Shown: positions 1 through 64,000 of the stretch, piece by piece
Layout: the number at the start of each line of letters is the position of its first letter
Numbering within the stretch: the stretch's first letter is position 1
Source: Catonella massiliensis
GTDB taxonomy: Bacteria > Bacillota > Clostridia > Lachnospirales > Lachnospiraceae
DNA: 64,000 nucleotides
Reading direction: 5' to 3'
Assembly: GCF_016651435.1 (NCBI RefSeq)
Contig: NZ_JAEPRJ010000001.1
Location: 1,736,001 to 1,800,000 of the forward strand
Position numbers and translations under genes: made by a program
Notes under the pieces: model-generated
Told to the model about the DNA's origin: nothing
Seen by the model: the letters and a program-made list of their open reading frames with translations, nothing else
The model's database searches: none

Positions 1-553
1 GTGCCTCATTAAAGCTCAAAGCTTCCTTCTTTCCTATGGTCAGTACTCCTTTACCCTCACTTATCAGTATTTTACTTGCTACTATCGTTGAAGTCCTCTT
101 ATTTCCGTCCCAAAAAAGCTGTCCTCTTACTGAATAACAAAAATATTCTATCGCTCTTTCATAGATATCAGGAATATTATTTATTTCTTCTATTCTCTTT
201 TCTACATCGGCTTTAACGGGAATAGGCGGTAGATAATCTGTTCCTCCTACTCCTACAGTACCGCTTCTTAGCACTCCCCATTCTAAGCTTTCATTCCTGG
301 ATACCAGGCTGTTTATCTTACATATATATTCAAATGTAAGTGGTTCATCCAGGGTATCTAACATAGATTTCCAGGCATCCCTTAAGTTTAGTACTGTCTG
401 TATGTCCGATACCGGTACATTATTTACTATTGCACCGTCAATAATGGCCTGTGTCTGTGGAAATGTAACATTTACGCCCTCTATGTAGGCGGTATTAAAA
501 ACCAGCTCAGCAAATAGCTTTTTTGCTAAAAAAATATTAGCCTTTTTATCCAT
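1..553 (-). CDS. Fic family protein, 3' end cut by window edge
   Basis: About 184 residues are visible from an ATG at 553 with AGGAG just upstream; the C-terminus lies outside the window. Fic proteins usually transfer AMP or another phosphoryl group to hydroxyl side chains of target proteins. The core loop reads GQLFWDGNKR around positions 95-125, matching HPFxxGN(G/K)R except that the catalytic His is Gln. Near the N-terminus (residues about 21-26) TAYIEG fits the inhibitory helix motif (S/T)xxxE(G/N), so this looks like a class II, self-inhibited Fic protein. Family assignment is good; activity is doubtful because the His is missing. No partner gene is visible. Confidence 0.8.
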   Translation of the reverse strand, partial: MDKKANIFLAKKLFAELVFNTAYIEGVNVTFPQTQAIIDGAIVNNVPVSDIQTVLNLRDAWKSMLDTLDEPLTFEYICKINSLVSRNESLEWGVLRSGTVGVGGTDYLPPIPVKADVEKRIEEINNIPDIYERAIEYFCYSVRGQLFWDGNKRTSTIVASKILISEGKGVLTIGKKEALSFNEA

Positions 554-612
554 ATTCAACTCCTATTTTTCTTTATTCTTTATCCGATGCCCACAACTTT
601 TTCGGTATTTTC

Positions 613-729
613 TCAATGCTTAATTGCTTTAACAATATCATAACTAACCAGTTTAACCTTGTCAATAATCTCAGCCTTCTCCAAACATCCCTTTGTAAAA
701 CCAGACTTAGAAAAAAGATAGATATATCC
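613..729 (-). pseudogene. C-terminal scrap of an AAA ATPase (DUF234-like)
   Basis: A 38-codon open frame without a start codon ends in TGA at 613-615 and is preceded in frame by TAG at 730-732. It reads YLFSKSGFTKGCLEKAE and then IIDKVKLVSYDIVKAIKH. A YLFSKSGFT segment followed by a valine-rich strand and a short acidic turn is typical of the C-terminus of AAA/DUF234 ATPases seen in many Firmicutes. The rest of the gene is absent, so I read it as decay or deletion. The identification rests on a short motif from memory. Confidence 0.45.
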
Positions 730-757
730 CTAAATATCAGTAAGCTTATGCGATTCT

Positions 758-1291
758 TTATTTTAACATCCACTTTGTCTTTACGGGATATCTGGAATTG
801 GAGATATAAAACACTTCATCTTCTAATTTTTCCCATTCACCTTGCTCAAATTGAAACTTATATAAAATATAAGGCAATATTACTTCTTTCTTTTCTCCGG
901 ACTTCAACGTGACATCTAAATCAAATTGATTGCATAAAGAGTAAAGCATCATTTCAGTTGCTGTTGAATATCCTGTTTTTTCAATAGAATTAGGTCTGGT
1001 ATCCACAGTTTCGCTTTTATTAGTCTTGTTGAAATATGTTACATTAACCAAGAATATTTTCACTTCTTCATCCATTTCCAAATCATAATCATATTTTTCC
1101 TTTGCTTCCTCTTTAGAAAGAACTGTGTATCCATTTACCTTCATAGTTACACCGTTAGTTACTTCTCTCTCAGTCCCAAATGGTATCATATCTTCCTTAA
1201 CCGCACGGATTTCACTATTTACTTTATACACTCTAAAAGCATACAATACAACAAGCAAAATAACTGCGCCTAAAATAACCCTTTTTTTCAC
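758..1291 (-). CDS. Membrane-anchored extracellular protein, DUF5028-like
   Basis: The 177-residue product has one N-terminal hydrophobic segment (residues about 4-20) followed by a soluble domain, so it is probably anchored with the domain outside. It begins with GTG, overlapping the TGA of the upstream ABC ATPase gene by four bases (GTGA), which indicates translational coupling. The domain contains a GEKKEVILPYIL strand resembling the GEKRDFNLVFLV strand of the large protein at 4320-5690, suggesting the same beta-sandwich fold. The DUF5028 link is from memory of similar small Lachnospiraceae proteins and is not certain. It is the last gene of the ABC unit. Confidence 0.6.
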   Translation of the reverse strand: MKKRVILGAVILLVVLYAFRVYKVNSEIRAVKEDMIPFGTEREVTNGVTMKVNGYTVLSKEEAKEKYDYDLEMDEEVKIFLVNVTYFNKTNKSETVDTRPNSIEKTGYSTATEMMLYSLCNQFDLDVTLKSGEKKEVILPYILYKFQFEQGEWEKLEDEVFYISNSRYPVKTKWMLK

Positions 1292-1926
1292 TCTGCCTTC
1301 CTCACTCTTCCTTCTTCCAGTATGAAAATAATGTCAGATAACAAAGTTAACTCCTCCATATCATGCGAAGCCAGTATTATGCAGGCTCCTCTTTCCTTTT
1401 CCTCTTTTAAAATATCAAGTAATTTTCTTACACTTTCCTCATCTAAGGCATTAGTCGGCTCATCAAGCAGGATTAATTCAGGACTTTCCATTATAGCTGC
1501 TGCAATTCCAAGCTTTTGTTTCATTCCCAAAGAATATGTTTTATATTTCTTCTTAAAGCAGGCTTTCTCAAGTCCGACCTTTTCCATTGCCGCTTCTATT
1601 TCTTCTTTTCCTATTAACCCCTTTATATCCGCTAGCATTTTTAAATTATCGTATCCAGATAATGATGGAATAAAGCCTGGATTTTCAATCAGAACTCCTA
1701 CACTGTCAGGAAATGTCACATCTTTTCCTATCTGCTTCCCGCTAACCCTTACCAGTCCCTCAGTAGGCTTTATTAAACCACAGACAGCACGAAGCAGCAT
1801 AGTCTTTCCACTGCCGTTCTTACCTTTTATTCCATAAATTTTCCCTTTATCCATTTCCAAGGAAACATCATCCAATACTTTGTTTTTATCAATTATCTTT
1901 GTTAAAGCTTCTATTTCTACATACAT
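1288..1926 (-). CDS. ABC transporter ATP-binding protein
   Basis: This 212-residue nucleotide-binding subunit has Walker A GKNGSGKT (about residue 35), signature YSLGMKQKLG, Walker B LILLDEPTNALD and H-loop ASHD. I place the start at 1926, where AGGAGG lies nine bases upstream; a longer frame to 2010 would run into the preceding permease gene. With the three membrane proteins upstream it should power an ABC-2-type exporter of the kind seen in bacteriocin immunity or self-protection loci. The substrate is unknown. Confidence 0.92.
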   Translation of the reverse strand: MYVEIEALTKIIDKNKVLDDVSLEMDKGKIYGIKGKNGSGKTMLLRAVCGLIKPTEGLVRVSGKQIGKDVTFPDSVGVLIENPGFIPSLSGYDNLKMLADIKGLIGKEEIEAAMEKVGLEKACFKKKYKTYSLGMKQKLGIAAAIMESPELILLDEPTNALDEESVRKLLDILKEEKERGACIILASHDMEELTLLSDIIFILEEGRVRKAE

Positions 1927-1927
1927 C

Positions 1928-2764
1928 TTAGATTCCCTCCTGTTCTTTGCCATAAATATCCAGTTTATTAAAATATCTGTACCCCAAGACTCCACATAAG
2001 AATAAAACAATTATAGAAATAATAATTCCTATGGTAAATGGCATTTTGTGAACTCTTAATAGCATCGTATAATTTCCTAACAAAAGAGCATTACACCAGT
2101 ATGCTGATACCGATAAATAACCCATTAGCATTATTATAGCTAAAATATTGTTAGAAAGAAATGATATGGACATACAGGCAAAACTAATAACTAAAAACAG
2201 CAATACCGGCATTATTACAAGGCATAAATACATCTTAATACCAGATATATTGCTAATATCAACTCTCAACATTCTTTCACAAATTTCTTTATTAATTACA
2301 GTATTATTGCCACCATGTAATGCTGAAAATATGGAGCCTGTAAATACTATACATAAATAATAAAGAATTACACTAAAGAAAATATACACACACTTTCCAA
2401 TCCACCAGCACCATTTATTTCCTGCTCTAATTAAAAACTGGTATCCCCTTTCAGTGTACTCTGCTTTCGGATATGTACCTATTCCAAATAGTACATATAT
2501 ATGTACAAACAGCCAGGCTATCGGTATATCAAAAATATCCTGATTTGTTAGCGTCCCAACCTCTTCTTTACCAGAAAAAATATACATAAGATAGTCGATA
2601 AGCCCTGCTTTATTATCCATATTCAAGCTAATTTTCTTATTCCAAAATGCTAAAATGACAGAAAGCAGTATGATGAAAAGCAAATATACTTTATATCTTC
2701 TGCAAATTCCATTTTTAACATCATGCTTTATCTGCCTTTTTAATAAAAGGATATTATCAGCCAC
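1928..2764 (-). CDS. ABC-2-type membrane protein 1
   Basis: About 278 residues with roughly six hydrophobic segments, starting after a basic cytoplasmic N-terminus (LLLKRQIKHDVKNG). The chosen start is GTG at 2764, overlapping the upstream TAG by one base, with AGGAG eight bases away; the alternative GTG at 2773 sits inside that ribosome binding site. The topology fits a permease half of an ABC-2 exporter. It sits between the ATPase and two further membrane proteins with no gaps, so co-expression is almost certain. No substrate motif is visible. Confidence 0.8.
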   Translation of the reverse strand: MADNILLLKRQIKHDVKNGICRRYKVYLLFIILLSVILAFWNKKISLNMDNKAGLIDYLMYIFSGKEEVGTLTNQDIFDIPIAWLFVHIYVLFGIGTYPKAEYTERGYQFLIRAGNKWCWWIGKCVYIFFSVILYYLCIVFTGSIFSALHGGNNTVINKEICERMLRVDISNISGIKMYLCLVIMPVLLFLVISFACMSISFLSNNILAIIMLMGYLSVSAYWCNALLLGNYTMLLRVHKMPFTIGIIISIIVLFLCGVLGYRYFNKLDIYGKEQEGI

Positions 2765-3495
2765 TAAATCCACTCCTTCTTCTTAATACACTGTTTCATC
2801 AATACATAATAAATAATGCAGGTTAAAATAATGTATAACAAATAACCCATCTTAAATCCCATGCTATCCCACATTCTGTAATCAATAGTTAAAAAATTAC
2901 AAAATAACGGAATTATCCTCTGAAACATTTCAAAAGCTACAACTGAAAGCAAAATTATAAATGTTATGATGCTGTTATGAAGCCTCAAATCCAAAAATAT
3001 AATCCAAAGGCATACAAAAAAGTTTCTTATAAGCAGTGTAACAGCAGCGATAATAAAAACTATTATAAAACCTATATTAGAAGAATGTTCAGTTTTAAGT
3101 AAGTAAATACTGCTCTCACTCCCCCAGTTGATAAGAGTTCCGGTCTGTAAACTGCTAATAAAGGTCACCACTATCATCACAAAAGCAGTACATATGGCAG
3201 AAAATATTATTCCTTTCTTCATCCTTCTGCTTACTAATCTCTTCACACTTCCGAGTCGAATTAAACAGTTTACTTCATCATCATACTTTATTAAATTGGT
3301 AAATAATATGATGACAAAAGGTAGGATAAGCATACCATATACTCTCGGATCCAAAAAATAAACATAAGCATCAGCCAAGGTATAAAGTGCCCTGTAGTAA
3401 TAAATTCCATTATACGGACTTGCAGTATAGTATAGGAATAAGGCACAAAATAAAAACATGGATATAATGATTAAGTTTAAATTACGCTTTAACAT
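2764..3495 (-). CDS. ABC-2-type membrane protein 2
   Basis: The 243-residue hydrophobic protein has about six membrane segments and a basic C-terminal tail (MKQCIKKKEWI). It overlaps the preceding gene by 14 bases and the next by one, so the three membrane proteins are translationally coupled. Sequence alone does not place it in a named family; I call it a permease from context and topology. Confidence 0.75.
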   Translation of the reverse strand: MLKRNLNLIIISMFLFCALFLYYTASPYNGIYYYRALYTLADAYVYFLDPRVYGMLILPFVIILFTNLIKYDDEVNCLIRLGSVKRLVSRRMKKGIIFSAICTAFVMIVVTFISSLQTGTLINWGSESSIYLLKTEHSSNIGFIIVFIIAAVTLLIRNFFVCLWIIFLDLRLHNSIITFIILLSVVAFEMFQRIIPLFCNFLTIDYRMWDSMGFKMGYLLYIILTCIIYYVLMKQCIKKKEWI

Positions 3496-4312
3496 CCTGT
3501 TTCTTCCCTTTCCACATAAAAACTATATAGGATAATACAAAAAACAGCAGAAAATAAAGTATATATACCAACAAGTAATTATTGTTTGCTCCGCCATTTA
3601 GCATAAAGAACAGGGAATATTCCGTTCTATTGATTAAATTTGTCAGAGAGTAAATAAAAAAATAAAATACAAAAGGCACTATAAGTACACCAAATTTATG
3701 CTCCGTAAAATATGTATAACTAAGTGAAAGTGTAGCTATTACCCCTGCAAATAGAAAATCAATAACTATAAACATAAGTATATATATCAGTGGATGTGTA
3801 AAGAAGAGTTCATATAACATGGTTACAGGTGATATTGTCCCATTGGAGCCATTATCCGGCAAAAGTGCAGGTAAGAACATAGATGACATTATCAGGTTTA
3901 GCAGCAAAGGTGTGGCCACTGCTACTCCACCTGACAAAAATACAGCCAGATATTTAGCCTTATAATAAGTCTTTTTATCCACTCTAGTACATACATTTAT
4001 AATATATCCACTTTTCCTGTCCTCAAAAAATGAGCTTCCAAAGGGAAGTACTGCAAGAAGCGGCAATATAAGGTAAAATATATAGCATTGAATCGGGTAT
4101 AGCTCATTCCCCATCCAGTTATTAAATAAGCCTGTTGGCACATATAATGGATCTATAGCTTCAACAGATAATTCATAACCAATCTGGCTGCTTTGAGGTA
4201 TTATTACGGACACAACATGCCATATAGATAAACCGCAGCCTATAAGCAAAGCCAGTTTCATACCTATAGTATTAAAGGCTCTCTTTACTTCATTAGTATA
4301 AATTGTTTTCAT
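3482..4312 (-). CDS. ABC-2-type membrane protein 3
   Basis: The 276-residue integral membrane protein begins MKTIYTNEVKRAF. After one N-terminal membrane helix comes an outside loop and then five or so more helices, the arrangement of ABC-2 permeases. FGSSFFEDRKSGYI around residue 95 is the cytoplasmic coupling-type segment frequent in these permeases. It starts seven bases after the stop of the large surface protein gene and runs 14 bases into the next membrane gene. Three different permease-like proteins for one ATPase is more than the usual one or two. Confidence 0.78.
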   Translation of the reverse strand: MKTIYTNEVKRAFNTIGMKLALLIGCGLSIWHVVSVIIPQSSQIGYELSVEAIDPLYVPTGLFNNWMGNELYPIQCYIFYLILPLLAVLPFGSSFFEDRKSGYIINVCTRVDKKTYYKAKYLAVFLSGGVAVATPLLLNLIMSSMFLPALLPDNGSNGTISPVTMLYELFFTHPLIYILMFIVIDFLFAGVIATLSLSYTYFTEHKFGVLIVPFVFYFFIYSLTNLINRTEYSLFFMLNGGANNNYLLVYILYFLLFFVLSYIVFMWKGKKQDVKA

Positions 4313-4319
4313 TAATTGC

Positions 4320-5690
4320 CTACCTTACATAATCTAATTTTACTATACGTTTATTTTCATCATCACTTCCCGGTGAAACACCTCTATCATTAATATCCAG
4401 GTAAAAGTCCACACTCTTATCATTTATAAATTTATCTTCTACTAAAAATACTAAATTAAAATCTCTTTTTTCTCCCTTTTTCATCTTTACCTTAAATGCA
4501 CTTTTGTTGCTCATTGGAACATCATTATTGGAACTCAGCATCTCATAGCCTGTCTGCTGTATAGTATCCTTATACACTAATATATCTATAGTATTTAAAT
4601 AAAAACCTCCAATTACCTCATCTACATCTAAACATTCCAAAGATGTATTAACAATAAAATAAGAATAACCATCTATTGCATTTCCATCTTTATCAACATG
4701 CCCCAAATCATCAGAATAGTTGAAGTCTCCCAGTTTTTTAGATGTTGATATTTTATTAATGGTATATCTGTTATAGGCAGTTTCAATAACATCATTTTGT
4801 GTTACAACTTTTATACCATATTGTTGTTTACTAATCTCATTAAAAATATGTTTTTCATCTTTGTTTGTATCTGTTGCAGAAGATGTATTCCTATAATCTA
4901 ATTTTACTAAAGACTTATATTTATCATTGGTTCCCTGAGCGGAACCATTTTCATTAATATAAAGGTAAAAATCAACTGCCTTGTCATTTATGAATTTGTC
5001 CTCTACTAAAAATACTAAATTAAAATCTCTTTTTTCTCCCTTTTTCATTTTTACCATCATAGCACTTTTACTGTTCATTGGGACATCATTATTTGCTGTA
5101 AGAAGTTCTTGCCCCATTTTCCGATTAGTATCATTATAAGCTAATATGTATAGGTTTCCTAAGCTTAGGACACCAAAATATCTATCTACCTCTAAACATT
5201 CTATTGTTGCACTTATAATAAAATACGAATAACCATCTACTGTGTTTCCGTCCTTATCAACATGCCCCAAATCATCACAATAGTTAAAGTCTCCTAATTT
5301 TTTAGATGTTGTAGTGTTGTGTATTGTAAACTTATAATATTTACTTACAATATTATCATTCTGTGTTATGACCTTTGTGCCATACCATCCCCTACTAATC
5401 TCTTCGAACATGCGTTTTTCTTCGTTATTGGAATTTTGTGAATAGGATGCTCTGTTTTTATCTTCTTCATTTCTCGAAGACACTAAATTATCTGCATTTT
5501 TATTTTCTACTTTAGTAGAAGGTTCGGAAATTTTTTTTTCATTATTTTCTTCACTTCCAAAAACATTATTAATAAACTTAACTAATAAATTATTGTTTGT
5601 AGCTAAGTTTAAGTTTTTTCCTATACTTAGTAGTAAAACTATTGCCATTATGGTAATTATGGAAATTTTAATAATGTTTATTTTTTTCAA
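4320..5690 (-). CDS. Membrane-anchored surface protein with two tandem repeats
   Basis: A TTG start (AAGG upstream) opens a 456-residue protein with one hydrophobic anchor (residues about 8-24), a polar linker to about residue 95, and two copies of a domain of about 165 residues (about 95-275 and 283-456). Both copies share KKLGDFNY.DDLGHVDKDGN, DGYSYFI, NNDVPM and MKKGEKRDFNLVFLVEDKF. DNA identity between the copies is also high (for example 4441-4500 against 4991-5050), so the duplication is recent. First gene of the ABC unit; probably a substrate-binding or shielding component. I do not recognise a characterised family. Confidence 0.75.
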   Translation of the reverse strand: MKKINIIKISIITIMAIVLLLSIGKNLNLATNNNLLVKFINNVFGSEENNEKKISEPSTKVENKNADNLVSSRNEEDKNRASYSQNSNNEEKRMFEEISRGWYGTKVITQNDNIVSKYYKFTIHNTTTSKKLGDFNYCDDLGHVDKDGNTVDGYSYFIISATIECLEVDRYFGVLSLGNLYILAYNDTNRKMGQELLTANNDVPMNSKSAMMVKMKKGEKRDFNLVFLVEDKFINDKAVDFYLYINENGSAQGTNDKYKSLVKLDYRNTSSATDTNKDEKHIFNEISKQQYGIKVVTQNDVIETAYNRYTINKISTSKKLGDFNYSDDLGHVDKDGNAIDGYSYFIVNTSLECLDVDEVIGGFYLNTIDILVYKDTIQQTGYEMLSSNNDVPMSNKSAFKVKMKKGEKRDFNLVFLVEDKFINDKSVDFYLDINDRGVSPGSDDENKRIVKLDYVR

Positions 5691-5931
5691 CTAATCATAC
5701 CTTCTTTCTAATTGAGTATACTAAATCATCATACCATACACCCACTAACATTACCATGATATTTTCTGAAAAATTTTAGCCTATTTTTCTTCAGAAAAAG
5801 TCATAATCTTTCATAAACAGCTTCACTACATATCCCTTCCTTTTATACATCCCATAAGGCATTCTTTTAACAGCCTGCTGTCAGCAGTATCATAAAAATG
5901 TAAAAGTGCCTGTATACCATCTTCCTGTAAG

Positions 5932-6549
5932 CTAATCTTTATGCACTTTCAATTCTCTAAATACATCTAACAAATACTTAGCTACAGGCTCCTCGGCCTC
6001 TATAGTTAGATGTATCCCATCCTTTTCAAGCGGCAAGCGAAGGCTGCCCACATCAGCAAAATGCACTCCCTCTTCCTCTGCCACATTGTGAAGAGCCTTA
6101 GATAAGCCACCATCCAAGGTACTAAACTTTTCATAGTATCTGTCACCTGTAAAATCAAGTTTAGGAGGAGCTATAAGCAGTATATCTGTCTTTCTACTGC
6201 TGTAGGCTTCATTTTCAAATAGCTTGTCTATCAGAGCCTTCATCCTCCCTGCCACCCTATCTGCATCAGGCTTGCTATAGCTTAGATAATCATTGGTTCC
6301 AAGCATAATAGCCAAAAGGTCAATACGCCCCGCCTTCTCTATAACCTCTTCAAATTCTTCAAGTTCAAAGTCCATAGATGGTATACATCTGCCCACCTTA
6401 GCTTCTACGATGAATTCCCATTCACCCTTTAATTCATTAGCCAAGATACCCGTAAATCTTTGATTCTCAGGATATCTCGCCCCACTATGTCCGCCCCTTA
6501 CATCTACTCCATAGGTATTGGAATCGCCGTAAAATAAACACTTCTTCAT
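5932..6549 (-). CDS. SGNH/GDSL-family hydrolase
   Basis: The 205-residue cytoplasmic hydrolase shows all expected SGNH blocks: GDSNTYG at residues 8-14 with nucleophile Ser10, LGTND in the middle, and DGIHLT near the C-terminus supplying Asp and His. No signal peptide is present. The family removes acyl or acetyl groups from esters, often on sugars; similar short single-domain members are annotated arylesterase or lipase. It is monocistronic, in the gap between the ABC unit and the selenium operon. The substrate is not evident. Confidence 0.88.
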   Translation of the reverse strand: MKKCLFYGDSNTYGVDVRGGHSGARYPENQRFTGILANELKGEWEFIVEAKVGRCIPSMDFELEEFEEVIEKAGRIDLLAIMLGTNDYLSYSKPDADRVAGRMKALIDKLFENEAYSSRKTDILLIAPPKLDFTGDRYYEKFSTLDGGLSKALHNVAEEEGVHFADVGSLRLPLEKDGIHLTIEAEEPVAKYLLDVFRELKVHKD

Positions 6550-6641
6550 ACTTCTCCTCCATTTCTCACACTTACTGTATAAACTTTCGTTTATTTAATC
6601 TCTTACCTGCTATCCTCTTAGCCTAATTTATCCATTCAAAT

Positions 6642-6677
6642 AAGCCACATAACAAGTGTAACACCTGTATGTGGCTT
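6642..6677 (-). terminator. Hairpin after the LysR gene
   Basis: A perfect ten-base inverted repeat (AAGCCACATA / TATGTGGCTT) lies just 3' of the selD-selA-selB-LysR operon. The following T run is poor (TTATTT), so termination may be partial. Confidence 0.5.
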
Positions 6678-6697
6678 AAGCAAGCAGCTATATTTAA

Positions 6698-7615
6698 TTA
6701 AATTTCTTTGATACTAATCTTGTACAGCTTAGCAATTACTCCCATAAGGTCTCTACAGCCGTCTGAAAGCCTGTTCTTCTTCTCTGTTACCAGATAAAGC
6801 TTTCTGTAACCGCCCTCCTTACTTATCTTGAATTCAAGGAGTTCTCCTCTTTCAAGCTCTCCGGATACCGCAAGCCTTGACATCATGGCTATTCCAAGAC
6901 CGTTGATAACAGAATTAATTACAGTCACTGTCTTGCCAAAGGTTGCACTTACCTTTAATTCATCCTGAGATATGCCCTGGCTTTCAAGAAGCTTGATAGC
7001 CTCCTTTCTTGTACCTGAGCCACTCTCTCTCATAATGAAATCTTCATTTTTTATCCAGTTAAGGTTGGTCTCTCTCTCCTTTATCTTCCTGTATTTCTCA
7101 GAATTCTCAGTTACGAGGATTAGCTCGTCATCATAAAATGGAATAAAGTTACACTTGTTGCTGTTGATTTCAGTACCGGCTATGCCGATGTCTGCCATAT
7201 GGTTGGTAATGTCCTCTACCACCCCTGCACTGTCAGTTTCTCTTACCCTAAAGTCCACATCAGGGAATTTTTTCTTAAATGCTGAAAGAATCTCAGGTAC
7301 AAGGAACTGTCCCGGTATAGAAGAGGTAGATATAACCACCTGTCTTACCTTGTTGTCTTCATCCATTGAAAATGAATTCTGTATCTTGTCAGCAAGCTCA
7401 AGTATCTCTTTGGCATAGAGGTAGATTCTGTCTCCCTCATCCGATAACTGGACCTCTTTGGTTGTCCTGTCAAACAGCCTGACTCCCAGCTCTTCTTCCA
7501 GGTTGTTGATATAGGCACTTACCGTAGGCTGGGTAATGAACAGCTCCTTTGCAGCAAGTGTAAAGCTTCTATTATTGGCAATCTTTACGAATGCTTCCAA
7601 TTGTTTTAATGTCAT
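6698..7615 (-). CDS. LysR-family regulator linked to selenium metabolism
   Basis: The 305-residue protein has an N-terminal winged helix (MTLKQLEAFVKIANNRSFTL, then TQPTVSAYINNLEEELG) and a C-terminal periplasmic-binding-like effector domain. It starts in a TAATG overlap with selB, so it belongs to the selDAB operon. LysR genes in this position are a recurring selenium-associated subfamily, which supports control of selenium or selenoprotein genes, though its target is not shown here. The overlap with selB makes autoregulation of the whole operon likely. Effector unknown. Confidence 0.88.
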   Translation of the reverse strand: MTLKQLEAFVKIANNRSFTLAAKELFITQPTVSAYINNLEEELGVRLFDRTTKEVQLSDEGDRIYLYAKEILELADKIQNSFSMDEDNKVRQVVISTSSIPGQFLVPEILSAFKKKFPDVDFRVRETDSAGVVEDITNHMADIGIAGTEINSNKCNFIPFYDDELILVTENSEKYRKIKERETNLNWIKNEDFIMRESGSGTRKEAIKLLESQGISQDELKVSATFGKTVTVINSVINGLGIAMMSRLAVSGELERGELLEFKISKEGGYRKLYLVTEKKNRLSDGCRDLMGVIAKLYKISIKEI

Positions 7616-9534
7616 TAATACGCCACCCTTTCCGTCTCGCCGCCAACCTTCTTTGTTACCTTTATCACATCCATATATTCTATTATTGGCTTAGCACATT
7701 TTCTACTTGTTTCAAACATTTCCCTTACTTCTGAAATAGTAATAATTTCATTTGTCTTAAAATGTTCCCTCACCTTTTGCTCGGCTACATCCATAAAGTG
7801 CTTCATTGTGTACATTTCAAGCTCGATGCCGACTTTTACAGCCTTTTCCTCGTCCATCATCACTCTAAGTACATCCATCACCACTTCATCACTATACTTT
7901 TTCTTGTCGATTTCTGAAAATCTAAGGAAAGCATAGCCTGCAGTCTCAAAAGTATCCGTAAGCAGCTTTTCTATAGAAAGGTAGGTTTCATCCTTATTTA
8001 TCTCATAACCCGGCAGGCATACATACTCATTTCTTACTTCTATGAGGTTCTCGGAAACGAGCTTATTGATACATTCTTCAAATACATTTAATTTTACCTT
8101 TTTCATATAGGATGAATGTATCTCAGCCTTCTTTATTCCTGCCCTGTAAGGATATTTTTCATAGAATTTCTTCAAATCCCTGACAATTTCCTGAGACAGA
8201 ATAAAAGCATTGTCCCTGTGCCAGAAGAAAATATCCTTGTTCTTAGGAAATTCATAAATAATGCCATCAGCAATTAGCTCATCCAGATAAGGGCGGAGCT
8301 CCTCTGCGGAATGTGACATATTTTTGGCAAGGTCTTTTAGAGTAATCAAATCCTCAGTCTCAGCCCTTATATTAAGCTCGCAGACATCTGCAAGAGAACC
8401 TGACTCCTTCTTAAGCAGTTCCTCTATGGCATCCTCATTAAAACGCTTTTTCTTTCTTGGATTTGGCTCTAGGACTATACCTCCACCGATAGTCTCAAGT
8501 GGACTGTAGAAGCGGACTATGAATCTGTCGCCTCTTTTGGTTGCAAGTTCCTCTTCAAGTAGAAGCTGCGCAAGCCCAGTCTCTCCCGGAACAAGCTCAT
8601 CCTTGTCAAGAAGAATAGCCCTGCAGAGGATTTCGCTGGTTCCCGTAAAAAGGTGGAGTCTGTCTCTATTTTTAATATTTCTATTGGAATCCTTTAGTAC
8701 TGTGAGTTTTACATCCATAAGGCGCGAATTCTCCATACTTCCCACAGGCGCAATTACACAGCCCCTGTGAAGTTCATCCTTATGTATGTTAGATATGTTG
8801 AGAGCCACCCTCTGTCCGGCTTCGCACTTATCCTGATTGGTTTCGTGTACCTGGATATTTCTTATCTTACACTCTTTACCTATAGGAAATACCTCAAGGG
8901 TATCATTTTTACTTATGGAGCCTGAAAGCAGGGTTCCGGTAACAACAGTTCCAAAGCCCGGCATAGAAAATACACGGTCTACAGGAAGACGAGGAATGCT
9001 GTTTACATCCTTTTCCTTTACATCGTCCTTAACCATATGGAGTATAAGTTCTTTAAGTTCTTCTATACCATCTCCCGTCATGGCAGATACCCTAGCCACA
9101 GGAGCACCCTCCATTATCGTTCCCTTAAGCTCTTCTTTGACATCTTCCTCCATCATGCTAAGCCACTCTTCATCCACAGTGTCGCATTTATTAAGCACCA
9201 GAATTGTCTTTTCTATGCCAAGAAGCCCAAGTATATCAAGATGTTCCTTAGTCTGAGGCATGATTCCCTCATCTGCCGCCACAACCATGAGCACAAGGTC
9301 CATACCAACTACTCCGGCAACCATGTTATTTATAAATTTCTCATGCCCCGGCACATCTATGATACCGCATCTGGTATGGTCTTTAAGGTCAAACCAGGTA
9401 AAACCAAGCTCAATGGTAATACCACGCTTTTGCTCTTCCTTAAGCCTGTCTGTATTACGCCCTGTAAGTGCATGTATGAGGGTGGTCTTGCCATGGTCTA
9501 TATGTCCTGCGGTTCCTATAATAATATGTTTCAT
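7615..9534 (-). CDS. selB: Selenocysteine-specific elongation factor SelB
   Basis: SelB carries Sec-tRNA to UGA codons marked by a SECIS hairpin. The 639-residue protein has the translational GTPase motifs GTAGHIDHGKT (7-17), DVPGH (60-64) and NKCD (115-118), then elongation-factor beta barrels, and from about residue 380 the winged-helix repeats that bind SECIS RNA. Length is normal for SelB. It overlaps selA upstream and the LysR gene downstream by one base each (TAATG). It is needed to read the UGA codons in selD, grdA and grdB of this window. Confidence 0.97.
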   Translation of the reverse strand: MKHIIIGTAGHIDHGKTTLIHALTGRNTDRLKEEQKRGITIELGFTWFDLKDHTRCGIIDVPGHEKFINNMVAGVVGMDLVLMVVAADEGIMPQTKEHLDILGLLGIEKTILVLNKCDTVDEEWLSMMEEDVKEELKGTIMEGAPVARVSAMTGDGIEELKELILHMVKDDVKEKDVNSIPRLPVDRVFSMPGFGTVVTGTLLSGSISKNDTLEVFPIGKECKIRNIQVHETNQDKCEAGQRVALNISNIHKDELHRGCVIAPVGSMENSRLMDVKLTVLKDSNRNIKNRDRLHLFTGTSEILCRAILLDKDELVPGETGLAQLLLEEELATKRGDRFIVRFYSPLETIGGGIVLEPNPRKKKRFNEDAIEELLKKESGSLADVCELNIRAETEDLITLKDLAKNMSHSAEELRPYLDELIADGIIYEFPKNKDIFFWHRDNAFILSQEIVRDLKKFYEKYPYRAGIKKAEIHSSYMKKVKLNVFEECINKLVSENLIEVRNEYVCLPGYEINKDETYLSIEKLLTDTFETAGYAFLRFSEIDKKKYSDEVVMDVLRVMMDEEKAVKVGIELEMYTMKHFMDVAEQKVREHFKTNEIITISEVREMFETSRKCAKPIIEYMDVIKVTKKVGGETERVAY

Positions 9535-10928
9535 TAAAGCACACCTCCAAACAGGCTGCCAATAGTCTCAAAGTCTTCGTCAAGCAGGGTACGTACATCC
9601 ATCCAAATGGCATCCTCTGCTGTCCTTGCAACTATGGCAGGTCTGGAGTGGTGCATAATCTCCTCAAGGGAAGTTACGCTTATATTTTTTGGCTTAATAA
9701 CTACAGACACACTTTTGATTCTTTCAAGAGGCAGGGAGCCTCCTCCCACCTGCGATTCACAGTCTTCTATGGTTATCTCTGCATGTTTACACTTATCTCT
9801 AATAATATCTGCAAGCCTTCCTGCTCTTTCCTTAACCGAGTCATAGGTCTCGCTAATCATCTTAAGAACAGGTATCTCAGATATAGCTTTTTCTTCATTT
9901 AAGTATGAAAGTAATACAAGTTCAAGTGCGGTAACAGTGAATTTATCAACTCTAAGCGCTCTGGTAAGCTGATTCTTCTTCATCATATTGATATATTTCT
10001 TCTTACCGATAATGATACCCGCCTGTGGCCCGCCAAGAAGCTTGTCTCCACTAAAGCAGACTACGTCCACTCCTGCTTCTATTGCTTCCTGTACTGTAGG
10101 CTCGTGTGTGAGACCAAACTTAGCAAGGTCAATAAGCACACCGCTTCCAAGGTCCTCAATGATAGGAAGTCCTTTATCTTCAGCAAGAGGCTTGAGCTCA
10201 CTTGCCGTAACACTCTGGGTAAAGCCTACTATGCTGTAGTTACTGGTATGTACCTTTAAGAAAGCCTTAGTATCCTCAGTGACAGCCTCTTCATAGTCAG
10301 AAAGATGTGTCTTGTTGGTGGTACCTATTTCTACAAGCTTCGCACCGCTTTGCTCCATAACATCAGGTATTCTAAACTTACCGCCTATCTCTATGAGCTC
10401 GCCACGGGATACAACTACTTCTCCGCCTTTTGCCATAGTGCTGAGGATGAGCATAACTGCGGCTGCATTGTTGTTAACCACCATGGCAGCCTCGGCTCCT
10501 GTTATTCTACATAAGAGTTTTTCAAAATGCGAATAACGCTCTCCCCTCTTACCTAATTCAAGATTGTACTCAAGGTTTGAATAACCACAGACTATGTCCT
10601 TAAGCAATTCTGCCTGAGTCCTTGTAATAGGCGCACGGCCAAGGTTGGTATGCAATATAGTTCCTGTACCGTTGATTACTTTTCTTACTTTTGGTTTAAA
10701 AAGATTCTTTACTTCATTTACGATTGTGTCCGTAAGATTGTCTATCTTAGATTTAAGCCCTGTTTCACTGTCTGCTTCTGCAATTAAAAGGCGGAGTCTG
10801 TCTGTCTCCTCCCTTATGATATCCATCACTATCTCGTGTCCGTATTCTGATATTACTGCCTTAATTTCATCCTTCTCAAGGAGTATATCCACCTTGGGTA
10901 TACTCCTATACAATACATTCTTATCCAT
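9534..10928 (-). CDS. selA: L-seryl-tRNA(Sec) selenium transferase SelA
   Basis: PLP enzyme that converts seryl-tRNA(Sec) to selenocysteyl-tRNA(Sec) using selenophosphate. Visible signatures are INGTGTILHTNLGRAP, the Gly/Asn-rich substrate region and SGDKLLGGPQAG with the PLP lysine. I chose the ATG at 10928 (464 residues) because MDKNVLYRSIPKVDILL aligns with the start of known SelA proteins and AGAAGG precedes it. The ATG at 10970 lies inside a strong hairpin (10945-10977) and has no ribosome binding site. Second gene of the selenium operon, after selD. Confidence 0.96.
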   Translation of the reverse strand: MDKNVLYRSIPKVDILLEKDEIKAVISEYGHEIVMDIIREETDRLRLLIAEADSETGLKSKIDNLTDTIVNEVKNLFKPKVRKVINGTGTILHTNLGRAPITRTQAELLKDIVCGYSNLEYNLELGKRGERYSHFEKLLCRITGAEAAMVVNNNAAAVMLILSTMAKGGEVVVSRGELIEIGGKFRIPDVMEQSGAKLVEIGTTNKTHLSDYEEAVTEDTKAFLKVHTSNYSIVGFTQSVTASELKPLAEDKGLPIIEDLGSGVLIDLAKFGLTHEPTVQEAIEAGVDVVCFSGDKLLGGPQAGIIIGKKKYINMMKKNQLTRALRVDKFTVTALELVLLSYLNEEKAISEIPVLKMISETYDSVKERAGRLADIIRDKCKHAEITIEDCESQVGGGSLPLERIKSVSVVIKPKNISVTSLEEIMHHSRPAIVARTAEDAIWMDVRTLLDEDFETIGSLFGGVL

Positions 10929-10944
10929 TTCCCCTTCTTTCCGC

Positions 10945-10977
10945 GCAGAAAATCCGGTCGAGTCCGACATTTTCTGC
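10945..10977 (-). promoter_or_regulatory. Strong hairpin between selD and selA
   Basis: A perfect nine-base stem (GCAGAAAAT / ATTTTCTGC) closed by an inner CGG/CCG stem fills the gap between the selD stop and the selA start. It ends about 16 bases before the selA ATG. No T run follows, so it is not a standard terminator. It could be an RNA processing or stability element, or could modulate selA translation. Confidence 0.5.
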
Positions 10978-10991
10978 CAGAACCCGAGGAT

Positions 10992-12038
10992 TTATCTCAC
11001 ATATATTAGTTTTTCCTTCTTTGGTACAACCTTACCGATAATAGCTACCTCGGTTGCAAGTGAAGAACCCTTAAGTGCCTTAATAATCTCTTCTCCATAC
11101 TTAGCTTCTACTGCATATAAGAGTCCGCCTGAGGTCTGTGGATCAAAGAGTAAGTCTCCATACACTTCCTTTACTCCACTAAGGTCAACCTTTGAATCGA
11201 AGTATTTTTTATTCTTATACGCTCCTTCAGGAATCATTCCCATTTCCGCAAGGCTCATTGACTCCGTTACATAAGGAATCTCATCTGCATATAATTCAAA
11301 AGAAACCTCACTTGGCTCAGCCATCTCTACTCCATGTCCCAAGAGTCCAAAGCCTGTTACATCTGTGCAGGCATGAACAGGGTAATTATCCATTATCTCT
11401 TTTGGCAGGCGGTTAAGTGTAGTCATAACTTTGATTGCCTCTTCCCCAGCTTCCTTGGAAGCCATGTCTACTTTGGCTGCGGTACTTACTATACCGGTAC
11501 CAACCTGCTTGGTTATAATAAGGATGTCTCCTTCTTTTGCGCCGTAGTTTTTCTGTATTTTTTCCGGATGCACAAATCCGGTTACGCTTAGTCCATAGAG
11601 AGGAACATCATTTTGTATTGAATGTCCACCTATAAGAAGTGCCCCTGACTCAGCTACCTTGTCTGCACCACCCTTCATTATATCTCCAAGTACGCTCGGA
11701 GACAGGCAGTTAGGGAAAGCAACTATGTTCATGGCAACCTTTGCTGTTCCACCCATAGCATAGATGTCGCTAAGGGCATTGGCCGCAGCAATCTGTCCAA
11801 AGAGGTATGGATCATCTACTACAGGCGTGAAGAAATCGAGTGTCTGAATAATAGCCACATCGTCGCTGACTTTATATACAGCCGCATCATCTGAAGTATC
11901 AAGACCTACTAAAAGGTTCTCATCATATCTTAACTTAGGCAACTTGCTCATAACCTGAGCAAGGGTTTCAGGACCTATTTTAGCGGCTCAGCCCGATGCC
12001 TTGGTAAGAGATGTCAGTTTTACATTTTCTTTACTCAT
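10992..12038 (-). CDS. selD: Selenide, water dikinase SelD (itself a selenoprotein)
   Basis: SelD makes selenophosphate from selenide and ATP. From the ATG at 12038 (AGGAGG upstream) the product has 348 residues, with an in-frame UGA at 11988-11990 as residue 17 in the context KASGUAAKIGP. This is exactly where other SelD proteins have catalytic Cys or Sec. Without readthrough the gene appears to start at a Met at 11951 and loses its active-site loop. GLDTSDDAAVYK and LIGGHS are the usual nucleotide-binding segments. A SECIS-like fold follows the UGA: TGAGC pairs with GCTCA, with an inner GGTCCTGAAACC loop. SelD therefore depends on its own pathway. Confidence 0.96.
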
Positions 12039-12093
12039 GTAACCTCCTAAATTTATTCTTAGTGATAAAAATTATCTATATATACACTGAATC

Positions 12094-12123
12094 ATTATAC
12101 TATACACAGTTACAAATTTTCAA
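12094..12123 (-). promoter_or_regulatory. Promoter of selD operon
   Basis: On the minus strand TTGAAA (12118-12123) is separated by 18 bases from TATAAT (12094-12099), about 55 bases upstream of the selD ATG. This is a good vegetative promoter match. Confidence 0.65.
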
Positions 12124-12136
12124 GTGGTCTACAATT

Positions 12137-12153
12137 TTGCAAAAAATTTGCAA
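12137..12153. promoter_or_regulatory. TTGCAA pair upstream of selD promoter
   Basis: Two TTGCAA half-sites 11 bases apart lie about 14 bases upstream of the selD -35 box. TTGCAA is itself a palindrome. The same word forms a four-copy array downstream of the trxB promoter (22617-22652), suggesting a shared regulator. Confidence 0.4.
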
Positions 12154-12194
12154 TTAAACCACAGTTTTATTGTTATTTTTTTAACGAATAGACT

Positions 12195-12227
12195 CAAAAA
12201 ACAGAGGCCAAATTTCTCAGCCCCTGT
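12195..12227 (-). terminator. Intrinsic terminator of the symporter gene
   Basis: On the minus strand ACAGGGGC pairs with GCCTCTGT (one G-U pair) and is followed directly by six T residues. It ends transcription from the glycine reductase side before the selD promoter. Confidence 0.75.
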
Positions 12228-12353
12228 AATCAACTTTAATCTAAGTCCAATCCAAATTATTTGCAATGCATTTTTAATATATTGCAATCAAGCCGTAGGC
12301 CTAATATTACAACAATTTGGATATAAGTCTGTACTGTAACACCTATTTTATGC

Positions 12354-13811
12354 TTACATCTCTACTTTGTCACCCTTAGCAAACTTAGCTATCTTGCCTC
12401 CAAGGAAGAGGAGTGCAAGGATGTTTGGAAGTACCATCAGAGCGTTGAAAAGGTCTGAAAGATTCCAAACAAGGTCTACCTTAAGAAGTGAACCGCAGAA
12501 GATACATATAACAACGATTATAGTGAAAGGAACTATTGCCTTGTCACCAAAGAGGTACTTGATGTTCTGTCTCGCGAAGAAGTACCATCCGATAATTGTT
12601 GAGAAGGCAAAGAACAATAAGCAGAGCGCTACAAACTTAGGACCTATACTTGAGAATCCATCAGCAAACGCTGCCTGTGCCACTGCTGTACCTGTAAATG
12701 CTTTCTTAACTCCGTCTACAATCTGTTCATTATTGCTGCCATATCTTCCATCAAGTACGCCAGTTGAAAGAATAACAAGAGCTGTCATTGTAAGTACTAC
12801 GAAGGTATCTATAAATACACCTATCATGGCAACTTCACCCTGATCCTGTGGCTTATCAACCTTAGCGATAGCGTGTGCGTGTGGTGTAGAACCCATACCT
12901 GCTTCATTAGAGAAGAGACCTCTTGATACACCTCTTCTTATTGCTTCTCTAACTACGATACCACCGGCACCACCTGCAATTGCAGCAGGATTAAATGCAC
13001 AGGTAAAGATAGAAGCAAATGCGCCTGGTACATTCTTATAATTAATTATAAGAATAATAAAGCCTCCGATGAGATAAAGTGCAGCCATTATAGGTACACA
13101 TTTCTCTGTAAAGGAAGCAATACGGCCGATACCACCAAGGAAGATAAATGCTGCTATAACCGCTACTGCAATACCTATAATCCAAGCAGGAATACCAAAT
13201 GCTGTCTTAAATGCATCACTTATAGAGTTAGACTGAACCATGTTACCCATGAAGCCAAGTGCAAGGATAATAGCTACAGAGAAGAAAGCAGCAAGGAACT
13301 TACCGAATCCACCCTTAAAGGCCTTAGTAATATAGTAAACAGGACCACCTGTTACTTCTCCGTTCTTATCAACTATCTTGGTTGCCTGAGCCATACAAGC
13401 CTCACCGTAGATTGTAGCCATACCAAAGAAGGCTGCAAGCCACATCCAGAAGATTGCTCCCGGGCCACCACCAACTATAGCTGTAGCACAACCGGCGATA
13501 TTACCGGTTCCAACCTGTGCTGCAATTGCAGTTGCAAGTGCCTGGAATGAACTCATACCATCTTTACCTGCCTTAGAACCACTGAGAGAGAAATCACCGA
13601 ATACTCTGTTCCAGGCTCTGCCAAAATGGCGAATCTGAACAAATCCGGTTCTAACCGTGAAGTACAGGCCTGCACCAAGGAGAACAAATAAAAGAATGTT
13701 GTTCCACACAAAGCCGCTCATTTGGTCAACCACTTTTGCAGCCTTGTCCATTGCGCTAGGCTCTGCTGTAGCATCTAAAGCCATTACAAAAAATTTCGTT
13801 AAATCTATCAT
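12354..13811 (-). CDS. Sodium:alanine/glycine symporter (AGCS family)
   Basis: The 485-residue protein has about ten membrane segments and AGCS family signatures: FQALATAIAAQVGTGNIAG, GGPGAIFWMW and FSNEAGMGSTPHAHA. AGCS proteins import alanine or glycine with Na+. Its place at the 3' end of the glycine reductase locus makes glycine uptake the likely job. AGGAGGAGGG precedes the ATG. A strong hairpin separates it from grdB, so it may depend on read-through or a weak promoter in the 126-base gap. Family assignment is very secure; glycine specificity is inferred from context. Confidence 0.94.
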   Translation of the reverse strand: MIDLTKFFVMALDATAEPSAMDKAAKVVDQMSGFVWNNILLFVLLGAGLYFTVRTGFVQIRHFGRAWNRVFGDFSLSGSKAGKDGMSSFQALATAIAAQVGTGNIAGCATAIVGGGPGAIFWMWLAAFFGMATIYGEACMAQATKIVDKNGEVTGGPVYYITKAFKGGFGKFLAAFFSVAIILALGFMGNMVQSNSISDAFKTAFGIPAWIIGIAVAVIAAFIFLGGIGRIASFTEKCVPIMAALYLIGGFIILIINYKNVPGAFASIFTCAFNPAAIAGGAGGIVVREAIRRGVSRGLFSNEAGMGSTPHAHAIAKVDKPQDQGEVAMIGVFIDTFVVLTMTALVILSTGVLDGRYGSNNEQIVDGVKKAFTGTAVAQAAFADGFSSIGPKFVALCLLFFAFSTIIGWYFFARQNIKYLFGDKAIVPFTIIVVICIFCGSLLKVDLVWNLSDLFNALMVLPNILALLFLGGKIAKFAKGDKVEM

Positions 13812-13890
13812 ACCCTTTCCCTCCTCCTAATATCAGTAGCCTCAGACCTCAACCAAATCTGAGACTTTTGTTGGGTATTTTTCTAAAAGA

Positions 13891-13926
13891 GTATCCCCCC
13901 GCAAGTCTAGCCTTGCGGAGGGATAC
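13891..13926 (-). terminator. Intrinsic terminator after grdB
   Basis: A 15-base stem with one mismatch (GTATCCCTCCGCAAG on the grdB strand) is followed by TCTTTT. It lies 12 bases downstream of the grdB stop codon. Confidence 0.8.
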
Positions 13927-13937
13927 AAGACTAGACA

Positions 13938-15251
13938 TTATTTATCAAATACTGTCTGCTTATCAACTTCTGTGCAGAGTGCATCAAGTGCCTTCTGAAC
14001 TATCTTACGACGAAGTTCTTTTTCCTCATCTGCTGGTAATGCAGGATTACCAAGTGGGTGAGGGATAGCAATAGCTGGTACGATTCTGTTAGCACCAACA
14101 GTAAGTGAAATAGGTGTTACTGTACAGATATGAACTACAGGGATACCTGTTGCTTCAATTGCTTTAACCATCGTTGCACCGCAACGTGTACAGGTGCCTC
14201 ACGTGCTGGTTAAAATAACAGCATCTACTCCTGCTGCAAGAAGTTTCTGTCCAATCTCTTCACCGAACTTCTTAGCTGATGCAACGGCAGTACCGTTACC
14301 AACTGTTGAATAGTAGAACTCGTGAAGCTTGCCGATAACTCCTTCTTTCTCCATATCACGGAGTACATCAAGAGGTACTACTCTGTCAGCTAACTCGTTA
14401 GCATATACAGGATCGTAACCACCGTGTGCTGTCTCTGAATTTGTACTGTCAAGAGTATCAAGACCAGCCATGCTGTAAGTGCCGTACTTTGAAGCATTTG
14501 AGCTCTCAATGTGGTCCGGATTGCCCTTTGGAACAATACCACCTGATGTAACTACAGCTATTGTAGCCTTGCTCATATCCTTGATAGCCTTACCTGGCTC
14601 TACTCTATCGAATACAGGCATTGGATACTCAGTAACGAATGGCTTGTCAGCTATCTTCTTAAGGAGCATCTCTACTGCTCTCTTTGAGCCTCTCTTAGAC
14701 TCGAAGAAGTTAACACGCTGATTCTGGTTGAAATATCCTTCTTCTACAGATGCACCGATTGGCTCTCCCTTTGCAAGCTTAAGAGCAAGTGGAGCCATCT
14801 TCTTAACTGCATCTCTCATACCTGCTGCATTGTTCTTAGTAGATACGATATATACCTCGTTCTTGAACATGTCTACACCAGGGTTCTCTTCGTACATACC
14901 TGTAACAACAGGAATATTTAACTCTTCTTTAACTGCTGCTGCTATAGTAGCGCAGGCAACGCCATAACGTCCTGCGTTAAATGCAGGTCCTGCAATAAAT
15001 AAATCAGGTTTCTGTGACTTAACCATCTCGATAATCTCAGCCTTAGCCTTATCAAGATTCTCATTGAAATAACTATCTCCACAGATGATAGTAGCTACTA
15101 TCTCTGCTTCTTCTCCAAACTCTGCAGCAAGTGCCACACCAGGACCTACCTTTTCTCCTACGCGGAGCTCAGCTGCATAATCAGCCTTTTCCTCGCCACC
15201 AATCTGTGCAAAGAACTGGTTGATATAATGAACAACTCTAAGTTTTGCCAT
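13938..15251 (-). CDS. grdB: Glycine reductase component B gamma subunit GrdB (selenoprotein)
   Basis: GrdB is the substrate-specific selenoprotein of glycine reductase that receives the glycine Schiff base and passes carboxymethyl to GrdA. The true gene spans an in-frame UGA at 14199-14201 (residue 351), giving 437 residues, the normal family length. Around the codon it reads STUGTCTRCGATM, the family UxxCxxC motif. Past the UGA the frame continues through TPISLTVGANRIVPAIAIPH to a stop at 13938. A GCACC/GGTGC hairpin begins just 3' of the UGA as a likely SECIS. The start at 15251 has AGGAG; ten bases separate it from grdE. Confidence 0.97.
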
Positions 15252-15261
15252 GATTTTCTCC

Positions 15262-16542
15262 TTATCTCGCACTAAGTGTATTAAATCCCATTTCGTTTGT
15301 AGCTCCGGTAATTACCTGAAGCTCAACTTCAAGTGTACCATCTTCTCTAAGTGTATGCTCGTTAGCTCCGGCAATCTTGTCAACATAAGCAAGAGTACCG
15401 ATAACCTTGTCAAGCTTAGGAAGAATAACAACCTGGTTAGCATTACCGCCGGTTACAAGAGCATTTGCAGCTGCATTTGCATCTGCAAGTGACTGTGACT
15501 TACCATCACGTCCTGCATACTCATCAGTAATAATAACAGTCTTAATTCCCTTAGCCTCAATCTTTGTACAGTTCATAATAAGGTCTGTATCAGGGTTACC
15601 AAAACCTTCCTCAGATATAATAACAGCATCAAGTCCAAGCATCTCGCAAAGCTTTGCTGTCTGGTTTGATGAACGCTGCTTATCAGCAAGGTATACGTTC
15701 TCGTTTGTAATGATATGTGCTACAAAGTTGATTGTCTTTCCATGCTCTGCATACAAGTCTTCAATAACAGGGTTGTTCTGATGTGCATAAGTCTGGTTCT
15801 TATCACAAGAAGAAACACAGTTACCGGAGATGATAGCTCCGTCCATATCCTCTGTTGGATAAAGTACTGTAGGGAGGATCTTCTTCGCATCAACACCATA
15901 TACATAGGTGTCGTGAAGAAGTCCCTGGCTCTGAAGCATCTGTACATAACCAACTCTAGGAAGTCCAGGGAACTTCTCAAAGCCTTCTTTAAGTGTAGGC
16001 GCTTCATATACTACTGTCTCATCAGGTGTAAGGTTTCTAGCAAGCTCACCGATATAAGCAGCTACATTAAGACCTGCCATACGAACTGCATGCTCATAGT
16101 CGTGAGGAGCAACTCCATCAACGCCTTCGCAGATAAGGCAAAGGTTAAGTAACTTTGAATATGGTGTATACTGTGCTCCAAGACCGGTCATATCGATGAT
16201 ACCTTCCTGGAAACCAACAATAGGTCCACAAGTAACTACCGCCATATCCTTAAGGCAATAGGTCTTTCCTGAACCAACTGTGTCAACAGGGGCTACAACA
16301 CCAGGGAAGATGCCTCCGTTTCCTTCTACCTTTACTCTAGGCTCGATTACGTCCTTAACAGGTGTAATTCTTACGGACTCGCCTGGTTTAGCAATGTCAA
16401 AGTCAGCACATTTAAGCTTCTCCTGCTCAAGAACTATCTTAATAAGCTCTTCTTTGTTCACATAGAGAACTCCGCCTTCGATCTTTGACGTTGTTGCAAA
16501 TTGGATGTCTTTGATGAAAATCTTTCCAAGTTCCAGTTTCAC
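15262..16542 (-). CDS. grdE: Glycine reductase component B precursor GrdE
   Basis: GrdE is a 426-residue proprotein cleaved into two subunits of component B. The new N-terminal residue becomes a pyruvoyl-type group that binds the glycine amino group. The cleavage site Asn241-Cys242 is visible in IISGNCVSSCDKN, matching the known Cys242 of characterised GrdE. The start is GTG at 16542 with AGGAGG. The GNGGIFPGV and CGPIVGFQEGIIDMTG segments are typical. It forms a block with grdB. The glycine-type (rather than sarcosine or betaine) assignment is from sequence feel and the company of grdA, C, D and X. Confidence 0.95.
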   Translation of the reverse strand: MKLELGKIFIKDIQFATTSKIEGGVLYVNKEELIKIVLEQEKLKCADFDIAKPGESVRITPVKDVIEPRVKVEGNGGIFPGVVAPVDTVGSGKTYCLKDMAVVTCGPIVGFQEGIIDMTGLGAQYTPYSKLLNLCLICEGVDGVAPHDYEHAVRMAGLNVAAYIGELARNLTPDETVVYEAPTLKEGFEKFPGLPRVGYVQMLQSQGLLHDTYVYGVDAKKILPTVLYPTEDMDGAIISGNCVSSCDKNQTYAHQNNPVIEDLYAEHGKTINFVAHIITNENVYLADKQRSSNQTAKLCEMLGLDAVIISEEGFGNPDTDLIMNCTKIEAKGIKTVIITDEYAGRDGKSQSLADANAAANALVTGGNANQVVILPKLDKVIGTLAYVDKIAGANEHTLREDGTLEVELQVITGATNEMGFNTLSAR

Positions 16543-17102
16543 AACTCATACCTCCTAATCATAATGTGTATTATTTTCAAACAATTCAAATGTCTGAAAT
16601 CGTTTTAATCATAGGGATGTTGTATTATGATTCAACCACTCATAATTATTATCCTTATTACTAAAATCATGTTCCAACACTTAAATCATTTATAGGAAAA
16701 TTAAATAATACTTTCCTACTTGAAACCTCCTATATTATATCATATTTCACTAATATTGTAATCCAAAAAATGCACATTTTCTGTATTTTCTATGTTTTCG
16801 ATAGTTTTAAGAATGTAATCGCGTTCATAAGCGTGCTTATTTTAAATATTGCACAAAAAGGGTCATTGTATATTTTTACCATAGATATGCCCGTTATTTA
16901 TACTATTTTCTGATAATTGTATTTTTTTGCACAAAATATAACTATGATTGTAACTTTTTATATTTTACAATTTTTTCTGCTAGAATTTCATTTTAAATCT
17001 TAAGTCATAATTTTTCATTATTTATAGTAAAATATCAATAAAAAAGAACCCTTTCACAAGCAGGTATACCCTGCTTACAAAACTAAGGTTCTTAATATAT
17101 AA
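16543..17102. other. AT-rich leader region upstream of grdE
   Basis: This 560-base stretch carries the grdX terminator (17044-17093) and about 500 bases of very AT-rich DNA leading to grdE. It contains TTGCAC words near 16849 and 16927 but no clear promoter I would defend, no riboswitch core and no coding frame. Its length suggests grdEB has its own control region. Confidence 0.5.
17044..17093 (-). terminator. Intrinsic terminator after grdX
   Basis: On the minus strand an outer AAGAACC/GGTTCTT stem encloses an inner AAGCAGG/CCTGCTT hairpin, and the outer stem runs into TTTTTT. It lies ten bases past the grdX stop. Confidence 0.8.
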
Positions 17103-17492
17103 CTATTTGAGTGCTTCGAAGGATTCAATTCCACTTGAAATCAAAGTAAAATCTATGAACTGTTTATCCTCGTCAGTTCCTTCTCTAAATTCGTCTGCTC
17201 TCTTAACAAACTTTTTGCAGTTATCAATCGCATCTTCTATCATAAGCAGGGAGTCTGCGTCTACATCTCCCTCAACTATATGAACCATAACTGACTTATA
17301 AGGTGTCTGTCCCGGTTTGATACTGCCAGAGAGCGGGTGAGTAAGGAGTACTGAACCTTTATGTATCATGTCTCTTAACTTTTCCATAACATTTAGAATG
17401 TCACCCTCTACAAAGTCAATGTTATAATTACCTTCTATTTTTTCTTTAACCAACGGATTGTTAGTAACTATCAAAACTTCTTGCTTTTTCAT
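17103..17492 (-). CDS. grdX: GrdX protein of the glycine reductase locus
   Basis: The 129-residue protein begins MKKQEVLIVTNNPLVKEK and contains TPYKSVMVH, features shared by GrdX proteins found only in glycine/sarcosine/betaine reductase loci. Its biochemical role is not established. Here it stands alone between two terminators (17521-17564 before, 17044-17093 after), whereas in well-known clostridial loci it sits near the front. It is likely soluble and cytoplasmic, as no signal or membrane segment is seen. Confidence 0.9.
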   Translation of the reverse strand: MKKQEVLIVTNNPLVKEKIEGNYNIDFVEGDILNVMEKLRDMIHKGSVLLTHPLSGSIKPGQTPYKSVMVHIVEGDVDADSLLMIEDAIDNCKKFVKRADEFREGTDEDKQFIDFTLISSGIESFEALK

Positions 17493-17520
17493 TTAATTTC
17501 ACCTTTATACAAAAAACTTA

Positions 17521-17564
17521 CGGCTGCAGCCATCTTTATCTAAATGGTAAAGAAACTGCAGCCG
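17521..17564 (-). terminator. Intrinsic terminator after grdD
   Basis: A nine-base perfect stem (CGGCTGCAG / CTGCAGCCG), with a short inner CCAT/ATGG pairing, is followed on the minus strand by TAAGTTTTTT. It sits 30 bases past the grdD stop and separates grdCD from grdX. Confidence 0.75.
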
Positions 17565-17593
17565 GTATATTGTCTTACTATGTAAAACTAGTC

Positions 17594-18751
17594 TTAGCTT
17601 ACATATCCTGCCTTCTGAAGTATTTCAACTGACTTTGCCTTATTTGCATCAGATACTCTGATGATAGGACCTGTACAACCCATACCACTTTCAGCATAGA
17701 TATTTTCTTTCCAAAGTACCTTAACAGCATCTTCAAGATCCATAACTTCTACGCCAGGAATCTGAGCTGTAACTATTTCCTTTGGAGGCTCTTTTACGTC
17801 TTCACTTGGAGCTGCGCTCTTCTCACGAGCAGCCTTAAGCTCAGAAAGTATCTTATCAAGGCCGGCCTTCTTGGCAGCCTTAAACTCAGCATCAGCCACA
17901 TCAAATACTTTTCCTCTTACAAGCTGCGCTGCATAGCGGATAGCATTTGCTATAACAGGAGTACCTGAAGCACGGGAAATAATCATAACTAAGTTCTTAT
18001 ATCCCTCGCCAATACCAGGACCGTATCCAAATCCGCTTGCTTCGTAGCTTCCACCTGTAGTGAAGGAAGAAAGCATCTTGCTCATTACATTACCTGTAAG
18101 TGAATCCATAACCATGATATCAGGAGTAGCCCTTAATACATCGTTACCTCTCATTACACAGCCGCCATCAGATCTGCTTGACTCTGTGAAACGGATGTCA
18201 TAGCCGCCTTCCTGAAGTCTCTTAAGTTCTTTCTCTGTCTGTCTTGCACCATCTACGTTAAGAATACCTACTGTTGGCTCTTTAACTCCACAAGCCTTAG
18301 CTGTGATGATACCATAGATAGCATTCTTTATCATACCTTCAATACGGTCAGTGCTTGAAGTACCTGTAGTATTGGCAATGAATAGTTCCTTACCAACACC
18401 AGGTGTAATTGCACGTCCTACTGTAGATACACCGATTGGGAATGGATAATGCATTGTAACCGCGCCGTCAATCTCGCCTGATGCAAGCATTTCGTCCATT
18501 TTATCATGTCCTTCTTCATCGTTACTAACCTTAACAGTAGTAACTCCTTCTGCCTCAAGAGTACCGATGTAATATACATCAATCCCATCTCTTGCAGCCT
18601 CAATCGCAGCCTTCATGGTAGTCTCTTCGCCATGCTCAGAACCCATACCTGTAAGCGCAATCTTAGGTCTCTTACCGAAGCTTCCTGTTTCAAGGCCTTC
18701 AGCCATTTCAAGGAAGGTATCGGCAATTATCTTTTCAATTCCTTTTCCCAT
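17594..18751 (-). CDS. grdD: Glycine reductase component C alpha subunit GrdD
   Basis: With GrdC, this 385-residue subunit releases acetyl phosphate from the acetyl-enzyme formed at the end of glycine reduction. Cys359 in SGMGCTGPIIRV corresponds to the active-site thiol known from a characterised GrdD. The N-terminal part has a PlsX-like fold (KIALTGMGSEHGEE, TTGTSSTDRIEGM). AGGTGG lies before the ATG, 21 bases after grdC. A charged linker rich in Lys, Glu and Pro (about 300-325) separates the two parts. Confidence 0.96.
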   Translation of the reverse strand: MGKGIEKIIADTFLEMAEGLETGSFGKRPKIALTGMGSEHGEETTMKAAIEAARDGIDVYYIGTLEAEGVTTVKVSNDEEGHDKMDEMLASGEIDGAVTMHYPFPIGVSTVGRAITPGVGKELFIANTTGTSSTDRIEGMIKNAIYGIITAKACGVKEPTVGILNVDGARQTEKELKRLQEGGYDIRFTESSRSDGGCVMRGNDVLRATPDIMVMDSLTGNVMSKMLSSFTTGGSYEASGFGYGPGIGEGYKNLVMIISRASGTPVIANAIRYAAQLVRGKVFDVADAEFKAAKKAGLDKILSELKAAREKSAAPSEDVKEPPKEIVTAQIPGVEVMDLEDAVKVLWKENIYAESGMGCTGPIIRVSDANKAKSVEILQKAGYVS

Positions 18752-18772
18752 TACATTTCCACCTTCCTCAGA

Positions 18773-20308
18773 TTATTCTGTTACCAAAGATGCTGCAAAC
18801 TCTTTCATAGCCTTAGCTATAAGTCCCTTTACCTCTTCCTCTGATACTCCGCTTTCCTTGCTGTCAGCAGAAGTATTAGCCTGAATTACAAAGGAAACAC
18901 CGTCAAAAAGGTTTGTCATTCTTCCAAGGAAGAGTGAACCCTTACCAACTATCATAGCCTTCTTGATGTTGCCGGCTAAGATATCTTCTCTAGCAAATCC
19001 GATATATGGAGCACCTGATGGGATGTGTCCCTGAGTAGGAGCAAAGCCTACAAGACCATGCTTCTCGATGAAAGCAGGAATCTCAGTTCTCTCAATCTGA
19101 CCCTTCTTTACAGCAAGAGCAGCTATCATCTTATAGTTAGCCTCAGGAACGTCTCCTGCTCCTGCTGGCTTAGTAATATCAGGATTCTGCATCTCTGTGG
19201 CAAATTTATCTATATCAGTAATCTTAAGTCCTACTTTCTCAAGTGGATCAGCAACAAGGCTTCCGATTACGTTCTGAGGAGCTGAACCTGTACCAACTGT
19301 ATGACGTCCAATGATCTCAAGGTTAATCTCAGGGCTTACACCGTCATTCTCAGCAATGAGAATACAAAAAGAAGCAATACAATCCTCAAGAAGTGGAACA
19401 TCCTTCTTTACATGATCCTTACCGTTCATACCAAGCTTAGGTACGCAGCCACCACCGATTACAGCAACTGTCTTATAAGCACCTGCCTTAACAAGTGAAG
19501 CAGCCTCGATAAGAGCGTGTGCAGGACCTGCACAGAAGCCTCTTGCATCTGAACCGGTAGCGTTTACAAGACCAGCTATCTCAGCAACAGCCTTTGCAAA
19601 GTTACCGCCACCACGCTGGTTAACGTCACCACAAGCCTCTTCTGAACAATCGATAACGTATTCAACATCTTCTTTAGCTACGCCTGTGCTCTTAAGTGAG
19701 TGAAGTACTGCAAGTACGCTTGAAGCCTTATTTACAAGGTTCTCGTGCATAACCTCAGCTGAAAGGTTTACGTCGATATCGTGAGCACGCTTAACGCAGC
19801 CTACAAGTGTCTCCCCATAATAAAGACCTTCTGCACCGTCATTATTAACGAACTGCTCGATTTCTGAAAGCTCAAAACCTTCGTGAACTCTTGCCATTAT
19901 ATCTTCTGTGATTACAGGATCTGCTGCAAGCTCAGCCTTGTGAGCTGCTACAAAGCCTTTCTCAAGCATAACTACTTCAAATACATCACTAGCCTGAACT
20001 AAAAGAAGGAACTCTGCCTCAGGCATAATCTCACCAAACTTACCGTATCTCTCAGCACCTGCCATCTTCTTGTCAAAGTAAGGGAATTCTACCTCTCTGA
20101 ACTGAGCAGGTGTAGCATTGCCAATGTAAACCTGATTTGGCCAGTAATCAACAACATCCTGATAGCTTCTGAGATGACTTGGTACACCCTTTAAGAATTC
20201 TGAATCAGGGTTAACAATCTTCTCAGTTACAGCTGTAGAACCATTGTGAATTATCATGCTTGGTGTATGCGCAAGTGCATAACCTGTTCCTTTAATAATA
20301 CTGTTCAT
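18773..20308 (-). CDS. grdC: Glycine reductase component C beta subunit GrdC
   Basis: GrdC (511 residues) is the thiolase-like subunit that takes the carboxymethyl group from the GrdA selenoether and forms the acetyl thioester. Thiolase-type features include NQRGGGNFAKAV, DARGFCAGPAHALIEA, with the likely acyl-accepting Cys, and GHIPSGAPY near the C-terminus. I use the ATG at 20308, which has GGTGG at proper distance; the GTG at 20317 overlaps that site. It is followed by grdD in the same block and preceded by the grdA terminator, so grdCD probably has its own promoter. Confidence 0.96.
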   Translation of the reverse strand: MNSIIKGTGYALAHTPSMIIHNGSTAVTEKIVNPDSEFLKGVPSHLRSYQDVVDYWPNQVYIGNATPAQFREVEFPYFDKKMAGAERYGKFGEIMPEAEFLLLVQASDVFEVVMLEKGFVAAHKAELAADPVITEDIMARVHEGFELSEIEQFVNNDGAEGLYYGETLVGCVKRAHDIDVNLSAEVMHENLVNKASSVLAVLHSLKSTGVAKEDVEYVIDCSEEACGDVNQRGGGNFAKAVAEIAGLVNATGSDARGFCAGPAHALIEAASLVKAGAYKTVAVIGGGCVPKLGMNGKDHVKKDVPLLEDCIASFCILIAENDGVSPEINLEIIGRHTVGTGSAPQNVIGSLVADPLEKVGLKITDIDKFATEMQNPDITKPAGAGDVPEANYKMIAALAVKKGQIERTEIPAFIEKHGLVGFAPTQGHIPSGAPYIGFAREDILAGNIKKAMIVGKGSLFLGRMTNLFDGVSFVIQANTSADSKESGVSEEEVKGLIAKAMKEFAASLVTE

Positions 20309-20470
20309 ACTTTCCACCTCGTTTTATTAGTTTTTTACCTTCTAAGCACTTGGTTATATAATAAATATCCCCCAAATGTTGATTTCTTTTTCTTGTAAGA
20401 ATATTTTTGAAGTAATTTTTGACACTCAATGGATGATAATTGAATCATTAAAAACTACAATCACAAAAAT

Positions 20471-20498
20471 GGCGATGAGGCAGTTAAACCTCATCGCC
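20471..20498 (-). terminator. Intrinsic terminator after grdA
   Basis: A perfect ten-base stem GGCGATGAGG/CCTCATCGCC with an eight-base loop is followed on the minus strand by ATTTTTG. It lies 30 bases past the grdA stop. Confidence 0.82.
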
Positions 20499-20528
20499 AC
20501 CTCTTAACTCTTAAATTGCAAAGCTTAT

Positions 20529-21002
20529 TTATAGATATTTGCAATACTCGTTTCTGATGTTAGTCATCTCTTCAATGATTCCGTCAACATCAAGAACCAT
20601 CTCCATCATACTAACCTGGTCATCATAAACGCTTGCATCAACTTCTGCTTTTATCTCTGGTTCGCAAATATGGTATACTGTGAGTCCAAGCTGAACTCCT
20701 GTCAATGGACCTGCAAAAGTAGGATCTCCAGCTGTAACAGTCTCAGCTGCAAGGCCTGCTGCCTCACCCTCTGCTGCACCAAGAACTACTACTACGTTCT
20801 CAGGACCGTACTTCTCTGAAAATTCCTTTACTCTTTTCTGGTTTTCAAGATCCATTGCACCTGCGCTCGTTCAAACGAAGCACTCAGTAGATGCAAAAAT
20901 TACTTCACCACCGGCTGACTCTACACAGGCACTAATAGCTGGGCCCGGTACACCGTCACGATCGCCGATGATTACTACCTTTTTGTCTTTTAAGATAGCC
21001 AT
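20529..21002 (-). CDS. grdA: Glycine reductase component A, selenoprotein GrdA
   Basis: GrdA is the small selenoprotein that carries the Se-carboxymethyl group between components B and C. An in-frame UGA at 20871-20873 is residue 44, in [14 protein letters not shown], the family CxxU site. The whole product is 157 residues, the usual length; a caller that stops at UGA keeps only the last 108. The start [17 protein letters not shown] at 21002 has AGGAG six bases before; an extra in-frame ATG at 21005 is an alternative. It follows trxB and trxA, which re-reduce it, and is closed by a strong terminator. Confidence 0.97.
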
Positions 21003-21200
21003 CATATTCTCCTTTCAAAAGTGTTTCAATATATCGTTAAAGCTTATGCTTTAAACGCATTTTAATACAACTCATAGTTTATCACAGTTGCAATAAAATT
21101 TCAATACTCTGGGAATACACTATAATTATTGTAAAAATTCATGTAAAAACCACAGTAATTTTAGATTTTTTTACAATAGGTTAAATTACTTTTGGTTTAA

Positions 21201-21521
21201 TTACTTTGCGTACTTCTCAACCATAGCTCTGATAGCTGGCTCTGTACAATCTTCCTTAGCAAGCTCTTCAACCTTCTCGCCACCCTTGTAGATAGCCATA
21301 ACAGGAAGTCCTAAAATCTTCTGTCCGATTGCAAGACGACGAGCCTGAGTTGTGTTGAGTGCACAGAATTTGAGCTTTCCTTCAAACTCATCAGCAAGTC
21401 CGTGTACAAATGGCATAAGAGCCTGACAAGGTACACAGCCATCACCGTAAAAATCAACGAATACATATCCGTCAGCCTCAAGTACCTCTGGTCCAAATGT
21501 TTCCTTATTTACTTCTAACAT
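21201..21521 (-). CDS. trxA: Thioredoxin of the glycine reductase system
   Basis: The 106-residue thioredoxin has active site GDGCVPCQAL with Cys29 and Cys32. The GCVPC motif in place of the usual WCGPC is the form known from glycine-reductase-linked thioredoxins. It passes electrons from TrxB to the GrdA/GrdB cycle. About 195 bases separate it from grdA, without a clear terminator. Confidence 0.94.
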   Translation of the reverse strand: MLEVNKETFGPEVLEADGYVFVDFYGDGCVPCQALMPFVHGLADEFEGKLKFCALNTTQARRLAIGQKILGLPVMAIYKGGEKVEELAKEDCTEPAIRAMVEKYAK

Positions 21522-21611
21522 ATCTATGTCCTCCTATAAATTGTATTTTATTAAATTATCTAATTTCATTGATACAGTACTACAAAAGATTAGATTGTAA
21601 TACTTGTATAA

Positions 21612-22559
21612 TTAGATAAGTCCGTTTACATACTTATCACACATTGTTGCTGCGATAGCACCATCTGCTGCAGCAGTTACAACCTGACGAAGCTCTTTTA
21701 CTCTAACATCACCAACTACAAATACACCAGGGATGTTGGTACGCATGTTATCATCAGTAATGAAGTAGCCTCTCTCATCAAGCTCAAGACCTGTATCTTT
21801 GAAAAGGTCTGAGTTAGGGATTCTTCCGATGAAACCGAAGAGACCGAACATACCGTCATCTTCATTTGCTACAATGTGAGTAACCTCACCTGTCTTTACA
21901 TTCTTAACATCCATCTCTGAAAGGATGCCGTCTCCATAAAGCTTTGTAACAGCACTGTCCCACATAAAGTGAAGATTCTCAATCTTGAAAGCCTTCTCCT
22001 GAATGGACTTAGCAGCTCTAAGCTCATCTCTTCTATGAATGATAGTAACATTTCTTGCAAACTTTGTAAGATACATAGCTTCCTCAACAGCTGAGTCTCC
22101 ACCGCCAACTACATATACGTCAAAGCCTTCGAAGAAGTTAGCATCACAGGTAGCGCAGTAAGATACACCCTTACTTGCGAACTCTTTCTCTCCTTCACAG
22201 CCAATTGGTCTTGGATAAGCTCCTGTTGCAATAATAACTGTCTTTCCTTCATAAGTACCATTATTACAGGTAACCTTCTTTACATCACCCTTAAGCTCAA
22301 CAGAAACAACTGTGTCGCTTACACGTTCACATCCAAAATGCTCACACTGTTTTGTCATTCTGGCAATAAGACTTGGACCGCTCTCTCCTTCAAGAACCTG
22401 TCCAGGATAGTTCTCAATCTCATCTGTGATTGCTATCTGTCCGCCATCACTTCCCTTTTCAATGATAAGAGTAGAAAGTCTGGCTCTTCCACCGTAAAGG
22501 CCTGCTGCAAGGCCGCCAGGTCCTGCCCCAAGAATAATTACATCATACAGCTTACTCAT
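21612..22559 (-). CDS. trxB: Thioredoxin reductase
   Basis: The 315-residue FAD enzyme moves electrons from NADPH to TrxA. FAD-binding GAGPGGLAAG (11-20), redox pair CATC at 135-138, NADPH-binding GGGDSAVEEA and C-terminal FAD motif GVFVVGDVR are all in order, and the length is standard. It is the first gene of the grd locus, with a promoter at 22704-22733 and a TTGCAA array between promoter and gene. Confidence 0.97.
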   Translation of the reverse strand: MSKLYDVIILGAGPGGLAAGLYGGRARLSTLIIEKGSDGGQIAITDEIENYPGQVLEGESGPSLIARMTKQCEHFGCERVSDTVVSVELKGDVKKVTCNNGTYEGKTVIIATGAYPRPIGCEGEKEFASKGVSYCATCDANFFEGFDVYVVGGGDSAVEEAMYLTKFARNVTIIHRRDELRAAKSIQEKAFKIENLHFMWDSAVTKLYGDGILSEMDVKNVKTGEVTHIVANEDDGMFGLFGFIGRIPNSDLFKDTGLELDERGYFITDDNMRTNIPGVFVVGDVRVKELRQVVTAAADGAIAATMCDKYVNGLI

Positions 22560-22616
22560 AGTTCACACTCCTTTTTTTCATTTTCAATCCAAGTTATATG
22601 GATATAGCCAAATGAT

Positions 22617-22652
22617 TTGCAAAAATTTGCAAGATCTTGCATTTAATTGCAA
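22617..22652. promoter_or_regulatory. Four TTGCAA/T sites phased every 10 bases
   Basis: TTGCAA at 22617, 22627 and 22647 and TTGCAT at 22637 are spaced exactly ten bases apart, so all face the same side of the helix. The array lies in the trxB leader, 52-87 bases downstream of the -10 box, a roadblock or repressor position. The adjacent TetR protein or the selenium LysR protein are candidate binders; neither is shown. Confidence 0.5.
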
Positions 22653-22703
22653 AATCTCACAAATTTTATTCAATAATTTGATTTACAACATCATGCACAT
22701 TCT

Positions 22704-22733
22704 ATTATACAACACATCTACCATATTTGTAAA
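22704..22733 (-). promoter_or_regulatory. Promoter of trxB-trxA-grdA
   Basis: On the minus strand TTTACA (22728-22733), an 18-base spacer and TATAAT (22704-22709) form a strong vegetative promoter about 145 bases upstream of trxB. Confidence 0.65.
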
Positions 22734-22883
22734 ATACTTTTTAAACGCATTCTCTACTTTTGTACTTTTTCATCATTTTTAAGTGCTTTTATTGTAGAAA
22801 TTGCCGTCATTACCTCTATTTTAATTTACTTTCAACTAGATATAGCATTGAAGGTAAGTATATAAGAGCTGATTATTATATTT

Positions 22884-22912
22884 TTGACATCCGCACCATT
22901 ATAGTATATTAT
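22884..22912 (+). promoter_or_regulatory. Promoter of the TetR gene
   Basis: TTGACA (22884-22889), 17 bases, then TATTAT (22907-22912), about 70 bases before the gene start on the plus strand. Confidence 0.65.
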
Positions 22913-22983
22913 ATCCATGCGCGTAAGCCCTAAATAACGACAATGAGTCATCTTTTTAATATTATTGAAAGAGGTTAGATAAA

Positions 22984-23652
22984 TTGGCACATAAAGCAAC
23001 TAAAGAACAGAGAAACAAAAATCTTCGTTCCTTCGTTATAGCAACCTACAAATTTATTGAAGAGGATAACTTTAATAGCATTCACATCAGAAGTATCGCT
23101 AAAAATGCGGGGTTTCACAATTCTACAATATACACATACTTTAAGGATGCTGAATACCTAATATCGTTAGCTTCCGTCAAGTTCTTTGAACAGTATATCC
23201 ATTCACCGGCGGAATTAAGCGACCGTAACTTATCCGACAAGGAAAACTTTTTTGAAATATGGCGTTTCTTCTGTCTGAACGCATTTAAGTATCCTGAGAT
23301 ATATCACAACTTTTTTTTTGGAAGACATAGCGATGACCTGACATCTATATTCAAAGAGTATTACACCATCTTTCCAGACGAAGAGTATAAACACTCCTCG
23401 AAGACGCACAGCATGTATGTAGGGAAAAATATAAACATCAGATGTCTTGATATACTAAAACCACTTATAGGCTTAGATGGCAACAGATTGAGCGAGGAAA
23501 ATGTTACTATTGCCAATAGTTTGATTATAGCTTATTTTAAGGCTCTTTTGGAGCAGGTGCTTGTATACAGAAAAGATAACAAGGAAGTAGACACCGATGA
23601 ATTAACAACTCAGTTCATGACCACCCTTGAATTTATAATTAAAACAGACTAG
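22984..23652 (+). CDS. TetR/AcrR-family regulator beside the grd locus
   Basis: The 222-residue protein has an N-terminal TetR helix-turn-helix (HIRSIAKNAGFHNSTIYTYF, about 38-57) and an all-helical C-terminal domain of unknown ligand. The start is TTG at 22984 with GAGG upstream. It is the only clear plus-strand gene in the window and is divergent from trxB, the classic arrangement for a local regulator. I infer that it controls the glycine reductase locus; the ligand could be glycine or a redox signal, but nothing in the sequence shows this. Confidence 0.88.
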   Translation: MAHKATKEQRNKNLRSFVIATYKFIEEDNFNSIHIRSIAKNAGFHNSTIYTYFKDAEYLISLASVKFFEQYIHSPAELSDRNLSDKENFFEIWRFFCLNAFKYPEIYHNFFFGRHSDDLTSIFKEYYTIFPDEEYKHSSKTHSMYVGKNINIRCLDILKPLIGLDGNRLSEENVTIANSLIIAYFKALLEQVLVYRKDNKEVDTDELTTQFMTTLEFIIKTD

Positions 23653-23957
23653 AAAAACATCAACTGAATTTCTTATAAAAAGTCTAGTTGAGGCTTTTCC
23701 CAAGCTTTATCCCATCTGCAATGGGATAATCATGATTTATTTATAGTATTTTATCTATAAATATTGTATTAATATCATATAAAACAATTTTACAAATTGC
23801 ATGATATATTATATTATAATATCATCTTTGGTTCACACAATACCATCATATGTGAATAGGAGAAAGCAGGAATCTGGGAACCTGCTTTCTTTTTTTTTGC
23901 AAAAAAATACAAGAAAGAATCCTGTAACTAAACATTCTTTCTTGTACCATTTCTATT
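23653..23957. other. Region between TetR gene and glycosyltransferase
   Basis: This 305-base AT-rich gap contains a weak hairpin TATCCCAT/ATGGGATA near 23708-23728 that may end the TetR transcript, then the small RNA candidate at 23824-23898. No coding frame is supported. Confidence 0.55.
23824..23898 (+). ncRNA. Probable small RNA with own promoter and terminator
   Basis: A promoter-like TTTACA (23789-23794) and TATTAT (23812-23817, 17-base spacer), with a perfect TATAAT at 23815-23820, would start a transcript near 23824. The short transcript has a TTCACA/TGTGAA hairpin and then a perfect ten-base stem AGAAAGCAGG/CCTGCTTTCT followed by a run of T residues, a textbook intrinsic terminator. 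It has no usable ORF. It could instead be the end of a long TetR 3' UTR. No known RNA family was recognised. Confidence 0.5.
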
Positions 23958-25145
23958 TTATTCCAGTACCTTTTTTAATATATTCTCCCAAGAAAGCTTT
24001 GATACACAGTCAGCATTAGCCTTGCTTTCATCATTAATGCTTTCAGCAATAGCCTTTGCAAGCCTTGCTTCAAACTCTGGCAGTTCTTCTTTTACTGGCT
24101 CATCCATATTTACAAGGGTGGGCAGCTTGACATATCTTATATTAGCTTCAGGTGCGTTATTCGCAAAGAATTCAGGCACTCCCGGAAGGGTTGTCACTAC
24201 AACCTTCATACCGCAGGCAAGAGCCTCTATCACAACAAGAGGTATGGCATCAAAAAATGATGGCAGAACAAAGATATCACTGCTTCTATATCGGTCTGCA
24301 ACTTGAAGAGGGGTTAGCCTTCCTGTGAACTCCACCTTATATTTACAGTTCTTTGCTAATTCTTTTATAATCCCATACTCTTCTTCATTCCCTGCTCCAC
24401 CTACCAAAGTAAGCTCCAGTTTATCTTCAGGAATATCAAGTTTATTAAGACATCTCAAAAGGCTCATAACTCCTTTTTTCTCTGCCACCTTTCCTGTAAA
24501 AAGCAGGCGTTTAACAGACTTTTCTTCTGTGCGTCCTACAGCATTAAATATACTCTGATTGTAGCCAATCCCAACCAGTGTAATCTTATCTTCCTCTACA
24601 CCATAGGCTTTTACAACCTCATCTGCCTGAGCCTTTTGTGGCGCAAATATCCTGTCAAGCTTTCTTACATTTTCTATAATATAATCTCTTTCAAGATTAT
24701 GCTTGCCCATCTGCCTGATATCAGTATTGTGGCAGAAACCATATACCTTTGTGCGAGGATATCTCTCCCTCACAAGACTTGTAAGGAGGTAGAGATGGTG
24801 GCATAAGATAATATCAGGCTTAATCTCCTCCACAGCTCTTTCAATCACTGTTAAAAATGCCTTCTTAAACTTCTCTTCCATATCGCGAGTCATGTCACAA
24901 TAACGGCTACTCTCGTAAGGCATCTCATCCGACATTCCGAATATATTAAAGGGCAGCTCAGGTGAATTGTAGTATACAGGGTAAAACTTCGCAGAATCAG
25001 GCAGGTTCACAACATCCTCCTTATACACTCCTGCAACCACCCCCTGAGTATGTCCCTGTTCAGCCATTACTCTCACCAATTCGGTCAGATATATACCACT
25101 ACCCGTAGACATAGGCTTTTGAGCAATTATATTTAATATTCTCAT
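23958..25145 (-). CDS. Glycosyltransferase family 4 (GT-B fold)
   Basis: The 395-residue cytoplasmic protein has the two-lobed GT-B layout. The N-lobe opens with MRILNIIAQKPMSTGSGIYL, and the C-lobe has FTGKVAEKKGV and the donor-binding segment SFFDAIPLVVIEALACG with its spaced Glu residues. Donor and acceptor are not predictable. It lies directly 3' of selC, facing the same way as the selenium genes. Whether it has a selenium-related role or is only a neighbour is unknown; no sugar pathway genes adjoin it. Confidence 0.88.
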   Translation of the reverse strand: MRILNIIAQKPMSTGSGIYLTELVRVMAEQGHTQGVVAGVYKEDVVNLPDSAKFYPVYYNSPELPFNIFGMSDEMPYESSRYCDMTRDMEEKFKKAFLTVIERAVEEIKPDIILCHHLYLLTSLVRERYPRTKVYGFCHNTDIRQMGKHNLERDYIIENVRKLDRIFAPQKAQADEVVKAYGVEEDKITLVGIGYNQSIFNAVGRTEEKSVKRLLFTGKVAEKKGVMSLLRCLNKLDIPEDKLELTLVGGAGNEEEYGIIKELAKNCKYKVEFTGRLTPLQVADRYRSSDIFVLPSFFDAIPLVVIEALACGMKVVVTTLPGVPEFFANNAPEANIRYVKLPTLVNMDEPVKEELPEFEARLAKAIAESINDESKANADCVSKLSWENILKKVLE

Positions 25146-25276
25146 TTATATCTCCTATCTGCATGCGGTTTCTCATAGAATTTTTTATTCGATTGGAAAT
25201 TGTTGAAAACTTCCCATTAAATAAAAAATGGGCGCTGCATAAACAGCACCCAAAACGGATATACTCCGATATATTC

Positions 25277-25373
25277 TGGCGAAGGCGTGTGAGAATCGAA
25301 CTCACCCGGGACGCAAACGCGCCCTACACTGGTTTTGAAGACCAGGAGGCACACCAGTTACCTAACCGCCCCC
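25277..25373 (-). tRNA. selC: tRNA-Sec (anticodon UCA)
   Basis: The 97-base gene has anticodon loop CTTCAAA with TCA at 25336-25338 on the minus strand, in stem CTGGT/ACCAG. Other features are a long variable arm stem (GGGCGC/GCGTCC), T arm GTGAG-TTCGATT-CTCAC, an extended acceptor stem and an encoded CCA. These match bacterial Sec tRNA. One G-A mismatch remains in the last acceptor pair. It sits between DUF3343/yedF and the glycosyltransferase. Confidence 0.95.
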
Positions 25374-25419
25374 AAAAAGACAACGGGAATATTATATCGC
25401 ATTTTTTGCGGTCTGTCAA

Positions 25420-25656
25420 TCAGATTAGGCAACTATGTATAGCCTGTTCTTTAAGTCCTGCCTCCTTTAGAACTTCTCTTATTCTATCCTCATTTTCAGG
25501 AGCAGAACACCAGGCAAGTCCACAACCGGCTGAAATCACCTTAGGTACGGGAATCATCCTGCCGGGAACGTTCTTTTCTTCACAGAGGTTCTCCATCTTC
25601 ATGGCATCTGTGGTATTGCTAAAGGTCACTACAATTTTTGCTTCTTTTGCTCTCAT
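25420..25656 (-). CDS. DUF3343 protein, putative Se/S carrier
   Basis: The 78-residue protein starts MRAKEAKIVVTFSNTTDAMK and contains SAGCGLAWC, the two-cysteine motif of DUF3343, proposed to carry sulfur or selenium. It starts nine bases after yedF, so both are co-transcribed, and selC follows. It ends in HSCLI before a UGA that I treat as a real stop because the frame beyond runs into the tRNA. Role in selenium trafficking is inferred from family and place. Confidence 0.88.
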   Translation of the reverse strand: MRAKEAKIVVTFSNTTDAMKMENLCEEKNVPGRMIPVPKVISAGCGLAWCSAPENEDRIREVLKEAGLKEQAIHSCLI

Positions 25657-25665
25657 TTATACCTC

Positions 25666-26262
25666 TTATGGACGGATTACAAGACCTGAATCAGCCATAG
25701 TCTGCGCAATATCATACATGTTGGATACCTGTCCTACCTGAAGCTTCTCAGCTATTCCGTAGAAATTGAGACAGGTTCCACAGGTCATAATATTTACTCC
25801 CGCCTTCTCAAGGTTCTTAAGGTCCTCAAGTGATGCAGAGCCTTCTACCGTAAGATGAGCTCCACCATTGTAGAAGATGATATTATCAGGGGTTGGAGTT
25901 ACATTGGTAAGCGCAAAGATAAATGCCTTCATAAGGTTCTTACCAAGTTCATCATCTCCGCTTCCCATGGTTGCACTTGAGATAACTACAGTTGTAGGTC
26001 CTGACTTCTTCTCATTTTCATTCTTTTCTGCACCAGCATCAGGCTTAACCTCTATACGTACAACAAACTCCTCATCCGACTTCTTTTCACTTGCCGCTGC
26101 AAAATTGCTTTTAGCTGCGAGCTTTAAGAGATTCTGAACTGCTGTATCGTTATCAACCACAACCTCAACAATACCTTCCTCAGTAAATTCTTCCATAGCT
26201 TTTTTTGCTGTAACTACAGGCAATGGACAAGCCATTCCTTTACAATCAAGTTTCTTTTCCAT
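25666..26262 (-). CDS. yedF: Selenium metabolism protein YedF
   Basis: The 198-residue protein has an N-terminal TusA-like domain with the conserved KGMACPLPVV (Cys12) and a C-terminal DsrE-like domain (GSGDDELGKNLMKAFIFAL, CGTCLNFYG). This two-domain form is a marker of organisms that use selenium, and it probably delivers or protects selenide/persulfide. The ATG at 26262 has GGAGG upstream; a GTG at 26274 lies within that site. Confidence 0.93.
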   Translation of the reverse strand: MEKKLDCKGMACPLPVVTAKKAMEEFTEEGIVEVVVDNDTAVQNLLKLAAKSNFAAASEKKSDEEFVVRIEVKPDAGAEKNENEKKSGPTTVVISSATMGSGDDELGKNLMKAFIFALTNVTPTPDNIIFYNGGAHLTVEGSASLEDLKNLEKAGVNIMTCGTCLNFYGIAEKLQVGQVSNMYDIAQTMADSGLVIRP

Positions 26263-26616
26263 ACTAACCTCCACATATATTATAGTTTCTCTTAACCCGC
26301 ATATCTTTCAAATATATGATAAAAGTGCCAAAAATGGGTAAATAGCCTATACTCTTTCATACGATATGTGTTCAAGAGTTCTTTTAACTATTAAAGTCTA
26401 CCATTTTTACTTCTAATAGTCTAATAGACAATACCTATAAATATTGTCTATTATATGAATAATCTATAAGAAAGTTCTATTCCTATCAAGACTATGAAAT
26501 CTCGCTAATGAATATTTTATGTTATCGTACCAAAAACTAAAATTCGCTTGAAGCTTTAACAGGACTATTATCTTTTGCCACTCTAAATACGACTAAACTT
26601 CATTAGCAGGTAAAAT
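26263..26616. other. Gap between yedF and the desulfurase gene
   Basis: This 354-base AT-rich stretch contains a long inverted repeat (26422-26453) and no credible frame. The yedF promoter must lie here unless transcription continues from the desulfurase gene; no terminator is clear after the latter. Confidence 0.5.
26422..26453. repeat. Perfect 12-base inverted repeat upstream of yedF
   Basis: TAATAGACAATA and its exact complement TATTGTCTATTA flank an eight-base loop. It lies about 160 bases upstream of yedF and could be an operator or an AT-rich hairpin. There is no T run on either side. Confidence 0.5.
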
Positions 26617-27753
26617 TTATTCCTCTGCAAGAGTCCTTACGGCACTTATGGCTGTATCAATCTCCTCTTCTGTATTGAAATGAGAAAAACTAAATCTCAC
26701 CGCTCCCTGCTCCACAGTTCCGAGTGCCTTATGCATAAGAGGCGCACAATGTCCTCCCGGTCTTGTGGCTATATCAAAGCGCTCAAATAGCTCATCACTT
26801 ACAGCACCTGATTCATAATCAGCAAGGTTTAATGAAACTATAGGGCATCTGTCGCTAGTCTCAAAGTCTCCGTAGATTTTGATTCCCTTGATATCCTTTA
26901 CACCATTATAAAATCTCCACATAAGCGAGAGTTCTCTATCGTGGATTGTACTCATTCCGTATTCATTGATATAATCAATGGCTGCATCAAGCCCTGCTAT
27001 TCCGTGGCCGTTAAGAGTACCCGCTTCAAGCCTTGTAGGCATTTCAGGCGGTTGATGCTCACTATATGTCTGTACCCCGGTTCCCCCCGAGAGATAAGGG
27101 CGGACATCGACTCCTGTCCTTACATAGATACCACCTGTACCCTGAGGTCCAAGCAGTCCCTTATGCCCTGTAAAGCAAAGGATATCTATACCCAGTTCTT
27201 TCACATCTATAGGAAATACTCCCGCAGTCTGAGATGCATCCACTATAAAGAGAAGGTCATGCTTCTTTGCAATTTCTCCAACCCTTTTTATATCCACAAG
27301 ATTGCCTGTGAGATTGGAGCCTGCAGTTGTAATAATAGCCTTGGTATTAGGATTAATAAGTCTCTCAAAATCTTCATAGTTTGGCCTGCCAAGCTTATCA
27401 GCAGACACAAAGGAAAGCCCTACACCTTCATCACGAATCTGATAAAGAGGGCGAAGCACAGAGTTATGCTCGAGACAGGTAGATATAACCGCATCACCCT
27501 TTTCAAACAACCCCTTAATTACAATGTTTAGGCCTTCAGTTGCATTCATGGTAAACACTATATTAGAAGGTCCTTCTGCATTAAAAAACTTGGCTAACTT
27601 CATCCTTGTTGAAAATACGGTTCTGGAGGCTCCAAGCGAGGCTGAATGTGTACCTCTCTCTGCATTACCTAAGGTTGTAAGTGCCTCAGACACAGCCTCT
27701 ACAACCTCCTTAGGCTTTACTCTCGTTGTTGCTGCATTATCTAAGTATATCAT
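26617..27753 (-). CDS. Class V aminotransferase, cysteine desulfurase / selenocysteine lyase type
   Basis: The 378-residue PLP enzyme begins IYLDNAATT, has VDASQTAG (Asp172), PLP lysine Lys198 in FTGHKGLLG, and catalytic-loop Cys336 in RPGGHCAPLM. It belongs to the CsdA/selenocysteine-lyase branch that releases S or Se from cysteine or selenocysteine. It starts one base after rarA, so it may be co-transcribed with that housekeeping unit, but yedF, DUF3343 and selC follow it, suggesting it supplies selenide. Substrate preference cannot be read from sequence. Confidence 0.9.
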   Translation of the reverse strand: MIYLDNAATTRVKPKEVVEAVSEALTTLGNAERGTHSASLGASRTVFSTRMKLAKFFNAEGPSNIVFTMNATEGLNIVIKGLFEKGDAVISTCLEHNSVLRPLYQIRDEGVGLSFVSADKLGRPNYEDFERLINPNTKAIITTAGSNLTGNLVDIKRVGEIAKKHDLLFIVDASQTAGVFPIDVKELGIDILCFTGHKGLLGPQGTGGIYVRTGVDVRPYLSGGTGVQTYSEHQPPEMPTRLEAGTLNGHGIAGLDAAIDYINEYGMSTIHDRELSLMWRFYNGVKDIKGIKIYGDFETSDRCPIVSLNLADYESGAVSDELFERFDIATRPGGHCAPLMHKALGTVEQGAVRFSFSHFNTEEEIDTAISAVRTLAEE

Positions 27754-27754
27754 T

Positions 27755-29068
27755 CTAATCCTCCCTATATCTTCTTATTTCTTCAAGTCTTTTCTTAAAT
27801 TCCTTCTCTGCTCCCATGCCATCAGGTTCATAATAATGCCTGTCTGCCAAAGATTCGGGCAGGCATTTCATCTTAGTAATCTTATCCTCATAATTATGTG
27901 CATACTGATAGCCCTTGCCATAATCAAGTTCAGCCATAAGAGAAGTCGGCGCATTTCTTATGTGTAGAGGCACAGGCTCTGAAAATGTCTTCGCCGCATC
28001 ATCCCTAGCCTTGTAATACCCTACTTCCATGGCATTGGACTTAGGCGCCAATGCCATATAGGTCACAGCTTCAGCAAGGTTTACATTGCACTCAGGCATT
28101 CCAAGAAAATGGCAGGCCTGATAAGCAGCAACAGCCAGAGGAAGAGCCTGAATATCAGCTAGTCCCACATCTTCGCTTGCAAACCTTATTACCCTTCTTG
28201 CTATGTAAAGCGGTTCTTCGCCTGCTTCTAACATACGGGCAAGCCAGTACATAGCCGCATCAGGGTCTGAATTCCTCATTGACTTATGTAGGGCAGAGAT
28301 TAGGTTATAATGCTCCTCACCGTTTTTATCATAGAGTAAAGCCTTCTTACCTGTACACTGCTCTACTATTTCCCTTGTTACTATAGTTTTTTCCTTGGTA
28401 AGTTCTCCGTTGTTTATCGCCATTTCAAGGGTATTTAGAGCAGTTCTTGCATCACCGTTTGAGAATAAAGCTATAGCACGAACGAGTTCATCCTCTATCT
28501 CAACATTTAACATACCAAAGCCTTTTTTATCCTTAAGCGCCCTTGTCAGAAGCTTAAATATATCATCAGTTGTAAGCTGTTTTAATACAAATACCTTACA
28601 CCTTGAAAGCAAAGCGGCATTTATCTCAAACGAGGGATTCTCAGTGGTCGCACCAATAAGTACTATACTTCCTCTTTCTACAAATGGCAAAAAGGCATCC
28701 TGCTGTGCCTTATTGAAACGGTGAATCTCGTCTACAAACAAGACAGTCTTCATTCCCATTTTTCTGGTTTCCTCAGCCTTCGCCATCACATCCTTAATCT
28801 CTTTAATTCCGCTTGTAACCGCACTGAAGTTGATAAACTGCGAATGAGTCTTGGCTGCTATTATTCCAGCAAGCGTGGTCTTACCTACTCCCGGAGGCCC
28901 CCAGAATATCATAGATGTAATATTATCGTTTTCTATCAGCTTTCTAAGTATCTTGCCTTCGCCTATCAAATGTTCCTGTCCTGCAAATGCAGAAAACTCC
29001 TCCGGCCTTAACCTGTCAGCCAGAGGAGTAACATTACGGCCTGTGTCAAAAAAAGACATCTGTTCCAT
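27755..29068 (-). CDS. rarA: Replication-associated recombination ATPase RarA
   Basis: RarA (MgsA) acts at stalled replication forks. The 437-residue AAA+ protein has GPPGVGKT (57-64), DEIHRF (about 113-118), sensor GATTENPSFE and the C-terminal tetramerisation domain with YYEPDGMGAEKEFKKRL. It overlaps the clpX stop by one base (TAATG). The full-length family organisation is intact. Confidence 0.96.
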   Translation of the reverse strand: MEQMSFFDTGRNVTPLADRLRPEEFSAFAGQEHLIGEGKILRKLIENDNITSMIFWGPPGVGKTTLAGIIAAKTHSQFINFSAVTSGIKEIKDVMAKAEETRKMGMKTVLFVDEIHRFNKAQQDAFLPFVERGSIVLIGATTENPSFEINAALLSRCKVFVLKQLTTDDIFKLLTRALKDKKGFGMLNVEIEDELVRAIALFSNGDARTALNTLEMAINNGELTKEKTIVTREIVEQCTGKKALLYDKNGEEHYNLISALHKSMRNSDPDAAMYWLARMLEAGEEPLYIARRVIRFASEDVGLADIQALPLAVAAYQACHFLGMPECNVNLAEAVTYMALAPKSNAMEVGYYKARDDAAKTFSEPVPLHIRNAPTSLMAELDYGKGYQYAHNYEDKITKMKCLPESLADRHYYEPDGMGAEKEFKKRLEEIRRYRED

Positions 29069-30357
29069 TATGCTATTTCGCCTTTATTAGTTGTTTTTTT
29101 CTTAAGTGTTATTCCTTTTTTAGGAGGCTTGTCATCAGAATATATAATCTGAGGCTTTTCCTCCCCTTTTACAGCTGCAACAGTCACTATACACTTCACT
29201 GCCTTCTCTTCAGAAGGAAGTGTAAACATGGTGTCAAGCATGGTCTTCTCCATTATGGCTCTAAGGCCTCTTGCACCGGTCTTTCTCTCAGCTGACTGCT
29301 TGGCTATTTCCCTTATGGCGTCTTCCTCGAATACCAGTTCAACGCCGTCAAACTCCAGAAGCTTCTTATACTGCTTAACCATAGCATTCTTAGGCTCTGT
29401 GATTATACGCATAAGTGCTTCTTCATCAAGCAAATCAAGGGTGACTACTATAGGTACTCGCCCGATAAACTCAGGTATCATACCGAATTTAACAAAATCC
29501 TGTGGAGCAATCTGCTTAAGCAGTTCAGATACATCTTTCTTAGATTTATCCTCTATCTCACCACCAAAACCGATGGATTTCTTATCAATTCTTGCGCCGA
29601 TGATCTTCTCTATTCCATCAAAAGCTCCACCACAGATGAAAAGGATATCCTTTGTATCTATCTGTAAAAACTCCTGATGAGGATGCTTTCTTCCACCCTG
29701 AGGCGGTACGGAAGCAACCGTTCCTTCTAGCATCTTGAGAAGCGCCTGCTGAACACCCTCACCCGATACATCTCTGGTTATGGAGGTATTCTCAGACTTT
29801 CTGGTTATCTTGTCTATCTCATCGATGTAGATAATGCCATGTTCTGCTCTATCTATGTCGTAGTCAGCTGACTGGATGAGCTTAAGAAGTACATTTTCAA
29901 CATCTTCGCCCACGTAGCCTGCTTCAGTAAGAGTTGTAGCATCAGCTATTGCAAAAGGCACATTGAGAAGCTTGGCTAAGGTCTGGGCAAGATAAGTCTT
30001 ACCTGAACCTGTTGGCCCAACCATAACGATGTTACTCTTCTGCAGCTCAACCTCCAGACTCTTTCCCATTGACACTCTCTTATAATGGTTATAAACCGCT
30101 ACAGCAAGAGCCTTCTTGGCATCATCCTGGCCTATTACATACTGGTCAAGAAAATCCTTAATCTGCTCAGGTTTGTAGAGGTTGAAGCCATCTACAGCCT
30201 CATCAAGTTCAAACTCTTCTTCGATGATTTCAGAACAAAGGCTTACACACTCATCACAGATGTATACACCATGACCTGCGATGAGCTTTCTAACCTGATC
30301 CTGTGGCTTACCACAAAAAGAACACTTCAATTTGCCCTGATCGTTACTTTTTGCCAT
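29068..30357 (-). CDS. clpX: ATP-dependent Clp protease ATP-binding subunit ClpX
   Basis: The 429-residue unfoldase starts with a zinc-binding domain (Cys12, 15, 34 and 37), followed by Walker A GPTGSGKT (114-121), Walker B YIDEIDKI, the RKSEN sensor region and a [15 protein letters not shown]-terminal domain. It unfolds tagged substrates for ClpP, encoded just upstream. The order tig-clpP-clpX is common. Confidence 0.98.
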
Positions 30358-30375
30358 CTATATCATTCCTCTATT

Positions 30376-30960
30376 CTATGCTCTCTTGGTAACTATTTCA
30401 TCAATAAGACCATAAGCCTTGGCTTCTTCTGCAGTCATGAAGTTGTCACGCTCTGTATCTCTTTCAATATCCTCTAAAGGTCTTCCTGTATTAGCCGCAA
30501 GCATCTCATTAAGCCTCTTACGAGTCTTTATGATGTTGTCCGCTACAATCTTGATATCAGAAGCCTGACCTCTTGCACCGCCAGATGGCTGGTGTATCAT
30601 TATCTCAGAGTTAGGAAGTGCAAGTCTCTTGCCCTTTGCACCACCCGCCAGCAGGAAAGCTCCCATGCTCGCTGCAAGTCCCATACAAATGGTAGATACA
30701 TCACACTTGATATAATTCATAGTGTCATAAATAGCCATTCCCGCAGTTACTGAACCGCCCGGGCTGTTTATGTAAAGATGTATGTCTTTGGAAGGATCTT
30801 CTGCCTCAAGGAAGAGTAGCTGAGCAATAATAACACTTGCCGATACATCTGTTACCTCTTCGCCCAAGAAGATAATTCTGTCTTCCAGAAGTCTGGAGTA
30901 AATATCGTATGATCTTTCTCCTCGGCTGGTCTGTTCAATGACATAAGGCACTAAACTCAT
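30376..30960 (-). CDS. clpP: ATP-dependent Clp protease proteolytic subunit ClpP
   Basis: The 194-residue serine peptidase has all three catalytic residues at their usual positions: Ser98 (GLAASMGAF), His123 (IMIHQPSGG) and Asp172 (ERDNFM). It forms the tetradecameric chamber fed by ClpX. It lies between tig and clpX with short gaps and no terminator, indicating one transcript. The start [16 protein letters not shown] is canonical. Confidence 0.98.
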
Positions 30961-30984
30961 ATTTTCCCTCCGGTACTATTCTAA

Positions 30985-32343
30985 TTATTCTTCTGTTGTT
31001 TCTTCTTTTTTCTTTCTTGGCTTTCTTGCAGCCTTCTTTGGAGCCTCTTCGGCATCAGCTTCTAACGCTGCATCTCTGATGAAGTCAACTGCCTTAGATA
31101 CTGCAAGGTCAGCCATCATGCTCTTCTTCTCTTCTTCACCGATAGCCTCTCTTAGCTTCTCTATCTCCATATTGTATGACTTTGACATCTCTTCAAGCTC
31201 TTTGTTGAAATCTTCCTCAGAAGCCTCAATCTTCTCAGCCTTTACAATAGCCTCAAGCACAAGTCTGCTCTGGATTCTCTTAAGCGCCTGTGGTCTGAGG
31301 TTCTCCATAAATGCATCAGGAGTCATTCCTGTGAACTGGAAATACTGCTCTGGGCTAAGTCCCTGCTGACGGATCCTGTTTGCAAAATCCTGCGCCATCT
31401 GGCGTGTCTGTGATTCAATCATAGCCTCAGGAATATCCATCTTAGCTGCCTCGATAACTTTGTCAATAACAGCCTCTTCCTTTGCACTCTTAGCAGTATT
31501 CTCTTTGCGCTCAGCTATTCTCTTCTTAAGTGCTTCTTTGTACTGATCTACAGTATCATACTCGCTGATATCCTGTACAAATTCATCATCAAGCTCAGGA
31601 AGCTCCTTACGCTTAATCTCCTTAAGAACTACCTTGAAAGTAGCAGGCTTTCCTGCAAGAGCCTTTGCGTGATACTCCTCAGGGAAGGTTACATTTACAT
31701 CGAACTCATCTCCTGCCTTGTGTCCAACGATCTGGTCCTCAAAGCCTTCAATGAAAGCATGTGAACCAAGAGTAAGAGGATAATTCTCGCTCTTACCACC
31801 ATCAAACTGCTTTCCGTCTACATATCCGTCAAAGTCAATAACGGTCTCATCGCCATTTTCAGCTGCGCCGTCCTCAACCTTGATTGTTCTTGCGTTTTTA
31901 TTTCTATCCTGGTCAATCTCATTGTTAAGTTCTTCTTCTGAAACGCTTGTATCAGCCTTTGGAACTGAAACTCCCTTATACTCGCCAAGCTCAACCTCAG
32001 GCTTAACTGCTACTGTTGCAGTAAAGATGAAAGGCTTGCCCTTCTCAATCTGTGTTACTTCTATCTCAGGCTGTGAAACTATCTCTAAGTCGCTATCTTT
32101 AACAGCTTCTTCGTAAGCTGCACCGATAATCTCGTTAGCAGCGTCCTCAAAAAATACTTCTGCACCGTACATTTTCTCAATCATAGCAAGAGGTGCTTTT
32201 CCCTTACGGAAGCCCGGAACAGCAATTCTGTTCTTCTGCTTATGATATACTTTGTTGATTGCTTCCTCTAATTCTTTTGCTTCTCTTTCAATGGTAAGCT
32301 TTACCATATTCTTCTGCTCTAAATTCTCGATCTTTGCGCTCAT
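30985..32343 (-). CDS. tig: Trigger factor, ribosome-associated chaperone
   Basis: The 452-residue chaperone has the N-terminal ribosome-binding domain with signature VPGFRKGKAP, a central FKBP-type prolyl isomerase domain (VIDFDGYVDGKQFDGG, then YPLTLGSHAFIEGFE) and the helical C-terminal substrate arms. A Lys-rich tail follows. It helps nascent proteins fold. First gene of tig-clpP-clpX-rarA, with a promoter at 32398-32426. Confidence 0.97.
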   Translation of the reverse strand: MSAKIENLEQKNMVKLTIEREAKELEEAINKVYHKQKNRIAVPGFRKGKAPLAMIEKMYGAEVFFEDAANEIIGAAYEEAVKDSDLEIVSQPEIEVTQIEKGKPFIFTATVAVKPEVELGEYKGVSVPKADTSVSEEELNNEIDQDRNKNARTIKVEDGAAENGDETVIDFDGYVDGKQFDGGKSENYPLTLGSHAFIEGFEDQIVGHKAGDEFDVNVTFPEEYHAKALAGKPATFKVVLKEIKRKELPELDDEFVQDISEYDTVDQYKEALKKRIAERKENTAKSAKEEAVIDKVIEAAKMDIPEAMIESQTRQMAQDFANRIRQQGLSPEQYFQFTGMTPDAFMENLRPQALKRIQSRLVLEAIVKAEKIEASEEDFNKELEEMSKSYNMEIEKLREAIGEEEKKSMMADLAVSKAVDFIRDAALEADAEEAPKKAARKPRKKKEETTEE

Positions 32344-32397
32344 ATTAAATAATATCCTCCTTAAACTATAGCTAAATATATGCTATGACAGTTTATC

Positions 32398-32426
32398 ATT
32401 ATAGCATAGGGGCTTTGAAATTACAA
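32398..32426 (-). promoter_or_regulatory. Promoter of tig
   Basis: On the minus strand TTGTAA (32421-32426), 17 bases, TATAAT (32398-32403). One arm of an inverted repeat (CATAGGGGC, 32405-32413) fills the spacer; the other arm is GCCCCTATG at 32446-32454. Confidence 0.6.
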
Positions 32427-32463
32427 GAGTTGTTATAAAATCACTGCCCCTATGTAAGTCCGT

Positions 32464-35400
32464 TTAATGCGTTCTTTTAAAATAATCCATCAAAATATCC
32501 TTAATGTAGTTATACCGTCTTGCATAAGAATTTTCTACCCTTATAATCTGCAGGTTGTGAGCCTTACATATCTCATTTTTCTTCCTGTCTCTTTCAATAA
32601 CGGCTTCTTTCGTATAGTGTTCCTTACCGTCAAGTTCTATGGCAAGTATAGGTATTTCAGCCTTACCCTGCTTTTCATATACCACAAAATCAAATCTTCC
32701 CATATAGAATAAGGCATTATGTGTCAAATTCTCCTGAAATACCTGAGAAATAGCTACTTCCTTATGAATAGTATATCTGCTTTGAGTTATCCAGATATTC
32801 CCTAAGGCATGCGTTAAATTGTCAAGAAAGGCATTTTCAGTTGCAGTTGAAAAAGGCTGTACTCCCAACGCTCTGGAACTAACCTGTTTTTTAGTAACTA
32901 CGGACTTGCCATTGGTTCTTACATAGTCGACAAGTTCATAAAGGTCATCATCAGTGTTAGTTCCGTGTAGTCTGTCAAGCTCTTTCTTACTGGCAAGCAG
33001 AATCAACTTGTCCTTTGCCCTTGAAGTAGCTACATTGATTAGCTCCTTGTTGTTTTTAAGCCAGTTATAGGTACCATCTGTTGTCCTGTCAGAAAGTGCT
33101 GTGGAGAATAATACCACGTCCTTTTCATCTCCTTGAAAGGCATGAACAGTTCCGCAGACAACATTCCCTAACTTTCTTTCGGCAATCCCCCTTTCTATCA
33201 GGTTCTTTTGATTAACAAAAGGAGTAATAACTGCTATGCTCTTGTCCTTGTTAAGTGTGGCATAATCAAGAATCTCATTCACTTCTGCAGGAGAGGTATT
33301 TTTATGCTCACTTCTGCTGTTTTCTACATCTACAAAGAGTAAGGGTTCATTTTCTCCACTATTTGTAAGTATTTCAAGTTTTGAGTTATAATATTTTTTA
33401 TTGTTAAAGTCTATTATCTTCTTATTGGAACGATAATGGCAGCGAAGCAGGACCTCATCACTTACTGCATCACAAGCTAAATATGTCTTGTAAATCGAAT
33501 TTTCCTTATAATCATATTCGTCACTTATGTCATACTTTTTCTTTAGTTTAACATTGCTTATATCATCTAGGAGAACAACCGGTCTAAGCTGTTGGGGATC
33601 TCCCACCAACATCAAATTATTTCCTCTTATTATAGGTACAAGGGAGATGGCGACATTACATTGACTTGCTTCATCTATAATAACCCTGTCAAATAATATT
33701 TCGGGAGAACCAAGCCTGTGAGCTGATATGCAGGTAGTCACCATAACCGGAAATGCTCTTTGTAACAACTTTACATTTGCGGACTCCTTAAGGTATTTAG
33801 CAAATTTTTGTATTTTTTCATCCTCTTTTATATCAGCGTCAAGTATGTTTCTAAGTTCGCTAAAAGGCTTAGTTTCGAGCTTTTTTATGTATTTAGCAGA
33901 GGTGAAATAAAGATATTGATAAAACTCCTTCTCATTTCTATCCAAAAGCTCCATAACCTTGTCATTGGATATTTCTCCTAAACTTTCAATCTTCTGATTA
34001 AGATTGTTCATCTGGTTCATCTGCAAATCCATCTGAAAGGCTGAAATTGAGCCAACATTCTCCATTCCTTTCTGGTATTTGATCAGATGCTCCATGCTCT
34101 CTTTTCTCTCTTTTAATTCAACCACCTCCTCATAGTTTTTTAGGAGATCTGAAAGTTGTTCTGCCCTTGTTTTCCTATCTTCTTTTCTTTTATTTAGGGT
34201 ATCCTCATAAATATTAATGGCTGCAACCTGCTTCCTAAGCAAGTTAATATAATTGATTGCCTGTCTTAGCTTTTCAGTATTGCCAAGACGCAGTATAGGA
34301 AAAGGTATGGTTTTATCTTTGTATTTCAAGTTGGTTAAAGCATTTGTTACACTGTCTATAGGCATATTGTTGTACGAGGCAAAAAGGACAGTTGTCTCAT
34401 TAAAAAATGCCGTAATTATAGTATTCTTAATTGTATTTGTTTTTCCTGTACCGGGAGGTCCCTGTATGTAAGCACAGGGAAACTTCATAGCATTATTTAT
34501 AGCAAGCAGTTGGTCCAGATTTATATTTTCATTTATGAGAGCAATAGGATATGCCTTATTTCTTCTTCTTGGTTTTGTAAGCAATTCTCCAAAAAATGCC
34601 TTTATGGGAGTGCTTACATTGCCTGCTGCATACATATCGAGGATAGCCTTGTATTCATTGTTTAAGTCAAGGGCAACATCAATGCCAAGTCCAATGATAT
34701 AAGGTATGTCATCCACCATTTCCGCACCATTTAAATGGCTTGTTATCACATCCTTAATGACTTCTATCTTGGTCTCAAAGTCATTTAGAAGCTCATACTC
34801 ATCTGCCTCTAAAAACCGTCTTATATTCTGAACTTCTCCTCCCATTGTAAACTGTGTACATATTGTTATTTCTTTAGCCGGCTTCAACGCCTTTGCTTTC
34901 ACATCCAAGCCAAGCTTCCTGTATGCCAGTATGTAAAGTCCCTTATTGGTGTGCACACTGAGAACATTCATAGCAAGATTTTTAATTTGCAGCCTCCCAC
35001 TTCCACATTTTTTTCTGTCCTTGTCATATTGAAAGTATTTAACTATTTGCTTAAATTGTTCGTCTGAAAGATTATATATCTCACTGTCTATAGTTTCTCT
35101 GTCTAAATATTCTATCAGTTCAAAATCAGTCTCATAAACTGTTCCATCTAACTTATTGCACATTTCAAGGTAGTTTAGGATTTTTAAATTGGCACTTTCC
35201 GTAAATACATTCACGTATTTTTCTGGATTCATAGCTATATCTTCTATTAGTTTTTCATTTCGCTCGCAAAAACTCCCACCCACTACTTCAGCTGATATTA
35301 TTGAATCTAAAAATATCTTATCCAGTCTCATAACCGTGTAATAGCCCAAATGAAGACTATCCACCTTTAGTACCCTGGTATATGGCTCTAAGTCCACAAT

Positions 35401-35505
35401 ACTAATCCAATATCTGGTAGTTTCCTCATTTTTGTTCTTATACTCTATTTTCAACCATTTTCCCTCGTGAATGGCTCTAAATAACTCTCTGCAAATATTA
35501 TCCAT
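32464..35505 (-). CDS. WYL-like / SF1 helicase / PD-(D/E)XK nuclease fusion
   Basis: The 1013-residue protein appears to have three parts. Residues about 1-90 resemble a WYL-type ligand domain (KWLKIEYKNK, then VMRLDKI). The middle is an SF1 (DNA2/UPF1-like) helicase with Walker A GPPGTGKT (349-356), DEAS (611-614), GDPQQLRP (635 on), HAFQGDEKDVV and NVATSRAKDKL. The C-terminus (about 880-1013) is a DUF2726-like restriction-fold nuclease with Asp939, Glu957, Asp959 and Lys961 (IELDGK). Such helicase-nucleases are frequent in anti-phage loci. A coiled-coil insert lies around 430-530. It is monocistronic. Confidence 0.85.
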   Translation of the reverse strand: MDNICRELFRAIHEGKWLKIEYKNKNEETTRYWISIVDLEPYTRVLKVDSLHLGYYTVMRLDKIFLDSIISAEVVGGSFCERNEKLIEDIAMNPEKYVNVFTESANLKILNYLEMCNKLDGTVYETDFELIEYLDRETIDSEIYNLSDEQFKQIVKYFQYDKDRKKCGSGRLQIKNLAMNVLSVHTNKGLYILAYRKLGLDVKAKALKPAKEITICTQFTMGGEVQNIRRFLEADEYELLNDFETKIEVIKDVITSHLNGAEMVDDIPYIIGLGIDVALDLNNEYKAILDMYAAGNVSTPIKAFFGELLTKPRRRNKAYPIALINENINLDQLLAINNAMKFPCAYIQGPPGTGKTNTIKNTIITAFFNETTVLFASYNNMPIDSVTNALTNLKYKDKTIPFPILRLGNTEKLRQAINYINLLRKQVAAINIYEDTLNKRKEDRKTRAEQLSDLLKNYEEVVELKERKESMEHLIKYQKGMENVGSISAFQMDLQMNQMNNLNQKIESLGEISNDKVMELLDRNEKEFYQYLYFTSAKYIKKLETKPFSELRNILDADIKEDEKIQKFAKYLKESANVKLLQRAFPVMVTTCISAHRLGSPEILFDRVIIDEASQCNVAISLVPIIRGNNLMLVGDPQQLRPVVLLDDISNVKLKKKYDISDEYDYKENSIYKTYLACDAVSDEVLLRCHYRSNKKIIDFNNKKYYNSKLEILTNSGENEPLLFVDVENSRSEHKNTSPAEVNEILDYATLNKDKSIAVITPFVNQKNLIERGIAERKLGNVVCGTVHAFQGDEKDVVLFSTALSDRTTDGTYNWLKNNKELINVATSRAKDKLILLASKKELDRLHGTNTDDDLYELVDYVRTNGKSVVTKKQVSSRALGVQPFSTATENAFLDNLTHALGNIWITQSRYTIHKEVAISQVFQENLTHNALFYMGRFDFVVYEKQGKAEIPILAIELDGKEHYTKEAVIERDRKKNEICKAHNLQIIRVENSYARRYNYIKDILMDYFKRTH

Positions 35506-35743
35506 AAACCCCTCTAATATTTATGCTCTAATCGTTGTAGTTACTAAATTTCTATTATAGCATATACTTACAGATATTTACCACATCAAATTGTTACAAG
35601 ATACCACGCTGTTCTTCTTTATAAAAACGCAAACACGGTAAACTTTGTTTGTCGCAGATATAGAATATCGAAATTATCCCTTATGAGGCGGAATAAAAGG
35701 TTTGACGGAACACTTCACGGATTCAGTGTTCACATAAAGTCCG

Positions 35744-35772
35744 AAAAAGCGAACGCAAATCCCAGCGTTCGC
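35744..35772 (-). terminator. Intrinsic terminator of the Schlafen-type gene
   Basis: Stem GCGAACGC/GCGTTCGC followed on the minus strand by TTTTT. It shares its stem sequence with terminators at 37158-37189 and 42764-42797. Confidence 0.75.
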
Positions 35773-35782
35773 TAAAAGATTC

Positions 35783-37039
35783 CTAGAAACCATTTACACT
35801 GTATCTTGTTCCTCTGCCATTACCAAGCTTTTCTATATAGCCTCCTTTCAATAAACTATTAAGTATCTTTAATGTCTTAGTTTTCCCAAATCCTGTTAGT
35901 TCCATGACTTCAGATGATGTAAGTGATCTTTGTACCAGATTACTATAAATGCTGTATTCATCATCATTTAGTTTAGGCAGTTCACTCTCCAATACAGGGA
36001 GTGACAGTTTTATAGAATTTTCATATACAGTAATAACCGGTTTAATCTTGCTGTCTTTATAGGATGCAAAAATACGATGTATTCCCGTTCCAAATCGCTC
36101 AATAATTCCAAGTCTAAAGAACACATTTCCAATTATTGGATTTCTTAATACTGATATTTGACCGTCAATATATTCTTCTTTAGACAATCCTTTCGGAAGA
36201 CTACCTGGAGAAATAATTTCTATTTTATCATCAAACATAGATATGTTTATATTTGATTTAATATCCCATGTTCTATGCACAAGCGCATTAGCAACGGCCT
36301 CTCTAAAAGCTCTCTCTGGTATTTTTTCAATCCTTTTTCTCAATGAGCCTTCAATAACTTCATATTGATAGTACTGCCTATATTTTTCTAAAGCCTTATC
36401 ATACTGTCCAAGTATAGAAACACCGGCATATTCCGCTCTATCCAAAAAAGTATTAATATCTTTACCAAATCTAACCATGTCTATTCCCGGAAAGTCATTA
36501 TTATCAGCCAGAAGTTCTCCTGCAATAGTATATCCTTCCTTCTTGTTATACAATTCGAGAGTTATCAGTAAATCTTTTGTGAGTTTTTCTACCCCCATTA
36601 CACTCTTTAATTTTTCTCCCAAAATCTTAAACTCAAGTTTGTTTTTTGAAGAAGTAAGGCTGTCATATGATTGATTTTGCCCTTCAAGTATAAGCCTTGT
36701 CAGCTCTAAAGCATCTACTTCAACAGTAGCGCTATCATTCCTTTTATACGCCTTTGATTTATAAAAATACGGTTTATAACTTCCTTCTTTCACTGTCAGT
36801 GTAATTATGTTTTTATCACTAATTGTTAAACTATAGTCAGGAGCAGGTTTGATAGAATCATTTATCATATTTTCAATGTTAAGGCAGGTACTTTTTACAT
36901 CTTTTATCCCCACAACACTCCCATCATCTTTTCTTCCAAATTCTATCTTTCCTGTACCATAATTAGCAAAAGCACTCACTGTCTTTAGGAATGTATTTGA
37001 TACTGTTTCCTTAAATTCCAAGTTTTTTGTTTCTCTCAT
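35783..37039 (-). CDS. AlbA_2/Schlafen-domain ATP-binding regulator
   Basis: The 418-residue protein begins MRETKNLEFKETVSNTF and has ANYGTGKIEFGRKDDGSVVG, the AlbA_2 (Schlafen-like) nucleic-acid domain. A histidine-kinase-like ATPase domain follows (REAVANALVHR, RFGTGIHRI), and a winged helix closes the C-terminus (SLTSSEVMELTGFGKTKT). These proteins are often called transcriptional regulators and are frequent in defence islands. It stands alone, next to the helicase-nuclease, with its own terminator. The function in this locus is not evident. Confidence 0.88.
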   Translation of the reverse strand: MRETKNLEFKETVSNTFLKTVSAFANYGTGKIEFGRKDDGSVVGIKDVKSTCLNIENMINDSIKPAPDYSLTISDKNIITLTVKEGSYKPYFYKSKAYKRNDSATVEVDALELTRLILEGQNQSYDSLTSSKNKLEFKILGEKLKSVMGVEKLTKDLLITLELYNKKEGYTIAGELLADNNDFPGIDMVRFGKDINTFLDRAEYAGVSILGQYDKALEKYRQYYQYEVIEGSLRKRIEKIPERAFREAVANALVHRTWDIKSNINISMFDDKIEIISPGSLPKGLSKEEYIDGQISVLRNPIIGNVFFRLGIIERFGTGIHRIFASYKDSKIKPVITVYENSIKLSLPVLESELPKLNDDEYSIYSNLVQRSLTSSEVMELTGFGKTKTLKILNSLLKGGYIEKLGNGRGTRYSVNGF

Positions 37040-37157
37040 AAGTTCCTCCCTATATATTATTTGTGAAATCCATATATTGGTTTACTACTTAACTTTTCCA
37101 ACACTATTGTCTTCAATCTGTCTCCATTAATCACTCGCATTATAGCACAAAAGGAAC

Positions 37158-37189
37158 GAAAAAGCGAACGTAAAATTTACGTTCGCTTT
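37158..37189 (-). terminator. Intrinsic terminator of the peptide ABC operon
   Basis: An almost perfect palindrome, arms AAAGCGAACGTAAA and TTTACGTTCGCTTT around one base, with extra T residues on the minus strand. It lies about 27 bases past the last ABC gene. Confidence 0.75.
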
Positions 37190-37215
37190 AAATTGATCTT
37201 AATTTCGCAGCTAAC

Positions 37216-38016
37216 TTACTCTTTACCAGTATTAAGACTTAGAACAGATTCTAGAAGATACCTAGTATACTCCTGACAAGGATTCTGCAACACTCTGTCT
37301 GTTTCACCCTCCTCAAGGATTGCTCCATCCTTCATGATTGCAACTTTATCGGCAATATATCTTACAACTCCAAGGTCATGTGAAATAAATATCATATTAA
37401 GCCTAAGGTTTTTTTTCAAGCTCTTAAGAAGATTTAGTATCTGTGCCTGAACAGATAGGTCAAGTGCAGATACAGGTTCGTCACAGATAAGAATTCTTGG
37501 CTCACAGCTAATTGCTCTTGCAATTCCTATACGCTGTCTCTGTCCACCAGACATTTCCCTGCCATTTTTATACAAGTAGCTTTCTTCGAGTGAAACCAGC
37601 CTTAGAAGTTCTCTGCATCTTTCCTCTCTTTTAGCACTATTCCACTCTGGTTTTAAGCTTTTCATAGGCTCTTCAAGTACCTGTTTCATAGTCATATATG
37701 GGTTGATAGAAGAATAAGGGTCTTGGAATATCATCTGCATAATCTGACGTCTATCCCTTATATCTTTTGGGTTGTTAAATTCTTGTTTCCTGCCGTATAA
37801 AAATAGCTCTCCTCTATCTGCCTGTTGCAGTCCCATAAGGATACGGCTCAAGGTAGTTTTACCACAGCCTGATTCTCCTACCAGACCGAGTACCTCCCCC
37901 TCTTTTAAGGTAAAAGAAAAATCATTTAATACAACTTTTTCTTTATTCCTACCTGTTCTAAAAGCTAAGCTCAAAGACTTTATTTTCAATATTTCGTTAT
38001 TATTCAAATTTGACAC
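37216..38016 (-). CDS. Peptide/nickel-type ABC ATP-binding protein (OppF/NikE-like)
   Basis: The 266-residue ATPase has Walker A GESGCGKT, signature MSGGQRQRIGIARA, Walker B ILICDEPVSALD and H-loop ISHD. It overlaps the upstream ATPase gene by 17 bases and is the last gene of a five-gene import operon. The family serves di-/oligopeptides, nickel or opines; nothing in the ATPase distinguishes these. Confidence 0.93.
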   Translation of the reverse strand: MSNLNNNEILKIKSLSLAFRTGRNKEKVVLNDFSFTLKEGEVLGLVGESGCGKTTLSRILMGLQQADRGELFLYGRKQEFNNPKDIRDRRQIMQMIFQDPYSSINPYMTMKQVLEEPMKSLKPEWNSAKREERCRELLRLVSLEESYLYKNGREMSGGQRQRIGIARAISCEPRILICDEPVSALDLSVQAQILNLLKSLKKNLRLNMIFISHDLGVVRYIADKVAIMKDGAILEEGETDRVLQNPCQEYTRYLLESVLSLNTGKE

Positions 38017-38950
38017 ACCTCACACCTCTACCCTCTACGTCAATCAGTTCAGGTTTAGTATTCTTACAAGCTTCACATCTTTCATCACATCTATCATAAA
38101 ATCTACAGTATTTTGAGTAATTTCTTGGACTTGGCACCATCCCTTTTATTGACTTTAGCTTAGTTACAGCTCCATACATAGATGGAATTGAAGATATCAG
38201 AGCCTTATTGTAAGGATGATATGGACTTGCAAATATACTGGGAACCGTCCCTTCTTCTACTATCTCACCACAATACATTACATATACTCTATTGCATATA
38301 TGACTTAGGACTGCTAAGTCGTGTGAAATAAAGATGATTGAAGTTCCCATTTTTTTATTAAGTTCAAGTAAGAGATCAAGTATTTTCTTTTGTACTGTTA
38401 CGTCAAGAGAAGTTGTTGGTTCATCTGCAATTATGAGTGAGGGTTTCATTATAGTAGCTATTGCTATTATAACTCTCTGACAAAGTCCACCCGACAGCTG
38501 GTGAGGATATTGTTTATATCTTGTTTCAGGCTCGTCTATTCCTACCACTTCCAAGGCTTCAATTACCTTTTTCTTAAGTTTAGCTCCTCTAATATCACTA
38601 TGAAGCTTAAGCACTTCAGATATCTGGTTACCTACTGTTTTTAGAGGATGTAATGCTTTAGTTGGTTCCTGAAATATCATGCTAATTTCTTTCCCATATA
38701 GGTTCTTATCTCTATAATCTATAGGTTTTCCTAAATATCTTATTTCTCCATTTGTAATCTTAAGGTTTGATGGCAAAATATTCATTATAGCCCTGCAGGT
38801 AAGACTTTTCCCACAACCGGATTCTCCCGCCAACCCAACTATCTCTCCATGCTTTACGTAAAGCGATATTTCTCCTACAATGTCGTTATATGCTCTTCTT
38901 TTATATTCACTTATCTTTAAGTCTTTTACTTCAAGCAAATTATCCATCAT
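38000..38950 (-). CDS. Peptide/nickel-type ABC ATP-binding protein (OppD/NikD-like)
   Basis: The 316-residue ATPase has GESGCGKS (Walker A), LSGGLCQRVIIAIA (signature, with Cys where Gln/Met is commoner), LIIADEPTTSLD and ISHD. The C-terminal oligopeptide-transporter extension carries the Cys cluster CRFYDRCDERCEAC that can bind an iron-sulfur cluster in relatives. It overlaps the permease gene by four bases. Pairs with the ATPase at 37216-38016. Confidence 0.93.
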   Translation of the reverse strand: MMDNLLEVKDLKISEYKRRAYNDIVGEISLYVKHGEIVGLAGESGCGKSLTCRAIMNILPSNLKITNGEIRYLGKPIDYRDKNLYGKEISMIFQEPTKALHPLKTVGNQISEVLKLHSDIRGAKLKKKVIEALEVVGIDEPETRYKQYPHQLSGGLCQRVIIAIATIMKPSLIIADEPTTSLDVTVQKKILDLLLELNKKMGTSIIFISHDLAVLSHICNRVYVMYCGEIVEEGTVPSIFASPYHPYNKALISSIPSMYGAVTKLKSIKGMVPSPRNYSKYCRFYDRCDERCEACKNTKPELIDVEGRGVRCVKFE

Positions 38951-39786
38951 AGCTTAGAACCTCCTTTAAGGCCAAAATAATCTCTAAGCTCATCCCCTAA
39001 AAAGTTAAAACTTAGTGACAACAAAAGGATGAAAATGCCTGGTGCGATAGACATCCAGGGTGCATCAAACACATAGGAGCGTCCATCTGAAACCATCACA
39101 CCTAGGCTGGTCATAGGCGCCTGTGCTCCAAAGCCCAAAAAGCTAAGTCCTGCCTCCGCGAGAATGGATTCAGGGATTTCCATAGTATATATTACAATAA
39201 GAGTAGAACGAATATTAGGCAGTATATGTGCCTTCATTACACTAAACCTAGATAAGCCCATTGACTTTGCTGCATCTACATAGGTTTCATTGGCAATCAT
39301 CTTTGTCTGTGCCCTTATTATTCTTGCAGAGCTAGCCCAACCAAGTACAACAAGGGCAAACATCATAGTCATCATTCCCGGACCAAGATTATATATTATA
39401 GCCATTGCCAGTATCATGAACGGATACGAAAGTGCTATGTCTACAAGTCTCATTATAATCATATCTATCCACTTATTAGATAATCCTGCAAGCATTCCAA
39501 GCAGGGCACCTAAAACTAAATTAATAGATGGGGGTATCAAGCCTATAAAAAGCGACATTCTAAGTCCGTGTATCATTCTGCTAAATATATCCCTGCTCAG
39601 TCTGTCTGTTCCAAAAATATGCTCTGCTGAAGGCGCCGACATTGGGTTTGAAAAATCTGTGGCAGTTGGGGAATATGGAGCAATAAAGTCTGCAAACACC
39701 GCCATTATAATAAATATTAGTATCACAATAGAGCACATTATAAGCAAAGGTCTGCTTTTTACTAAACGAATAAATTTACTGTTCAT
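38947..39786 (-). CDS. Peptide/nickel-type ABC permease (OppC/NikC-like)
   Basis: The 279-residue inner-membrane subunit has the OppC N-terminal segment followed by HIFGTDRLSRDIFSR, and the EAA loop YVDAAKSMGLSRFSVMKAHI that contacts the ATPases. It has about six membrane helices. The start lies eight bases past the other permease. Confidence 0.93.
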   Translation of the reverse strand: MNSKFIRLVKSRPLLIMCSIVILIFIIMAVFADFIAPYSPTATDFSNPMSAPSAEHIFGTDRLSRDIFSRMIHGLRMSLFIGLIPPSINLVLGALLGMLAGLSNKWIDMIIMRLVDIALSYPFMILAMAIIYNLGPGMMTMMFALVVLGWASSARIIRAQTKMIANETYVDAAKSMGLSRFSVMKAHILPNIRSTLIVIYTMEIPESILAEAGLSFLGFGAQAPMTSLGVMVSDGRSYVFDAPWMSIAPGIFILLLSLSFNFLGDELRDYFGLKGGSKL

Positions 39787-39794
39787 AATATCAC

Positions 39795-40715
39795 CTACTT
39801 AAGCCTTATTCTTGGATCTAAAATAGTATATATTATATCTGCCAAAAGATTGCCAAGAATGGTAATTACTGTTCCAAAGAGAATAATTCCCTGAAGTACC
39901 GGTAAGTCTCTATTGGTTAGCGCAGATATAGAAAGAGTTCCTAGTCCCGGAATTCCAAATATGCTCTCTGTAATCATGGCTCCACCAAAAAGAGAGGTTA
40001 ACTGCATTATCATAATTGTTATAACTGGTAACAGGCTTGATTTTAGTGCATGCAAAAATAATAAGCGGTATTTTTTAGCTCCCTTAGTTTTTGCCAAATC
40101 TAAAAAATCCATCCCTAGTACTTCAAGAAGGTTAGCTCTAAGAAGCCTTGCTATAGAGCCTGCCATCGCTATTCCAAGAACAATAGATGGAAGTATTAAC
40201 TGAATAGGCTTACCAAAGCCTGATATCGGTACTAATTTTAGTTTATACGCAAAAACATACTGAAAAATGATGGCAATCCAAAAAGAAGGCATTGATATTC
40301 CCAGTATGGCAGTTCCCATGATAAGTCTGTCTACAAATTTCCCGTTGTGAAGTGCAGAAAGAATTCCCAAAATAATACCAAATATCCAAGCGAACGTGAG
40401 CGAAGATAAGGTTAGTATCATAGTCGCAGGAAATGAGTTCTTTATAATATCTGCAACCTTTCTATTCATAATGATAGATGTTCCCAAATCTCCTCTTGAC
40501 AAGTCCGAGATATACTTAACAAACCTTTCTCCAACAGGTTTATCTAGTTCTAACTTTTTTACTATTCTGTCGTAAGCCTGTTCATTTGGCTTTTGTCCCA
40601 TCAATACTGTAGCCGCATTCCCCGGTATTATATTCATTAACAAAAAGGTAATCAGTATAACTCCAAATAATATAACAACCGATTCTAAAATTCGTTTAGC
40701 AAAAAATTTTAACAT
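39795..40715 (-). CDS. Peptide/nickel-type ABC permease (OppB/NikB-like)
   Basis: The 306-residue permease has a typical OppB start (LKFFAKRILESVVILFGVIL), the loop MGQKPNEQAYDRIVKKL-ELD and the EAA region FLDLAKTKGAKKYRLLFLHA. Six membrane segments are predicted from hydrophobicity. It forms the translocation channel with the OppC-like protein. An 81-base gap separates it from the binding-protein gene. Confidence 0.93.
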   Translation of the reverse strand: MLKFFAKRILESVVILFGVILITFLLMNIIPGNAATVLMGQKPNEQAYDRIVKKLELDKPVGERFVKYISDLSRGDLGTSIIMNRKVADIIKNSFPATMILTLSSLTFAWIFGIILGILSALHNGKFVDRLIMGTAILGISMPSFWIAIIFQYVFAYKLKLVPISGFGKPIQLILPSIVLGIAMAGSIARLLRANLLEVLGMDFLDLAKTKGAKKYRLLFLHALKSSLLPVITIMIMQLTSLFGGAMITESIFGIPGLGTLSISALTNRDLPVLQGIILFGTVITILGNLLADIIYTILDPRIRLK

Positions 40716-40796
40716 CTAAACCACCTTACAGAATTAGAAGTCCGGAAATCTATACGAGTATCCGGACTCCCTAACATTTTTTATTTAAAGCATATC

Positions 40797-42509
40797 TTAT
40801 TCATCATAACTATGATCTATGGTAACTCTATGTGTAGCACCACATACCCATCCCTGCCAGGTAAATTCAAAGTTATTAAGTCTAGGACTCTTAACCGATA
40901 AATTAACCTCTGCAGCTATAGGAAGGTAAACAGCCTGCTTAGTCATAAGCTCCTCTTCAAGCTTTGCAAATGCAGCAAATCTTTCCTTGGTATCAACGAT
41001 ACTTCTTGCCTTTGCAATCCTATCAGACAAGTCTTTATCTTTAATATTAAAACCATTTGTCTTAGATGTATCAACCTGGAAGGTAGAAAAGAAATCATCA
41101 GGATCGGGAACATCTGCAGTAACAGGGCCTAAGGTAATAGCAAATCCTTCACCCTTGGCAACAGTATCCCAGTAGCTGGTCATATCCATGTTCTTAATTT
41201 CAGCCTTAATACCTACTTCAGCAAGCATGGCTTGAAGCATTTCATTCATAGGATGTGTGTAGTCCTGACTTTCGTTCTGTAATATTACAAATGGTTTACT
41301 TGAATCAAAGCCACCTTTAGCAAGTAACTTTTTAGCCTCCTCAGGATTATATTCAATCTTAGGGAGATTCTCATTGTAGCCTGGCATTCCCGGAGGTACT
41401 ATCCCATTTATAAGTATGCCTTCGCCACTGTAAAAGGTCTGATTAAACACCTCTCTATTTATAGCTTTTGTGACAGCCTGTCTTATATCAACCTTTGCCA
41501 TATTAGGGTCATTCTGGTTGAAAATAAGATAATCCATACTAGGTGCAAGGAATTTGATAAGATTGTCCTTCCAAAGAGGATCATTTACATAGGTATCGTA
41601 AATAGTTTTATCAATTGGCATATAGTCAAGCTCACCATTTTCAAACATCATTCTTCTGGTTGACTTATCTATATTCATAAGATATCTTACACCGCTAATT
41701 TTGGCAGGGTCATTAAAATAGTCATCATTTCTAACCAGATTGATTTCCTTATCCTGTGTCCAGTCCTTAAATTTCATATAGCCTGTACCCACAGTATATT
41801 CGGGATCAAAGCCAAATTTATCACCGCCCTCTTCTACTGCTTTTCTGTTAAAAATGGACGCTGGTGCAGAGGTTAAACTTGCAAGGAAAGGTGCATAAGG
41901 ATAAGCCAGAGTAAGTTCCACTGTATAATCATCAATCACCTTCACCCCTGAAACCTTATCCGCTTTACCCGCAAGTACTTCTTTTGCGCCTTTTATCATT
42001 TCAAACTGATAACTATTAATATTGGCAGCCTTCTTATCCATCATTTTATTTATGGTAAAAAGTACATCATCAGCCTTTAGTTCCTCACCATTGTGGAACT
42101 TAACTCCTTTTCTTAGATGAAAAGTAAACTTAAGTCCATCTTTTGATACATCCCAGCTTTCTGCAAGGCTAGGTACTATAGTCAGATTTCCTTTATCATC
42201 CTTTCCTACTTCAACAAGCCTGTCATAAATCTGAAGTGGAATAAAATAGTCTGCATTGGTATTTTGTATATCCAATGTCTTAGGATTCTGAAACAGGGTT
42301 AGTACCATAATGTCACCATTCTTGCTTTTGTACCCCGATGTGTTGCTAGTCTCTGCAGTTTTTGAACCTGATGACTTAGCGTCAGCTGTTGAACTTGCTA
42401 CAGTTGCTGTTGTTGCGGATGACTTCTTAGCTTCGCTATTTCCTGTATTTCCCCCACAGGAAGTAAGAACCAATGCAGAAGCCAATAAAATTGCCAGTGA
42501 TTTCTTCAT
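40797..42509 (-). CDS. Extracellular solute-binding lipoprotein (peptide/nickel family 5)
   Basis: The 570-residue lipoprotein has a signal peptide and lipobox ending LTSC with lipidated Cys18, then a Ser/Thr/Lys linker. The family-5 fold includes LAESWDVSKDGLKFTFHLRK and VKFHNGEELKADDV. It delivers ligand to the permeases encoded downstream. The ligand could be a peptide, opine or metal chelate. The upstream promoter and palindrome (42526-42539) indicate regulated expression. Confidence 0.93.
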   Translation of the reverse strand: MKKSLAILLASALVLTSCGGNTGNSEAKKSSATTATVASSTADAKSSGSKTAETSNTSGYKSKNGDIMVLTLFQNPKTLDIQNTNADYFIPLQIYDRLVEVGKDDKGNLTIVPSLAESWDVSKDGLKFTFHLRKGVKFHNGEELKADDVLFTINKMMDKKAANINSYQFEMIKGAKEVLAGKADKVSGVKVIDDYTVELTLAYPYAPFLASLTSAPASIFNRKAVEEGGDKFGFDPEYTVGTGYMKFKDWTQDKEINLVRNDDYFNDPAKISGVRYLMNIDKSTRRMMFENGELDYMPIDKTIYDTYVNDPLWKDNLIKFLAPSMDYLIFNQNDPNMAKVDIRQAVTKAINREVFNQTFYSGEGILINGIVPPGMPGYNENLPKIEYNPEEAKKLLAKGGFDSSKPFVILQNESQDYTHPMNEMLQAMLAEVGIKAEIKNMDMTSYWDTVAKGEGFAITLGPVTADVPDPDDFFSTFQVDTSKTNGFNIKDKDLSDRIAKARSIVDTKERFAAFAKLEEELMTKQAVYLPIAAEVNLSVKSPRLNNFEFTWQGWVCGATHRVTIDHSYDE

Positions 42510-42525
42510 ATCTCCTCCTTGTTAT

Positions 42526-42539
42526 ATTACAGCTGTAAT
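42526..42539. promoter_or_regulatory. ATTACAGCTGTAAT palindrome, CopY/BlaI-type operator candidate
   Basis: A perfect 14-base palindrome lies in the 5' leader of the solute-binding gene, between promoter and ribosome binding site. Its core TACAGCTGTA fits the TACAnnTGTA operator of the CopY/BlaI/MecI repressor family. The same ten-base core occurs once more at 62348-62357. Confidence 0.45.
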
Positions 42540-42571
42540 CTCTGTAATTTTTGTATAAAATCAGCATATAT

Positions 42572-42600
42572 ATGATATTCCAATCTGTATATATTGTCAA
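42572..42600 (-). promoter_or_regulatory. Promoter of the peptide/nickel ABC operon
   Basis: TTGACA (42595-42600), a 17-base spacer and TATCAT (42572-42577) on the minus strand, about 63 bases upstream of the gene. Confidence 0.7.
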
Positions 42601-42763
42601 GTAAATTGCGTGATAATTTCGTTACTTTCAGTATTTTATCTAAATTTATTATAAATACTATCATTTATTATTATTATCTATGGTAAATTTTGTATGATAC
42701 GATATAGTGATTGAAAAGTATTATAATTTTAAATTCAAAAATTTTTACGTTCTTTAAAAGGCC

Positions 42764-42797
42764 AAAAAAGCGAACGCAAAATTTACGTTCGCTTTTT
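42764..42797 (-). terminator. Intrinsic terminator, third member of the GCGAACG set
   Basis: GCGAACG/CGTTCGC stem with flanking A and T runs; on the minus strand it ends in TTTTTT. It would end transcription from the 421-residue protein gene. Confidence 0.7.
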
Positions 42798-42805
42798 CGA
42801 CCTCT

Positions 42806-42904
42806 CTATTCTAACATCCACTTCCATGCGGGAAGTACCTTTACTTCTATTCCGTTCTCCCTAAGTTTAGCTTTTAGCTGTTTGTAATCACAATGCAATT
42901 CGCA
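42806..42904 (-). pseudogene. Possible C-terminal coding remnant
   Basis: A stop-bounded frame of 32 codons without start reads CELHCDYKQLKAKLRENG then IEVKVLPAWKWMLE and ends in TAG at 42806-42808. The charged helix plus strand looks coding, and it is followed by a terminator. I do not recognise the parent protein. Confidence 0.3.
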
Positions 42905-42963
42905 CTAGTGAGGAGGTTTCTAAGTTTAGCAAATACTCCAAAGTTTTCATTTCCTACCTGCTA

Positions 42964-44229
42964 TTATCCCAGATTTTGCTCCGGTATGTCCTGCCAAATT
43001 ATATATTCAAGTATTTTTTCTTCATCCTCTTTATCCAGATTCATAAAGTCAAGAATTTTCTCCCCCGGAAAATATGACTCACAGTAATTCGGGATTACAC
43101 CAGCAGGTACAATTCCGATACGGTCAACACCAAGAAACCTATCCGCCATTGCTCTTCCATCACGAATTGTAACCGGATAACCAGCCCGATATATTGACAA
43201 ATAAAAATAAGCAGCCTCAACCGACCTGTTCCATGCGTTACCTGCTGTATAAAAATAATACCCTTTTTCATCCCTCATCACATAGAGATCAACATGAGTA
43301 GAATTTCCACCCCGGCATACTTCCCACGGATGCCCTCCGTAACGCATACGATCATTGTACCATGTTTCAAATGCACTCGGGCTGTTTTCATCAATGCCAC
43401 ACAAACCTTCATCCCGCCCATCGGCATGTTTCAAATACTGCTCCTTTGGAGGCAACTCGCATCCCTGAAAGTGGTTTGCTTCATATCCCAATGCACAACA
43501 ATGAAAGAACAATCCTGATGTCATTGTTTCCATCCTACCATTTGGCGAAGGCTTATCTTTCACTCCATCCATAAGTCTGATAAATTCATCATAATCAGAT
43601 TTTGAAAAGTTTTTCAGATAATTTTCTTTAACCTCCGGAAACGCCCTCCAGTAATCATTTCTGATAATTGTACCAGTTCGGTTTTCTGGTGTTAAATGGG
43701 TCTTTACATACTCATTGTATGTGCCTTCCTGCATCTGATTAATGCAACACTTTACTGATACTGTCAGCCATTCTACAAACGGATTGACTGCATCCCCAAA
43801 TCGGTCATATTGTTCTTCATTTAAATGCGGATTCACCTCAAGCACCATTCGGTTTTTAAGAAATACCGCCATATATCCATCGTTTTCTAATGTAACAAGA
43901 TGATACCAGTACACATCATCGGGGTACTCCTCTTTCCACCACCTTTCAAACTCCTCATAATTTTCAACATCACCATATTCTTTCGCTGTCTCATAATCTC
44001 CAAAGTCAGCTATTGTTCCTTTGGGTACTTCAAGCCAAAGTTCCCTGCGTTCATCATCACCACAGGATTTAATTAATTTCAACTCTGCAAACAGTTCTTT
44101 TATAATCTTTATGGTATTTTCATTTACTATGGAAGAATTTCGGTTCAGAGTTTGTATATAATTGTCTACTAATGGGGCAGCCAGTTGACTAGACATTTTG
44201 CTGATTCTACATAGTGTATTATCCATCAA
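42964..44229 (-). CDS. Unrecognised 421-residue cytoplasmic protein
   Basis: I do not recognise this protein. It has no signal peptide or membrane segment and is rich in Trp, Tyr and acidic residues (EFERWWKEEYPDDVYWYHL). The last 200 residues hold a Cys/His-containing region (FFHCCALGYEANHFQGCELP) and GGHPWEVCRGGNSTHVDL. Base composition is visibly richer in G and C than the neighbours, suggesting acquisition by transfer. It stands alone with 244 bases upstream and a terminator downstream. It could be a toxin-immunity or cell-surface assembly type protein, but that is only a guess. Confidence 0.65.
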   Translation of the reverse strand: MMDNTLCRISKMSSQLAAPLVDNYIQTLNRNSSIVNENTIKIIKELFAELKLIKSCGDDERRELWLEVPKGTIADFGDYETAKEYGDVENYEEFERWWKEEYPDDVYWYHLVTLENDGYMAVFLKNRMVLEVNPHLNEEQYDRFGDAVNPFVEWLTVSVKCCINQMQEGTYNEYVKTHLTPENRTGTIIRNDYWRAFPEVKENYLKNFSKSDYDEFIRLMDGVKDKPSPNGRMETMTSGLFFHCCALGYEANHFQGCELPPKEQYLKHADGRDEGLCGIDENSPSAFETWYNDRMRYGGHPWEVCRGGNSTHVDLYVMRDEKGYYFYTAGNAWNRSVEAAYFYLSIYRAGYPVTIRDGRAMADRFLGVDRIGIVPAGVIPNYCESYFPGEKILDFMNLDKEDEEKILEYIIWQDIPEQNLG

Positions 44230-44473
44230 GACACCTCCTCCTATGTGTTGAATATTCTTTTAATAAAATCCTTCGTATTCCAAATTATTTCACTCTCTTT
44301 ATCGTCTAATCAAATCAAACAAAGAACTATTGGCTAGTTTTCTTAAAACTTTTAATAAGCCACGGTATCGTAGGCATTTTCGTGAAAGTTAGATTTTTAA
44401 CTTCACGGATTCTTTTTCCCATCATTTTTGTCTTATTCACAAGACACTTACATTTTTCAACCCTTTAATTCTC

Positions 44474-45400
44474 TTAAAGCCTTACCACTGGCGAGACGCA
44501 AACCAAGTTCTCTATGTCAGTATCTTTAATATATAACTTAGGTATGATTATATCTTCACCCTGTAGGTCATCAAGGGAAAGAATTACTTCTTCATTCTCA
44601 GATATTTCCTTTGTAATAAGCCCATTCTTGCCTCTTAAACTAATTATATATCTGCCGTCTTCGGAATAAATAAAGCCGGGCTTTTTAGCATCAAAAAGTC
44701 TTAATTTAATGTAGTTTTCTTCCTTGGAATACTCGCATATAAGAAGCGTTCCCTTGGACACCCAAGTCTTACCATCCTTTATAGCGTGAGATAGCTCTGC
44801 TTCAACATCTCCCGCTTCTTCTCCCTCTATGAAGGTAGCATACTGGTTCCCCATGTCCCAGTGACCGTGCAAGTCCATGCCACAGGTCGCTGCAAGCCTC
44901 TTGCCATCTAAGATTAGCTCCTCCCACCAGATGAGTCCCTTTTCATTTACTTCGTGTAAGGGTTCAGGGTTGTTAAATACCTCAATAAAATCAACAGCAG
45001 AAAAGTCCTTCACCTTCATTTCAAACCTGCATCCCTTTGCAAAAGGTGCACCAAACGAGAACGGATGGGCAATCCCAACTAAGGCTCCCTTAGCTCTGGC
45101 AGCATTAAACAAAAGCTCAGGCTTAAAAAAGTCGATTGAGTCCCAAGGCACATAGACAGGGAGGTTCAGGCAGAGAATATGTCCGTAATAAGTCGTATAT
45201 TCCATTCCATAGATACATTTTGTCTTATAATCCCCATTATCTAAGAGTTTTTTAATAATAGAATGTCCCGATATGGTGTTGTGGTCAGTGATTGCAAAGG
45301 CATCCACCCTGTCAGCCTCCATGATTTCAAGCAATTCCTTACAGCTAAGAGAGCTGTCGGATTCTGTAGTATGATTGTGAAGTTCAAGCCTCTTATACAT
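44474..45400 (-). CDS. PHP-domain phosphoesterase
   Basis: The 308-residue protein begins with the PHP metal site LHNHTTESD, followed by ITDHNT, GIAHPF and CGMDLHGHWD, the usual metal-binding motifs of polymerase-and-histidinol-phosphatase phosphoesterases. It probably hydrolyses a small phosphate ester or cyclic phosphate. It overlaps the preceding unknown gene by eight bases and is the last gene of the glycan locus, so its substrate may be a sugar phosphate. The C-terminal 70 residues form a beta-rich extension. Confidence 0.88.
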   Translation of the reverse strand: MYKRLELHNHTTESDSSLSCKELLEIMEADRVDAFAITDHNTISGHSIIKKLLDNGDYKTKCIYGMEYTTYYGHILCLNLPVYVPWDSIDFFKPELLFNAARAKGALVGIAHPFSFGAPFAKGCRFEMKVKDFSAVDFIEVFNNPEPLHEVNEKGLIWWEELILDGKRLAATCGMDLHGHWDMGNQYATFIEGEEAGDVEAELSHAIKDGKTWVSKGTLLICEYSKEENYIKLRLFDAKKPGFIYSEDGRYIISLRGKNGLITKEISENEEVILSLDDLQGEDIIIPKLYIKDTDIENLVCVSPVVRL

Positions 45401-45869
45401 CGCTCTCTCCTCTCTGCGCTTTAACGCTTACCTCATAAGGGGTTTCATCCATCAGCACATTGAACACAAGTACAGTGACCTTTAGCACGCCCTCAAGGCT
45501 TTCTGGCATTATACAGCCCTCCGATAGCTTAGAAGACGAAAATACCATATGCCTTTCAAGCCTTTGCTTATGAATACAGCCGATGAATTCGTCATTAAGG
45601 GTTGCCATAAGATGAATCTCTGTTTTCATATTGTGTAGGCAGTTATCAAGTGCTTCCTCATCATTTTCTCCAAGGCTGATGCCATACTCTTTTTTGCAGA
45701 ATTCTTTCATTTCCTCCAAAGGAACCATATCCGCTGACGGAAAATGCTGTTTTGAAAACTTCAGGCAAATGTCTAACTCACTGCACTTATAAGGCAGGCA
45801 GATAGTATAGGTTATCTGACCTACAAAGCCCGAATTAAGCTCTCCCTTTACCCTGTACAATTCTTCCAT
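45393..45869 (-). CDS. Unknown protein of the glycan locus
   Basis: I do not recognise this 158-residue protein. It is soluble and begins MEELYRVKGELNSGFVGQIT; the ATG at 45869 has AGGAGG, whereas the longer frame to 45914 does not. It has a mixed alpha/beta look with a central helix (KCSELDICLKFSKQ) and a C-terminal strand region. It overlaps the PHP gene by eight bases, so the two are likely made together and may interact. No catalytic motif is visible. Confidence 0.6.
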   Translation of the reverse strand: MEELYRVKGELNSGFVGQITYTICLPYKCSELDICLKFSKQHFPSADMVPLEEMKEFCKKEYGISLGENDEEALDNCLHNMKTEIHLMATLNDEFIGCIHKQRLERHMVFSSSKLSEGCIMPESLEGVLKVTVLVFNVLMDETPYEVSVKAQRGESDV

Positions 45870-45946
45870 AAAGCCTCCTAATAGGTGAAATTCCTCTACT
45901 GTGTTAATATACACAAGCTTCCTGTCATTTACTTAAAAGTAAGTTA

Positions 45947-47569
45947 CTATAACTGACTATGAATCCCATAGTCTCTGTCCTGCTTTCTGTACATAAGAGG
46001 GGTTATCCCCTCCGACTTCTTAAATACCCTGAAAAAATACTGGCTGTCTTCATAACCCACCTTTTTAGATATGTCTGTAACACTCTCGTCTGTGTTTTTC
46101 AGATAATCCTTTGCAGCCTTTATCCTAAGCTCTGTAAGAAAATTGATGGGTGAACTGTTCGTCTTTTTCTTAAAGAGGGCGGAAAAATAATTGATATTTA
46201 GGTCATATCTTTCCGCAATGTCATTTATGCTTATATCCTTGTTAAAATTATTCTTCATAAACTCTATTGCAGAGAGGATTTTTTCATCCGCAGTCTTTTC
46301 CTTGTCTCCACTCTTCTTAAGAGAAACCTCTATGATTGAAGTCAACTCCTCCCTGACCTCTTCTATGTCTTCAAACCTCCCCGACCTTGAAAAGGCTGAA
46401 AGTATGGTCTCAACATCATTTTCCTCATAATCAGCAGAATTTCTTAACAGGAGATTTAACACCCTCACCCACATAACCCTCAGATAGTTAATTCCGTATC
46501 TTCTAAGCGTATCCTTTGAAAATATATCAAGAGCAGCATTTTTAGCCTTTTGTATCTCTTTTCTCTTGATATAGTTTTCGAGATTGTTAAGCTCCGATAT
46601 AGGAAAACTCTCAATAGGCACATCCTTCATATCTTCATAAAAGTAAATATTTGCCTTACCAAAAAGCATAACCTGATTGAGGGCTTTTTCTGCCTGTTTG
46701 AGACTCTTTTCATTTATTTTTTTAGCAGGCTTACTCATACCGAAGGATAATATTATATTCATATATTTTTCAAGCACAGCCTGGATACCCAAAAATATCT
46801 TCTCAGAGTCTTTTCTTAATCTCTTCTCATTTGGAGAATAAAGCAATATAAAGAGTTCACTTTTATTGGTCAAGTTATTTGCAATCAGCTTGTCCGACTT
46901 GGTAGTAATCTCAGCAAAGACATTTTTGATGGAAAATCTCAAAAGGTCTATTTCTCCCTGAGTGAAACTCCCGTTTTCAAAGCTGCTTTGGTGTATGCTT
47001 ATTATGCCAAGCATAAAGTATGGACAGGCTTCTTCCTTTTCGCCTAGAAGATAGGGATAGTTTTCCTCAATAAAAGGATAGCTCCCACTGTCTACACTAT
47101 TTACAAGAAGATTAAAGTCCTTCTCAAAAAGGTATTCAGCCTTTTCCCTTGTAAGTATCCCCTTGTGAATGGATGCCTCCTTAATCATTTTCTCGCTCTT
47201 AAGCTCATAGATAACCTTGTCAATGCACTCCTTCAGTTTGTCCTTAGATACAGGCTTAAGCAAGTATTCTGATATACCAAGAGATATAGCCTTTTGGGCA
47301 TAGGAAAACTCTGCATATCCGCTTAGAAGTATGAACTTAGTACCTTCCCTTTCCTTCTTTGCCTCTTCCACAAAGCTGAGTCCGTCCATTTCAGGCATGG
47401 ATATATCAGTGATTACAATGTCGGGATTAGATTCTCTAAGTACTCTAAGTGCAGAATTCCCTGTATCCGCCTCAAGTATTTCATCAAACCCATAATTAAG
47501 GAATTCCAGCTGTGCTATTATTCCCTGTCTTATGAGGTTTTCATCATCTACAACTAAAATTTTATACAT
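45947..47569 (-). CDS. YesN-type response regulator, AraC family
   Basis: The 540-residue regulator has an N-terminal receiver domain with phospho-acceptor Asp55 (IVITDISMPEMDG) and conserved Lys in LLKPVSK. A long middle domain follows, and two AraC helix-turn-helices close the C-terminus (ISINDIAERYDLNINYFSAL, VTDISKKVGYEDSQYFFRVF). It is one base away from the sensor kinase gene. It should activate the glycan genes of this locus when the extracellular sugar is sensed. Confidence 0.94.
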   Translation of the reverse strand: MYKILVVDDENLIRQGIIAQLEFLNYGFDEILEADTGNSALRVLRESNPDIVITDISMPEMDGLSFVEEAKKEREGTKFILLSGYAEFSYAQKAISLGISEYLLKPVSKDKLKECIDKVIYELKSEKMIKEASIHKGILTREKAEYLFEKDFNLLVNSVDSGSYPFIEENYPYLLGEKEEACPYFMLGIISIHQSSFENGSFTQGEIDLLRFSIKNVFAEITTKSDKLIANNLTNKSELFILLYSPNEKRLRKDSEKIFLGIQAVLEKYMNIILSFGMSKPAKKINEKSLKQAEKALNQVMLFGKANIYFYEDMKDVPIESFPISELNNLENYIKRKEIQKAKNAALDIFSKDTLRRYGINYLRVMWVRVLNLLLRNSADYEENDVETILSAFSRSGRFEDIEEVREELTSIIEVSLKKSGDKEKTADEKILSAIEFMKNNFNKDISINDIAERYDLNINYFSALFKKKTNSSPINFLTELRIKAAKDYLKNTDESVTDISKKVGYEDSQYFFRVFKKSEGITPLMYRKQDRDYGIHSQL

Positions 47570-47570
47570 A

Positions 47571-49337
47571 TCAGTCCCATTCCGGATTCTTTGCAGGAAT
47601 CGTGATGATACAGCTGCTGCCCTGATTAGGTGAGCTTGAAAGCCTTACACCGTATTCATCACCGTACACAAATTTGATTCTTTGGTTCACATTTTTAACT
47701 CCAACTCCTGAGTTCTCATCACTTTCAGTTCTCTTAGAGTTAATAACATGATTTATATAGTCTACCTTCTCTGCATCCATACCTACTCCGTCATCTTCAA
47801 TTCTTATAACAAGGTTGCCCTCACAAATCTCGGTACGGATTTCTATTATACCTCCATTAGTCCTTGGAGCGATTCCGTGTAGGATAGAGTTCTCGATTAT
47901 AGGCTGCAGGATAAACCTTGGAACGAGGCAGGACTTAGTATCGTTCTCAACATCATAGAATACCTCAAGTTTATCTCCGTACCTCATTTTCTGTATGAAA
48001 ATATAGTTCTCTATGTGAGTTAACTCATCCTTTAGCGAAACAAAGTCACCATAGTTTTTGCCAAGGCTGTATCTGAAGATTTCTCCAAGCTTTCCAGCTA
48101 TGTCGCCTATAATAAATACCTTGTTTACCGCAGCGATGCTGCTTATAGTCTCGAGTGTATTGTATAGAAAATGAGGATTAATCTGCAGCTGGAGATTTTT
48201 TAGTTCCAGTTTTTTTCTATCAAGCTCCTGTACATAGTTGGTCCTTATCAGCCTGTCAAGCTTAATAAGCATCTGGCTGAAATGCTCATCAAGGCTCGTT
48301 ATCTCATCACCGCCTGTGATAGGCTCTTTCACACTCAAATCTCCTGTTTCCGCCGTCTTAAACTTGTCCACAAGCAGATTCACCCTTTTTGAGAAACGCT
48401 TTGCAAATAAGCCCGCTGCCAAGGCGATAACTCCTATAAGGGCAAAAAGTACAGGGAAGAACAGATTAATTATATTATTCCTTTTACTTACAAGCTCTTT
48501 GTTGTCAAAGGCAAGGTCTGCTTGTAATCCAAGGTTGTCAAAGTTAAATCTATACACCACATAGCCATGAGTCTTAATTCCTTCCTCATCATTTGAGGCT
48601 GCGTACTCAAGTATTTCTTTTCTTGCCTCTTCTCCCATAGCAGTTTCAGCAAAAAGTACCTTCCCCTCTTTATCAGAAAGAATGATGTCAAAGCTGCCAT
48701 CTTCTCCCTCACCTGAGACAGAAGAGAACATCCTGTTTAAGTTCACATCCAGCTTAACAGCTCCTATATCCTTTTGGGCAAGGGATCCGGTATCCAGTAT
48801 ATAGATATTATACACCAAAGACGCTATGCTCGTTTTAGTATTTTTCCCACTCGCATAAGGGTAGGTGAACCACTTTCCCTCTCTGCCATTATAGTAATTA
48901 TACCAGCTCTCTTTCCTCGCAACCTCCCAGGTAGAGGCACTTCGTCCAAATATTTCCCTGCCTTGCAGCTTGGTGTAGACCATACAGTTATTTATCTCAT
49001 TTCTGCCTTCAAGGAGCAGACTCTTAAAAATCTCCTCACTAATTAACTCCCCCTTTATATATGGGGAATCCAGAGGATTTAAGAGCTGCTCCTGTATGGT
49101 TGTATTCTTTGATACTACAAGTACACCTGTTTCAAGTCTGTTAAGCCTGTCTTTTATATTGTTGATGTACTGCAGTCCAATCTGTTTATATGAGGCAGTA
49201 AGCTCCTTCTCAGCTGTACTTTCAAGATTTCTAAACAGTATTATACTGACCAGAATAATCGGTACAAGACTGATTAGGAGCGAAAATATAAGAACCTGCC
49301 TAAATATTGTTTTTGAATGTTTTACGGTGTTTATCAT
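47571..49337 (-). CDS. YesM-type sensor histidine kinase
   Basis: The 588-residue membrane kinase has two membrane segments (about 13-33 and 288-312) around an extracellular sensor domain. A HAMP linker follows, then the His-kinase segment LQINPHFLYNTLETISS with the phospho-His, and the ATPase lobe (QPIIENSILHG, IEDDGVGMD, GVGVKNVNQRI). It lies directly after the GH38 gene and one base before the regulator gene. It probably senses the imported oligosaccharide or its binding protein. Confidence 0.94.
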   Translation of the reverse strand: MINTVKHSKTIFRQVLIFSLLISLVPIILVSIILFRNLESTAEKELTASYKQIGLQYINNIKDRLNRLETGVLVVSKNTTIQEQLLNPLDSPYIKGELISEEIFKSLLLEGRNEINNCMVYTKLQGREIFGRSASTWEVARKESWYNYYNGREGKWFTYPYASGKNTKTSIASLVYNIYILDTGSLAQKDIGAVKLDVNLNRMFSSVSGEGEDGSFDIILSDKEGKVLFAETAMGEEARKEILEYAASNDEEGIKTHGYVVYRFNFDNLGLQADLAFDNKELVSKRNNIINLFFPVLFALIGVIALAAGLFAKRFSKRVNLLVDKFKTAETGDLSVKEPITGGDEITSLDEHFSQMLIKLDRLIRTNYVQELDRKKLELKNLQLQINPHFLYNTLETISSIAAVNKVFIIGDIAGKLGEIFRYSLGKNYGDFVSLKDELTHIENYIFIQKMRYGDKLEVFYDVENDTKSCLVPRFILQPIIENSILHGIAPRTNGGIIEIRTEICEGNLVIRIEDDGVGMDAEKVDYINHVINSKRTESDENSGVGVKNVNQRIKFVYGDEYGVRLSSSPNQGSSCIITIPAKNPEWD

Positions 49338-49338
49338 A

Positions 49339-52300
49339 TTATTTTAGCATTATTGTCTTAATTTCATAAGGCTTTACTTCCACTTCTATAGCTGTCTGCT
49401 TCCACTCTCCCAGAGGGTTTTCCATAAGGTCAGCCTCACACCAGCTATCAAACTTAAGCCCTGTTGATATAGTCAGCCTGCCTCTTCTGCCTGTGAATTC
49501 GTGGAAACGGAGCACATAAGCCTCTTCATTTTCAGCCTTCTTAAAGGCATCAAGCACAACGTTTTCTACATCAAAGCTAATTAAGCTCTCCTTGCCAAGT
49601 GCGGATGCACCCTCAAGTACAACCACAGGTGAGTTGAGGTCAAAAGCTTCCTCTTCAAGCCTAGCATTATACCACTCTTCCTTATGAGTATAGAGGCTGT
49701 AGGTAAACTCGTGTGTGCCGTAGTCTGCACTATAGTCAGGGTCTGTTGCAGACTTTAAGAGGGAGAGTCTCATAGTGTCTTCCTTGATGTCATAGCCGTA
49801 TTTGCAGTCATTTAGAAGAGCCACACCATAGCCTGTCTCAGAAAGGTCAGCCCACTTATGAGCTACCACTTCAAACTTAGCAGCCTCCCAGGAAGTGTTT
49901 CTTGTAATAGGTCTTACTATATTTCCTTCCTGCACATCATATCTTGCAAATACTCCTCTTATGTCTACAGAGAATGCAGTTTTTAGAATCTTCTGGCTCT
50001 CTTTCCAATCTACAATTGTCTTAAAGTCTATTCTCCTCTTGTTGTTGTAGAGGCAGAGGGTCTGCATAATCTTAGAGTTATTGTAATTATAGGTAAAATG
50101 AATGAAGTAACCAAGTTCATTCTTAGTCTTTATGATATTGCCGTCACAATGAATCTCCTCTTTTTTAAGGTCGATGGTAGATTCAAGCTCCCAGGCATCG
50201 AAGCAGCGAGGCTTATCTTCAAATATCTGGATGACATTGGCAAACTTTCCCTCCGGTATAACTTCTCTGTCTGCGCTCTTATCATAGAGTCTTACCAGTC
50301 TTCCTTTATCATCCCAGGACACAATGTAGTAAGGCGTTTCCACAGTATTTTCTGTAAAAGATGAAGCTTCCTTACAAGCTTTTACACTTCTTGTAATAGT
50401 GCTAAAGGCTAGTGGCCTTAGTCCTTTCACATATACGTGGTCCTGCTCACCACATCTATGGCTGGGAAGTATATTTCCCTCACTGTCTGTATACTCATAA
50501 GCCTCAGCCCCTGCAGGAATCTTTACAATGCTGTCTCTTTCCCAGTTTGCCTGATTAAAGAGGGTGAAGGCATTTTCTTTCTCAGTTACAAATGAAGCCT
50601 TTGCTGCCTTAGTAGCATTTTCAATATACTTTAAGGCTCTTTCATACTCTTCATGGCTATCCTCATATACCTCGTGGATACTTGAACCCGGAAGTATATC
50701 GTGGAACTGCTCACAGAGGACTATCTTCCAAGCCTTAAGGAATTCTTCTCTGTTATAAGGCTTGTCAAACAGCTTTTCAGCAAAGACTGAAAGCATCTCC
50801 TCTTCCCTTAGCTTATACTCCATAAAACGGTTCATCTTCTTGTTGTAGCCCTGAGAGGTGTAAGTTCCCCTGTGGAACTCAAGATAGAGCTCTCCATCCC
50901 AGATAGGAAGATATCCGTTATATGGATTTTCTTTTATTGTTTCATTTAACTTTCTAAAGTACTCAGTAGCCCTTCCTGTCTCTACATTTGGAATACCAGG
51001 CATAAGCTTTGCCGCCTCTATATACTTAATCATTTCTCTGGTCGGACCACCGCCGCCGTCACCAAAGCCATAAGATATAAGTAAGTCTCTGTTTAAGTCT
51101 TTATTTCTATAATTATCCCATACTCCCTTTATCGCATAAGGCCTGCTTTCACCGTTGTAGGTGTAGGTTACATCATTTAATTCTGTTGTGGTTACAAAAT
51201 GTGTGGTTACCTCACTTCCATCCATTCCACGCCAGATAAAAGTATCATAAGGAAGTCTGTTGGTATCATTCCAGCTTATCTTGGTAGTCATAAATGTATT
51301 GACACCTGATTTTTTAAGAATCTGAGGCAGGGCCCAGGAATAGCCAAATACATCAGGGAGCCATAAGAACTCACTCTCATAGTCAAATTCTTTTTTGAAG
51401 AAATTTTTACCTACTAGTATCTGTCTTATGATGGATTCACCTGATGCGAGGTTACAGTCACATTCTACCCACATGGCACCTGAAGGCTCCCATCTGCCCT
51501 CAGCCACCCGTCTTTTGATATGTTCATATATATCAGGATAGTCCTCTTTCAGATAGTCATAAAGCTGAGGCTGTGTCTGTATGAATATGTATTCAGGATA
51601 CTTCTCCATAAGCCTGTTAACTGTAGAAAATGACCTTGCAGTCTTCTCCCTTGTATGTCTAAGCCTCCAAAGCCAAGCCACATCTATATGGGTATGGCCG
51701 AGCATGGTCACATTTACGCCCGGTTTTCCCTGTCCCTTAAATCTATCCCTAAGATAATCAAGGGCTGTCTGCAAACTCTTATAATAGGCCTCACTGTTTT
51801 TATTGGTAAAGTCAACAAGTCTGAAGGCCTCTACCAGCTGGTTTAAGATATAAGACTTATATTCATTATTTTCATCAAGGAGTTCATGAGTCTCAAGCGC
51901 AGTCATAGCAAGGTAGTAGAAATCATCTGCTGCCGTATCAAGCACACCAAACTCTGCCCTGTCAATGGACATGGTCATCTCACGAGGCCTGCCGCCGCCG
52001 TTAAGTCCTGACCATATTCTAAAGCTTAATTCAAGTTCTCTTCCCGTTTCCTTCAGGTTGAAGAAGACTTCCTTGTGATTACCATCCACTCCCTGATAAG
52101 GCTTGCCGTTTACATATAAAAGACTCTCAAAGTTACTGTTATTGCCTGTTCCCATAGGTACACCGAAGTCAAAAATGCCAAGTACATTTTCATCTCCAAA
52201 GGACTCAGGTATGCTTATCTTGGTGCAAAGCCAGTTGTATTTATCATAGCCCTTTGACCTAAACCCCTGACCTACCTTGACAGATTCGCCCTTTGGAACC

Positions 52301-52431
52301 CTGTTACCTACCACTCCGTCATCTTCGTACCAGTCAAATTCTTCAATAGGCACAAGGTTTCTATATCTGTTCTCTCCTATTTCCTCCAACAAATTGTGTA
52401 TTCTTTCCTGATGCTTAAAATCAAAAGGCAT
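49339..52431 (-). CDS. Alpha-mannosidase, glycoside hydrolase family 38
   Basis: The 1030-residue cytoplasmic enzyme has the zinc-binding GHTHIDVAWLWRLRHT in the catalytic domain (about 240-255). It also has WEPSGAMWVECDCNL, nucleophile Asp in FLWLPDVFGYSW, the helical mid-domain (FHDILPGSSIHEVY) and the beta-sandwich C-terminal half. It cleaves alpha-mannosides from N-glycan-type or mannan oligosaccharides after import. It starts 11 bases after the GH4 gene (AGGAGG before the ATG). No signal peptide, consistent with intracellular digestion. Confidence 0.96.
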   Translation of the reverse strand: MPFDFKHQERIHNLLEEIGENRYRNLVPIEEFDWYEDDGVVGNRVPKGESVKVGQGFRSKGYDKYNWLCTKISIPESFGDENVLGIFDFGVPMGTGNNSNFESLLYVNGKPYQGVDGNHKEVFFNLKETGRELELSFRIWSGLNGGGRPREMTMSIDRAEFGVLDTAADDFYYLAMTALETHELLDENNEYKSYILNQLVEAFRLVDFTNKNSEAYYKSLQTALDYLRDRFKGQGKPGVNVTMLGHTHIDVAWLWRLRHTREKTARSFSTVNRLMEKYPEYIFIQTQPQLYDYLKEDYPDIYEHIKRRVAEGRWEPSGAMWVECDCNLASGESIIRQILVGKNFFKKEFDYESEFLWLPDVFGYSWALPQILKKSGVNTFMTTKISWNDTNRLPYDTFIWRGMDGSEVTTHFVTTTELNDVTYTYNGESRPYAIKGVWDNYRNKDLNRDLLISYGFGDGGGGPTREMIKYIEAAKLMPGIPNVETGRATEYFRKLNETIKENPYNGYLPIWDGELYLEFHRGTYTSQGYNKKMNRFMEYKLREEEMLSVFAEKLFDKPYNREEFLKAWKIVLCEQFHDILPGSSIHEVYEDSHEEYERALKYIENATKAAKASFVTEKENAFTLFNQANWERDSIVKIPAGAEAYEYTDSEGNILPSHRCGEQDHVYVKGLRPLAFSTITRSVKACKEASSFTENTVETPYYIVSWDDKGRLVRLYDKSADREVIPEGKFANVIQIFEDKPRCFDAWELESTIDLKKEEIHCDGNIIKTKNELGYFIHFTYNYNNSKIMQTLCLYNNKRRIDFKTIVDWKESQKILKTAFSVDIRGVFARYDVQEGNIVRPITRNTSWEAAKFEVVAHKWADLSETGYGVALLNDCKYGYDIKEDTMRLSLLKSATDPDYSADYGTHEFTYSLYTHKEEWYNARLEEEAFDLNSPVVVLEGASALGKESLISFDVENVVLDAFKKAENEEAYVLRFHEFTGRRGRLTISTGLKFDSWCEADLMENPLGEWKQTAIEVEVKPYEIKTIMLK

Positions 52432-52442
52432 AAGCTTCCTCC

Positions 52443-53804
52443 TTAGTTAAACATTTTTTTATCGTATGCTGTTTCATAATCCTCTAATAGCTTCTTTGCA
52501 AGTGAGTAGGAACTAATGAGAGGATGCTGCATAAGCGCTCTTATAGCAGTTTCTCTTGAATCTTCCTCTATTGCCTTTACTACAAGATTCTCATAGTTCT
52601 TTATTAATCTTATTAAAACCATGCAATCCTCTGGTACATCCGTCACCTTCACAGGCTCAATGCCATTCTTTGATACCTTGCAGGTAACCTCTACCACATC
52701 CTCATCCCTTAGTTCAGGTATGCTGCCGTTATTCTCCACAGACAGCACAAGGTACCTTCCCTCTTCGGACTGCAGGCCTTCTATGCAGTCAAGCATAACT
52801 CCCGCATATCCCATTCCGTCAGGTACTTCAAGCTCTCCCTTAGGGAGCATAGGCCTGTTCTCTCCGCCTGTTTCCGCAGACATATAAGAATTTTCCCTAA
52901 GCTGCATATAGTAAAGAAAAGTCTGAAGCATTTCTTCTGCCTCGGTATCTGCATCCATTATATCAAGTTCTTTCATCATAGCAAGATTTATATTTTCAAT
53001 ACTCTTTCCTCTTGCCGCCTCTGACTTTAGCATATTGGCTAAGGCCTTCTCTCTGTGATAATAGTAATACAGATATTCATTTGGAAGCAGTCCAAGATCC
53101 CTAAGTAAATCCTTGTCAAACATCTTAAACTCTTCCACTTCACTTAGGAACTCATCATCCTTAAGTAAATCAGGTAAGATTTCTTTTCCCTCTTTCTTTA
53201 CGCTTCTAATCCAGGATAAATGATTCAGTCCATAGAACTCAACATAGAGGTCTTTTTCCTCTACTCCAAGCTTTGCCGCCATCCTGAACTTGCAGCTGCT
53301 TGGCGCATCGCAGATACCTATCACATTCTTATAGCCTGCCTTTTTAAGTGCTTGAGTTACAAGGCCTGAAGGGTTGGTAAAGTTAAATATAATGGCATTT
53401 GGTGCGTATTCCTTTATAAGCTTGCAGTAGTCAAGGAGGACAGGGATTGTCCTAACCGCCATTGAGAATCCGCCTACACCTGTAGTCTCCTGACCTATTA
53501 CACCATCCTTTAGTGCTACAGTTTCATCTATTACTCTTGAATGGTCTCCTCCCACCCTAAGAGTAGTAACAATGTAGTCAGCTCCCTTTATAGCCTCCTT
53601 TACATCTTCACATACAGACAGCTTTAAGTCCTTATTCTCTCTTCTTATAACCTGATTACAGAGCTTTTCTATAATACCAAGCTTCTTGTAATCTATATCA
53701 TATAACATGGCTTCCTCAATGTGCAAATCTTTATATCTTTTTAGTAGTCCATTGATAAATATTACCGTTCTTACTCCGGCGCCTCCAATTACTGCAATCT
53801 TCAT
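52443..53804 (-). CDS. GH4-family glycosidase (6-phospho-glycosidase type)
   Basis: The 453-residue NAD+- and metal-dependent enzyme opens with the dinucleotide-binding IGGAGVRTVIF. It then has TLRVGGDHSRVIDE, QETTGVGGFSMAVR, NPSGLVTQALKKAG, metal-site Cys in GICDAPSS and NHLSW. GH4 enzymes hydrolyse alpha- or beta-linked, often 6-phosphorylated, disaccharides by an oxidation/elimination route. It lies three bases after the PfkB gene. Given the PfkB kinase and phosphoesterases nearby, the substrate may be phosphorylated, but exact specificity is not readable. Confidence 0.93.
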   Translation of the reverse strand: MKIAVIGGAGVRTVIFINGLLKRYKDLHIEEAMLYDIDYKKLGIIEKLCNQVIRRENKDLKLSVCEDVKEAIKGADYIVTTLRVGGDHSRVIDETVALKDGVIGQETTGVGGFSMAVRTIPVLLDYCKLIKEYAPNAIIFNFTNPSGLVTQALKKAGYKNVIGICDAPSSCKFRMAAKLGVEEKDLYVEFYGLNHLSWIRSVKKEGKEILPDLLKDDEFLSEVEEFKMFDKDLLRDLGLLPNEYLYYYYHREKALANMLKSEAARGKSIENINLAMMKELDIMDADTEAEEMLQTFLYYMQLRENSYMSAETGGENRPMLPKGELEVPDGMGYAGVMLDCIEGLQSEEGRYLVLSVENNGSIPELRDEDVVEVTCKVSKNGIEPVKVTDVPEDCMVLIRLIKNYENLVVKAIEEDSRETAIRALMQHPLISSYSLAKKLLEDYETAYDKKMFN

Positions 53805-53807
53805 ATT

Positions 53808-54734
53808 CTACCTCTTTTCCATAAATTCATTTAATAAAGCAAGATCTGGAAAGGCCGTATTTCCACCAAGACCTGTACAGGAAAGTGCGCCGCAGCCATT
53901 TCCATATGTAAGTGCAAGACCTATATCTCCTTTTACAAGGTATCCGTAGATAAAGCCTGCGTTAAAGGAGTCGCCCGCCCCCGTTGTATCGATGGCCTCT
54001 ACCTTAAATCCCTTATCTTCATAGGTTAGCCCCTCTGATACGGCGATAGAGCCTTTTGAGCCTAGCTTTATAGCTGCAACCTTGGCATACTTTGCAAAAT
54101 CCTCAGCCGCTTCTACTGCAGTAGACTTCCTGCTATAATGGACTGCCTCTGTTTCATTCATAAAAAGCACATCCAGATATGGGAAAATATCATATATCCC
54201 CTTATTCCATTCTCCTGTATCATCCCAGCCCACATCAAATGAAATAGTGGCAGAAGTCTCCTCCTTTATCTTCCTTATAAGGCTTAGATAGGCCTCATGG
54301 TTCTTACTTCCCATATAGCCAGTGATATGGATGTGCCTTGCAAGCCTAACCTCATCAAGCTTAATATTTCTAATATCTATATCATCATTAGTTCCTCTGT
54401 AAGTGAGGAAAGATCTGTCATTTTTATTGGTAAAGCTAAGAGATATCCCTGTATTTTTATCTTTTTTAGTGGTTATAAGCGAAGTATCTATATCGTATTT
54501 ATTAAATGTATCTTTGATATAGTCTCCGTATAAATCATCACCCACACTTCCCTTAAAGGCTGTTTTTAGTCCAAGCTTACCAAGCCCTAAGGCAAAGAGC
54601 GCTGCTCCTCCTCCTATACAGGTTTTGATATTTTCTACTTCCCATTCCTGTCCGTCAGGCGGAATCTCTCTCGCCTCTCTTATTATCTCATCGATGTTTA
54701 CATCACCGTAAACATATACATCCCATTTTTTCAT
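53808..54734 (-). CDS. PfkB-family carbohydrate kinase
   Basis: The 308-residue kinase has the PfkB N-terminal GGAAALFALGLGKLGLKTAF and the C-terminal GAGDSFNAGF with catalytic Asp; the GSKGS strand and a lid segment lie between. It phosphorylates a sugar such as a hexose, hexulose or nucleoside. It is followed with a three-base gap by GH4. A hairpin repeat (54863-54886) sits in its upstream gap. Confidence 0.93.
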   Translation of the reverse strand: MKKWDVYVYGDVNIDEIIREAREIPPDGQEWEVENIKTCIGGGAALFALGLGKLGLKTAFKGSVGDDLYGDYIKDTFNKYDIDTSLITTKKDKNTGISLSFTNKNDRSFLTYRGTNDDIDIRNIKLDEVRLARHIHITGYMGSKNHEAYLSLIRKIKEETSATISFDVGWDDTGEWNKGIYDIFPYLDVLFMNETEAVHYSRKSTAVEAAEDFAKYAKVAAIKLGSKGSIAVSEGLTYEDKGFKVEAIDTTGAGDSFNAGFIYGYLVKGDIGLALTYGNGCGALSCTGLGGNTAFPDLALLNEFMEKR

Positions 54735-54862
54735 ATATTTTTCCTTATATTAACATCATTTCAAAAGATAAAAATTCTCTTTAAGACAAGCTCCAACCAG
54801 ATTTTTATGCTTTTTACTATTGTATCATCATGCTATTCTGTATAGACTCTACTAAATGATAA

Positions 54863-54886
54863 GGGTGCCAAATACCTTTGACACCC
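54863..54886. repeat. GGGTG-CAAA hairpin repeat, copy A
   Basis: Inverted repeat GGGTGCCAAA/TTTGACACCC with a four-base loop, in the gap between the LplC-type permease gene and the PfkB gene. It resembles copy B at 62309-62330, and sequence past the hairpin is also alike. Confidence 0.5.
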
Positions 54887-54930
54887 ATTACAGATTGCAT
54901 CATCACTTCCACAATCCTAAATATCACTTT

Positions 54931-55863
54931 TCAACCTTTAACTGCTCCTATCATTATACCGCTTGCAAAGTACTTTTGTACAAACGGATAAATGAGAAGA
55001 ATAGGTACTGTGGTTATCACTACGGCAGCCATTTTGAGGGAGTCGGAAGTAACTGTACTTGCCCCCTGTACCAGAGCCTGTGCCACACTTGTTATATCCT
55101 TTTGTGATGCTGACATAGCCCTTGCGAGCATCTGCTGAAGCACCGTCTGTACCGGCCATTTCTCGTTGCTTGTCATGTAAAATGCACCTGAAAACCAGTC
55201 ATTCCAATGGTTTACTGCTGTATAGAGGCCTATAACTGCAATTACAGGCTTTGAGAGAGGAAGTATTATCCTTCCATAAATCCCAAAATATCCGCAGCCG
55301 TCAAGCTTTGCAGACTCTTCAAGACTGGCAGGAATTCCTTCAAAATAAGCTCTCATCATAAGCAGGTAGGTCACGCTGACAAGACTTGGTACTACATAAA
55401 CCCAAAAATTGTTAATAAGATGAAGATTTTTGTACTGAACATAGGTAGGAATCATTCCTCCTCCAAAAAGCATGGTAAAGGTAATTAAGATGGTTATAAC
55501 CTTTACTCCCGGAAGGTCTTTTTCCTTGAGTGCAAATGCCGCAAGTGAAGTAACTATGAGGGTTAGAAGTGTTCCTATAACCACTCTTAATATAGTGTAT
55601 TTATAAGCCTTCATAATGCTTCCGTCACTGAATACCTGCTTAAAGTTCTCAAGTGTAAATGCTCTAGGGAAGAAATATACCCCTCCCTTTGCAGCATCAG
55701 CACCGTCATTTAATGAAAGAGCAAGTACATTTATGCAAGGCAAAATAATCACAAGGCAGAGTGCAAGTATTACAAGTATAATAAAGCCCTGTATTATTCT
55801 GTCTCCCAAGCTTTGTTTTATTTTATTCTTCTTTGGTGTAATTATTCTGTCTGTTGCTTCCAT
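54931..55863 (-). CDS. LplC-type sugar ABC permease
   Basis: The 310-residue permease has about six membrane helices and the EAA loop SLEESAKLDGCGYFGIYGRI that docks the ATPase. It belongs to the polysaccharide permease type found beside long lipoproteins and YesMN. It lacks a partner ATPase in this locus, as is usual: such systems borrow an MsmX-type ATPase encoded elsewhere. Start has AGGAG before the ATG. Confidence 0.95.
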   Translation of the reverse strand: MEATDRIITPKKNKIKQSLGDRIIQGFIILVILALCLVIILPCINVLALSLNDGADAAKGGVYFFPRAFTLENFKQVFSDGSIMKAYKYTILRVVIGTLLTLIVTSLAAFALKEKDLPGVKVITILITFTMLFGGGMIPTYVQYKNLHLINNFWVYVVPSLVSVTYLLMMRAYFEGIPASLEESAKLDGCGYFGIYGRIILPLSKPVIAVIGLYTAVNHWNDWFSGAFYMTSNEKWPVQTVLQQMLARAMSASQKDITSVAQALVQGASTVTSDSLKMAAVVITTVPILLIYPFVQKYFASGIMIGAVKG

Positions 55864-55891
55864 AACTATACCTGCTCCTTTTAACTATAAT

Positions 55892-57688
55892 CTAATAGAA
55901 CTGAATTGACTGTGGATCTTCTTTGTGAAGCTCTTCAAGTTTAGCCTTAAACTGGTCATTTCCAGCTGACTGAAGCTGATTTCTAAAAGCTTCGATTATG
56001 GACTTAACCTCAGCGTCATCCTTTGCAAAGAATGCTTGGATTAGAGTTTCCTGATAGTTAAGTAAATCCATCTGTGCCTTTACATCTTCAAGTCCTGTTG
56101 AAGTTAAGTAGGCTGTAGCCTTAAGTCCCGGTACAACCTTGTATTCACGTGGATACTCTTTTGCTATCTCCACACTTCTCTTAAATGCTGAACCGCTTCC
56201 TGAACCCGGTCTTGACTCACCAAAGTTATCAATTGGGTTTACATTGGTAAGCATGAACTCAAAGAAGTAGTTTGCGGTACCACCAAAAGCAGCACCAACA
56301 TTGTTGATAAGCCAGTCTACATCACCCTCATTAAGCTTCTTTGATACTTCCTCAGTAATAACAGGCTTTCCATCCTTTAAGTTATATGATAAGCCTTCTA
56401 CTCCATACTCTGCTAAAAGCTGTCCTTCATAGGTAGATAAGTAATCAAAGAACTTAAAGATTTCTTCAGGATTCTCTGCCTGTGAAGATATAGCCCAGCA
56501 GCCACGCTGTGTCTTGCCTGAAACAACTCCCTTATTATCTCCTGATACATTGTTAAGAGGCCCTAAAGGAACCCAGTCATTTGTCTGGAAAATAATGTTC
56601 TCATAGTTGTGTACATCTGCGATTATAGCAGAGTTGTGGCTCTTGCTTACTTCTTCCGCACGTGTCTGATCCATTGTAAAATACTCAGGATTCATAAGTC
56701 CTTCTTTGATAAGCTTTCTTACATAGTTAATCTTGTCATATACATAGTCTGTCTCCGCCTCATGCTTAATCTTGCCGTCTTTTTTATCTATGTTGTATCC
56801 ACCAAGAGAACCCTTACCGCTTACTCCCCAGTTCAGCTCACCTATATTAAAGGCAAGTGAATCATAAGAGCCGCCCCAGTACTTAGGTCCTAAAGGCCAT
56901 ACATCATTTCCGTTGTCATCCTTAAATCCGCCCTTCTTAATCTTCACAAGAAGGTTGTAGAAATCTTCTGAAGTTCTGATTGAAGTAGGATCGATTCCTA
57001 ACTTGTCTGCAATTGATTTCTGGATATAAGGACCTCCAAGGTAGGCATCCTCAGGGATGTACTGTGCAGAGCGGTCTACTTCTTCAATCTTCATTGGAAG
57101 AAGATAAACTGCATCGCCAAATTCCTCTCTGAATACAATGTTCTTGTAGCTGTCTCTTGGAAGATAGCCTTCTTCATAGTATTTTTTGTAAACCTGAGAA
57201 TCCTTCATCATTGCGGAAACATCAGCAAACATTCCCTCTTTCGCTGCCTTTAAGAGGAGTGGGAACTCCGGTCTTGTGGAGTCATCCAGATAGGAAATGA
57301 TTACGTCAGGAATGGTTCCTGCCGCAAGCTGTGACGCAAGTACCTTAGCATCACTGTCTCCAGGTGTATACTGGATGTTTAACTTGATTCCTGTGCGCTT
57401 TGTGAGTTCCTGCATCACAGGTGTGTTGTTAAAGTCCTTTGGAAGACTGTAGCCGATGTCATCTACATATGCCTGGATGTTGATTGTTCTGTCTGCTATC
57501 CAGGTAGATGGCTTGCCATCTGCTGTTTGCCCGCTGGCTGTAGATGACTTTCCTGTTGATGCAGTACTTGCCTTTCCTGCACTGCTTCCACTCTTTTCAG
57601 AGGAATTACCACAGGCACCGAGCATACTCACCATCATGCTGCCAAGCAGTGCAAGTGAAAGCACCTTTTTGAGATTTTTTGTTTTCAT
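55892..57688 (-). CDS. Extracellular solute-binding lipoprotein (LplA type)
   Basis: The 598-residue lipoprotein has a signal peptide with lipobox LGAC, lipidated Cys26, a Ser/Thr/Gly-rich linker, then a type 1 solute-binding domain of the large LplA kind (NIQAYVDDIGY, VDWLINNVGAAFGGTANYFF). Its ligand should be an oligosaccharide of the alpha-mannoside type cut later by GH38. It lies between the two permease genes, with a gap of 82 bases after LplB and 28 before LplC. Confidence 0.95.
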   Translation of the reverse strand: MKTKNLKKVLSLALLGSMMVSMLGACGNSSEKSGSSAGKASTASTGKSSTASGQTADGKPSTWIADRTINIQAYVDDIGYSLPKDFNNTPVMQELTKRTGIKLNIQYTPGDSDAKVLASQLAAGTIPDVIISYLDDSTRPEFPLLLKAAKEGMFADVSAMMKDSQVYKKYYEEGYLPRDSYKNIVFREEFGDAVYLLPMKIEEVDRSAQYIPEDAYLGGPYIQKSIADKLGIDPTSIRTSEDFYNLLVKIKKGGFKDDNGNDVWPLGPKYWGGSYDSLAFNIGELNWGVSGKGSLGGYNIDKKDGKIKHEAETDYVYDKINYVRKLIKEGLMNPEYFTMDQTRAEEVSKSHNSAIIADVHNYENIIFQTNDWVPLGPLNNVSGDNKGVVSGKTQRGCWAISSQAENPEEIFKFFDYLSTYEGQLLAEYGVEGLSYNLKDGKPVITEEVSKKLNEGDVDWLINNVGAAFGGTANYFFEFMLTNVNPIDNFGESRPGSGSGSAFKRSVEIAKEYPREYKVVPGLKATAYLTSTGLEDVKAQMDLLNYQETLIQAFFAKDDAEVKSIIEAFRNQLQSAGNDQFKAKLEELHKEDPQSIQFY

Positions 57689-57770
57689 AAACTACTACCC
57701 CTTTCTTTTTATGTATGTTTTTATTCCCTGTCATTCCCATTGTTATATAGCAATAATCAGGGAGAATACA

Positions 57771-58706
57771 TTACCAAAGACTGACCTCTGTTAGCTTCTT
57801 ACATATCTTGTTGGTTCCTATCACAAGGACAAGACCTACAAGACCTTGAATAAGTCCTATAGCAGTTGCATATCCAAACTGACCTCCCTGCAAACCTACT
57901 CTAACCACGTAGGTATCGAGTGTGTCCGCAAGCTGCATATTTCCGGGTGTTCTAAGCAGATATATCTGTTCAAAGCCTGATGAGAGAAGACCTCCCACTC
58001 CCATAATGAAAAGGAGACCTATGGTTCCTCTGATTCCCGGAAGCGTTATATGCCACATCCTCTTTAGTTTGCCACAGCCATCCATCTGAGCCGCCTCATA
58101 AAGTGAGGTGTCCACACTGCTTATCGCAGCCAGATAGATAATGGAATCCCAGCCTATGTTCCTCCAAAGGTCCATCGAGAAGAGAATTCCAAGGAAATAC
58201 TTTGCATCCATAAGGAAGAAGGTACTTCCGTCTCCTCCAAGTCCTGCTATAATCTGATTGATTACACCGTTGTTAGGTGCGAGCAATCGCTGAATCATCG
58301 TTACTATGATTACGCTTGAGAGGAAGTGAGGCAAATAAGTAATGGTCTGACTTGCCTTCTTAAACTTCATGTTCTTAAGCTCATTTAAGAGAAGGGCAAG
58401 GATGATGGCAAAAGGAAACTCAAGTATACACTTTATAAAGCCTACAGTCAGAGTATTTTTAATCAGCCTTAAGGCATCATAGCTCTTAAAAAATGATTCA
58501 AAATACCTAAGCCCTACAAAATCGCTTCCCCAGATTCCCTTCTTAAAGGAATATTCCTTAAATGCCAGTACATTGCCTGCCATTGGCACATAACAGATTA
58601 AAATATAATATATTATTGCAGGAAGGAGCATCACATAAAGTGGCCAATAATGAAGGAGCTTGCTTTTCAGGCTCTTTTTGTTTAGCTTTACTGCCTTATT
58701 ATCCAT
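57771..58706 (-). CDS. LplB-type sugar ABC permease
   Basis: The protein has about 311 residues and six membrane segments, with the EAA loop SLYEAAQMDGCGKLKRMWHI. I use the ATG at 58706, with AGGAGG upstream; the GTG at 58721 lies in that ribosome site. It overlaps the phosphatase gene upstream by eight bases, so import and phosphate removal are coupled. Confidence 0.94.
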   Translation of the reverse strand: MDNKAVKLNKKSLKSKLLHYWPLYVMLLPAIIYYILICYVPMAGNVLAFKEYSFKKGIWGSDFVGLRYFESFFKSYDALRLIKNTLTVGFIKCILEFPFAIILALLLNELKNMKFKKASQTITYLPHFLSSVIIVTMIQRLLAPNNGVINQIIAGLGGDGSTFFLMDAKYFLGILFSMDLWRNIGWDSIIYLAAISSVDTSLYEAAQMDGCGKLKRMWHITLPGIRGTIGLLFIMGVGGLLSSGFEQIYLLRTPGNMQLADTLDTYVVRVGLQGGQFGYATAIGLIQGLVGLVLVIGTNKICKKLTEVSLW

Positions 58707-59478
58707 GGTTACCTCCTTCACTTAGATATATTACAGCCTCTGTAGGATAATGGTCGGATAGAAAAACTCCGTCCCTTTCCTCAGCCCATTTTGCAGTGCT
58801 CTTGCAAAATACATCCTTAGTTGCAAATATATAGTCTATCTTTTCTTTTTCTTTACCGTAATCGTGAAATGTAAAGTCAATATCCTTCGTTAAGTCCTGG
58901 TACTTTCCGGATGTGATTATAGACTTCATTTCCTCAGAGTCAGGCTCTGCGTTAAAGTCTCCTGTAATAATCACAGGTATATCAGAGAAGGCTTTTTCTG
59001 CCTCAAGCTTTCTTAGCAGCTGATTAAGTCCCAAGAGTCTTGCTTCGCTTCCTTCGTGGTCAAGGTGAGTGTTAAGAAGCCTGAACATCTTCTTTTCAGC
59101 CATGTCATATAAGACTACTTCTGTAGTAACCCTAGGACAGGTGCTCTGTTTTTTATACCTGCTTGCAGGCACATAAGGGGTTTCCGACATCCAGTAGGTC
59201 TCCATACTAACAAGGTTGAACCTATCCTTCTTAAAGGCTATGCTCTCCTGTTCATCCGTAAAGTCCTCACTTCGTCCACAACCTACTACATAGTAGTCTG
59301 ACAAGGTTTCCTTAATCCAGACCGCAACATGTGGAAGAACTTCCTGAAAGCAGATTATATCAGGCTTTTCAGAGCTTATCTTTTCTACTATCATAGGCTT
59401 TCTGAAAGCGAAATTATTGATTCCATCCTGCTCATAATCACAGCGGATATTAAATGTAACAAGTTTGATACCTTCCAT
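58699..59478 (-). CDS. Endonuclease/exonuclease/phosphatase-family enzyme
   Basis: This enzyme of about 259 residues has the EEP metal-dependent motifs: LVTFNIRCD at the N-terminus, CFQEV, GDFNAEPDSEE and SDHYPTEA near the C-terminus. EEP enzymes act on phosphodiesters or phosphomonoesters in DNA, inositol phosphates or phospholipids. The start MEGIKL at 59478 has GAGG upstream, one base past the metallophosphoesterase stop. Its position between a phosphoesterase and a sugar transporter makes a small-molecule phosphatase more likely than a nuclease. Confidence 0.9.
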   Translation of the reverse strand: MEGIKLVTFNIRCDYEQDGINNFAFRKPMIVEKISSEKPDIICFQEVLPHVAVWIKETLSDYYVVGCGRSEDFTDEQESIAFKKDRFNLVSMETYWMSETPYVPASRYKKQSTCPRVTTEVVLYDMAEKKMFRLLNTHLDHEGSEARLLGLNQLLRKLEAEKAFSDIPVIITGDFNAEPDSEEMKSIITSGKYQDLTKDIDFTFHDYGKEKEKIDYIFATKDVFCKSTAKWAEERDGVFLSDHYPTEAVIYLSEGGNHG

Positions 59479-59479
59479 A

Positions 59480-60412
59480 TTAAGCCTCATCTCTTCTGCA
59501 AAGCGGTTCATAACACCAAGGTTCTTTAATCACTGTGCCATTTTCAAGGTAGACATAGGTTTCAAAGCTCTCTGTATTATTTTCATTTAGTACAAAAAGC
59601 CTTGCTCCCTTCATGTGGTCAGGTGCGCCGTAGGTGCCATAGCCTCCTGCTCTTCCATAACCCAGGGTAATACCGTAGAGATTGCCGTAGTAATCATTAG
59701 CATGGTCATGTCCTACGAAGAGCCCCTTTGTATGTCCTGCCTCAACTAAGGCGTAGAAGAAGCCTGAATTTAATCTCGGTGCCCCACTTCCTTCTCTCTT
59801 TACTCCGTAGCATTTCTCATATTTGAATACTTCCTGATGCTCAGGCACAGCTATATGTTGAAAGGCAAGGGCTGAGAAGTCCTTATGGCTACTTTCAAGC
59901 TCACGAATCTTTGCCTGATACCAGTCAATTTGATTTCTTGTGATGCAGGCATAGCCACCTATCTTTTCACAAGGGAAATAATCACCTGAATCAATGGCAA
60001 ATATAGCCCACTTTGTTTCATTGTTTTTATTCTTGATTTCTATTACGTGATTGCCTACTCCATCAATAGATGCTGCATCATGGCAGGCTACACAGCCTTT
60101 AAGCTTCATGCCGGCTTCTAGGAGTTCCTTCCTGCTATGTCCCCATTCAGAGTCATGGTTACCAAATACAAAGGTCCAAGGACAGTCTCCCTCTGTAAGA
60201 GGAGCAAAGACCTTAGGCAGGAATTCTAGATTATGCTCACCGTATACCATATCTCCAGTAACTATAACAAAGTCAGGCTTTTCATCTCTAAGTGCCTGCC
60301 TTACGAGCTCTACCGTCTTATGGTCTGCCTCATCATCATTGGTAAAATGCAGGTCAGTTAGCTGCATTATCTTTATATTGCCATCTTCATTAAATCTAAG
60401 TTCATGGGCCAT
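59480..60412 (-). CDS. Calcineurin-like metallophosphoesterase
   Basis: The 310-residue enzyme has the five metallophosphoesterase motifs: LTDLHFTND, GDMVYGEHNL, GNHDSEWGHS, an AFQHIAVPEH loop and GHDHANDY. No signal peptide is found, so it is cytoplasmic. Two starts are possible; ATG at 60412 has a better spaced GAGAGG than ATG at 60418. First gene of the transporter part of the locus. Confidence 0.92.
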   Translation of the reverse strand: MAHELRFNEDGNIKIMQLTDLHFTNDDEADHKTVELVRQALRDEKPDFVIVTGDMVYGEHNLEFLPKVFAPLTEGDCPWTFVFGNHDSEWGHSRKELLEAGMKLKGCVACHDAASIDGVGNHVIEIKNKNNETKWAIFAIDSGDYFPCEKIGGYACITRNQIDWYQAKIRELESSHKDFSALAFQHIAVPEHQEVFKYEKCYGVKREGSGAPRLNSGFFYALVEAGHTKGLFVGHDHANDYYGNLYGITLGYGRAGGYGTYGAPDHMKGARLFVLNENNTESFETYVYLENGTVIKEPWCYEPLCRRDEA

Positions 60413-60505
60413 CTGCATACCTCTCTCTTATATTCCTTCTTACCACACACTTTGAGATGTGTGGTACCCTAAGACAGGCTGCCCTGCCTTATATGTATAT
60501 CACAT

Positions 60506-60551
60506 AAAAAATCCACTCAAACTGTATCAGTAACAGTTTAAATGGATTTTT
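60506..60551 (-). terminator. Intrinsic terminator after the DUF4091 gene
   Basis: A long stem AAATCCA/TGGATTT continuing with AAACTGT/ACAGTTT is followed on the minus strand by TTTTTT. It separates the DUF4091 gene from the metallophosphoesterase gene. Confidence 0.8.
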
Positions 60552-60579
60552 ATTTATACACAATGGACTTTTTTAGTAT

Positions 60580-62241
60580 TTAAAGTGGAAAATTTTGATT
60601 TATTGTATCTCTTAAATCTTCTATGTATTTATAGCTTGCAGGATAGTTTTCCATAGACAGCTTCCCACCATAAAGCCTCTCAATCAGGGCTATCACCTCT
60701 GCTCTACCAACCTTTTCTTCATATTTTACAAGAGCTCTATAGTCCTGAAAGCCCTCATTTAGAGCCATCATTCTAAGAGAATCCTCCGGCTTTCCGTCAA
60801 CACCCGGATATACCAGGAAGGCATCTCCTGCCTGAAAGGCACCTCCTGCGTCAGTAACTGCATAAGGGTTGATATGCTCTATGGAATACTGAGAGTTATA
60901 GAAATTATACCCCCAGTGCAGGAAGCCCTTTATATCAAAATAGTAGATAAGGACTCCCATTATCCTGTTTCTGGCTGATGGCATGGACATAAACCTGTTC
61001 GGAACCTTATCACCCTGAGCACAGCAATAGTAAGTCCAAAGCCCCTTGACATTATTCTCTAAGAATGGTTCCAGATGATTATTGCCAGGCACTGGTCTGT
61101 CAACTATTCCTCTTTCCACGAAGCTATACCTTGACACCGCATCAAGGATAGGATAGTCACCTAAAAACGGAGCTATTCTTTTTCTAAGTCTACTGTATTT
61201 TTCTATGCAGTTTTCATCAGGCTCGTCTGAGAGATGAAAGAACACCTTGCCGTTAAGTCCCCATTCATCAAGCTTTTTAGTGAGAGAAGGAAGGTAGGCA
61301 GAAAGGAAGTCCATATACTCTTCACCCTCAGAATCAGTCTCCCAGCCGAATATTTTCTTTAATTCTCCTTCAGTATACGCCATTACCTTAGGTGCGGCAT
61401 TTGCGCCCCACTGGGTAAAAAGGTGGGCCATCTCAAAGTATTCTATGCCACTTTCAAGGCAGATATCAATAAATCTCTTTACCTTATCAAAGATAAAGCT
61501 ATAGGATGAGCCGTTTTTATGAACCTCAACCAACTGCACCGTAGTCCTCTCTCCACCTACCTCGGTATCAAGTGGCGGTGTAAAAGTCGGTACAAGTATG
61601 GTATTCATTCCTGACTTTCCGTAATGTCTTATAAAATTAGCCATTATCTCCCAGTGTCTTTCTGAAAGACTCTCTACCCCGTAGTAATCTGCAAGACAGT
61701 CGCCGTGAAACCACTCAGTATGATAAATGCTAAGCCTTGGAAGCTCCCCTCTTAAAACCTCAAGCTCTATTTCTTTTTTATATTCATTTCCCTCAGTTTT
61801 AATAGTAACGATGAGATTGTTTTTACCGAAGTTAAGCTTGGTTTTATCAGCATTTCTTAGGTCAATGGTAAAATGAAGTGCCTGCCAGTAGCCGCTTGCA
61901 AGCCTTAGCTTCCCTCCTTTAATATCTTTTAGTAAATCAGGGAAAAGCCCTGGAGACTTCCTTAGATATTCTCCCCCATGCCTCTCCTTTCCTGCGTACC
62001 TTACAGGCACAGCCACTACCTCTCTAAGTCTTGTAAATGGTGCAAGTAAGCCGCCTATCTCGATTTCAGCCAGGTCATTGTCGCTCTCATCTGTCGATTT
62101 TATGCCCAGTTGAACACTAAAGACCTCATTTACAAAAAAAGAGGGACATTCGCCCTCTATGCTTTCCACAGGTTCTTCATCGTGAAACACCTTAGCCATA
62201 GAATCCAGCCAGATTAACTTTGTAATTGCTTCCATCCCCAC
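60580..62241 (-). CDS. DUF4091 glycosidase-like protein
   Basis: The 553-residue cytoplasmic protein has an N-terminal beta-sandwich region (residues 1-170) and a barrel-like C-terminal part ending in the DUF4091 signature (YPGVDGKPEDSLRMMALNEG, QDYRAL). Trp/Tyr-rich HLSDEPDENC and YFEMAHLFTQWG resemble acid and substrate-contact segments of sugar-active proteins. It is probably a glycoside hydrolase of the locus. The start is GTG at 62241 with AGGAG; an internal ATG two codons later is the alternative. Confidence 0.85.
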   Translation of the reverse strand: MGMEAITKLIWLDSMAKVFHDEEPVESIEGECPSFFVNEVFSVQLGIKSTDESDNDLAEIEIGGLLAPFTRLREVVAVPVRYAGKERHGGEYLRKSPGLFPDLLKDIKGGKLRLASGYWQALHFTIDLRNADKTKLNFGKNNLIVTIKTEGNEYKKEIELEVLRGELPRLSIYHTEWFHGDCLADYYGVESLSERHWEIMANFIRHYGKSGMNTILVPTFTPPLDTEVGGERTTVQLVEVHKNGSSYSFIFDKVKRFIDICLESGIEYFEMAHLFTQWGANAAPKVMAYTEGELKKIFGWETDSEGEEYMDFLSAYLPSLTKKLDEWGLNGKVFFHLSDEPDENCIEKYSRLRKRIAPFLGDYPILDAVSRYSFVERGIVDRPVPGNNHLEPFLENNVKGLWTYYCCAQGDKVPNRFMSMPSARNRIMGVLIYYFDIKGFLHWGYNFYNSQYSIEHINPYAVTDAGGAFQAGDAFLVYPGVDGKPEDSLRMMALNEGFQDYRALVKYEEKVGRAEVIALIERLYGGKLSMENYPASYKYIEDLRDTINQNFPL

Positions 62242-62308
62242 AATATCTCCTCTACTTGTTCTTAACTTTCAGACTTCTCAAATAAGTCTGCTTATATGAT
62301 ATGATGTG

Positions 62309-62330
62309 GGTGTCAAAAGTATTTGACACC
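62309..62330. repeat. GGTGTCAAA hairpin repeat, copy B
   Basis: Perfect nine-base inverted repeat GGTGTCAAA/TTTGACACC with a four-base loop, upstream of the DUF4091 gene. It matches copy A (54863-54886) and both are followed by similar ACAG-ATTGC sequence. A TACAGCTGTA palindrome lies at 62348-62357. Confidence 0.5.
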
Positions 62331-62383
62331 AATTGATACAGGATTGCTACAGCTGTACTTTGGGCGGTAGAGTTCAAGCAGTT

Positions 62384-63016
62384 CTATTCATAAGACACAA
62401 ATATAGCCTTGCAGTCCACATATTCTCCAAGGAAAATCTGACTGTATTCTTCAAAGCCCTTCTCTCTCATTTTTTCTTTGATCCAGTCTTCGTCTTTTCC
62501 GATTACTTCAAGGATATCTGTCTGAAGATGTCCATCAGTGATTATAGGGAACTTAGGATTTTCTTCTCCATCAAGCACTATAATAATCTTACCGTCTTGC
62601 TCGACTACAGCTCTTTTAACCTTTTTAACTGAATATACATTCTGCGCTCTTAGCTTAAATGCCACATCATGTGCTGATAGTCCTGCTTTCTTGCAATTCT
62701 CAATATCTACCTTACCATTATTTATAATAATAAGTGCTTTCCCGTCTATAATCTGTTTAACTCTAACATTATGCTTTTTTAATAGCCTAAATCCTGTCAC
62801 AAGCAGGAACCAGGCAAGCATAACAAGGAGACACTCAAATATACCTATATTCTTGTTATATATCACACCACCGACAATTCCACCAAGGACATAGTTCTGT
62901 ATCTGGTCACTGGCAGAATTTGGTGCAAGGTTACCCTTACCTGTAAAATTGATAACGGCTATTGCAGATAGAAATCCTATCATAAGCTTAATAAAAACCA
63001 GAACAAAATCATTCAT
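62384..63016 (-). CDS. YetF/DUF421 membrane protein
   Basis: The 210-residue protein has three N-terminal membrane segments (about residues 8-90) and a cytoplasmic alpha/beta domain of the YetF type (IIDGKALIIINNGKVDIENC). YetF-type proteins have been linked to spore germination and general membrane homeostasis, but no firm function is known. It is not obviously part of the glycan operon. Confidence 0.88.
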   Translation of the reverse strand: MNDFVLVFIKLMIGFLSAIAVINFTGKGNLAPNSASDQIQNYVLGGIVGGVIYNKNIGIFECLLVMLAWFLLVTGFRLLKKHNVRVKQIIDGKALIIINNGKVDIENCKKAGLSAHDVAFKLRAQNVYSVKKVKRAVVEQDGKIIIVLDGEENPKFPIITDGHLQTDILEVIGKDEDWIKEKMREKGFEEYSQIFLGEYVDCKAIFVSYE

Positions 63017-63088
63017 TTTCTCATTCTCCTTTTGGGTTAATTTTTACTTCTACATCTTATCACAAAAAATCAATTAATCAAATGGAAA

Positions 63089-63394
63089 TTAAATGTAATG
63101 TTTAATTATTTCAGGATCTTCTAATGCTCCCTCAATAATTCTGCTAAGAATTGATGTGTATCCCTTCCCTAAAGATTTAGCCTTTTTCAAAGCCTTACCT
63201 GACAGTCGTAAGGTCACTATCTGTTTTTGCCTGTCAATTTTCTTTTCCTCAGAAATCTTCTTAAATTTTGACAATTCTTCCTTGGTAAATTCCGGATACT
63301 CATCATCTTTTGAGATTGCAATTTTTTTTGCATTTTCAAGCATCTGTATCTGCTCTGGAGTCGGCTTACTTTTAACATCAATATTTTTAACCAT
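63089..63394 (-). CDS. brnA: BrnA-type antitoxin
   Basis: The 101-residue protein ends in a ribbon-helix-helix segment (KQIVTLRLSGKALKKAKS, then SILSRIIEGAL) that should bind DNA and toxin. The ATG at 63394 has AGGAGG nine bases before; earlier in-frame Met codons lack this. It overlaps the toxin gene by eight bases, in toxin-first order as in known brnTA operons. Confidence 0.85.
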   Translation of the reverse strand: MVKNIDVKSKPTPEQIQMLENAKKIAISKDDEYPEFTKEELSKFKKISEEKKIDRQKQIVTLRLSGKALKKAKSLGKGYTSILSRIIEGALEDPEIIKHYI

Positions 63395-63638
63395 TATAAT
63401 ATGCCTCCTTTTCAATCTTTGTAGCTAATCTTGCCGATATAATTCTAATAGAATCTTCTCTCTCTGTATAAACTACAACAACTATGACAGCTATTCCGTT
63501 TATTTCTCCAATAGTAACATATCTATCTTCAGTCATGGAATGCGACTCATCATATTTTTCAATACGATTATCATCACCAAAAACAAGAGTGGCTGTACTA
63601 AAGTCAATTCCATGCTTAGATATATTTATCTGTTTCAA
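63387..63638 (-). CDS. brnT: BrnT-type toxin (RelE-like ribonuclease)
   Basis: The 83-residue protein has the BrnT core: KHGIDFSTATLVFGDD at the front, then TEDRYVTIGEINGIAV, YTEREDSIRIISARLATKIE and a short tail. BrnT toxins stop growth by cutting mRNA. The frame opens with TTG at 63638 and no in-frame ATG upstream; the start lies within an operator-like repeat, so it may be autoregulated. Confidence 0.87.
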   Translation of the reverse strand: MKQINISKHGIDFSTATLVFGDDNRIEKYDESHSMTEDRYVTIGEINGIAVIVVVVYTEREDSIRIISARLATKIEKEAYYNG

Positions 63639-63731
63639 ATATACTCGATAAAGATGGCAAAATCAACAATCGTTTCGACTATAGTCGATAAAAATTAAAA
63701 TCCAAGCAGCATTTCGACTATAGTCGATAAA
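63633..63731. promoter_or_regulatory. Three operator-like repeats controlling brnTA
   Basis: Two identical TTTCGACTATAGTCGATAAA boxes (63673-63692 and 63712-63731) each contain the perfect palindrome TCGACTATAGTCGA. A third copy with three mismatches lies at 63633-63652, over the brnT start. Spacing is 39-40 bases. They probably bind the BrnA-BrnT complex. Confidence 0.7.
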
Positions 63732-63735
63732 AAAA

Positions 63736-63757
63736 GAGATACCCCTAGAGGTATCTC
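63736..63757 (-). terminator. Intrinsic terminator of the gene at the window end
   Basis: GAGATACC/GGTATCTC stem with six-base loop, followed on the minus strand by TTTTTTT, 11 bases past the stop of the partial gene. Confidence 0.8.
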
Positions 63758-63768
63758 ACATCACATTC

Positions 63769-64000
63769 TTAGTTTCCATCATCTTTTAATATTGTCATTT
63801 TAGAGTCCTTTAGATGGCAGTACATCTTGCCATCTTCCATGTAAGTCTCAAACTTGCCTACGACTTCTATATCTGTATTATCCTCGGGACGAAGGTTCCT
63901 CTGCTTTAGCTTGTCCTTTGTAGCAAACTCTATACCTTGACTGCAGCATCCCGCCGCATCTGAGATAAAACAATAGTTGTAATACTCTTTTCTAGGCTCA
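63769..64000 (-). CDS. Unknown protein, 5' part beyond the window
   Basis: The last 76 codons are visible, ending in TAA at 63769-63771. The segment has YYNYCFISDAAGCCSQGIEF and YMEDGKMYCHLKD, with a Cys-Cys pair and a later Cys that could bind metal or form a disulfide. I do not recognise a named family. No repeats or membrane segments are seen in this portion. Confidence 0.7.
   Translation of the reverse strand, partial: EPRKEYYNYCFISDAAGCCSQGIEFATKDKLKQRNLRPEDNTDIEVVGKFETYMEDGKMYCHLKDSKMTILKDDGN

Follow-up and report, generated by a model that had tools for sequence, protein, structure and literature searches.

The leader of the trxB–grd operon of Catonella massiliensis contains an array of TTGCAA-type words in strict 10-bp register. 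The array is non-random, it is kept at the trxB–grd operon of Catonella morbi, and C. massiliensis has another copy of it at a second grd locus. We favor, at a probability of roughly 45% and judged from the DNA sequence, the reading that the array is a Catonella-specific DNA operator for a candidate phased DNA-binding protein. The element, a phased operator or a leader element, is new in its setting and arrangement; a TTGCAA operator for glycine reductase is not described in the open-licence literature searched.

Organization of the array in the trxB leader

The window analyzed is a 64,000-nt stretch of the C. massiliensis genome, and its features are collected in Table 1. As the original prediction stated, four TTGCAA or TTGCAT words follow each other in exact 10-bp steps (starting at 22617, 22627, 22637, and 22647), an arrangement confirmed here and beyond chance. 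The word itself is not enriched (120 single TTGCAA-type matches in the window against a mean of 116 in shuffled sequences), and it is therefore the arrangement of the words that makes the array unusual. A first-order Markov model trained on 2.7 kb of intergenic sequence from the neighborhood generated no comparable array in 8.16 Mb of simulated DNA. With up to three mismatches allowed, a search of all 3.12 Mb of the genome finds the four-slot pattern at only two sites, the trxB leader and positions C1:1429780–1429825. Including the copy from C. morbi, the three arrays share a 46-bp form with five slots, which reads TTGYRA-N4-TTGCAA-N4-ATRCRA-N4-TTGCAA-N4-TTGCAA on the transcript strand. The middle slot holds a variant word in all three arrays, which also have their orientation to the grd genes in common.

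The trxB operon is followed by a pair of grdE/grdG-type and grdB/grdF-type genes, for which the NCBIfam scores stay below the sarcosine cut-offs. A SECIS_4 element (RF01990, 14161–14198) lies directly behind the truncated reading frame of grdB/grdF type, where a selenoprotein gene would be expected to have one.

The array lies downstream, not upstream, of the putative trxB promoter: the words begin at distances of 41 to 81 nt beyond the −10 box of a promoter-like site that is conserved in C. morbi. Slots 5, 4, 2, and 1 begin 41, 51, 71, and 81 nt past this box, identically in both species, whereas the distance from the array end to the trxB ATG differs between the two leaders (57 versus 54 nt). 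If this promoter is used, the array would lie within the transcribed trxB leader.

Compared with C. morbi (L047:4026–10000), C. massiliensis lacks several kb between trxB and the TetR gene (22559–22984). In C. morbi, this region holds a transporter-like gene, which seems to end beside the trxB leader, and another grd pair, probably of the betaine type. A short remnant of the end of the upstream gene seems to be left near 22780–22815 in the window, as judged by eye against C. morbi.

Table 1. Coordinates of the array, its surroundings, and other features discussed in the window
Feature	Position	Strand	Remark
LysR_Se (NF040786) regulator	6698..7615	-	Last gene of selD-selA-selB-lysR; candidate binder
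TTGCAA-N5-TTGCAA pair	12137..12153	.	selD -10 box lies 54 and 43 nt past the word starts; taken as background
Candidate TetR_w-family operator (CATAAGCGTGCTTATT)	16826..16841	.	Upstream of grdE/G-type gene; also in C. morbi (L080:18215)
trxB	21612..22559	-	First gene of trxB-trxA-grdA-grdC-grdD-grdX
Slot 1, TTGCAA	22617..22622	.	Same word in C. morbi and second array
Slot 2, TTGCAA	22627..22632	.	Same word in C. morbi and second array
Slot 3, variant TTGCAT	22637..22642	-	ATGCAA on transcript strand; ATGCGA in C. morbi; ATACGA in second array
Slot 4, TTGCAA	22647..22652	.	Also TTGCAA in C. morbi and second array
Slot 5, degenerate TCACAA	22657..22662	-	TTGTGA on transcript strand; TTGCAA in both other copies
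Predicted 20-bp RNA hairpin, trxB leader	22622..22667	-	Similar hairpin in C. morbi
Promoter-like site TTTACA-N18-TATAAT	22704..22733	-	Kept in C. morbi; upstream of array
TetR-type regulator (TetR_w)	22984..23652	+	Array neighbor, not likely binder

Distribution within and beyond Catonella

C. morbi is a related oral species of the same genus (Lachnospiraceae). Its trxB leader carries TTGCAA, TTGCAA, TCGCAT, TTGCAA, and TTGCAA in the same register and at the same distance from the conserved promoter. Between the two trxB leaders, the words are identical at 27/30 positions and the spacers at 7/16 (Fisher p = 0.0013). The corresponding values for the comparisons with the second array are 29/30 versus 6/16 (p = 1.8e-5) and 26/30 versus 7/16 (p = 0.0046). 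That the words are kept while the spacers have drifted speaks against two origins, a recent duplication and a tandem repeat in neutral decay; a recent transfer of a duplicated trxB array to the second locus was rejected on a spacer identity of only 7/16. A search for the gapped pattern with up to three mismatches in five Catonella genomes found it at only three places, all of them at grd loci. The element and grdC occur in the same two of these five genomes, and the other three have neither. In this distribution, the element looks like a lineage-restricted, Catonella-specific control element of grd loci.

The second array (L001:7781–7826, i.e. C1:1429780–1429825) reads TTGCAA, TTGCAA, TCGTAT, TTGCAA, and TTGCAA. 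Its locus comprises fhs (assigned from its translation), grdX, a TetR gene (tetR2), a transporter-like gene, and sarcosine-type grdG and grdF. The array overlaps the 3′ end of tetR2 and lies upstream of the transporter-like gene (∼365 bp away), not directly of grdG (∼1.9 kb away), and the search for a promoter-like site at the spacing of the trxB leader was negative. Alignment with C. morbi reveals ∼1.6 kb of extra DNA (L001 ∼6240–7845) starting near the end of tetR2. This segment holds the array, 20 bp from the left edge, and the transporter-like gene, and is followed by the former 3′ end of tetR2 and by the leader of grdG. The transporter-like gene has no NCBIfam match at 1e-8 and no Pfam match at 1e-5; C. 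morbi has a related gene downstream of grdF. Because the tetR2–grdG gap of C. morbi contains neither the segment nor an array, the second array appears to be part of a segment that was moved, was inserted in C. massiliensis, or was lost in C. morbi.

Outside the genus, the trxB leaders were collected through matches to TrxA, which occurred in 37 of 378 genomes. Thirty loci were taken, one of them from C. massiliensis, and together with loci L047, L060, L072, and L074 they yielded 34 leaders. Of these, 32 are from outside Catonella: 29 from the same family, L060 and L072 from Lachnospiraceae (L072 presumably so, as assigned through its genus), and L074 from Eubacterium pyruvativorans. The in-phase word pair is absent from all 32 leaders (31 distinct, because L072 and L094 are identical; the leader of L114 is miscut, its match starting late), and any such word is present in six. 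When the 34 leaders were searched for any phased word, only the two Catonella leaders stood out at 10 bp (0/60 nulls); two further leaders came to 2/60 at 11 bp, which is unremarkable among 68 tests. The predicted conservation in relatives with the same loci thus had a mixed outcome, in that it was seen between the two Catonella species and not in the other leaders examined.

Wider scans covered samples of the family, order, and class that were even, overlapping draws, not whole groups. The loose four-slot pattern (up to three mismatches) was present in 31/397 family genomes including C. massiliensis, compared with 7 for a reversed control pattern. None of the matching loci of roughly 3 kb from 29 of the 30 other genomes encodes relatives of 20 query proteins from the grd/sel region. 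Among 392 genomes of the order, the gapped pattern was found in one other genome (G569, repeat-like), as was the reversed control (G469). Among 391 genomes of the class it was again found in one other genome (G799, repeat-like), here at no more than one mismatch, a setting too strict to list the array of the window itself. Viral contigs contributed three stretches that are repeat-like by eye, with L137 and L138 among the repeat-like arrays.

Selenium genes and TetR-type regulators at the grd loci

The original prediction had also joined the array to a TTGCAA pair upstream of selD, in an operator shared by the selenium and glycine reductase promoters. The pair is real, with words at 12137 and 12148. 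However, perfect TTGCAA-Nx-TTGCAA pairs occur 4, 4, 2, and 6 times in the genome for x = 3, 4, 5, and 6 (9-, 10-, 11-, and 12-bp spacing), and three of the four perfect N4 pairs sit inside the two arrays. The other perfect N5 pair is located between genes of the metal-transport and aminopeptidase types (judged from their translations). In C. morbi, no TTGCAA word is present in roughly 1.5 kb before selD, a comparison weakened by an IS110-type gene upstream. A shared operator is not borne out by a single 11-bp pair of background frequency that is absent from C. morbi, and we rejected the selD pair as part of the array system.

The IS110-type transposase gene of C. morbi (L080:11899–13266) may have replaced the region upstream of selD. 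In the window, selD probably starts at 12038 (by eye), earlier than the mechanical ORF start at 11951, and an in-frame TGA follows at 11990–11988, by which SelD itself would be a selenoprotein. The selD leader of C. morbi reads likewise by eye, with an early start and an in-frame TGA.

Binding of the TTGCAA array by the neighboring TetR proteins, as had been suggested, is highly improbable. A TetR gene adjoins both C. massiliensis arrays, and TTGCAA-N4-TTGCAA forms a 16-bp palindrome, but both TetR families have better operator candidates of other sequence. TetR_w itself gives weak NCBIfam matches only and no Pfam match at 1e-5, and its relatives carry PF00440; proteins 77–86% identical to it are known from public sources. 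In loci of the TetR_w family, AATAAGCGCGCTTATT (up to three mismatches) occurs in 22/30, compared with 0 to 8/30 for 25 shuffled palindromes. A site of this type lies at most 500 bp before the TetR gene in 19/30 loci and is not found in 8/30. For the relatives of the second TetR protein (TetR_2), TTATCGCGATAA-type sites are present in 7/7 loci, which come from six genomes, and shuffled palindromes in no more than 5/7; a perfect TTATCGCGATAA copy precedes grdG in both Catonella species. By position and recurrence, AATAAGCGCGCTTATT and TTATCGCGATAA are candidate TetR sites. The TTGCAA word, in turn, occurs at most once in each of 20 upstream regions of TetR_w-family loci. In C. morbi, TetR_w is encoded ∼6 kb from the array, and TetR_2 is present without an array. 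These candidate TetR-type operators share palindromic symmetry and the same loci with the array, differ from it in sequence and position, and probably serve a separate control of substrate-specific genes.

A further AATAAGCGCGCTTATT-type copy precedes the other grd pair of C. morbi (L047:8536). The AATAAGCGCGCTTATT palindrome often occurs twice, ∼40 bp apart, near grd pairs that adjoin a TetR gene (window, L047, L080, and L048–L074). Upstream of the grdE/G-type gene, ATTGCACAAA adjoins the TetR-type site in both species (window 16842–16860, L080 18231–18247), and TGCACAAA strings similar to ATTGCACAAA are found near tetR2–grdG. Three GTTATCGYGATTAC-like sites, seen by eye, precede the sarcosine-type grdG in both Catonella species (L001:5903–6050 and L082:4150–4320), and sites resembling them are present in the 7/7 loci of TetR_2 relatives.

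Proposed DNA operator, possible leader hairpin, and candidate binders

What we infer for the array, from use of the promoter to binding of a protein, its effect, and its identity, is the following. An oligomeric regulator would bind the self-palindromic TTGCAA words, which are one helical turn apart, from one face of the DNA. With the array ∼35–80 nt into the transcribed region, such binding would block transcription at the stage of initiation or of elongation and thereby tie the shared genes for thioredoxin, component A, and component C to a signal. Parts of the geometry would suit several putative binders: a regulator of the LacI family (given the CytR-like word), a response regulator of the OmpR type, or a tetramer of the LysR type. 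A DNA operator is favored by the strict one-turn register in three places, by words that stay constant while the spacers drift in all three comparisons, by slot-to-(−10) distances that are equal in the two species while the array-to-ATG distance differs, by the second copy being without a hairpin, and by the restriction of the pattern within the genus to grd loci, in two genomes that have grdC. On the other side, the binder is only a candidate and slot 5 is degenerate in the window. The second copy is far from grdG, has no promoter-like site at the trxB distance, and is missing from C. morbi; 0/32 other trxB–grd leaders have an in-phase pair. A DNA operator alone also does not explain why the trxB leaders fold in a strand-specific manner.

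The folding would be explained if the element acts as RNA, a close rival of the operator reading that we regard as somewhat less probable. A long hairpin in the trxB leader would then govern stability of or access to the message, or bind an RNA-binding protein, with the words as stem arms (slot 5 paired with slot 2, slot 4 with slot 3). Since TTGCAA words are self-complementary, any RNA copy of them folds, and the null model therefore kept the words fixed and shuffled spacers and flanks. Against this null, both trxB leaders fold better on the transcript strand (p = 0.006 and 0.007, z about −3) and not on the antisense strand (p = 0.17 and 0.19), the p values not being independent because the two leaders are related. 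The strand difference is caused by G-U pairs, which matter only in RNA. Spacer and flank positions are paired at 8/8 in C. massiliensis and 7/8 in C. morbi (composition model, 0.0007 for 8/8 and 0.0096 for at least 7), and the degenerate slot 5 (TTGTGA) is still able to pair with TTGCAA via G-U. Comparing the stem by eye in these two leaders only, two pairs are changed on both sides (T-A/C-G and G-C/A-T), several others differ but keep G-U, and one is broken. However, the second copy has no hairpin (p = 0.92 for the transcript and 0.35 for the other strand; 3/8 spacer pairs), structure alone would not need the word to stay TTGCAA, and only two related leaders are comparable. The array thus resembles 5′-leader RNA hairpins in the strand-specific folding of the trxB leaders of two species and differs from them in its second copy and in having no Rfam match. 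The SECIS_4 element mentioned above is the only match at threshold in window positions 11500–24000, and a known Rfam element at the array was rejected, as was intrinsic attenuation, with no terminator-like site found at 22500–23000. It is mainly the strand-specific folding that holds the odds of a DNA operator at the value given at the outset. Both functions may also be combined in a dual element of Catonella grd operons, in which the same palindromic words act in phase as a DNA operator and, after transcription, form a hairpin in the mRNA leader, with a regulator new to glycine reduction; we consider this unlikely. The A/T-rich spacers and the repeat-like TTGCAA arrays elsewhere (G569, G799, L137, and L138) would be in line with a 10-mer tandem repeat surviving as a neutral remnant, or with A/T runs whose phasing does no more than bend DNA. 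This reading is improbable, given that the words are conserved and the spacers are not, that the copies have the middle variant in common, and that the array recurs at a second grd locus; bending alone also needs no central GC.

Binding by LacI-family, LysR, or TetR proteins is a special case of a DNA operator, and the odds of these candidates overlap with those of the operator itself. OmpR/PhoB-type response regulators bind direct repeats 10–11 bp apart in runs, like those of the array, the word of which is not known to be one of theirs. That a LacI-family protein, CcpA or CytR-like, reads the TTGCAA half-sites has a rather low probability. CcpA, a member of this family, is widespread, whereas the array is confined to two Catonella species. 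In Clostridioides difficile, CcpA is reported to repress most of the grd operon and to bind inside grdX, and cre sites occur within or downstream of promoters (PMC3510511); this regulation of a glycine reductase operon from inside the transcribed region resembles the position of the array. The word pairs fit the B. subtilis cre consensus (WTGNNARCGNWWWCAW) at 13/16 positions, a figure without a chance control; among the positions that do not fit is the central CG, which is obligatory in this consensus. Agreement with the C. difficile consensus is poorer (at least 5 mismatches of 16), and the published CcpA consensus sites as they stand were rejected. Apart from the missing central CG, the array differs from cre sites in its multiple phased copies and in not being seen in other grd leaders. 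For CytR, a LacI-family regulator, PMC3454398 describes sites with the palindrome TTGCAA or half-site pairs on one side of the helix, and the array likewise presents TTGCAA half-sites about one turn apart on one side. As described there, however, CytR is known from gamma-proteobacteria and its sites occur as pairs, in most cases flanked by CRP sites upstream of genes, whereas the array belongs to a member of the Bacillota, follows the promoter, and has four to five words spaced at strictly 10 bp.

The binder could also be the selenium-linked LysR_Se, as a tetramer that occupies four half-sites along one face; glycine reduction would then be coupled to selenium status. We consider this quite unlikely. 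LysR operators have the signature T-N11-A, and LysR sites lie upstream of the regulated promoter. The array, in contrast, follows the promoter and has no T-N11-A core: the signature is absent from the conserved letters in C. morbi, and each of the other arrays has one incidental match. Its geometry does agree with LysR-type tetramer operators, in which half-sites ∼10 bp apart on one face are contiguous in a row of four or form two pairs. Slots 1–2 and 4–5 make up two such pairs with a one-turn gap, as reported for OxyR, which binds two half-site pairs one turn apart when reduced and four adjacent grooves when oxidised (PMC2225504). LysR_Se, which has been proposed as a selenium regulator (PMC5322559), scores above the family cut-off in the same two of five Catonella genomes as the array, a co-occurrence confounded with the grd genes. 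Moreover, a LysR_Se-like gene lies beside a grd operon without an array (L060), and the selD pair has the 11-bp spacing and background frequency noted above.

Glycine reductase operons of C. difficile are reported to answer to carbon and iron status (PMC3510511, PMC6311696). At the grd loci of Catonella, three candidate control signals can now be told apart: one is the TTGCAA element of trxB, and the other two are the TetR-type operators of substrate-specific genes. The array gives a named genus of oral bacteria a concrete element open to testing, and the identity of its binder would reveal the signal that sets the shared genes of glycine reduction.
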